A stretch of DNA of 25,436 bases from a virus, in IMG/VR virus record IMGVR_UViG_3300027749_000455, positions 1 to 25,436 of that record; one strand, 5' to 3'. The position numbers were made by a program, and so were the translations under genes. The notes under the pieces were generated by a model. It was given only the letters and a program-made list of their open reading frames with translations, was not told the DNA's origin and did not search any database. This document shows positions 1-25,436 of this stretch, piece after piece. Numbering within the stretch: position 1 is the first letter of the stretch; every line of letters begins with the position of its first letter.

Positions 1-1809
1 TTCAAGCGTCTTGCATCCTTGGAAAGTCCTGCACTCTCCGACCACGGACTCTTGGACATCGTAAGCGTGGACGCGGATGCTCTTGATGCGACAAAATCCT
101 GTGATGGTCAAAGCCATCTGAACTTCGTACAAGTTGCGAGTCGGGGTGCTGGTGGTTGAATTGCACGATGTATCTTCCGGGGTTGGAAGCCGCATCTTCG
201 GCCTGTACTGAGGCTTGAAGTTAGCAATCGGACAAAGGTTATCGCACTGATTTGTTTTAGCGCATTCCGACCAATTGGCCCAATCCAACCATCCAGGATA
301 TTGGTCGGGCCGATACTGAACATTGAACGCAGCGGTTCCATCAAGCGCATCGATAAAGATGTCTCCTGAATCAAGTCGCTTGAGTCCAAACGGAATCTCG
401 AAGTTGTAAGCCCTTGTCTGGACCAACCACTCAATCCGGCTTGGTCCATTTGCAACGCTATTGTCATCTTTTTCCGACTTGCTGATTTCCCAGAATTGAA
501 TCGCCCCGTCCGCTCCGCGAGCAAGGACGAAGCATCGGTCACCGTAAGCATTCTCCGACTTCAATACCTGCAACACGTCGAGTCCGGTCCAGATTCCCGC
601 CCAAGCCGGTGGGAACTTTTTTCGCAGCGACGTGATCAGGTCGAAATCAAGGACAAGCAACGCCTTGTGGATGACGCCTTCAGAGTTGTACCTCGGCTGT
701 GCCGTCATCAACAGCCGGTTATCGAACACGACCGCAGAGCTTGCCCAAAGAAGATTGGTCTGATCGTTGTCGGTGATATTAAGAACCTCGTTGCTGATCG
801 GGGTATTTCCCCAATCTTTGAACGACCTTCTTGCGATAATGAACGATCGCACGCCATCAACCGACCGATAGAAAACGTCACCGTTGACCGTTATCGCAGA
901 CCTGGAACCAAGAGCACCATTGGTCAACAAGCTGATTGTTTGGATTGGATAGTTCAGGTTCTTCCAGATATCGCGGTCAACCGGAGCATTGATGCTGAAA
1001 ACGTATCGAGGAGTGAAGATCAGCAGCGGACCTTGGCCGAGAGATGTGTCCGGATTTCCTGGAATGCCCATCGCCGTGATACCGCCAGAATCGGAAGGAA
1101 CAGCAAAGTCTCCACCACTATTCAAGAACGTGTTCTCAGTTTCCTTTAGAACGCTTGCGCGCGTTCCGTCTCCATAAACGATATCGGTTGCACGGAACGA
1201 AAATCCATTCGCAAGAGCGTACCAGATGCGACCGTTTACGTAGGCCATCATCCTCCCGCACTTGATCTCATCGACATTGGCCCTTCGGATCCCAACACCA
1301 TTAAAAATCAACGGATCGCTGACACCATCTTGGATGATGACAAAGTTTTCCGCCTGCACCATCCATCCATCTAGTATATTGGAAGGGTTATAAAGACTTG
1401 AGGATGTGGATATGTTTTGGACGCTGTTCTGGTCGATGTCGTACAGCCAAACTTTGCCACTGATCAACATCAGGATGAACGTCCTGCCGTTGTCTGCGAT
1501 GTACGGGAGAGCGCATTGAAGGATACCCGTCAATCCGCTTGGATTGTAGCACTCCTCCGAATATCCATCAGCCGTGATGTTGGTGATGTCCGCAGTGATC
1601 GTCGCATTGTCTGCGGTGATTGAATCGCAGATGACCATGTCCTTCTGGATGAATCCAGGACGAGGAGAAACAAATCCTTGGCGGAAGCTAGCATTGACCG
1701 CGAACGCGACCTGGTTCCTGTCCACCTCTGACGGCATCACTCCAGAATCAACGCCACCCTCAAAGGTGACGGATCCATCGGTGTACCTTTTCGGTGCGCG
1801 TTCGCTCAT
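1..1809 (-). CDS. Large virion-associated (neck/tail) protein, partial
   Basis: An uninterrupted minus-strand frame runs from an ATG at 1809 to the left edge (603 codons, no stop reached), so the C-terminus is missing. It starts MSERAPKRYTDGSVTFEGGV. Residues 38-53 carry an N-A-S-x-R-x-G-x-x-x-x-R-P-G-F signature that I associate with large phage neck or tail proteins related to packaged-DNA stabilisation proteins. The rest is rich in short beta-type segments and aromatic residues, compatible with a beta-propeller, but no fold is proven. Residues 64-81 hold a repetitive ITAD motif. Cysteines cluster near the visible C-terminal part. The gene lies 3 bp after the stop of the collagen-like fibre gene and is probably co-transcribed with it. 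The frame is certain; the role is inferred. Confidence 0.8.
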   Translation of the reverse strand, partial: MSERAPKRYTDGSVTFEGGVDSGVMPSEVDRNQVAFAVNASFRQGFVSPRPGFIQKDMVICDSITADNATITADITNITADGYSEECYNPSGLTGILQCALPYIADNGRTFILMLISGKVWLYDIDQNSVQNISTSSSLYNPSNILDGWMVQAENFVIIQDGVSDPLIFNGVGIRRANVDEIKCGRMMAYVNGRIWYALANGFSFRATDIVYGDGTRASVLKETENTFLNSGGDFAVPSDSGGITAMGIPGNPDTSLGQGPLLIFTPRYVFSINAPVDRDIWKNLNYPIQTISLLTNGALGSRSAITVNGDVFYRSVDGVRSFIIARRSFKDWGNTPISNEVLNITDNDQTNLLWASSAVVFDNRLLMTAQPRYNSEGVIHKALLVLDFDLITSLRKKFPPAWAGIWTGLDVLQVLKSENAYGDRCFVLARGADGAIQFWEISKSEKDDNSVANGPSRIEWLVQTRAYNFEIPFGLKRLDSGDIFIDALDGTAAFNVQYRPDQYPGWLDWANWSECAKTNQCDNLCPIANFKPQYRPKMRLPTPEDTSCNSTTSTPTRNLYEVQMALTITGFCRIKSIRVHAYDVQESVVGECRTFQGCKTLE

Positions 1810-1812
1810 CGG

Positions 1813-3006
1813 TTAGGCTTGGATGCGGTGCACCGAGAATGAAGAACCAGCGTTCACGGAAAGCAGCGTATTTGCCGCCGTGATTGAAACTTCATAATAA
1901 TCACCAACATTTGACGCTTGATCAATGTATGAAAACGCAATCGGAGCTTCTGTTGCTGCGGGAGTAAAAGCCAAGCTGGTGAAAATAGAGGTTCCGTTTT
2001 TCTTTATCTCAAAAGTTGTAGAAGGGAACGGGCTTGCACTTATGTTCAATACAACATCAATCTTATAATATCCAGCATAAGGAACAACATATCGACCAGT
2101 TGCCGCTACAAATCCAGAAGCTGAATCAAGCGTTGACCAAGTTCCTGATGGAAAGTCTGCAAGACTGAACGGGTTCCTTAGCGTAAGATACGTAAGGAAC
2201 GACAACGCGCTTCCAGTCACTCTACGGGTGAACGTGACGTAATTGAACGTCGCGGTCCCGGAAGAGATGGTGATTGTGCCAGCGCCGGGTGTGATCGTGA
2301 TGTTCGCGCCAGCGGTAAGGCTTGCGACCGTGTATCCAGAACCATTTCCAATCTGAATCTGTCCATTGGTCGGAACAGTTGCGACACCGGTTCCTCCTTT
2401 TGCGACCGTCAAGATACCGCCGATATCTGCAACCGGAATGGTAGCAGAAGTAGCAATTGCTCCAGACCCTGAGCTTCCAAGGGTTTTTACATATCCAGCA
2501 GAAAGAGAGTTAAGGGTGGTCGCGCTAGGAATCGAAGCATCAGGAACACGAATGATGTACGTTCCAGCCGAAGAAGCTCCACCGGCCAGTCCAGGAGTTC
2601 CTTGAGGTCCAATTGCTCCAGCGAGGCTGATGAGCGAACCAATAGGAATAACCGTGGTCGGAATCGCGTTCGGGATGCTCAACAATCCGGAGGCTGGATT
2701 CTGAAGGGTCAATCGAAGTCCATCAACTGACGTTATCTGCATGTATCCAAGTCCTTGGACAGACACAAAGAACTGACCGGCAACCGATTCGGGAAGAAAA
2801 TCGGTTGAGTTGACGTACGCGAAAACACTAGCACCAAGAGCGGGAGTGACAAACGATGCCGTGGTCGTACAAAACGAATTGATTCCGTTCGTGCCATTCG
2901 TGCCGGAAGTACCGGTCGCGCCCTGAGGTCCAGGGATGTTGACGACAATCGGAGTCGTGTCGCAAGGGGTGCAACAACCGGATGAAGAAACAAGTTGCGA
3001 CGACAT
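1813..3006 (-). CDS. Collagen-like tail fibre with C1q-like head
   Basis: This protein has 397 residues from the chosen ATG at 3006, which has AAAGGA a few bases upstream; an in-frame ATG eight codons earlier lacks such support. Order of parts: a CCTPC cysteine cluster (11-15); six Gly-X-Y triplets (26-43); a beta-rich block (about 50-105); five more Gly-X-Y triplets (130-144); a Gly/Thr/Ser-rich stalk with GGTG and NGQIQIGNG motifs; and a C-terminal ~140-residue domain resembling C1q/TNF-like jelly rolls (GRYVVPYAGYYKIDVVLNI and the later YYEVSI strand). Such proteins form trimeric fibres or receptor-binding tips on virions. The gene faces away from the terminase gene and is followed after 3 bp by the large virion protein. 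The host receptor is unknown. Confidence 0.85.
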   Translation of the reverse strand: MSSQLVSSSGCCTPCDTTPIVVNIPGPQGATGTSGTNGTNGINSFCTTTASFVTPALGASVFAYVNSTDFLPESVAGQFFVSVQGLGYMQITSVDGLRLTLQNPASGLLSIPNAIPTTVIPIGSLISLAGAIGPQGTPGLAGGASSAGTYIIRVPDASIPSATTLNSLSAGYVKTLGSSGSGAIATSATIPVADIGGILTVAKGGTGVATVPTNGQIQIGNGSGYTVASLTAGANITITPGAGTITISSGTATFNYVTFTRRVTGSALSFLTYLTLRNPFSLADFPSGTWSTLDSASGFVAATGRYVVPYAGYYKIDVVLNISASPFPSTTFEIKKNGTSIFTSLAFTPAATEAPIAFSYIDQASNVGDYYEVSITAANTLLSVNAGSSFSVHRIQA

Positions 3007-3060
3007 AATTTTCCTTTCGCAGAACCTCAATCGCAGCGAGAACTATTGCAAGGCCAAACT

Positions 3061-4746
3061 ATGTCTGAACCAGTGTCTGAGCATCCATTGATCAATCACA
3101 AGTACGGGATTCGTTCTCCAATCAAGATTCCAGATCTTGAACTAGAACTGTACGCATTTCGCAATCGTCTTCAGCCAAATGAAGGCGGACTTGGAACATT
3201 CAACCATTTCGTCAACGTCAGCAAAATGGTGTGGCCGAAGATGAGTTGGAATCCTTGGCTAGAAGCTCAGGTGGAAAGCCTTTGCGAACATGATTACGTT
3301 GGATGGGCAGGATGCGGAGCAAGCGGAAAGACCTTTGGCGCAACGCTTTTCGCAACTGTCTGGTGGCTTGCTAATCCATCGAAGACAACCGTTGTGCTAA
3401 CTTCCACCACGGCGAAGATGATTCGGAAGCGTATGTGGGCCAATCTTCAGGAATTGGTCCGCAAGTCGCGAGGGTTCCCCGGCAACATGGTTGATTCCAA
3501 GATGTCTTTGCAGGCAATCAAAGGCGATGATCGACACTCGATATCCGCGATTGCTGTCGCTGAAGGAAACACGTCCAAGGCGGTGGCCAACATCCAGGGC
3601 ATCCATGCAGAGCGGGTGATGGTCATCATCGACGAAGCTACGGACACTCCCGAAGCAGCTTTCGAGGCTTGTACCAACCTGAGCAAAGGCTGTCGCGAGT
3701 TCAAGATGCTCGTCATCGGAAACCCTGCGTCAAAGTACGACCCTCATGGACGGTTCTGCACGCCGGCAAAGGGATGGCGCAGCGTCACCATCGAGGACCA
3801 GCATTGGCTGACAGAACGCGGTATGTGCCGACGGTTTGACGGCATGAAGTCTCCAAACATCAGCGAGGGACGCACGAAGTATCCCTATCTGATCACGCAC
3901 GACCAAGTTCTGTCGGCCATGCGCCATGAGGGCGAGCAGTCTCCTACGTTCTGGAAGTACACACGCGGGTTCTGGTCGCCGGACGGAATGGTGAAGACAG
4001 TTCTGTCGGAATCAATCATCGAGACGTACACACCTACAAGAAAATTGGTGTTTACTACCAACGTCCAAGTTGTCGCCAGCTTGGACCCCGGTTTTGGTGG
4101 TGATCGATGCGTTCTTCGTTTTGCAAAAGTTGGCACCGCTAACGATAAAGTAAGCATTCTTTTTGGAGACGTGATCCACATTTCTCCAAATGCACAGCTA
4201 ACCGAGCCGGTCCATTACCAGATTGCCAACCGGGTAAAGGAAGAATGTTCTCAGCGAGGAGTCCCACCGGACAAGTTTGCTCTGGATTCAAGCGGCGAAG
4301 GAGGTGGATTGGCCGACATCCTGACCCGAGAATGGGGCGTTGTTCATCGAGTCGAGTTCGGCGGATCCGCTTCGACCATCCCGGTCAGCGATGAGGATTC
4401 AAGGCCATGTAACGAAGCATACGACCGAAAAGTGACAGAGTTGTGGTTCTCGATGCGTAAATGGGTTGTCGAAGAACGTGTAGGAGGGATGGACATGGAG
4501 ACGCTTCAAGAGTTCTGCGCTCGTATGTTTGACGATTCCAAGCGCAAGATATCGGTAGAAACCAAGACTGTGATGAAGCAACGCACCGGAAAATCTCCTG
4601 ACTTGGCGGATGCTGCTGTTGTCTTGCTTGATTTGGTTCGTAAAACCGCTGTCCTTGAACCCAGAGCAACTAAAGTTGACAAAGTTTGGGAAAAGCTGGT
4701 CCGTGAAGCAGATTCAATCTATCACGACGAACAAATCGAAGGATGA
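3061..4746 (+). CDS. terL: Terminase large subunit (ATPase and nuclease)
   Basis: This is the packaging motor that pumps and cuts phage DNA at the portal. It has 561 residues from the ATG at 3061, chosen because AAGG lies about 9 bases upstream; the frame is open to 2995. The ATPase domain shows Walker A GCGASGKT (84-91), Walker B VMVIIDEA (186-193, D191/E192) and a coupling-motif-like LVIGNP (217-222). The RNase H-like nuclease follows with D342 (SLDPGFGG), D409 (FALDSSGEG) and the C-terminal SPDLADA (D514, D517). The length is normal for TerL and no catalytic residue is missing. The gene opens the plus-strand late operon and overlaps the next gene by ATGA. The TerS-like gene is not adjacent; it lies on the other strand at 18647-19111. 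Confidence 0.97.
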   Translation: MSEPVSEHPLINHKYGIRSPIKIPDLELELYAFRNRLQPNEGGLGTFNHFVNVSKMVWPKMSWNPWLEAQVESLCEHDYVGWAGCGASGKTFGATLFATVWWLANPSKTTVVLTSTTAKMIRKRMWANLQELVRKSRGFPGNMVDSKMSLQAIKGDDRHSISAIAVAEGNTSKAVANIQGIHAERVMVIIDEATDTPEAAFEACTNLSKGCREFKMLVIGNPASKYDPHGRFCTPAKGWRSVTIEDQHWLTERGMCRRFDGMKSPNISEGRTKYPYLITHDQVLSAMRHEGEQSPTFWKYTRGFWSPDGMVKTVLSESIIETYTPTRKLVFTTNVQVVASLDPGFGGDRCVLRFAKVGTANDKVSILFGDVIHISPNAQLTEPVHYQIANRVKEECSQRGVPPDKFALDSSGEGGGLADILTREWGVVHRVEFGGSASTIPVSDEDSRPCNEAYDRKVTELWFSMRKWVVEERVGGMDMETLQEFCARMFDDSKRKISVETKTVMKQRTGKSPDLADAAVVLLDLVRKTAVLEPRATKVDKVWEKLVREADSIYHDEQIEG

Positions 4747-5372
4747 ACAAAAGAACTGGATACAAAATCTTGAACGAACACATGGTCATCCCAGGTGGAT
4801 GGCATTATCGGGTTCCAGAGACAGGTATCGAGATTGCTGGCGGTTCATGGCCACAACTCCATGAGTTCATCAAAAATCATTACAATGCGAATGCAATCCA
4901 GATACCGGGAAACCTTGATGACCTGATTGTTGAATATGCGTGCAGAAATGGGGCTGATTGCACGTATGACGAGGTCGAGCTATCCAAGCCGGCTGGACGC
5001 AAATCATTGGAGATTGGTGACGTTATCCGTTTCAGCATGAGCCTGCTGCATGGATTGACCGTTGGTGGAGGAAAAGTGGGCCAAGAAGAAGCTAATCGTC
5101 GCGCCAACATCTGCGCTGGATGTCGATTCAATAGAAAGCCGCTTGGATGCACAGGATGTAATGCGCGAGTATTGAAAGATGCTGTCAAAACATTTTCTCA
5201 ACACGGAAGCACCCCTGTTGACGAACAGCTACAAAGTTGTGAGTTTTGCGGCTGTTTCATAAGGAGCCTGGTATGGTTTCCTATTGAAACACTCTATAAA
5301 TTTGCAGACAGTACAGAGAACGAAAACCTTCCGAATCACTGCTGGAAAAAACGACCATGTACGGCAACCTAG
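4743..5372 (+). CDS. Cys-rich putative zinc-binding protein between TerL and portal
   Basis: The protein has 209 residues and starts inside the terL stop (ATGA). I do not recognise a named family. The N-terminal ~100 residues look globular, with the motif PGGWHYRVPETG. The C-terminal half carries a C-x2-C pair (NICAGCRFN), another C-x2-C (GCTGC), then CEFCGC and a final HCW. This is enough Cys/His for one or two structural zinc sites, like treble-clef or ribbon domains. Its 3' end overlaps the portal start by 16 bp, so translation is probably coupled. A role in packaging or portal assembly is suggested only by position. Rubredoxin-like iron binding is an alternative. Confidence 0.85.
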   Translation: MNKRTGYKILNEHMVIPGGWHYRVPETGIEIAGGSWPQLHEFIKNHYNANAIQIPGNLDDLIVEYACRNGADCTYDEVELSKPAGRKSLEIGDVIRFSMSLLHGLTVGGGKVGQEEANRRANICAGCRFNRKPLGCTGCNARVLKDAVKTFSQHGSTPVDEQLQSCEFCGCFIRSLVWFPIETLYKFADSTENENLPNHCWKKRPCTAT

Positions 5373-7600
5373 TCCAACTACCGCTCGAAACCATCGATGA
5401 AGACGGCAAGGCTCCTGAGACGCGCATTGCTGATGCGGCATCTGCTCGCGAGATCTTCCAGAAGCTGATCATGGCAGATCAGTTGCGTAATGCCACGCGC
5501 TCCAAGTTGCGCGGACTTGTCGATGGAAATCCGCCATACAATCCAGCGGAGCTTCGTCGAAACAACCAAGCATTCCGCACCAACGTGAACTTCCGCGAGT
5601 CTGAAGCGTTTCTATCGCTCGCGATGGCTTCATTCTATGACGTGTTCGCCGAGGTTCCGACCTATGCCAATATCCGCACTGGTTACGGAAACGACATGGA
5701 TAAGCGGGAGGATTGGTCGAAAATCATCACTGAAGAGTTTGATCGACTCCAGAAGCTGGACAAGGATTTTGATTACATCATGCAGTTGTCGCAGCGAGAA
5801 ATGGTTCTTGTTGGAGATGGCCCATTGATTTTTGAGGATGCAACCGATTGGCGATGCAAAGCCATCATGGCGAATGATTTGCTTGTTCCTGATGGAACCA
5901 AGTCCAATGTCAGCGATTGGAAAGTTGCGCTTGTCCGTACCCGGATGGGTGTAGATGACTTGTTTGAAAAGATTCAAGACGAGAAATCCGCAAAAGCCAC
6001 CGGATGGAACGTAGATTATGTACGTCAGCGTATCCGTGCGGCAATGCCTGAACCGTATCGCTCTGGTGTGCAGTACGATTGGGAGTTTTTCCAACGTCAG
6101 CTTCGTTCAAACGATATCACGTTTTCTGCGCGGTCCGAGGTGGTGTTGATGTGCCACGTCTTCTACAAAGAATTCGATGGCAAGATCAGTCACGCTATCA
6201 TCGATGAGCGGGACAGCCAGGGGTTCATGTATCGGAAGCTGCGTCGATTCAGCCGATGGGAACAGGTCATACATCCGATGTACTACGACCGTGGCGATGG
6301 CGAGCATCATGGAGTCAAAGGTCTTGGAATCAAGATGTTGCAGGCGATGGAGTTGAAGAACCGACTCCGTTGCGCGATGGTTGATGCCGCATTCGCGCGC
6401 ACCCAGATCCTGTTCCGACCGCTCAACGCCAACGCCCTTAGCAAGACGAGCGTGGTGCAGCAGGGTCCGTACGCAATTCTTCCTCCTGATTACGAAGTCA
6501 TCCAGCAGAACATCGCCGGCGTCCTAGACGCTCCCATGGCGGTCAACGCGGAACTTGAGAACGTGCTCCAAGGGAACCTGTCACAGTACAGGCAATCGCT
6601 CTCCAAGCCCCAAGGAAACCCCAAGACGGCGTTCGAGGTGAACGTGATGGTGTCGCAGCAGTCTGCGATTGGTAAGACCCAGTTGAGCCGGTACTACAAC
6701 CAACTCGATTCGTTCTTTGAGGAGCGATACAACCGCGCTTCAAATCCAAACCTGAACCCAATCACGAAGTCTGACAAGGACGCCATCGAGTTCCAGCGTC
6801 GATGCAAAGAGCGTGGTGTTCCTGTGCAGGCCATGATGGATATTGATTTCGTTGAGGCTACTCGGACGGTTGGCCAAGGTTCTCAGTTTGCGAAGCAGCA
6901 ATTGCTTGGTTCATTGCTCAGTCTTTCTGGTGCTCTTCCCGAAGGCGGCAAGATCAATCTGCTCAAGGACTACATCGCGGCGCAGGTTGGTCAGCAGATG
7001 GTGGATAGGTATCTGCCAACTCAAATTCAATCGTCGCGCATCCAGGACCAAGCCGCTCTTGCCGTTCTCGAACATGCGTCCATCCACCAGAGCAATATGC
7101 CGATTGTCACCGACACGCAGGACCACGTGATCCACATCGACACGCACATGGCTGCGGCAAACCAAGCTGCTTCATCGCTCCAGAGCGGTGGCAATCCACA
7201 GGAAATCATGTTGTTCATGCAGGGTATCGGGCAACACGTACAAGACCATTTGCAGCGTCTTTCCACTGACCCCGCTCGCCGGCAACAGGTTGATGGATAC
7301 GCGCAGCACCTTCAGGAGCTTGGAAAGACAATCGAGCAGCTTGGTCAGATGCTCCAGCAGCAACAACAGGGTCAAGCGCAGATGCAGCAGGCGCAGGCCA
7401 TCCAGCAGGGTACTGACCCTCGTACCGCTGTGATGAACGCCGATATCCAAGCAAAAATTGCTCGCCAGAATGCGGAGACGATGGCCAACATCCAACGACA
7501 GAACGCAAAGACGAGCGCAGATTTGTCCCGTAGGAATGCGAAGACGACTGCGGACATACAGCGAGCGAACGCAACTGCCGAGTCTGACTTGGCGCGGTGA
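5357..7600 (+). CDS. Portal protein (podovirus-like, long form)
   Basis: The protein has 747 residues. It would form the dodecameric portal ring at the unique capsid vertex, where TerL docks and the tail attaches. The length matches long portals of P22-like and related podoviruses. Seen in the sequence: an N-terminal helical part; a mixed core with MVLVGDGPLIFEDATDW and a dense YYDRGDGEHHGVKGLG stretch; a helical segment around residues 380-480; and a Gln-rich C-terminal barrel-like region. The last ~54 residues are 11-residue repeats with A-D/N-I/L-x-R-x-N-A phasing, a probable extended coiled coil. The weak ribosome site GGAAAAAACGACC precedes the ATG. Identification rests on length, helical pattern, Gln-rich C-terminus and position between terL and the scaffold-like gene. 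Confidence 0.88.
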   Translation: MYGNLVQLPLETIDEDGKAPETRIADAASAREIFQKLIMADQLRNATRSKLRGLVDGNPPYNPAELRRNNQAFRTNVNFRESEAFLSLAMASFYDVFAEVPTYANIRTGYGNDMDKREDWSKIITEEFDRLQKLDKDFDYIMQLSQREMVLVGDGPLIFEDATDWRCKAIMANDLLVPDGTKSNVSDWKVALVRTRMGVDDLFEKIQDEKSAKATGWNVDYVRQRIRAAMPEPYRSGVQYDWEFFQRQLRSNDITFSARSEVVLMCHVFYKEFDGKISHAIIDERDSQGFMYRKLRRFSRWEQVIHPMYYDRGDGEHHGVKGLGIKMLQAMELKNRLRCAMVDAAFARTQILFRPLNANALSKTSVVQQGPYAILPPDYEVIQQNIAGVLDAPMAVNAELENVLQGNLSQYRQSLSKPQGNPKTAFEVNVMVSQQSAIGKTQLSRYYNQLDSFFEERYNRASNPNLNPITKSDKDAIEFQRRCKERGVPVQAMMDIDFVEATRTVGQGSQFAKQQLLGSLLSLSGALPEGGKINLLKDYIAAQVGQQMVDRYLPTQIQSSRIQDQAALAVLEHASIHQSNMPIVTDTQDHVIHIDTHMAAANQAASSLQSGGNPQEIMLFMQGIGQHVQDHLQRLSTDPARRQQVDGYAQHLQELGKTIEQLGQMLQQQQQGQAQMQQAQAIQQGTDPRTAVMNADIQAKIARQNAETMANIQRQNAKTSADLSRRNAKTTADIQRANATAESDLAR

Positions 7601-7602
7601 TA

Positions 7603-8334
7603 ATGAAAAACATACATTTCGTACACGGCCTTCACGACGACGGATTCCACATCTGCGAACGGATTGCAATCGCTTCAGCTTGGGTAAACAACCCGGACTG
7701 GAGCGTTTTTCTTTGGACTCCTAATGAACCAACCGGCGAACAATGGGAAAAGCTCAAGGCCAAGGTTCCGGTCCGCGTGATGCTGATCGACAACCCGATA
7801 CATTGGAACGGCAACAACATACCAAAGCATCAGCATCGAGCCGACCTGATCCGCCACACCGTCCTGTACACGATGGGCGGAGTCTATGCTGACACCGACA
7901 CCATCACGGTCGCTCCGTTTCCAAAAGATTGGCTTGATCACGACACGGTCATCGGTCGCGAGTTCTGCGGTTCGGACCCGACCATCGGCCTGTGCAATGC
8001 GGTCATGTTCTCCAAGATGCACAGCCGGTTCCAATGGAAGTGGCTCCAGAAATGGCAGGAGTTCGACGGGAGCGGCTGGAACGAGATCTCGGTCCAGTAC
8101 CCGATGAAGTTGCATCAAGAAAATCCCGGACTAGCCAAGGTTGTTGACTTCGAGATGTTGGGGTTCATCCACTGTGAATCAAATAAGTATTGGCATGGAA
8201 TCCATTCTCTTTCTGGATGTTCAATCGCCCACTTGTGGCGGACCTATCACGACCAGACGATGCGCTCGTTGACAGAAGAGAAGATTTTGAAACGCGAAAA
8301 CACTTACTGCGAGTATGCTTCAAAATACCTTTGA
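7603..8334 (+). CDS. GT32-like glycosyltransferase with DXD motif
   Basis: The protein has 243 residues from the ATG at 7603. A GTG at 7597 that overlaps the portal stop as GTGA is an equally possible start. It resembles the Gly_transf_sug/GT32 type of retaining glycosyltransferase, which transfers a sugar from a nucleotide donor. The block HRADLIRHTVLYTMGGVYAD is followed by the metal-binding DTD (residues 97-99), both hallmarks of this family. A late aromatic segment, SIAHLWRTYHDQTM, resembles the family's C-terminal histidine region. The protein is cytoplasmic by appearance, with no signal or membrane segment. It is the first gene of a cassette of sugar and methyl transferases inside the head operon. 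Donor and acceptor are unknown. Confidence 0.9.
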   Translation: MKNIHFVHGLHDDGFHICERIAIASAWVNNPDWSVFLWTPNEPTGEQWEKLKAKVPVRVMLIDNPIHWNGNNIPKHQHRADLIRHTVLYTMGGVYADTDTITVAPFPKDWLDHDTVIGREFCGSDPTIGLCNAVMFSKMHSRFQWKWLQKWQEFDGSGWNEISVQYPMKLHQENPGLAKVVDFEMLGFIHCESNKYWHGIHSLSGCSIAHLWRTYHDQTMRSLTEEKILKRENTYCEYASKYL

Positions 8335-8881
8335 CCGTATCTATCGGAACGATGAGTGGAACGGAGGCTCTGGACCCGGATCTCATGCACAAAACACAGC
8401 CAAGTACGTCGAGTTCCTGAACTCGTTCATCCGCGAGAACTCAATCAAGTCTATATTAGATGTTGGATGTGGAGATTGGCAGTTGATGTCTATGGTTGAT
8501 CTGTCCGGTATCCGATACAAAGGGATTGATGTCAGTCAAGTCGCCGTTGATATTGCTAAGACTCGCGCCCCGATTGGAACAGATATCAACGTTGGGGACA
8601 TCGGCGACATCCGAGAATCTTTTGATCTGGTCCATATCAAAGACGTGTTGCAACATCTTGAGTTTTCGAGGTGCAGAAAGATTCTGGACACGATTTCTTC
8701 CCGGCATAAATCCGCGCTTGTCGTCAACGAGTATCCAGGAAACACAAACGACATCCAAGATGGTGGTTACAGGCCGTTGAGTATCGCCTCTGACCCTCTT
8801 TGTTGGCCGAGATCAACAATGATCAGCGTGTTCAATGAGCCTGCGTTTAGAAAATCAGTAACATATATCTATCCATTATGA
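8315..8881 (+). CDS. Class I SAM-dependent methyltransferase
   Basis: The protein has 188 residues and overlaps the end of the glycosyltransferase gene by 20 bp. Motif I is clear (ILDVGCGDW, residues 47-55), with an acidic residue at the end of strand 2 (GIDVSQ, D72) and a motif IV-like FDLVHIKDVLQHLE. This is the Rossmann-like SAM-binding fold of small-molecule or sugar methyltransferases; nothing marks it as a DNA methyltransferase (no DPPY or PC motif). The C-terminus is short (CWPRSTMISVFNEPAF, then YIYPL). Given its neighbours, methylation of a glycan or sugar precursor is the best guess, but the substrate is not shown by the sequence. Confidence 0.9.
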   Translation: MLQNTFDRIYRNDEWNGGSGPGSHAQNTAKYVEFLNSFIRENSIKSILDVGCGDWQLMSMVDLSGIRYKGIDVSQVAVDIAKTRAPIGTDINVGDIGDIRESFDLVHIKDVLQHLEFSRCRKILDTISSRHKSALVVNEYPGNTNDIQDGGYRPLSIASDPLCWPRSTMISVFNEPAFRKSVTYIYPL

Positions 8882-9498
8882 CTCCGCATGAATTGCTGAA
8901 AGACTTTGTATCAATCCATTATCCAAAGATGGGTGGATGGTGCGACCCTGAAAAGGGGTTCCAGATTGGAAGCCTTGTTCTCGACCACAAGCCTCAACAT
9001 ATCGCGGAGGTCGGTGTGTTCGAGGGCAAGTCAACGCTCGCTCTGGCTTATGCCTGCAAGCTCAACGGTAGCGGAACCGTTTATGCAATCGACTCATGGA
9101 AAAAAGAGGATTGCATCGATGACGAGACAAACCCCAACCAAGAATGGTGGTCGAAGCTAGACCTGGACGGCCACTACGAGGCTTTTGTGGGCCACTGTGT
9201 CCGTGCTCAGGTTGTTCGTCAGATGCAGTTCTGTCGTATGTCGTCATGGGACGCTTCGAGGTCGCTCCCGGATATGGATATGGTCCACATCGACGCGAAC
9301 CATGCTGAATGGCCGTCCACCAGCGATGTCGTCAACTGGCTTCCAAAGCTCAAGGTCGGCGGTTATCTGATCATGGATGATGTGAATTGGGATTCCACGC
9401 AGACTGCCATCCGGTTGGCGGAAAAATACTGCACGCTGATCCAGCGGTTCGACATGAAAGAAAGCGTGTTCTCTATCTATCAAAAAACAAAGAAATGA
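8878..9498 (+). CDS. Class I SAM methyltransferase, Methyltransf_24-like
   Basis: The protein has 206 residues and starts in an ATGA overlap with the preceding methyltransferase. It shows the motif IAEVGVFEGKS (42-52), the acidic IDSW at 71-74, and the paired signature VHIDANHAE then GGYLIMDDVNW. This arrangement is typical of the Methyltransf_24 and cephalosporin-hydroxylase-like methyltransferases found in surface-polysaccharide clusters. It differs clearly from the preceding enzyme, so the two are not a recent duplication. The 3' end overlaps the GT25-like gene by ATGA. The role is probably O-methylation of a sugar made or transferred by the neighbouring enzymes; the substrate is unknown. 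Confidence 0.88.
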   Translation: MTPHELLKDFVSIHYPKMGGWCDPEKGFQIGSLVLDHKPQHIAEVGVFEGKSTLALAYACKLNGSGTVYAIDSWKKEDCIDDETNPNQEWWSKLDLDGHYEAFVGHCVRAQVVRQMQFCRMSSWDASRSLPDMDMVHIDANHAEWPSTSDVVNWLPKLKVGGYLIMDDVNWDSTQTAIRLAEKYCTLIQRFDMKESVFSIYQKTKK

Positions 9499-10094
9499 CA
9501 CCGATTGTCATAACGCAGCGGGGGTCGGAGAGGATTGGACCAGTCACGGAAAGGCTCAAGGGATATGGTGTCCAAGAGTTCAAGTTTTTCTATGGGTTCA
9601 ACGGAGCAAAGTCCGGTCTTAAAGCAACCATCCCGTATACAGGTGACGACCCAAGCGGATCAGAACATATCGGACCAAAGCATATCGGCTGCACGATGTC
9701 GCACATCATGCTGTGGAGCGCGCTTGAACTGTCAGGTGAGAATGATCATTGGCTTATATTTGAAGATGACGTGATGCTTCGGGATGGATGGAAAGAATCC
9801 ATCAACCTCGCTCTGGAAGAAGTTCCAAAAGATTGGGACATGATTTTTGTCGGGTCATGCTGCACCCAGGGCCGTGTCGGTGAAAAGGTTGGCAATGCTC
9901 TGTATCGATGCCACCCGCTCTGCACGCATGCGTACATGGTGCGACGAAAAGCGTTGAAGACGTTGCTCGAAACGGTAGTTGAAATTTCTGCACCAATTGA
10001 TTTGCTGATTTTCTTCAAATCAAGGCATCTTCTGAATTCCTATTCAATTATCCCAAGGGTCGCAGACCAGTTTGACACAGAGATTCCAGATTGA
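9495..10094 (+). CDS. GT25-like (LPS-type) glycosyltransferase
   Basis: The protein has 199 residues from the ATG at 9495, chosen because it overlaps the previous stop as ATGA; the frame is open further upstream. The N-terminus PIVITQRGSERIGPVTERL fits the start of GT25 proteins. HIGCTMSHIMLWSAL is followed by LIFEDDVML, the family's acidic metal-binding motif (EDD), and then HAYMVRRKALKTLL with APIDLL, matching the conserved C-terminal half. GT25 enzymes add galactose or other sugars to lipooligosaccharide cores and, in large viruses and animals, to collagen-like hydroxylysine. That is notable because this phage encodes a collagen-like fibre, but a link is inference only. No membrane segment is seen. 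Confidence 0.88.
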   Translation: MTPIVITQRGSERIGPVTERLKGYGVQEFKFFYGFNGAKSGLKATIPYTGDDPSGSEHIGPKHIGCTMSHIMLWSALELSGENDHWLIFEDDVMLRDGWKESINLALEEVPKDWDMIFVGSCCTQGRVGEKVGNALYRCHPLCTHAYMVRRKALKTLLETVVEISAPIDLLIFFKSRHLLNSYSIIPRVADQFDTEIPD

Positions 10095-10107
10095 TTTGAG
10101 CATTAAA

Positions 10108-11451
10108 ATGAAAGACATCATCCGAAGCCTTTCCATCAAGGCTCTAAAACGATTTGCAAATGGTGGAGACGGTCAAGCCGACTTGTTGATGGAGATTGAA
10201 GATCTACGCAAGACACTTAAATTGAGAGCGGTTGAAAATGAAGAGCATCTGACAGAGGTTCGAGAAGAGCGCGACCATTGGCTGTCTCTTTATGATGAAA
10301 TCAAATTTGCTGCTGAATTCCTTATGAGCTACGCAAAAAATGACGTCCCAAGGCTGGCTGAACAAGTGGATTGGGAGGTCGGCAAGATTGTTCTACCGGA
10401 GGAGGTCGGAACTTACTATTTCAATCCTGCTATCCTTCAAGAATCGGACGGCAAGATTCTTTTGTTTGCTCGTCGATGCCGCAACAAACGCGAGAAGGAT
10501 GAGGATACGTATGTCGAGAAGAACGACATCGTTGTCTTTGAACTCAGCAAAGACCTTCGAGCGACCAAGAAAGCGTTGATCCAACTGACATCTCAACATC
10601 CAAACGAACAGTTTGAAGACCCTCGCGTGGTAAAATTTGGAGACAAGTACGGGATAAACTGCGCCACCTTTGTTCCGTTCAAGTCATACGCGCATCAGGC
10701 GATGTTCCTGCTCGACAAACAGTTCCTGAACGTGGGCCGGTTCGATACTGTATATGGCAACAACTTGTCCCAGGCGATGGTGAACGATGGGCACGAAAAG
10801 AACTGGCTTTTATTCGTCCACGATAATGCGCCACACATGGTGTATTCTGCCAATCCTCACGTCGTTGTGCGCCTCAATGGGCGGTTAGAGAAGGAAATGG
10901 AATACTCGACCGATGAGTTCAATCCTCTTTGGAAGTTCGGCGAAGTGCGCGGCGGCTCCAACCCTATCCTTGCGGACGGCCTGTACTGGACCTTCTTCCA
11001 TAGCTCGCTCCCGTGGATCAACAAGAAGCGTAGGTATTACATGGGTGCATACGCTTTTGAAGCCAAAGCTCCGTTCCGCATCGTTCGCATGACCACGCTT
11101 CCAATCTTGACCGGAACAAATCAACAAGATTGGTGGCCTGGACTTCCTGCGGTTGTGTTCCCGTGCGGCGCGTTCTACGATAGTTCCAAGAATCAGTTCG
11201 TTGTTTCGTACGGAATCAACGATGTTGACTGCGGATACATCAAGCTACCACTGGCCGACATGCTGGAGATCACCAAGATCATCCGGCCCAAACGAGATAC
11301 CGTCACCCCCGAGAAACCAATCAAACTAGATGACGTTCTCGACCCGATTCCTCAGAGACACAAACTGAAACGTAACACGATCACAAAATATGATAAACTG
11401 GATGCGCGGCTTAACGAAAGAGAACCCGAAGAACTTGCTGGAACTGCCTGA
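10108..11451 (+). CDS. GH130-like five-bladed propeller glycosidase/phosphorylase with coiled-coil N-terminus
   Basis: The protein has 447 residues from the ATG at 10108; a TTG at 10072 in the same frame is less likely. Residues 20-65 form a charged probable coiled coil (LLMEIEDLRKTLKLR and onward). From about residue 95 the protein resembles GH130-type propellers, which cleave or phosphorolyse mannosides and related sugars: FNPAIL (105-110), FEDPRV (169-174), HEKNW (229-233), RGGSNPI (281-287), FHSS (297-300) and FPCGA (351-355). No signal peptide is visible, so it would act in the cytoplasm or on the particle. It lies just after two glycosyltransferases and two methyltransferases. Enzymatic activity and substrate are not proven; it could be a carbohydrate-binding propeller only. 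Confidence 0.8.
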   Translation: MKDIIRSLSIKALKRFANGGDGQADLLMEIEDLRKTLKLRAVENEEHLTEVREERDHWLSLYDEIKFAAEFLMSYAKNDVPRLAEQVDWEVGKIVLPEEVGTYYFNPAILQESDGKILLFARRCRNKREKDEDTYVEKNDIVVFELSKDLRATKKALIQLTSQHPNEQFEDPRVVKFGDKYGINCATFVPFKSYAHQAMFLLDKQFLNVGRFDTVYGNNLSQAMVNDGHEKNWLLFVHDNAPHMVYSANPHVVVRLNGRLEKEMEYSTDEFNPLWKFGEVRGGSNPILADGLYWTFFHSSLPWINKKRRYYMGAYAFEAKAPFRIVRMTTLPILTGTNQQDWWPGLPAVVFPCGAFYDSSKNQFVVSYGINDVDCGYIKLPLADMLEITKIIRPKRDTVTPEKPIKLDDVLDPIPQRHKLKRNTITKYDKLDARLNEREPEELAGTA

Positions 11452-11713
11452 CGTAAATATCGCGGACTGGATAACCAACGGACAACAGGCAGAACTCGCG
11501 CTCATCATGCGGAATCCTGTGCTCAGGATGGCTCTACGCATCGTCGCAGAGTCCATGCCCGTCGCAATGCCATCTCACGGTAGCAAGGAGTCAGACATTG
11601 TTTTTGCTGCGGGAATCACCGCTGGTTATGCACATTGTCTTGAAAATTTGCGAAAATTGTCAGTAGTTGATGCCACGAAAGAACTTGAAGCGACCTTTGA
11701 CGATAAAAACTAA
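11390..11713 (+). CDS. Small hypothetical protein upstream of scaffold
   Basis: The protein has 107 residues. Its ATG at 11390 lies 62 bp inside the GH130-like gene; an in-frame ATG at 11402 is an alternative start. The sequence appears alpha-helical, with MRNPVLRMALRIVAESMPVA followed by the segment AAGITAGYAHCLENLRKL. I know no function. A small helical protein of this sort often sits between portal and scaffold genes in phages with similar gene order, so a structural or assembly role is plausible. The next gene starts 10 bp later. Confidence 0.7.
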   Translation: MINWMRGLTKENPKNLLELPDVNIADWITNGQQAELALIMRNPVLRMALRIVAESMPVAMPSHGSKESDIVFAAGITAGYAHCLENLRKLSVVDATKELEATFDDKN

Positions 11714-11722
11714 CAAAACTTT

Positions 11723-12892
11723 ATGGAAGAACCACTGAACTCGCCCGTTGTCCACTCTGCACAGCCTCCTGATTTTGGAAGCTCATTCATCGACGCATTT
11801 AAGGCCAGCGGTCTTGAAGACATCGCGGTTGCTGATGGCGTTGCTTCTCAGGTCGTTGAAGAACCCAAGGCAAAAAAGCAATCACCTCCATCCGTCGATA
11901 GCAAAAAATCAAACTCTCAGGAAAAACTGAGTCGCGCGGAGATGGACATCGATCAGATGTTCAAGCCCAAGGAGAAGGCCGTCGAAATTGATTCTGACAT
12001 CCCGGAATCCATCAAGTCCACGAAAGCGGCAGACGCTTTCCGAAAGATCAAGGAGGAGAAGGCGCAGCTATCCAAACAGATTGATGACCTCAAGGCTGGA
12101 AAGGTTTCCGACACGGAGGTTGAATCCAAATTCAAGACGCTTCAATCAGAGCGTGATGCGCTTTCCGAACGTGTCCGATTGCTCGACATCGAGCGGCATC
12201 CTGATTTCGTCAAGAAGTACGAGTCGAAGATCACCGGCGTTTTTGATTCGTTGAAGGGGCTTGTCGGAACCGAAGGGGATCGCCTGATCGGATTGCTCAA
12301 GTCTCCCGAAAACGATTATCGGAACTCTCAGATCGACGATATTGTTGAAGGTCTTTCTCCTTCTAAGAAGGCGAAGCTCGGAGCATTGATTGTCAAGTAC
12401 GACGAGATCAACGGAGAAAAGTCTGCTGAGATGTCCGAGGCAAAAGCCGATTACGATGCGGTCATCTCGAAGTACAGGCAGGATAGCGATGCAAATACCG
12501 CGTCCGCTTTGGAGTCGGCCACCAAGACCTGGACCAAGGTGAGCGAGAATGCTCGCGCTCTTGAGATCTTCGAGCCTCGCGACAACGATGAGGAGTGGAA
12601 TACCGAGTTGAATGGCCGACTCAATCTCGCCCGACAGATCTTCAACGGTGAGAACAGTGAAGAAGACCTCGCCAAAGCCGCCCTATGGGCCGCAGCCGCT
12701 CCCAAGTACCGTGAACTGCTGTATTCTCAGGTGGAGGTCAACAAGCGCCTACAAGCCGAACTGGCTAAGTATCGCGGCAGTCAGCCTGGAGTCAGTTCCA
12801 AGGCGACCGGGGGTTCAAGCAAATCGAGCAGCGGAGACGCTTCCAAGAGCGAAGATTTTGTGGCAAGCGTGATGAAATCGCTTGGTCGCTAA
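11723..12892 (+). CDS. Putative capsid scaffolding protein
   Basis: The protein has 389 residues, is hydrophilic and highly charged, with no membrane segment or enzyme motif. Residues about 100-160 (KTADAFRKIKEEKAQLSKQ region) are a predicted coiled coil. A helical Ala/Glu-rich middle and a Ser/Gly/Lys-rich linker lead to a short C-terminal helix (SEDFVASVMKSLGR), a layout typical of scaffolds whose C-terminal helix binds the capsid protein. The portal is upstream, as expected. Unusually, the capsid gene is not next but lies on the other strand at 16571. The start follows TAACAAAACTTT with no ribosome site. A strong terminator follows the stop. Confidence 0.7.
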   Translation: MEEPLNSPVVHSAQPPDFGSSFIDAFKASGLEDIAVADGVASQVVEEPKAKKQSPPSVDSKKSNSQEKLSRAEMDIDQMFKPKEKAVEIDSDIPESIKSTKAADAFRKIKEEKAQLSKQIDDLKAGKVSDTEVESKFKTLQSERDALSERVRLLDIERHPDFVKKYESKITGVFDSLKGLVGTEGDRLIGLLKSPENDYRNSQIDDIVEGLSPSKKAKLGALIVKYDEINGEKSAEMSEAKADYDAVISKYRQDSDANTASALESATKTWTKVSENARALEIFEPRDNDEEWNTELNGRLNLARQIFNGENSEEDLAKAALWAAAAPKYRELLYSQVEVNKRLQAELAKYRGSQPGVSSKATGGSSKSSSGDASKSEDFVASVMKSLGR

Positions 12893-12909
12893 AACTCTAA
12901 AACAATTAC

Positions 12910-12944
12910 CCCCCGGTTGTTTTTATTACAATCGGGGGATTTTT
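12910..12944 (+). terminator. Rho-independent terminator of the terL-scaffold operon
   Basis: CCCCCGGTTGT at 12910-12920 pairs with ACAATCGGGGG at 12928-12938 (11 bp, one G-U pair) across a 7-base loop, followed by a U run at 12940-12944. It lies 18 bp after the scaffold stop and 12 bp beyond the stop of the convergent minus-strand operon. On the minus strand the hairpin is followed by a looser T-rich run (TTGTTTT), so it may stop transcription from both sides. Confidence 0.9.
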
Positions 12945-12955
12945 CTTGGAATAAA

Positions 12956-13111
12956 TTACTTCTTGTAAGGCCCGCTTCCGTAAGGCCCACTTCCACTCGG
13001 AACAGGTTTAGTGGTTGGCTTGGTTGGGGTTTTTGCTGAGGCTGATGTGGTTGTCTGCTTGTAAGGTCCGCTTCCTGAAACGGAACCCTTATACGGTGCG
13101 TTATTGCTCAT
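12956..13111 (-). CDS. 51-residue GSGPY-repeat microprotein
   Basis: The ATG at 13111 overlaps the stop of the lipoprotein gene as ATGA, and the frame ends with TAA at 12956. The peptide is low in complexity: GSVSGSGPYK near the N-terminus, a Thr/Ser/Lys/Pro linker, and GSGPYGSGPYKK at the end, giving three GSGPY units. It has no membrane segment, signal or cysteine. It is the last gene of the lysis group and is too short for most gene callers. The function is unknown. The stop/start overlap and the regular repeat argue that it is real. Confidence 0.6.
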   Translation of the reverse strand: MSNNAPYKGSVSGSGPYKQTTTSASAKTPTKPTTKPVPSGSGPYGSGPYKK

Positions 13112-13341
13112 TTATCCTTTGGTAGTGCATACCACCCTTCACTGATGATGATGCGGTTGCTGCTGCGAATCGTTTTGCCGCTTGCGTCAAGTACCCAAAC
13201 CTTAGCTTTGACGCTCTCAGCGAGGCGCACAGGCTCACCGTGGGGGACGTAGATCACTCGACTCGCGCACCCCGCGCTCATGCTCATCGATGCGAGCAAG
13301 CAGATCACGCTTAAGCTCCGGTTGTTTCTTGGCGTCTTCAC
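13108..13341 (-). CDS. Small lipoprotein, putative o-spanin (Rz1-like)
   Basis: The protein has 77 residues from a GTG at 13341. A basic N-terminus is followed by the hydrophobic core LSVICLLASMSM and SAGC, a relaxed lipobox with Cys25 as lipid anchor. The mature 53 residues include the motif YVPHGEPVRLAESVKAKVWV and end EGWYALPKDK, a pattern I recall in small phage lipoproteins near lysis genes. The 5' 107 bp overlap, in another frame, a gene for a small membrane-anchored protein, the classic Rz/Rz1 arrangement. It would sit in the outer membrane and pair with the inner-membrane partner at lysis. It is not proline-rich as many o-spanins are, so the name is a reasoned guess. Confidence 0.65.
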   Translation of the reverse strand: MKTPRNNRSLSVICLLASMSMSAGCASRVIYVPHGEPVRLAESVKAKVWVLDASGKTIRSSNRIIISEGWYALPKDK

Positions 13342-13414
13342 TAGATACGTCCTGTTTTGACAAAGAAAATAGCCAAGCGACCAGTTTTACAATCAGGTCA
13401 GCCAAAAAACTCAT
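13235..13414 (-). CDS. Short inner-membrane protein, putative i-spanin (Rz-like)
   Basis: The protein has 59 residues. Its ATG at 13414 overlaps the stop of the upstream holin-like gene as ATGA. The N-terminal FLADLIVKLVAWLFSLS is hydrophobic enough for a membrane anchor, followed by a charged helical tail (EDAKKQPELKRDLLARIDEH) ending in DLRPPR. The lipoprotein gene starts inside it in the +1 frame and extends past its end. Membrane anchor plus charged helix fits an i-spanin, though lambda-type i-spanins are more than twice as long; the long-reaching part may be reduced here. Without the overlapping lipoprotein I would call it only a small membrane protein. Confidence 0.55.
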   Translation of the reverse strand: MSFLADLIVKLVAWLFSLSKQDVSSEDAKKQPELKRDLLARIDEHERGVRESSDLRPPR

Positions 13415-13596
13415 TTCTGACCTGCTGCATCAGCGTTTTTCTTGTTGTTATAGATGGACCAGGCGACACCAGAAGCGGTGACAGCGGCACCGACAAGCTC
13501 GCCGGCTTGATCAGTAGAAACAAGACCCTTGGCAACCAAGAAACCGCCAGCAGCGGTCAAAAGATGGCGAAGCAGAGATGCAAAATAAGCGTTCAT
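13411..13596 (-). CDS. Putative holin (Pam3-gp28-like)
   Basis: The protein has 61 residues, with hydrophobic segments at about residues 5-25 (ASLLRHLLTAAGGFLVAKGL) and 32-50 (GELVGAAVTASGVAWSIYN), then a charged tail (NNKKNADAAGQK). The RHLLTAAGGFLVAKGL block followed by VAWSIYNNKK resembles the putative holin family typified by Pam3 gp28 (from memory). Two membrane spans and small size fit a hole-forming lysis protein. It overlaps the preceding gene by ATGA and the i-spanin-like gene by ATGA, so the lysis genes are translationally coupled. Confidence 0.7.
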   Translation of the reverse strand: MNAYFASLLRHLLTAAGGFLVAKGLVSTDQAGELVGAAVTASGVAWSIYNNKKNADAAGQK

Positions 13597-13787
13597 TTGT
13601 CGTTTTTAAGTTTTCTGTACAGTTCGATTGATTTTACAACACAGGTCAAAAGGGCGGCAAGCGCACCAAGCGCAAGCGATGCTCCTTTTAGATTTGGTTC
13701 TGAAAATATCGCGTTACCAATCAGGCCAAGAACTGGCGCACCAACGCCTATCGACATATCGCGAACAAAAGCGTGGTGGCCAGTCAT
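13593..13787 (-). CDS. Small membrane protein, second holin or antiholin candidate
   Basis: The protein has 64 residues. AAGG lies about 7 bases before the ATG at 13787. Hydrophobic segments are IGVGAPVLGLIGNAIF (about 13-28) and ASLALGALAALLTCVV (about 36-51), followed by the basic tail KSIELYRKLKNDK. Size, two spans and charged C-terminus fit the holin/antiholin class, but no specific family is recognised. It lies directly before the Pam3-gp28-like gene with an ATGA overlap. Confidence 0.6.
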   Translation of the reverse strand: MTGHHAFVRDMSIGVGAPVLGLIGNAIFSEPNLKGASLALGALAALLTCVVKSIELYRKLKNDK

Positions 13788-13796
13788 GGTGGCCTT

Positions 13797-13952
13797 TTAA
13801 TTGGTTCCCTCGGACTGCTTTGCAGCTTCAAGTATGATGTCGGCAATCGGAACAGCGACCTTTGCATTCTGATAACCACCGGCTTTGATGGCGATATCGA
13901 CGAGTTGCATCAGTGCGTTCGCTTGTTCAGTCGTCAGTTCAATTTTGATCAT
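13797..13952 (-). CDS. 51-residue soluble phage microprotein
   Basis: The ATG at 13952 overlaps the stop of the DUF7936-like gene as ATGA; the TAA is at 13797. The sequence begins MIKIELTTEQANALMQLVDI and continues with AIKAGGYQNA and VAVPIADIILEAAKQ. It looks like a single compact helical unit; similar short LTxEEANALLxLIDxA proteins are common in phage tail and lysis regions, without a known function. It has no cysteine or membrane segment. Stop/start coupling on the upstream side and an intact frame make it likely real. Confidence 0.7.
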   Translation of the reverse strand: MIKIELTTEQANALMQLVDIAIKAGGYQNAKVAVPIADIILEAAKQSEGTN

Positions 13953-14326
13953 GCGACAGGAGCTTCGGAAACAATTATAGGCTCGTCAATGACAACTGGA
14001 ACCGGCGTCCAAGGAAGCGGAAGCGACACGACCGGAGCATTGGCCTGGTCAACAATCTCTTTCTCCACGCTCGCCTCGACAGACGCCTTATCAACACCAT
14101 TGTCCCAACACCAACCAAGAACTTGAGCATCGGTCAATTGGTCGTACGGAGTGAAATCGCCGCTAGGAGGAGCGAACGAGACGCATCCGGTCAAAACAGA
14201 ACTAAATGCCCCATCAGATCCACGGCAACTCCAGTTCGCCGTGACGACGACATCAGACAACGATGCTTCGGAATTTTTGACCAAAAGCTGTTTGATGATC
14301 CAGTTGATTGAGATAGTGGTGGTCAT
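13949..14326 (-). CDS. DUF7936-like phage protein
   Basis: The protein has 125 residues. N-terminal ISINWIIKQLLVK and SDVVVTANWSCRGSDG are followed by the strongly conserved-looking FTPYDQLTDAQVLGWCWDNG, then a helical stretch (VEASVEKEIVDQ) and a Pro-rich PPxPW-like end (SLPLPWTPVP). This combination matches proteins I recall as DUF7936, small tail-region proteins of unknown function in aquatic phages. It begins 6 bp after the tail-fibre stop without a ribosome site (TTTAATCTTTT before ATG) and overlaps the next gene by 4 bp. Confidence 0.75.
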   Translation of the reverse strand: MTTTISINWIIKQLLVKNSEASLSDVVVTANWSCRGSDGAFSSVLTGCVSFAPPSGDFTPYDQLTDAQVLGWCWDNGVDKASVEASVEKEIVDQANAPVVSLPLPWTPVPVVIDEPIIVSEAPVA

Positions 14327-14332
14327 AAAAGA

Positions 14333-15535
14333 TTAAATCATGTAAGAGCCAGAAACAAGAATGTATGGAACCGGGCAAATCGCGACAGCAGATTGAGCGC
14401 CTCCACCAGTAGCATATTGAGAAACATTGATGTAATTTACACCATTGTCCATGTATGCTTGTGCCACATTCAATGCCGTCAAGGTAAGCCCGCCAAGGTT
14501 GGTTATTGAAAATGAGTTAAGCTGACCTACGGTTCCGTTTGATGTAAAAGGAAGACCAGAGATACGCATAGCTCCGGTACCGGTATGTGCAGATGTCGCG
14601 ACATACAACCTAAATGTTACAAGATTTCCAACTTTTGTGTAGTTTCCGCTTTGAACAACATAAGTTCCAACACCAGCGGTAGTTCCGCCAACAATGGTCG
14701 GAGTGAACGTGCCTTCCTCGTAATCATCAAGAGTGTTCACATCCGTCGCAGCAACCTGCGTCGCCGGGAATGTGATGCCCGATTTAAGCTGGAGAACACC
14801 ACCGTTTGCGTTGACGGTCACAACGCCGACCAACAGATTTCCATTGCTGTCGATGCGCGCACGCTCCGCAGTCGAAACAGTGTCAGAAACGTAAAACAAC
14901 AAACTTCCACGATTAGAAGCTGCTGCTTCCAGCAAACAGCCAATCCCAACTCCGAAGATTTGTCCGCCACCTGTATTTACAGGTTTGATTAGAAGAGACA
15001 TCTGGTCGTTGACCACGCCTGTTCCGCTCGACCCAATAATAAGCCCATTTACATTGACTCCTCGCGCAACCCCGACCTCAAATTTTACGCTGGGAGAAAC
15101 TCCAACACCCAATCCAGTTGAATTGAGCGTCATCCGCGTGCCGCCTGCGCCGTCGTACCAACTGAACACGCCAAGAGGCGCAATCCGATACTGCGCCAGC
15201 GAATTGGCGGCAAATTCCAACGTGTTCGCAGCAGGAAGCCACGTTCCATTGGCTGGAATAGTTCCACCAGTGACAGTCGAACTAGCCATCGTCATCGGAC
15301 CAGCAAGAGTCAACGCATCCGTCGCCTTGTTGTACGTCAAGCCAGCGTCACCAGCCAGATTCGTTCCTCCATCATTAAAAATGATCTGCGTGGTAGCACC
15401 TGGAAGGCCGACACCCCCTCCAAGAGCCGTGTACAACTCGGTGAAGTTCTGGTTGGTGTAATCAAACGACGTTCGCAACGGTGTACCCGTTCCATCGTTA
15501 GGAGCCGCGCCGATGTTGATGGTCTGTTTTGCCAT
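14333..15535 (-). CDS. Tail fibre / tail spike-like protein
   Basis: The protein has 400 residues. The N-terminus INIGAAPNDGTGTPLRTSFD with NQNFTELY is a hallmark of phage tail fibres and spikes that dock on the tail. The middle is Gly/Thr/Asn-rich with repeated short beta segments (TTQIIFNDGGTNLAGDAGLT). The C-terminal third contains DDYEEGTFTPTIVGG and YTKVGNLVTFRLYV, a domain found at the tips of many phage fibres. No enzymatic motif is seen. It is probably a trimeric fibre, and is the second fibre-like protein in the window beside the collagen-like one at 1813. The leader is CATCTAATTTT with no Shine-Dalgarno sequence. Confidence 0.88.
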   Translation of the reverse strand: MAKQTINIGAAPNDGTGTPLRTSFDYTNQNFTELYTALGGGVGLPGATTQIIFNDGGTNLAGDAGLTYNKATDALTLAGPMTMASSTVTGGTIPANGTWLPAANTLEFAANSLAQYRIAPLGVFSWYDGAGGTRMTLNSTGLGVGVSPSVKFEVGVARGVNVNGLIIGSSGTGVVNDQMSLLIKPVNTGGGQIFGVGIGCLLEAAASNRGSLLFYVSDTVSTAERARIDSNGNLLVGVVTVNANGGVLQLKSGITFPATQVAATDVNTLDDYEEGTFTPTIVGGTTAGVGTYVVQSGNYTKVGNLVTFRLYVATSAHTGTGAMRISGLPFTSNGTVGQLNSFSITNLGGLTLTALNVAQAYMDNGVNYINVSQYATGGGAQSAVAICPVPYILVSGSYMI

Positions 15536-15539
15536 AAAA

Positions 15540-15749
15540 TTAGATGAATTCCGTCATGTCCGCAGTGATCATTGTCGAAGATGAATCGATAACCGTGTTG
15601 TCAGCAGTGATATCCGCCGTTCCACCAAGAGTCGATGCCTCCCAAAGTAGGCCAAGCTCCAACAGAACCCTTTCACGCGGACTCTTGCACGAAGCTCCAT
15701 AAGCCTCGTTGATCAAAGTCAAAGCATCCGCGCAAGAAAGATTAGCCAT
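15540..15749 (-). CDS. Small virion-like protein with shared N-terminal module and ITAD motif
   Basis: The protein has 69 residues from the ATG at 15749, chosen because the upstream gene stops at 15751 and this N-terminus aligns with it. Residues 1-37 (MANLSCADALTLINEA, then CKSPRERVLLELGLLWEA) closely resemble the start of the next gene upstream, so the two share a helical module. The C-terminal half ends in an ITAD motif (TADITADNTVI and MITADMT) also seen in the 603-residue protein at the left edge. It is probably a small structural or fibre-attachment protein; no function is known. Confidence 0.7.
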   Translation of the reverse strand: MANLSCADALTLINEAYGASCKSPRERVLLELGLLWEASTLGGTADITADNTVIDSSSTMITADMTEFI

Positions 15750-15750
15750 A

Positions 15751-16182
15751 TCAGTTCGCGATGATCTTGAACCAAGCGACACCGTTCGACATAACGACCG
15801 CTCCATTCCACTGCGTTCCCAACGTATGGGTCAGAGCGCCATCGATGGTTTCAGCACCGTATCCATCGACAATTACATTTGCTCCAGTATTGATGCGCTT
15901 GAAAGCATAGATACGACCCGGAACAAGAGCAGCAGGAGGAAGCGTCATCGTGATCGCCCCTCCAGTGGCGTCGCAGATGAGCAGATAATCGCCGCTGACC
16001 ACCGCGCCCGTGGTGGTGACGCTCCTGAACGCTCCTCGCGTCGCGCCACCACCCTGCAAATAAACAGCGATGCGATTCTCAAGAGCAAGCCTGGCCAACT
16101 CAAGCTCACGCGGAGAACGGCATCCAAGTGCCGCCATCTCGTTGATCAGCGTCTCCGCCTCGTCGCATGTGATGTTTGCCAT
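15751..16182 (-). CDS. Tail-associated protein with helical N-terminal module and beta domain
   Basis: The protein has 143 residues. Residues 1-40 (MANITCDEAETLINEMAALG, then CRSPRELELARLALENRI) match the module of the following 69-residue protein. Residues 50-143 form a small beta domain: VTTTGAVVSGDYLLICDATG, ITMTLPPAALVPGRIY, FKRINTGANVIVDGYGAETI, ending in WNGAVVMSNGVAWFKI. That pattern recurs in phage tail-fibre appendage proteins and decorative tail domains. It is probably a fibre-linked or decoration protein. It is followed after 1 bp by its short paralogue. Confidence 0.75.
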   Translation of the reverse strand: MANITCDEAETLINEMAALGCRSPRELELARLALENRIAVYLQGGGATRGAFRSVTTTGAVVSGDYLLICDATGGAITMTLPPAALVPGRIYAFKRINTGANVIVDGYGAETIDGALTHTLGTQWNGAVVMSNGVAWFKIIAN

Positions 16183-16191
16183 ATCGATTTA

Positions 16192-16473
16192 TCAGGCCAT
16201 CGGACCACGACCGCGCTGCATCACTTCGGCAATGAATCCCTGTTTTCCATGAGCCGCTTCACCACCTTCCTCCGCTCCATGCGCCTTCATCTTGCCTTCA
16301 CCTTCAGCTTCGCTCTCATTGGATTCGTAACCGGCAAGAGGTTGGCCATCCACCTCCACCAACATCGCCTTGCCATTCTTCTTCAAGATGATGGTCGCCA
16401 TGGTCTGAAATTTCTCTCCCTCTTTGAGATTTTCAGGAACCTCAACACCCTTGGGAAGAATAAAATTTGCCAT
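16192..16473 (-). CDS. Small hypothetical protein downstream of capsid gene
   Basis: The protein has 93 residues from the ATG at 16473; an in-frame ATG eight codons upstream is less likely. The N-terminal half (MANFILPKGVEVPENLKEGE, FQTMATIILKKNGKAMLVEV, DGQPL) looks beta-rich and compact. The C-terminal half is Glu/Gly/Ala-rich and probably flexible, ending QRGRGPMA. I do not recognise the family. Its place right after the capsid terminator suggests a head accessory role such as a decoration protein, but nothing in the sequence proves it. Confidence 0.7.
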   Translation of the reverse strand: MANFILPKGVEVPENLKEGEKFQTMATIILKKNGKAMLVEVDGQPLAGYESNESEAEGEGKMKAHGAEEGGEAAHGKQGFIAEVMQRGRGPMA

Positions 16474-16511
16474 GAACGAAGCATTGCTTGATGCCACATG
16501 ATGTCAATACG

Positions 16512-16546
16512 AAAAACCCACCACCAGCCTTTCGGCCGATGATGGG
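16512..16546 (-). terminator. Terminator after the major capsid gene, GAAA tetraloop
   Basis: Reading the minus strand, CCCATCATCGGCC (16546-16534) pairs with GGCTGGTGGTGGG (16529-16517) over 13 bp with three G-U pairs, closed by a GAAA loop, and is followed at once by TTTTT (16516-16512). It lies 24 bp after the capsid stop and 38 bp before the next gene, so it should reduce read-through from the capsid gene into the tail and lysis genes. Confidence 0.88.
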
Positions 16547-16570
16547 ATGTGTCAAACAATACCGTTTCGA

Positions 16571-17809
16571 TTACGAACAGATGATCTGGGTCAGAGCGCC
16601 GGTGCAACGACGGAAGATGATCGTCATGCCCTGGTTCGTGAAGATCGGCTCAGGAGCGTGCATGAACTCCGCGTAATGCTGGCCCTTCTTGTCGAGCGGA
16701 TCCGCGCAGTCAACACTGAGCTTGTACGCACCCGTCACCCACTGCCACTCGCCCATGTAGTTGGTCGGCATCCAAGCCAGGTCACCAACCCGGTTCACAG
16801 GACGCACGATGTGACTCTTGAACACGTACGGAGTGACGATGAACGCACCTTCGTATGCAGCAGTCGTCCAACTCGGATTGACGCTGAACACGGTACCCTT
16901 CGCGCCGCTCGCACTAGTGAACGGCTGGACGATCGTGTACTTGCCACTGGCATAGCTGAACCGGGGCGGGAACAGATTCGGCACATGCCGGAAGTTCTTG
17001 ATGATCCGGTTCGCACCGATGCGCTTCAGCAACGTCGATCCTTCGCCAGAGCCGGTATCCGCGATGTTGAGGTCGGAACGGAACGCAGGATTGTTCTGCG
17101 CGATACGCTGCGACGCCTCCAACCCGATGTACAACGGGAACACAGGACCATCGCTGCTGTACGATATGAACCCAGAACTATCAGGATTCGTCGCGCCATT
17201 GCGGATGAGCGTCGCCGCCGCCACATCCAGCATCTCTTGGGTCAACTCCGACGTGGATTGGTTCAACGCCTGACCCGAGCTAACACCATCGATCCACGGG
17301 AACTCATTCACACCAGACGGAATCGTTTCAGTCTGTGTGAAGCTCGAATCCGCAATCGCCTTGATGGCATATTTGGCGAAGATATTCTGATACCGAGTCT
17401 CCCAAGAACGCTGCGCCCGGATGGACAGCTTCTCAAGATACACACGCAAGAACGCTTCGACACGATGATCAAACGTCAGGTCGTCCTTACACAGCAATGG
17501 ACCCTTGAGCGCGAAACGCTCAGGACTCCAGGTGACCGCGTTGTAACCGACCGGGACATCGTTGTACGTGACATCGCAAGCATTGGTACCAGCACCATCA
17601 GCAAGCGTGATTGCCGCCCAAGTCTCAGCCGCAGTCGGCTCGATGCTGGTCGTGGTGAACGAGGTCTGGGTCAAACCAGTACCCTGCGGATACTCGCCGC
17701 GCTCGATGAGGTTGAGCCACATCGAACGATACGACGCGCGCTTATAGACATCCTGTGCAAGCGACTCCGTAGCCACCGCAAAGGCATTGAACACATTTGG
17801 ACAAGCCAT
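16571..17809 (-). CDS. Major capsid protein
   Basis: The protein has 412 residues. It starts MACPNVFNAFAVATESLAQD, an N-terminus I recognise from a group of phage major capsid proteins. The length, the mixed composition rich in Thr/Ser/Asn, the absence of enzyme motifs and the long amphipathic helix (FLRVYLEKLSIRAQRSWETR) fit an HK97-like shell protein. The C-terminal part contains FIVTPYVFKSHIVRP and WMPTNYMGEWQWVTGAY. The gene ends with a strong terminator of its own, as highly expressed capsid genes often do. It is on the opposite strand from portal and scaffold. AGGA lies about 15 bases before the ATG, so the ribosome site is poorly placed. Confidence 0.88.
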   Translation of the reverse strand: MACPNVFNAFAVATESLAQDVYKRASYRSMWLNLIERGEYPQGTGLTQTSFTTTSIEPTAAETWAAITLADGAGTNACDVTYNDVPVGYNAVTWSPERFALKGPLLCKDDLTFDHRVEAFLRVYLEKLSIRAQRSWETRYQNIFAKYAIKAIADSSFTQTETIPSGVNEFPWIDGVSSGQALNQSTSELTQEMLDVAAATLIRNGATNPDSSGFISYSSDGPVFPLYIGLEASQRIAQNNPAFRSDLNIADTGSGEGSTLLKRIGANRIIKNFRHVPNLFPPRFSYASGKYTIVQPFTSASGAKGTVFSVNPSWTTAAYEGAFIVTPYVFKSHIVRPVNRVGDLAWMPTNYMGEWQWVTGAYKLSVDCADPLDKKGQHYAEFMHAPEPIFTNQGMTIIFRRCTGALTQIICS

Positions 17810-17840
17810 AATGAAAACTGTTTCCTGCGTTTACCGCTTT

Positions 17841-17978
17841 TTAGTGGGCCATCCATCCATCATCCAATGGACCGATGTTCCCCACCACCACCAAACGCGG
17901 GATGTCATTTCCGCTTAGACATTCGCATCCGATGACCAATCGTATGCAATCATTAAGGTCGATGGATGGATGAATCAT
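17841..17978 (-). CDS. 45-residue ORF between nuclease and capsid genes
   Basis: The ATG at 17978 lies inside the 3' end of the nuclease gene (26-bp overlap) with AGG six bases upstream; the TAA is at 17841. The peptide starts MIHPSIDLNDCIRLVIGCEC, continues LSGNDIPRLVVVGNIGPLDD and ends GWMAH. It has alternating hydrophobic residues and three cysteines, with no signal or membrane span. It fills most of the otherwise empty 143-bp gap before the capsid gene. The function is unknown. The length and ribosome site support it; chance cannot be excluded. Confidence 0.45.
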   Translation of the reverse strand: MIHPSIDLNDCIRLVIGCECLSGNDIPRLVVVGNIGPLDDGWMAH

Positions 17979-18537
17979 TGGAACCTATTACTTTGTCAAT
18001 GAGAATGTATCGCGTAGCTATCGCGTAGCTATCGCGAAGCTCGCTCTGCTCTGCGATATAGTTGCTGTTGCCGTAAAATAAACCAATCCTGTCCGGACGA
18101 ACGATATCGCGCTTTTCAATGAACCCACGAAAATCGTAAGGACCAGGGAACGTGCCGACCATCAACGCATACAAATCCACTCCATCAGCCTTTCTACCGC
18201 ACCTCCGCGCATCCACCAGCAGCTTTCCAGACCGATGCTTTGTCGTCTTCACATCGACACGCATACCATCAGGCAGAACACAGTCATGCGACGGATGCGG
18301 AGGCGCACAATCAATATCCATGTCCGGATACACATTGAACAATTTACAAAACGCAATCTCTCCAGCCATCCCCTCCAAATCAATTATCGCGTCGTCAACA
18401 ACTCCAAATTTCATTCTCGGAACATTGAAATTACGATTATTTTTACCCCTGTGCTCTGCCAAGAAATTAGCAAGTTTACGCTCTGCAAGATTTAAAGATA
18501 CAGTTTGACCAATCTTTACTTTATTTAATGCGTTCAA
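17953..18537 (-). CDS. PD-(D/E)XK nuclease-like protein
   Basis: The protein has 194 residues. The helix GMAGEIAFCKLF supplies a likely catalytic Glu (E60). A strand with an acidic residue (HDCVLPDGM, D85 or D90) is followed by RVDVKTT, the DxK pair (D95, K97), then KLLVDARRC and DLYALMVG. This order matches PD-(D/E)XK nucleases of the restriction-endonuclease-like fold. In a phage it could resolve DNA branches, trim ends before packaging or attack host DNA. It sits between the TerS-like and capsid genes. The last ~15 codons run through three tandem 11-bp repeats, so the C-terminus may vary between relatives. Confidence 0.75.
   Translation of the reverse strand: MNALNKVKIGQTVSLNLAERKLANFLAEHRGKNNRNFNVPRMKFGVVDDAIIDLEGMAGEIAFCKLFNVYPDMDIDCAPPHPSHDCVLPDGMRVDVKTTKHRSGKLLVDARRCGRKADGVDLYALMVGTFPGPYDFRGFIEKRDIVRPDRIGLFYGNSNYIAEQSELRDSYAIATRYILIDKVIGSNDSSIHRP
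18008..18040. repeat. Three tandem 11-bp repeats
   Basis: TATCGCGTAGC occurs twice in a row (18008-18018, 18019-18029), then TATCGCGAAGC with one mismatch (18030-18040). The unit is not a multiple of three, so each copy is read in a different frame within the nuclease C-terminus, and loss or gain of one copy would change the end of the protein. Confidence 0.9.
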
Positions 18538-18646
18538 AATGATGGAAAATTTTTGAGTAGGGTATAGTAAACGACACCCACCCCCAAAGGGGGCGTGCCA
18601 GTTCTATCCCCGTTCGTTCTATTCCCTAGAAAAAGAATTCTTATTA

Positions 18647-19111
18647 TTATTCCGCTTCTATTGTTCTATTCGACAGTGTGATATTATCTAATCGGTCAGG
18701 CATAGAACCGAGTAGATTAATTGACACGCTTGCAACTTCGCTTTGGTCTGACCATCCAAACACTAGTGCGCTCCTCTTAGCGACAGAACCAAGTATCTGT
18801 TCTCTGGTGGACTCGTCTTTTATACCGTCGAGATCATAAGTATCAACTCGTTCTATTGTTGATATAGCGTCCGCCGCTAACTTAGAACGTACTAAAGCGG
18901 ATAGTGATTCTAGTGATTCTATCTTCTTTTCTTTGCAAACGCTTTGCATTTGTCTCCTGATTTCCGGCAGTCCAGCACGCGAGGCTCGTGCTGCTACGCT
19001 CATCCGCACAAGCTTTAGATCGTCAGCAATCGCTGACAGTTCCTCGCCCGCTAGGTATCTCGCCCGGATCTCGTCCCAATGTCCCGCTAGTGACGCCATG
19101 CGTCGCAGCAT
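18647..19111 (-). CDS. HTH protein, putative terminase small subunit
   Basis: The protein has 154 residues from the ATG at 19111 (GGTG upstream); an ATG at 19099 in the same frame would give 150. The N-terminus HWDEIRARYLAGEELSAIAD followed by MSVAARASRAGLPEIR is a helix-turn-helix of the kind seen in TerS proteins, which bind the packaging site. A helical middle leads to a C-terminal KRSALVFGWSDQ and SVSINLLGSMPD, like the tail ends of several TerS-like proteins. It would recruit the genome to TerL, but terL lies about 14 kb away on the other strand. A transcription regulator is the main alternative. Confidence 0.6.
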   Translation of the reverse strand: MLRRMASLAGHWDEIRARYLAGEELSAIADDLKLVRMSVAARASRAGLPEIRRQMQSVCKEKKIESLESLSALVRSKLAADAISTIERVDTYDLDGIKDESTREQILGSVAKRSALVFGWSDQSEVASVSINLLGSMPDRLDNITLSNRTIEAE

Positions 19112-19114
19112 GGT

Positions 19115-19186
19115 TCACCATCTGCGGCTCTGCAATGCCTGAATCCGCTCGCCCTGGTCACCGCCCTGGTACACGCGGCTGGTCAT
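19115..19186 (-). CDS. Possible 23-residue leader peptide upstream of the TerS-like gene
   Basis: A GGGAGGG ribosome site, the strongest in the window, precedes an ATG at 19186. The frame (start MTSRVYQGGDQGERIQALQS) ends with TGA at 19115, 3 bp before the ATG of the TerS-like gene. It may be a translated leader that couples ribosomes to the next gene, or a genuine micro-gene. No relative is known to me. Confidence 0.35.
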   Translation of the reverse strand: MTSRVYQGGDQGERIQALQSRRW

Positions 19187-19210
19187 CGATTCCCTCCCTC
19201 TTAAAAGTTT

Positions 19211-19229
19211 TTGCAGAAATTTCTTGCAA
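19211..19229. promoter_or_regulatory. Near-perfect palindrome in the divergent intergenic region
   Basis: TTGCAGAAATTTCTTGCAA is an inverted repeat with one extra base in one arm. It lies between the minus-strand start at 19186 and the plus-strand start at 19262. On the minus strand it contains TTGCAA followed after 17 bases by TTTTAA, a weak -35/-10 pair that the site would cover. This fits an operator at the early/late switch; no matching repressor is identified. Confidence 0.5.
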
Positions 19230-19261
19230 CCCGTCCACGGCCCTGCCACTCTCGTCCCGTC

Positions 19262-19936
19262 ATGCAAAACCTCACTCACGTCACGCTTAAAAGCGCCAAC
19301 GCTAAGACAGGTCCGATCCCGGTCAGCACGTCTTCAGCCTCAACTTGCCCGAACGCTTGCCCGTTCAAGGCTAGCGGCTGTTACGCAACGTCCGGACCGC
19401 TTGCAATTCACTGGTCTAAAGTCTCTGCTGGACTTCGTGGTCTGCAATGGACCGAATTTCTTGACGTCGTTCGTTCATTCGCCGCTGGCCAATTGTGGCG
19501 GCACAATCAAGCCGGTGACTTGCCCGGCGACGGCGACAAGATTGACGGCAAGGCATTGGCCCAATTGGCCAAAGCGAACAAAGGCCGGCGCGGTTTCACG
19601 TATACGCACAAACCAGCAAGCGGTGCGAACCTTCGTGCGATCCGTTCAGCCAACAAATCCGGGTTCGTCGTCAACCTAAGCGCCAATTCAATTCAGCATG
19701 CCGACAAGCTTGCTAAGCTCGGCCTACCCGTCGCGGCTGTTGTTCCGCAAAACAGTCCCGATCGGTTCACTACGCCGGCAGGTAACAAAGTCGTCGTCTG
19801 TCCCGCTCAACGTGTTGCTGGAATCTCATGCAATACATGCATGCTCTGCGCCAAGGGTAACCGAGGTTTCATCATCGGATTCAAACCCCACGGCACGGGA
19901 TCCAAAAAAGTAGAATCGATCACCAGCGCCGTCTGA
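19262..19936 (+). CDS. DUF7227-like Cys-rich phage protein
   Basis: The protein has 224 residues from the ATG at 19262; the frame is open to 19211 but the conserved-looking part starts here. Key motifs are KTGPIPVSTSS, a C-x3-C-x6-C group (Cys29, 33, 40) followed by YATSGPLAIHW, then GQLWRHNQAGDLPGDGD, RRGFTYTHK, VVNLSAN, and a C-terminal C-x9-C-x2-C-x2-C cluster. I recall this pattern in phage and plasmid proteins labelled DUF7227, of unknown function. The cysteines could hold zinc or an iron-sulfur cluster. It heads the plus-strand early/accessory region. There is no clear ribosome site. Confidence 0.8.
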   Translation: MQNLTHVTLKSANAKTGPIPVSTSSASTCPNACPFKASGCYATSGPLAIHWSKVSAGLRGLQWTEFLDVVRSFAAGQLWRHNQAGDLPGDGDKIDGKALAQLAKANKGRRGFTYTHKPASGANLRAIRSANKSGFVVNLSANSIQHADKLAKLGLPVAAVVPQNSPDRFTTPAGNKVVVCPAQRVAGISCNTCMLCAKGNRGFIIGFKPHGTGSKKVESITSAV

Positions 19937-19946
19937 TCATCCGCGC

Positions 19947-19971
19947 GGGTCCATCGGTCACCGGTGGATCC
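19947..19971 (+). other. Intergenic stem-loop
   Basis: GGGTCCATCGG-type arm at 19947-19957 pairs with 19961-19971 over 11 bp including two G-U pairs, with a 3-base loop (TCA). No U run follows, so it is not a standard terminator. It lies just after the DUF7227-like stop and is the first of several intergenic hairpins in this region. Confidence 0.6.
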
Positions 19972-20007
19972 TAGCGGGCGATCAATCCCGATTCAAAAAC
20001 ATAACAT

Positions 20008-20283
20008 ATGCAAGCAATCGTCACTAAATATCTTCCCGCCACGAACAGCCGTCCTTCGCGTATCAAAGCAACCTGCGACCGCGGGAGCGTCACGATTCCC
20101 TACCCGCACGAATTGAGCGGGGACGCGGTCCATATCGCCGCGGTTCGCGCGTTGGTTGACAGGTTCGCCTCCGAGGATCTTGCGAAATACAGCACGCCGA
20201 AGGACTGCAATCCTTGGTTGCGCCCGTTCGCTTCCGGCGGGCTTCCGGGTCAGGCCGGCATGGCGCATGTCTTCATTCTTTGA
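20008..20283 (+). CDS. Conserved-looking hypothetical phage protein
   Basis: The protein has 91 residues. It begins MQAIVTKYLPATNSRPSRIK, continues ATCDRGSVTIPYPHEL and ends GGLPGQAGMAHVFIL. The N-terminal beta-type segment with the charged SRIKATC motif is one I have seen in many small phage and bacterial accessory proteins, always without a function. It is probably a small soluble protein. The leader CAAAAACATAACAT has no Shine-Dalgarno sequence. Confidence 0.75.
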   Translation: MQAIVTKYLPATNSRPSRIKATCDRGSVTIPYPHELSGDAVHIAAVRALVDRFASEDLAKYSTPKDCNPWLRPFASGGLPGQAGMAHVFIL

Positions 20284-20293
20284 CCTGACACGT

Positions 20294-20321
20294 CAACCGA
20301 TCGGCGCTTGTCGGTCGGTTG
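20294..20321 (+). other. Intergenic stem-loop
   Basis: CAACCGA (20294-20300) pairs exactly with TCGGTTG (20315-20321) over a 14-base loop that itself carries a second copy of TCGG. It lies 11 bp after the preceding stop and 30 bp before the next start. There is no U run after it. Confidence 0.6.
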
Positions 20322-20350
20322 CAATGTCGGATCAAACATCAACAAAAAAC

Positions 20351-20548
20351 ATGAAACCTACCATCCCCCACCTCGCCCGCGTGCTGTGCTGCACCGAGTC
20401 TCAAATCCGCGCGCAGTTTGCCAAGAACCTTGCGTCCATGCTCGATGACCTTGAGCAAGCGAATCGCACAGGTCGTCCCGTCCGAGGATATTCTGCGGAG
20501 CGAATTGCTGCGGACATCGCCGAAATGGAATCAAGGCTTTTGCAGTAA
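20351..20548 (+). CDS. Small helical hypothetical protein
   Basis: The protein has 65 residues from the ATG at 20351, preceded by CAACAAAAAAC; an in-frame ATG at 20324 would add nine residues. MKPTIPHLARVLCCTESQIR reads like a small HTH-like start (ARVLCCTESQIRAQFAKN), then a charged helix (MLDDLEQANRTGRPVRGYSA) and a final helix. It could be a small DNA-binding protein, but this is weak. No membrane segment. Confidence 0.6.
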   Translation: MKPTIPHLARVLCCTESQIRAQFAKNLASMLDDLEQANRTGRPVRGYSAERIAADIAEMESRLLQ

Positions 20549-20566
20549 TCATCAACAAAAAATATC

Positions 20567-20977
20567 ATGCCTACTAAAACACACCCTGTGGACGACGGTT
20601 TCCTTGCGCGCGAAACGGAGCGGCTCGAACTTCTCAAAGCGACCTATTCCCTCCGAGCGGACGGGTCAATCTTCCGCGACCGTGGCGACGGTTGGAAGCG
20701 CGTTGTCCTATTGTCAACCGTCACGCCGGAAGCGTACTGGCTCAAGATCAAAACGAAAGACGCGACTCTTTCGCGCGAATTCCGCGCATATCGTTCCGCC
20801 GTCATCGATGCGATTTCATTGTCTGACCGCCCTGAATACTTCACCCTGGTCGATCTTCTCGGCGACGACGTGGATGGGATCTGGTCGCACATGGACGAGA
20901 TCGGCAAGCGGGTCGAAATCGAGACTCTGGTAGAGCTTCGTGACTTGGACAATGCGAGACGCGCCTCTTTTGAGTGA
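20567..20977 (+). CDS. Hypothetical protein
   Basis: The protein has 136 residues, soluble and charged, with aromatic-rich patches (GSIFRDRGDGWKRVVLLSTV; TPEAYWLKIKT) and a C-terminal helix rich in Glu (IETLVELRDLDNARR). No catalytic motif or known family is recognised. The start follows CAACAAAAAATATC, the same A-rich leader as the previous gene. It lies in a run of small same-strand genes, so an early or host-takeover role is possible but unproven. Confidence 0.65.
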   Translation: MPTKTHPVDDGFLARETERLELLKATYSLRADGSIFRDRGDGWKRVVLLSTVTPEAYWLKIKTKDATLSREFRAYRSAVIDAISLSDRPEYFTLVDLLGDDVDGIWSHMDEIGKRVEIETLVELRDLDNARRASFE

Positions 20978-20996
20978 ACAACTAAACAGAATCAAA

Positions 20997-21218
20997 ATGA
21001 CAACTATAAACCATTATACCGGCAAGTATCAGTCGGCACTTCCGCAATCTAAAATTAATATCCGCTCTCATGCGTTGATTCATGAATCAGCGGATGCCAG
21101 AGAATATGATGATTACAATAGAGTCTTGAAAAGCCAAGGGTTGGAACTCGGCAACTTTATCAAGTATTACCCACGAAAGAGAATGAATCAATACGCATTG
21201 TCGCACCTCGGAGCTTGA
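20997..21218 (+). CDS. Small hypothetical protein
   Basis: The protein has 73 residues from the ATG at 20997; the longer frame to 20940 overlaps the previous gene and is less likely. It starts MTTINHYTGKYQSALPQSKI, is rich in Tyr, Asn and His, and ends KRMNQYALSHLGA. It is basic, with no membrane segment or cysteine. Leader CAGAATCAAA before the ATG. Function unknown. Confidence 0.6.
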   Translation: MTTINHYTGKYQSALPQSKINIRSHALIHESADAREYDDYNRVLKSQGLELGNFIKYYPRKRMNQYALSHLGA

Positions 21219-21230
21219 ATCCCTAGAAGT

Positions 21231-21252
21231 CGCGTCGGCCTCGGTCGGCGCG
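21231..21252 (+). other. Intergenic stem-loop
   Basis: CGCGTCGGC (21231-21239) pairs with GTCGGCGCG (21244-21252) over 9 bp with two G-U pairs and a CTCG loop. It is GC-rich in an otherwise AT-rich gap, followed by a CAT repeat and the next start codon. No U run. Confidence 0.6.
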
Positions 21253-21265
21253 CATTCTGCGGATA

Positions 21266-21286
21266 CATCATCATCATCATCATCAT
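21266..21286 (+). repeat. CAT microsatellite in a gene leader
   Basis: Seven CAT units lie in a row; the last AT plus the following G forms the start codon at 21285. A shorter run of three CAT units ends in the start codon of the next gene (21428-21436). Slippage would change leader length and add or remove in-register ATs before the start. Confidence 0.9.
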
Positions 21287-21422
21287 GCAAATATATACAT
21301 TCACACGCGACGACGAAACATTTAATGTCGAGGCTTATAACTATGAACATGCTTTGGATAAGTTGATATATTATGTTGGTTGCTACGAGGAGTCTGTTTT
21401 TTGGACCTATCGCGGAGAATAA
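21285..21422 (+). CDS. 45-residue acidic/aromatic microprotein
   Basis: The frame runs from the ATG at 21285 to the TAA at 21422. The peptide starts MQIYTFTRDDETFNVEAYNY, continues EHALDKLIYYVG and ends CYEESVFWTYRGE. It is rich in Tyr, Phe and Glu, reminiscent of small beta-alpha phage inhibitors in general look only. It has no membrane segment. The start sits at the end of a CAT repeat. Function unknown. Confidence 0.6.
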   Translation: MQIYTFTRDDETFNVEAYNYEHALDKLIYYVGCYEESVFWTYRGE

Positions 21423-21434
21423 ATTTACATCATC

Positions 21435-21650
21435 ATGCAATACACATCTGAACAATTGGCGGAGGCTTGGCGCGCGGACCTTTTATCTGATGCGCGATGC
21501 AATCGTGAACAGGCCGAGGTCGGCCCGTATTATCCTGAGCGAGGGATCACTCGCGAGACGCTTCTTGCGATGGCGGAGGAATACGAGCGCGATGCTGGCC
21601 TGCCTATCCCTGCCAGGTTCGCTTTTAATTCTCAAACAAACCAACCGTGA
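21435..21650 (+). CDS. Small hypothetical protein
   Basis: The protein has 71 residues, starting MQYTSEQLAEAWRADLLSDA. Two charged helices (SEQLAEAWRADLLSDARCNR and TRETLLAMAEEYERDA) flank a GPYYPERG turn. It is soluble, with no known family. The start follows CATCATC, like the gene before it, and the stop overlaps the next start as GTGA, which ties it to the exported lysozyme-like protein. Confidence 0.65.
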   Translation: MQYTSEQLAEAWRADLLSDARCNREQAEVGPYYPERGITRETLLAMAEEYERDAGLPIPARFAFNSQTNQP

Positions 21651-21976
21651 ACGCATTAAAGTTGGCCACCTTCCTCCTTTTCTCTTGTTCCGCGCTTGCT
21701 GCGAGCGATGAGCAGATAGCCGATGCGGTCTATCGGGTCGAGGGCGGTGCTCGCGCGAAGGTTCCGTACGGTATTCTCTCGATCAAGGTCCATGATACCG
21801 CGCACGCTCGACGCATCTGCCTGAACACGATCCGAAACAACCGTGCTCGCTGGATAAAGGCTGGACAACCTGGTGCATTTCTGGACTACTTGGCGGACAA
21901 ATATTGCCCGCGCTCTGCGGATCCTATCGGTAATAAAAACTGGAAAGTCAACATCAAGAGACTGGTAAACGAGTGA
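21647..21976 (+). CDS. Exported lysozyme-like protein (putative endolysin/transglycosylase)
   Basis: The protein has 109 residues from a GTG at 21647 that overlaps the previous stop. A signal peptide is clear: MNALKLATFLLFSCSALAAS, with likely cleavage after ALAA near residue 19. The mature part starts with a helix carrying Glu32 in AVYRVEGGARAKVPYGIL, the pattern of the catalytic Glu in lysozyme-like and transglycosylase folds, followed by NTIRNNRARW, FLDYLADKYCPRSADP and NKNWKVNIKRL. I recall small phage and bacterial relatives of this kind. The likely role is peptidoglycan cleavage in the periplasm. It lies far from the holin/spanin group. The next gene overlaps as GTGA. Confidence 0.72.
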   Translation: MNALKLATFLLFSCSALAASDEQIADAVYRVEGGARAKVPYGILSIKVHDTAHARRICLNTIRNNRARWIKAGQPGAFLDYLADKYCPRSADPIGNKNWKVNIKRLVNE

Positions 21977-22182
21977 ACAAAAACGCTAGCAGATTCAAGC
22001 TCATGTATTACGCAAAACAATCCAGCAATGGCTGGCACGTCATCAATCCGGTGGACGGGAATCCGATCACTGACAACGCGCCTTACGGTGTGGACCGAGT
22101 CCTGGTGTTCGGGGATGAAGATTCGGCGCTGGAGCGCGCGGAAGCGTGCAACGACGCTCTGGACCTGGAGGGCGCGCTGTGA
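21973..22182 (+). CDS. Small hypothetical protein
   Basis: The protein has 69 residues from a GTG at 21973 overlapping the previous stop; an ATG at 22003 would remove ten residues. NGWHVINPVDGNPITDNAPY followed by GVDRVLVFGDEDSALERAE suggests a small alpha/beta protein. No known family. It is translationally coupled on both sides by GTGA overlaps. Confidence 0.6.
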   Translation: MNKNASRFKLMYYAKQSSNGWHVINPVDGNPITDNAPYGVDRVLVFGDEDSALERAEACNDALDLEGAL

Positions 22183-22460
22183 AGGTCGTTTATCCATCAT
22201 CATTGCCAGAACGCCGGCGAGCGGCATACACGAAGAGCGTTGCGAAGCGTCGTGCGCTGGCAGTGGTTGGAAAACTGGCATGCCTATGTTCCGGGCCGGC
22301 GCATCGGTTGAGCAGCAGCGGGCCTGTATGCCTGCGCTGCGACAACATCGAGGCTCGTTTGAGCCGTAGTTACGCGAAGGAATTCGCCGGTTCAAATCGT
22401 CGCGGCGACAATATTGCTGGTGCGATGGCGACATATTCGGTGCATTGCTCCATCCAATAA
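22179..22460 (+). CDS. Basic Cys-containing hypothetical protein
   Basis: The protein has 93 residues from a GTG at 22179, chosen because it overlaps the previous stop as GTGA. The N-terminus is strongly basic (LPERRRAAYTKSVAKRRALA). The middle has C-x-C (LACLCSGP) and C-x2-C (VCLRCD), enough for one zinc site. Such small basic zinc proteins often bind nucleic acid, but no family is recognised. The end is a helical ARLSRSYAKEFAGSNRRGDN segment. Confidence 0.6.
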   Translation: MKVVYPSSLPERRRAAYTKSVAKRRALAVVGKLACLCSGPAHRLSSSGPVCLRCDNIEARLSRSYAKEFAGSNRRGDNIAGAMATYSVHCSIQ

Positions 22461-22470
22461 TAATTTCACC

Positions 22471-22489
22471 GGCCAACCTGTCGTTGGTC
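22471..22489 (+). other. Intergenic stem-loop
   Basis: GGCCAAC (22471-22477) pairs with GTTGGTC (22483-22489), 7 bp with one G-U pair and a 5-base loop. An outer CACCG/CGGTG pair (22468-22472 and 22500-22504) could extend or replace it. It is in a 113-bp gap without a convincing gene. Confidence 0.5.
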
Positions 22490-22573
22490 GGTTCCCGCTC
22501 GGTGTTCTCTCAATGTGGAAACTGAGGGTCGAAAAGCGCCGGGCGGGGTTTAATTTCTATTACTTAAAACATA

Positions 22574-22729
22574 ATGAGCGCATACATATACATAATAATT
22601 GGTATCTGTTGGTTGTTGAGCATTGTCGGTATAACAATGTTTTTGAGAAGATGTTCTAAGCGACCATGCCCTGCGTGTCGTGCGAGCGGAAAGTATTGTC
22701 GTACGTGTGATGGGGAGGGAGTGATATGA
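22574..22729 (+). CDS. 51-residue membrane-anchored protein with two CxxC motifs
   Basis: The ATG at 22574 follows TTAAAACATA; the TGA at 22729 overlaps the next start as ATGA. One membrane span (YIYIIIGICWLLSIVGITMF) is followed by a basic stop-transfer RRCSKR and then CPACRASGKYCRTCDGEG, two CxxC pairs like the zinc-ribbon repeat of DnaJ (CxxCxGxG). The Cys-rich end would face the cytoplasm. A second frame across the same bases (22515-22659) lacks such features. Function unknown; a membrane-tethered zinc knuckle is plausible. Confidence 0.6.
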   Translation: MSAYIYIIIGICWLLSIVGITMFLRRCSKRPCPACRASGKYCRTCDGEGVI

Positions 22730-22950
22730 ACACTCCAATTGATTCAATTGCTTGGCGAGTGACGATCAAAGGAATCAAGCTGATTGTTTTTTCCGCGACA
22801 GAATCCGGGGCAATATACAAAGCGTTCAAAAATGAGGGTGAACATTGGGACAGTTGGCCACCCCTTTCGATAGAGCGCGCTCCAGAATACGACAAAAGCT
22901 ATCTTCGCCACCGCTCCACGCTGGCTTACGACGAATCCCCACAACCATAA
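22726..22950 (+). CDS. Small hypothetical protein
   Basis: The protein has 74 residues. GGGAGGG lies about 9 bases before the ATG at 22726, which overlaps the stop of the membrane microprotein. IDSIAWRVTIKGIKLIVFSA reads as a beta-hairpin, then TESGAIYKAFKNEGEHWDSW looks like a beta-alpha unit. It is soluble, with no family recognised. Confidence 0.65.
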   Translation: MNTPIDSIAWRVTIKGIKLIVFSATESGAIYKAFKNEGEHWDSWPPLSIERAPEYDKSYLRHRSTLAYDESPQP

Positions 22951-22963
22951 ACCATAAACAAAA

Positions 22964-23227
22964 ATGAAATTAACTATTCAATCCACACAGAACGCGCAGA
23001 CTATTGTTGATTTGTTCAACGCAATCATCACCGGCAACGAGGCTGAGGGTGCGACCCCGTTGTCCATCTACGACGAGGACAAGCATATCTGTTCTCTCGT
23101 CGGAAAAAACGGTGAACAGATTCTGGAACTGATTATCGAGCGGGAGAGCGGGGACAAATTGTGCGCTGGCGCTATCGAGGAAGTCCTTTCCCCTGAGAGC
23201 GACGAAGACCAGCGTAAGGTCAATTGA
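22964..23227 (+). CDS. Small hypothetical protein
   Basis: The protein has 87 residues, starting MKLTIQSTQNAQTIVDLFNA. It appears to be a compact alpha/beta protein (LTIQSTQNAQ; TIVDLFNAIITGNE; HICSLVGKNGEQILELIIER) with an acidic tail (SPESDEDQRKVN). No family is recognised. The leader is CATAAACCATAAACAAAA, the clearest example of the A-rich, Shine-Dalgarno-free leaders here. Confidence 0.65.
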   Translation: MKLTIQSTQNAQTIVDLFNAIITGNEAEGATPLSIYDEDKHICSLVGKNGEQILELIIERESGDKLCAGAIEEVLSPESDEDQRKVN

Positions 23228-23551
23228 CCCATACCGCGCATTCAAATCGCTCTACGGGGCATTTCTGAGCGATTACGACACATCCACATGAGAGCGATGC
23301 ATCCTCTTTCTTGTCCGTTCCCCAACCCCCCGCACAGCGTCGGCCTCAAAGCCGGCAAGCGTAGTGCGGTTGGGGTTGGTACCCTCTCCCATTAGAGGGA
23401 GGGTAATGTTTATCTTTAGAATAAAGTAGAAGGGGGGATGCATAACCGATTGGTAAAAGGTAGGACTATTTGCTTGGGTTACTTGACAGGAAGCGTTCGG
23501 GTGTTTAGGGTAAGTAGGAAGCGATTGGATGTTCGAGATAACAAAAACCAT
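23228..23551 (+). other. 324-bp gap with several stem-loops
   Basis: No gene is convincing here; an ATG at 23438 could extend the next gene upstream. The gap contains AATCGCTC (23245-23252) pairing perfectly with GAGCGATT (23267-23274), a larger hairpin at 23320-23375, and TACCCTC (23380-23386), which can pair with GAGGGTA (23399-23405) or, shifted, CCCTCT with AGAGGG (23382-23387/23394-23399). An AT-rich stretch follows. It may hold a promoter, a structured leader or an origin. Confidence 0.55.
23320..23375 (+). other. Complex hairpin, possible structured RNA
   Basis: Outer stems CCCCAA/TTGGGG (23320-23325/23370-23375) and CCGCAC/GTGCGG (23330-23335/23364-23369) are separated by a four-C bulge. 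An inner stem, GTCGGC/GCCGGC (23339-23344/23351-23356), closes on CTCAAA. This is far more structure than expected by chance over 56 bases. Confidence 0.6.
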
Positions 23552-24316
23552 ATGAGCTACTTGGAAAACGGGACAACATTGAGGTCGCAGTTTAGCGAGA
23601 TGGATCCGAAGCGCCATCATCGTGAGATGGAGGAATCGGAACTATTGGCCCACATCGCCGGGAAGTTGGGATGCGATTTGGAGCGGGCGTCCAGAGCGTT
23701 CGATTCCATGCGGAACACCAAGAGTCGCGTCTTGGTGTTCGACGCAGTTCACGGGCAATGGAGGGGTTGCGACTGGAAACCTGCGGACAAGGCGGCGTTC
23801 GAGCAGATGCTCAGGGACGACCAGCGAGCATTGGAGCGGAAATCAATCCACGAAGCGAAGGAAAGGAGACAGCTAGAAGCAAACGTCGAGAAGCTGCTGG
23901 CCCGCGTGCAGAAGCTGGAGAGGCGGGAGAGCAATCTTGAGGAGACGATAGAGAACCTTGAGCATCTGCTGGCCCGTGTCGAGCACCTGGAGCAGATGGC
24001 CGACCAATCCGAGGTCAGCAACAAGCCTAGCAAAAACGGATTCCTTGAGAAGAAGGCTCAGGGCCGATTGCCGCAAAAGCAAAAACAGCCGACCCGTGAA
24101 GAGCAACAGGCGGCGAGTTTGGCAAAAGCGTTGAGCATGGATTGGAAAAACCAGCCTCCTGCCCCAGAATACGTCCGCCCAAAGACGTTCTCTTCAGGCC
24201 CAAAAGCCACCGATTCAGGCGCAAAACGTGTCTGGCGCGAGGATTCAGGAGATGGGCAAGAGGATTCCGGCGACGGGTACGCCGAGACGATAAAAAAACA
24301 TTGGCAAGAGGCTTGA
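23552..24316 (+). CDS. Coiled-coil hypothetical protein
   Basis: The protein has 254 residues from the ATG at 23552, chosen because the leader AACAAAAACCAT matches others in this region; an ATG at 23438 with GGGGGG before it would add 38 basic residues. Residues about 25-90 look globular (ESELLAHIAGKLGCDLERAS, then VLVFDAVHGQWRGCDWKPAD). Residues about 90-160 are a strong coiled coil (VEKLLARVQKLERR, IENLEHLLARVEHLEQM), and the C-terminal ~90 are Lys/Gln/Pro-rich and probably disordered with a repeated EDSGDG. No known family. Confidence 0.7.
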   Translation: MSYLENGTTLRSQFSEMDPKRHHREMEESELLAHIAGKLGCDLERASRAFDSMRNTKSRVLVFDAVHGQWRGCDWKPADKAAFEQMLRDDQRALERKSIHEAKERRQLEANVEKLLARVQKLERRESNLEETIENLEHLLARVEHLEQMADQSEVSNKPSKNGFLEKKAQGRLPQKQKQPTREEQQAASLAKALSMDWKNQPPAPEYVRPKTFSSGPKATDSGAKRVWREDSGDGQEDSGDGYAETIKKHWQEA

Positions 24317-24431
24317 CGCGATTCTCGGCAACTGAGACACTGCTTAAGCAATCGGGACTAGAGCGGAGAGAGAACCTCCGCCAGGGTGAGGCATGTTTCC
24401 CTTGATGAACACCCGGTTGCATCAATTTCCA

Positions 24432-24713
24432 ATGAATGTTTACACGGCCAAGGATGCAGCGAAGATGATGTGCATATGCACCGAGACGCTTCGCAGGATT
24501 GTCCGGCATGACGGGATCCAGCACAGGAGGATTGGCCGACGGATTTTGTTCACCGACTCCGACATCGCGGCGATTCTTGAGAGTCGGCTGATGACCGGAG
24601 CGGTGAACCCATACGCACGAAAAGTAAAACAAGAGAACAAAAGTACAGAAAATGAGTACAAACCCAGACTACACAGTGACAGTTCAGCAACCGTTGACGG
24701 TCAGCCCGCCTGA
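24432..24713 (+). CDS. HTH_17/excisionase-like DNA-binding protein
   Basis: The protein has 93 residues from the ATG at 24432; in-frame ATGs at 24393 and 24405 would add up to 13 residues. VYTAKDAAKMMCICTETLRR followed by IVRHDGIQHRRIGRRILFTD is a MerR-like winged HTH of the HTH_17/AlpA/excisionase class, used by small regulators and Xis proteins. The DIAAILESR helix closes the domain. The Lys/Asn-rich tail is flexible. It overlaps the RecT-like gene by 62 bp. Regulation of the recombination genes is plausible; no integrase is seen in the window. Confidence 0.75.
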   Translation: MNVYTAKDAAKMMCICTETLRRIVRHDGIQHRRIGRRILFTDSDIAAILESRLMTGAVNPYARKVKQENKSTENEYKPRLHSDSSATVDGQPA

Positions 24714-25436
24714 CTCGACGACGTTCTACGACAGGATCAACAGCCCGCTTGATGCGGTCAAAACGATGGGCGATTGGATTGCCCATAGCGGAATGTTCGG
24801 ATGCGTGAAACCGGAACAAGGATACGTCCTCGCCCTCGAATGTTTGGCGAACAGGCAGACTCCATTGGCTTGGAAGACGCAGAACCATCTCATCAACGGC
24901 AACATCACAATGAAAAGCGAGGCAATGCTCGCTGGGATGATGAACGCGGGATGGGACATCGACTGGATTCAGTTCGATGCTGCGGCTGCGGTCGCGGAGT
25001 TCATCAAGGGAACCAAGAAGGTCCGGGTCGCGTTCACGTCGGCTGATGCGAAGCTCGCCGGGATGTTGCCGGCAAAGCCTGGTAGTGGGTGGGCCAAGTT
25101 CCCCGCCGAGATGCTGCGTGCGCGCGTCATCAGCAAGGCGACACGTATGCTGGATCCCCGAATCACCCAGGGTCGATACACACCGGAGGAGGTGGCCGAC
25201 TTCAGTGGCAGTCCATTGCCGGCACAATCGATTCCTGCGGTAACGGTTCAACCGGTCGCTCCATCCGCCACCGTCAACCAGTACACACTGGTCGATAAGC
25301 TGGAAATCATCCTCGAAGAACATGCGGATGTCGCCAACAAGTTCTTGATTTACAAGAACCTGATCAACGAAGGGCAGAACTTCAGGGACGTATCTTCAAA
25401 GGTTGCATCGATGATTGTCGGTGATTCAGAGGGGTT
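24652..25436 (+). CDS. RecT-like single-strand annealing protein, partial
   Basis: The frame is open from the ATG at 24652 to the right edge (261 residues, C-terminus missing). Core features match RecT-type annealing proteins: LECLANRQTPLAWKTQNHLI with NGNITMKSEAMLAGMMNAGW, then VRVAFTSADAKLAGM, and WAKFPAEMLRARVISKATRM followed by YTPEEVADF. The protein would anneal complementary single strands during phage recombination and replication. The leader AACAAAAGTACAGAAA has no Shine-Dalgarno sequence. A partner exonuclease may lie beyond the edge. Confidence 0.8.
   Translation, partial: MSTNPDYTVTVQQPLTVSPPDSTTFYDRINSPLDAVKTMGDWIAHSGMFGCVKPEQGYVLALECLANRQTPLAWKTQNHLINGNITMKSEAMLAGMMNAGWDIDWIQFDAAAAVAEFIKGTKKVRVAFTSADAKLAGMLPAKPGSGWAKFPAEMLRARVISKATRMLDPRITQGRYTPEEVADFSGSPLPAQSIPAVTVQPVAPSATVNQYTLVDKLEIILEEHADVANKFLIYKNLINEGQNFRDVSSKVASMIVGDSEG

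Follow-up and report, generated by a model that had tools for sequence, protein, structure and literature searches.

Alternative glycosyltransferase and methyltransferase cassettes beside a putative portal gene may give uncultured bacterial viruses switchable virion glycans

The window, by which we mean the whole stretch of 25,436 nucleotides analysed here (IMG/VR virus record IMGVR_UViG_3300027749_000455), carries five closely packed + strand genes that fill positions 7603–11451 and whose starts were set by conservation among relatives. The first gene follows the putative portal gene after a 2-nt gap, the next three junctions are overlaps of 20, 4 and 4 nt, and a 13-nt gap precedes the fifth gene, which encodes a GH130-like protein. 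The conserved left flank is the portal gene (5357–7600, + strand), for which 154 relatives were found in IMG/VR; the best 80 of the 154 were kept and have identities of 86–100%. The right flank, also conserved, encodes a small protein, p107 (11390–11713, + strand; 65–98% identity in 57 loci), whose start overlaps the end of the GH130-like gene, and is followed by the scaffold gene (11723–12892, + strand; 65–96% in 56 loci). Profile searches supported TerL alone (2995–4746, + strand; phrog_2, 2.1e-21), which lies between the fibre gene y405 and the cassette, and gave no match for the names portal, scaffold and capsid, which we keep by inference. The initial annotation had described five coupled genes placed between portal and scaffold; the tight spacing, the overlaps and Pfam matches over cut-off confirm the five genes, and the cassette position is identical in all relatives with both flanks visible, but the two flanking names are without profile support.

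A terminator-like hairpin at 12910–12938 (+ strand) appears to close this transcription unit, as had been proposed. It is the longest hairpin in a scan of 5000–14000 (11 pairs, 7 of them G-C, with a T tail), and a comparable hairpin within 120 nt after the scaffold gene was seen in 12 of 61 rows, the window included, compared with 0/76 after the portal gene, 2/66 after GH130, 1/65 after p107 and 4/76 at random places. Promoter-like sites were no commoner than in shuffles (4 vs 7.3), and we therefore infer that the genes of the unit share a single transcript.

The first exchangeable gene of the window's cassette, which is of type A (7603–8334, + strand), encodes a predicted GT32-type glycosyltransferase with both family hallmarks, a PF04488 match of 48.3 bits over the curated cut-off of 23 and a D-x-D motif at residues 97–99 (D97-T-D99); this DTD is invariant in 8 aligned sequences including that of the window, and the dN/dS of the gene is 0.058. 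Two methyltransferase genes follow. MT25 (8315–8881, + strand) encodes a predicted class I SAM methyltransferase (PF13649, 34.9 bits, cut-off 27; PF08241, 33.7 bits; phrog_3382, 3.6e-21), and the product of MT24 (8878–9498, + strand) matches the Methyltransf_24 profile PF13578 with 69.3 bits (cut-off 26.3) and, below cut-off, RMNT_CmcI and TylF. MT24p, found in alternative cassettes, reaches 63.0 bits with PF13578 and 30.6 bits with TylF, over the cut-off of 23. MT24 is probably a sugar O-methyltransferase; it also matches phrog_2675, annotated as a DNA methyltransferase. Another variant methyltransferase, MTc5, stays below cut-off in profile searches (best 17.4 bits), but its AF2 model (pLDDT 73.9) has class I methyltransferases as structural matches, NovO being the best of them (3.9e-9). 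The last exchangeable gene (9495–10094, + strand) encodes a GT25-type glycosyltransferase (PF01755, 49.8 bits, cut-off 24), and the same profile is matched by the variants GT25_B1 (52.9 bits), GT25p (87.2) and GT25_C (26.4), GT25_B2 lying slightly under the cut-off (22.2). Median dN/dS was low in the relatives (0.046–0.132 over 12 cassette gene families), so the genes are real and functional and evolve under purifying selection. No strong membrane segment was found in representative cassette proteins, the highest 19-residue hydropathy being 1.59.

The fifth gene (10108–11451, + strand) is of a different kind. Its product matches PF04041 with 37.3 bits (cut-off 26) over residues 100–402 of a 459-aa ORF, spanning positions 21–319 of the 320-position profile across the propeller, so that profile searches over curated cut-offs agree with all the enzyme families named in the initial annotation (GT32, two methyltransferases, GT25, GH130-like). 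The protein resembles GH130 mannoside phosphorylases and mannosidases and the GT108 mannosyltransferase-phosphorylases in this profile match and in residues that line up with the mannose site of GH130 enzymes (N106, R122, E170, D171 and D372), which are invariant in 41 sequences but are placed by weak alignments, R122 and D372 being the least secure; the roles of the corresponding residues, including the active-site Asp, are taken from PMC4599007. It differs from these enzymes in its great distance from them (best PDB profile match 3.9e-5) and in an N-terminal extension of ~100 residues that neither the GH130 profile nor the PDB matches cover. Scores against the NCBIfam subfamily equivalogs (44.2/450 and 41/550 bits) place it outside the characterised subfamilies; the alignment is of low confidence at residues 174–275, where the phosphate-binding basic residues of a phosphorylase or the glutamate pair of a hydrolase were sought, and the fold rests on the profile match, the AF2 model having a pLDDT of 39. 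The GH130-like protein was present in all 68 portal-scan loci for which 2.6 kb or more of downstream sequence was available, and those of 40 relatives are 81–97% identical to that of the window. Judged by these comparisons, its gene is a constant part of the genome outside the exchanged unit, and the view of the five genes as one cassette gives way to an exchangeable part of two to five genes between portal and GH130-like gene.

The variation in this slot was followed in more than 100 related IMG/VR contigs. Ten gene combinations were found. All include one or more glycosyltransferases and one or more methyltransferases, and both enzyme classes were present in 71/71 portal-scan loci whose downstream sequence reached 1.5 kb. 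The 137 complete loci, counting that of the window, yielded 76 distinct cassette sequences (B 29, A 20, C 8, D 8, E 4, F 4, and one each of G, H and I, with type J additional). Different sets occur in phages with 97–99% identical portal genes, and the minimum number of type changes was 23 on the portal tree (71 rows; in shuffles 40.3 on average and 35 at the lowest), 19 on the GH130 tree (60 rows; 34.6, 28) and 21 on the scaffold tree (55 rows; 31.8, 27). The boundaries are visible in the DNA of sister phages: in the pairs L038/L042 and L027/L043, identity is 97% as far as the portal stop and 96–97% from the GH130 start onward, with homology undetectable across the cassette. Where two types have a gene in common, homology extends into it (GT32 in L021/L025), and in L064/L066 and L060/L057, with 99% identical portals, only the MT24 gene (80–91%) is common inside the slot before identity resumes at 88–89%. 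These patterns show that sets are swapped between close relatives, probably via homologous recombination in the conserved flanks. Relatives carrying the cassette genes elsewhere would have spoken against a role tied to the head genes; no cassette-family match lay outside the portal–GH130 interval in the 137 loci, which extend at most 10 kb past the match, and in 12/12 larger records GT25 and Methyltransf_24 matches lay inside the slot, which tests this point in part.

A second variable locus lies upstream. The y405 gene (1813–3006, − strand), divergent from TerL, encodes a collagen-like and probably a fibre protein, as judged from Pfam matches to Collagen (window) and C1q (relatives), each below cut-off, and from phrog_31840 (3.3e-9); its identity is 46–92% in 65 loci and its C-terminal part is hypervariable. 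A domain between two collagen-like stretches (2581–2895, − strand; residues 46–150 of the 405-aa ORF) covaries with cassette content once portal distance is taken into account (partial r 0.385, p 0.0005, 59 rows; both free and within backbone clusters), and the within-cluster p values were 0.91 for the control TerL, 0.82 for g209, 0.86 for y405 151–270 and 0.59 for y405 271–405. In a scan of 60-aa windows over 11 proteins the top value was r 0.41 at y405 61–120, with p 0.0025, the smallest attainable in that scan, and the next was r 0.19. For pairs with portals at least 98.5% identical, the domain was 96.5% identical with the same cassette (54 pairs) and 81.5% with different cassettes (64 pairs), whereas TerL was at 99% in both groups and y405 151–270 at 89.0% and 83.4%, respectively. 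In L017/L019, DNA identity per 60-nt window is 87–100% from −2415 to the portal start and 67–78% at −2775 to −2476; the y405 domain has been replaced at the DNA level.

This covariation is not exclusive to residues 46–150. One test within clusters gave p 0.002 for GH130, 0.007 for g88, 0.0075 for g143 and 0.009 for y405 1–45, with 0.044, 0.063, 0.095 and 0.10 in the pooled test, and single windows at y405 121–180, portal 481–540 and g101 1–60 reached p 0.005–0.0125 with r of at most 0.14. A motif rule picked after the data had been seen (MT24 present, then SVDGL in y405) was broken by 3/41 MT24 rows of the first set and held in 6/8 distinct later contigs, both failures being type I, a cassette that contains MT24 yet occurs with the type C y405 allele; L038, with a type C cassette, has an E-like allele. 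A change from type A to B or from A to F leaves the domain nearly unaltered, and the match is therefore one with groups of cassettes rather than with each type. Types A, B, F and J, which carry MT24 paired with GT25 (or GT25_B1), usually have one fibre allele in common. The other variable fibre falls into 43 clusters in 49 rows, too variable for a good test, and does not visibly track cassette type.

We consider it likely that the slot is a glycotype locus, in which swappable sets of glycosyltransferases and O-methyltransferases serve to decorate the phage's own virion, with the y405 domain as the probable acceptor. Each slot holds a single set out of several alternatives, and the enzymes of that set, acting in the cytoplasm, would build a methylated glycan on the particle during assembly. 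The y405 domain is the most likely candidate acceptor on the basis of its covariation, and the GT25-type enzyme would be the best candidate for recognising it because cassettes with MT24 and GT25 (or GT25_B1) usually share one fibre allele. The GH130-like protein may perform a step common to all glycotypes, either the addition of a sugar of the beta-mannose type, a reaction carried out by GT108 enzymes with this fold, or trimming; GT108 shows that a five-bladed propeller is able to build as well as to cut, according to excerpts of PMC8950772.

The closest layout is that of the Corndogvirus mycobacteriophages of cluster O (Corndog gp35–gp38, Firecracker gp33–gp36), where overlapping genes occupy the same slot directly 3′ of the portal gene and before the capsid protease. 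Firecracker has the order TerL, portal, O-methyltransferase (PF13578 38.9 bits, TylF 47.5), unknown, GT2-like (GT2/7C-like, below cut-off), GT25 (PF01755 24.5 bits, barely over the cut-off of 24), protease and capsid; the window likewise has an O-methyltransferase and glycosyltransferases directly 3′ of the putative portal gene, in the head operon. Firecracker gp36 is homologous to the window GT25 (40.4 bits; hhalign 95.9), and Corndog gp38, equal to it in order and length, is reported as essential for capsid glycosylation, with Corndog, Che8 and Myrna reported to have glycosylated proteins, in excerpts of PMC12363180. Because such genes beside the portal are described for cluster O, the initial suggestion of a candidate undescribed system is not supported in that form; this precedent together with the covarying fibre domain favours particle decoration, one of the two late roles first proposed. 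The phages are unrelated, however: MT24 and the Corndogvirus O-methyltransferase are similar at family level only (hhalign probability 14.9), and no GH130-like protein is among the four Corndogvirus genes scanned. What is new here is that cassettes are exchanged, that a GH130-like partner stays constant beside them and that a fibre domain covaries with them.

Excerpts of PMC7019647 describe a similar principle in chlorovirus PBCV-1, which decorates its particle with its own cytoplasmic glycosyltransferases and a sugar O-methyltransferase (A064R joins two glycosyltransferase domains to a methyltransferase domain) and whose serological classes are set by glycan differences. PBCV-1 is an algal virus, however, its classes are spontaneous variants, some from changes in glycosyltransferase genes, rather than swapped gene sets, and a matched acceptor domain is not mentioned in those excerpts. 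In the metaviromic or metagenomic islands of environmental phages, too, modules that include tail and C1q-domain genes are exchanged within an otherwise conserved genome, and coexisting variants recombine (excerpts of PMC7468147). The slot differs from these islands in that its exchangeable content is a putative glycan pathway, at one place, and varies together with another module some distance away. Bacterial capsule and O-antigen serotype loci have constant flanks, an exchangeable glycosyltransferase set and recombination in the flanks; the cassette works alike but is no member of that family, being carried by a phage and consisting of two to five soluble enzymes, with no polymerase- or flippase-like gene among them. 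O-antigen seroconversion by gtr genes relies on a membrane glucosyltransferase with GtrA/GtrB in temperate phages, an identity we rejected (maximum KD19 1.59 in representative cassette proteins; integrase, PF00589, in 0/12 larger records).

The same enzymes might instead act on the host, a late change of LPS or another surface glycan blocking re-adsorption of progeny to debris or infected cells while the fibre domain binds the same glycan. Pfam names GT25 an LPS biosynthesis family, the pelagimyophage authors favour a role in modifying the O-chain for those phage glycosyltransferases that lie in host-recognition regions (excerpts of PMC7029224), and such receptor matching would also predict the fibre covariation. 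In the relatives that could be judged, however, the cassette is part of the head transcription unit, and representative cassette proteins lack strong membrane segments. Seroconversion is typically a lysogenic trait, and no integrase was found in the 12 larger records. Moreover, the covarying segment is near the N-terminus of y405, between collagen-like stretches, and not in the hypervariable C-terminal part, the other fibre, highly variable as it is, does not visibly follow cassette type, and Corndog, with the closest described layout, is reported in the excerpts cited above to glycosylate its virion. We regard the host surface as an unlikely target, less likely than the virion. Quite improbable, in our judgement, is ordinary hypervariable cargo, a hotspot of the metaviromic-island type in which modification genes, perhaps for DNA or RNA, are swapped with no common target: environmental phages commonly exchange gene modules, among the known genes of cryoconite phage islands DNA methyltransferases were the most frequent (excerpts of PMC7468147), and the phrog_2675 annotation of MT24 would fit, but the pairing of glycosyltransferase and methyltransferase families in the 71 loci judged, the Methyltransf_24 membership of MT24 with its secondary sugar O-methyltransferase matches (below cut-off, over it in MT24p), the unchanging GH130 partner, the purifying selection and the link to a single fibre domain by covariation point to one pathway.

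The place of the GH130-like protein within virion glycosylation is itself debatable, as its backbone-like conservation, its uncovered N-terminal extension and its distance from characterised enzymes would suit a structural or chaperone head protein that has lost catalysis, leaving only the upstream genes as the pathway. We find this rather doubtful in view of the invariant mannose-site residues, weakly aligned as they are, and of PHROG 28262, a single 765-aa profile matched by GT32 and the GH130-like protein in different parts. Finally, the flanks of close relatives are 95–99% identical and mis-joins are therefore possible, so that chimeric metagenome assembly could mimic both exchange and covariation, and searches found no close isolate genome or cultured relative. 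This seems highly improbable to us, as identical combinations turn up in many samples with sequences that have diverged (the 76 distinct cassettes) and chimerism would not readily link the fibre domain to the cassette across ~4.7 kb lacking covariation.

If the cassettes do glycosylate the virion, a further proposal, which we find quite possible without favouring it outright, is a two-locus glycotype system, in which switching the methylated glycan needs coordinated replacement of the cassette and of an acceptor domain of ~100 residues ~4.7 kb away, with everything between kept. Lineages would then carry interchangeable enzyme–acceptor pairs, like bacterial serotypes, held at mixed frequencies by selection for rare coats.

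Virion glycosylation has so far been reported for few isolated phages, and in mycobacteriophages it is discussed in terms of antibodies (excerpts of PMC12363180), a rationale that would not account for its presence in a group of environmental phages. In the group studied here, a putative glycan pathway is found in every member judged and is often switched, the candidate acceptor tending to switch along with it, and the GH130-like protein, constant throughout, may represent a new use of its family. Our results suggest that these uncultured bacterial viruses coat their particles with sugars that can be switched. Two questions thereby become testable, namely what favours sugar coats on phages in nature and how a glycosyltransferase recognises a virion protein, and the matched enzyme and domain alleles offer ready pairs for co-expression.

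The gene content of the 25,436-bp window is tailed-phage-like, and the five glycan genes of the initial annotation were confirmed as plus-strand genes, spaced by 2–13 nt or slightly overlapping, between the portal gene (5357–7600, +), which forms the left flank of the slot, and the small gene p107 (from 11390), which flanks the five genes on the right. The enzyme families proposed there were also correct, as all five proteins scored over the curated Pfam cut-offs: GT32, a class I methyltransferase (MT25), Methyltransf_24 (MT24), GT25, and GH130. Three starts were shifted by conservation (GT32 to 7603, GT25 to 9495, and GH130 to 10108), and the unit does end, as annotated, at 12910, where a strong hairpin is followed by a T tail. 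Among portal, scaffold, capsid, and TerL, profile support was found for TerL alone, and the other three names are inferred. On the strand opposite to the head genes, small genes resembling a spanin-type lipoprotein and a holin were seen by eye (13108–13596, −).

An IMG/VR portal scan detected 154 relatives, and the 80 best were carried forward. All 71 portal-scan loci with at least 1.5 kb after the portal contained at least one glycosyltransferase (GT) and at least one methyltransferase (MT), and GH130 was present in all 68 with at least 2.6 kb. The location attributed to these genes was borne out in relatives: no match to a cassette family was found outside the portal–GH130 interval in 137 loci covering up to 10 kb beyond the match, and the GT25 and Methyltransf_24 matches lay inside the slot in 12/12 larger records. 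One of these, G011 (locus L076), is 92,531 bp long, about twice the 42–47 kb of the others, with a single GH130 match, and is either chimeric or a larger relative. In a search of INPHARED for cultured relatives, portal, GH130, GT32, capsid-like, MT24, and MTc5 (another methyltransferase family) had no match at an E limit of 1e-5, nor had y405, a collagen-like and probably fibre protein, at 1e-3. TerL matched 26 records at ~25% identity or less (15 of the 26 listed), and GT25 and its variant GT25p gave remote matches only (Burkholderia phage AP3, an uncultured phage, and Synechococcus phage S-8S55). The sole confirmed match in the GTDB collection was a 4.8-kb contig (CAITJF010000097.1) carrying this GH130 in an uncultured Nitrosomonadales MAG; it is a weak hint of the host, and because the contig may be mis-binned we make no host claim.

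The idea that the five genes form one cassette was wrong: GH130 is constant while the genes upstream of it vary, in ten combinations. The window has type A (GT32-MT25-MT24-GT25), and the others are B (MT24-GT25_B1-MTc5-GT25_B2), C (GT2-MTc5-GT25_C), D (GT32-MT25p-GT25p-MT24p), E (GT32-GT25p-MT24p), F (MT24-GT25_B1), G (GT25_B1-MTc5-GT25_C-MT24p), H (GT32-MT25p-GT25p, seen in L007, whose contig ends after the first 41 GH130 residues), I (GT2-MT24-MTc5-GT25_B2), and J (B plus MT24p). MT25 in type A loci is overlapped by a longer frame and was called by tblastn, with the frame read in six. Type C has MTc5 as its sole methyltransferase. This protein does not reach the Pfam cut-off, but its predicted model (pLDDT 73.9) hit SAM methyltransferases when compared with the PDB (NovO, E 3.9e-9). 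The 137 complete loci contain repeat views of the same contig, and the distinct cassette sequences number 76 (B 29, A 20, C 8, D 8, E 4, F 4, and one each of G, H, and I). Median dN/dS was 0.046–0.132 for cassette genes versus 0.058 for the portal.

Cassette exchanges are frequent and clean. The portal tree required at least 23 type changes over 71 rows (shuffled mean 40.3, minimum 35), the GH130 tree at least 19 over 60 rows (34.6 and 28), and the scaffold tree at least 21 over 55 rows (31.8 and 27); 10/81 rows were untyped, mostly because of a contig end, and were left out, and identical rows were included in trees and shuffles. As far as the portal stop, L038 (C) matches L042 (E) at 97% identity; no likeness is detectable between their cassettes, and 97% identity resumes at the GH130 start, a pattern repeated by L027 (C) and L043 (E). 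The portals of L064 (F) and L066 (A) are 99% identical, and MT24 is the only gene in common within the slot; when two types share a gene, such as GT32 in A and D, the homology extends into it. With 60 of the 76 distinct cassettes used, pairs were graded by whichever flank gene, portal or GH130, was the less alike: types differed in 11 of the 38 pairs at 96–98% identity, and the single pair at 98% or above had the same type, as did one further pair in that range. Two types also occur in one metagenome, e.g., B and E in 3300003277 and B and D in 3300031951. Genes for RecT-like and RecE/exonuclease VIII-like proteins lie in the larger record G005 (L163:16642–18233), and these recombination genes could drive the module exchange. 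Another, G008, encodes ThyX (L165:9895–10545).

We asked which of 13 genes covaries with the cassette after allowing for portal distance. The clearest was y405 (1813–3006, −, divergent from TerL; r 0.174, p 0.0005), whose signal was entirely in residues 1–150 and strongest in residues 46–150 (nt 2581–2895; r 0.338). Weaker covariation was seen in the same set for GH130, g88, and g143 (within-cluster p 0.002, 0.007, and 0.0075). In a pooled test to which new contigs were added, with cassette gene content as the measure and 59 distinct rows that show the interval as well as the fibre domain, residues 46–150 gave r 0.385 and p 0.0005, both free and within backbone clusters. TerL, with a free p of 0.03 but 0.91 within clusters, shows why the value within clusters should be relied on. 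On that basis no signal was detected for TerL, g209, p107, scaffold, r77, or y405 151–405, and the p values of GH130, g88, g143, g101, and y405 1–45 were 0.044, 0.063, 0.095, 0.095, and 0.10, respectively. Among 60-aa windows over 11 proteins (twelve were tried, the capsid not among them, and g88 had too few rows, 17), the top r of 0.41 was at y405 61–120 (p 0.0025) and the next was 0.19; small-r windows with p 0.005–0.0125 were y405 121–180, portal 481–540, and g101 1–60. The y405 segments and windows were chosen post hoc, after the whole-gene result, and the permutations numbered 299 for the 13-gene scan, 999–1999 for the segment and pooled tests, and 399 for the window scan.

In DNA, L017 (C) matches L019 (B) at 95% identity over a stretch that starts within the fibre gene and takes in TerL, g209, and portal. 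The exception is the fibre-domain block, at −2775 to −2476 relative to the start of the portal gene, where identity is 67–78%; past the portal, their cassettes differ. The fibre domain drops likewise, to 60–72%, between L022 (B) and L025 (D), and stays at 93–97% between L021 (A) and L022 (B), which have the MT24-GT25 pair in common. Whatever the cassette, several compared pairs also diverge in the C-terminal portion of the fibre: y405 151–405 (1813–2580, −) is hypervariable on its own, without cassette covariation, and residues 271–405 have a mean identity of 58–60% between near-identical phages. Downstream lies another fibre locus, fib400 with its neighbours (13949–16182, −), which varies still more; it gave no sign of linkage to the cassette, and with 43 clusters in 49 rows it is too variable to test.

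At y405 residues 101–105, SVDGL was found in 38 of the 41 A, B, or F rows and in none of the 14 others, and DVVGL in all seven D and E rows, a motif rule that was picked after looking at the data. Six or seven of eight independent portal-tree pairs agreed and none was opposite (sign test, median p 0.016). The rule held for 6 of 8 distinct later contigs (L182/L188 and L185/L187, identical in the pooled set, each counted once), and the two failing contigs belong to type I, whose cassette includes MT24 but starts with GT2 and whose fibre allele is that of type C. Because these failures break the motif rule, the fibre domain is best described as tracking the cassette groups A/B/F/J, C/G/I, and D/E, with exceptions (L007, L008, L027, L038, L074, L076, L184, and L198).

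Chimeric metagenome assembly fits poorly with two loci covarying across ~4.7 kb that does not covary. A less likely alternative to virion decoration is that the cassette enzymes modify the host surface, in which case a fibre binding the modified glycan would covary too; however, the cassette sits in the head operon, its enzymes are soluble, no integrase match was found in the 12 larger records, and there is the Corndogvirus precedent. In those phages, according to PMC4351075, an O-methyltransferase and three glycosyltransferase-type genes lie between portal and capsid protease, capsid modification was proposed, and the GT and O-methyltransferase proteins were not detected in twice-banded virions but did appear in preparations banded once or in infected cells. 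Glycosylated proteins have been reported for Corndog, whose gp38 is reportedly indispensable for capsid glycosylation (PMC12363180). In Firecracker, the O-methyltransferase is Methyltransf_24/TylF and gp36, the last gene of the set, is GT25 just over the cut-off; GT25 here is homologous to gp36 (40.4 bits; hhalign probability 95.9), whereas MT24 and the Firecracker O-methyltransferase are alike at the family level only. We think that the cassette decorates the virion; particle decoration, as initially proposed, was right in direction, with Corndogvirus as the closest described layout. The layout of the supposedly undescribed system was partly anticipated there, and the novelty lies in glycotypes that can be exchanged and in a fibre domain that covaries with the cassette; such a two-locus arrangement was not found in the literature searched but may nonetheless already be published.

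The GH130-like protein is 81–97% identical to that of the window in 40 relatives, and its GH130 match runs along the profile. N106, R122, E170, D171, and D372 are invariant in the 41 sequences and align weakly with the GH130 mannose site, whose residue roles are described in PMC4599007; the AF2 model from these sequences had a pLDDT of 39. Enzymes of GT108, a family with the GH130 fold, act both as glycosyltransferases and as phosphorylases (PMC8950772). The GT32 and GH130-like proteins match different parts of the 765-aa profile PHROG 28262, which supports a biosynthetic link between them; this phage family apparently joins GT32-like and GH130-like domains. Constancy across cassettes suggests that the GH130-like protein carries out a step common to all of them.

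The covarying y405 domain lies near the N-terminus between two collagen-like stretches, outside the hypervariable C-terminal part, a position that would suit a glycan acceptor rather than a receptor-binding tip and makes it a candidate acceptor. Cassettes with the common MT24 plus GT25-type pair have a common fibre allele despite other gene differences; for this reason the pair may build the protein-proximal part of the glycan, and the remaining cassette genes may build its outer part.
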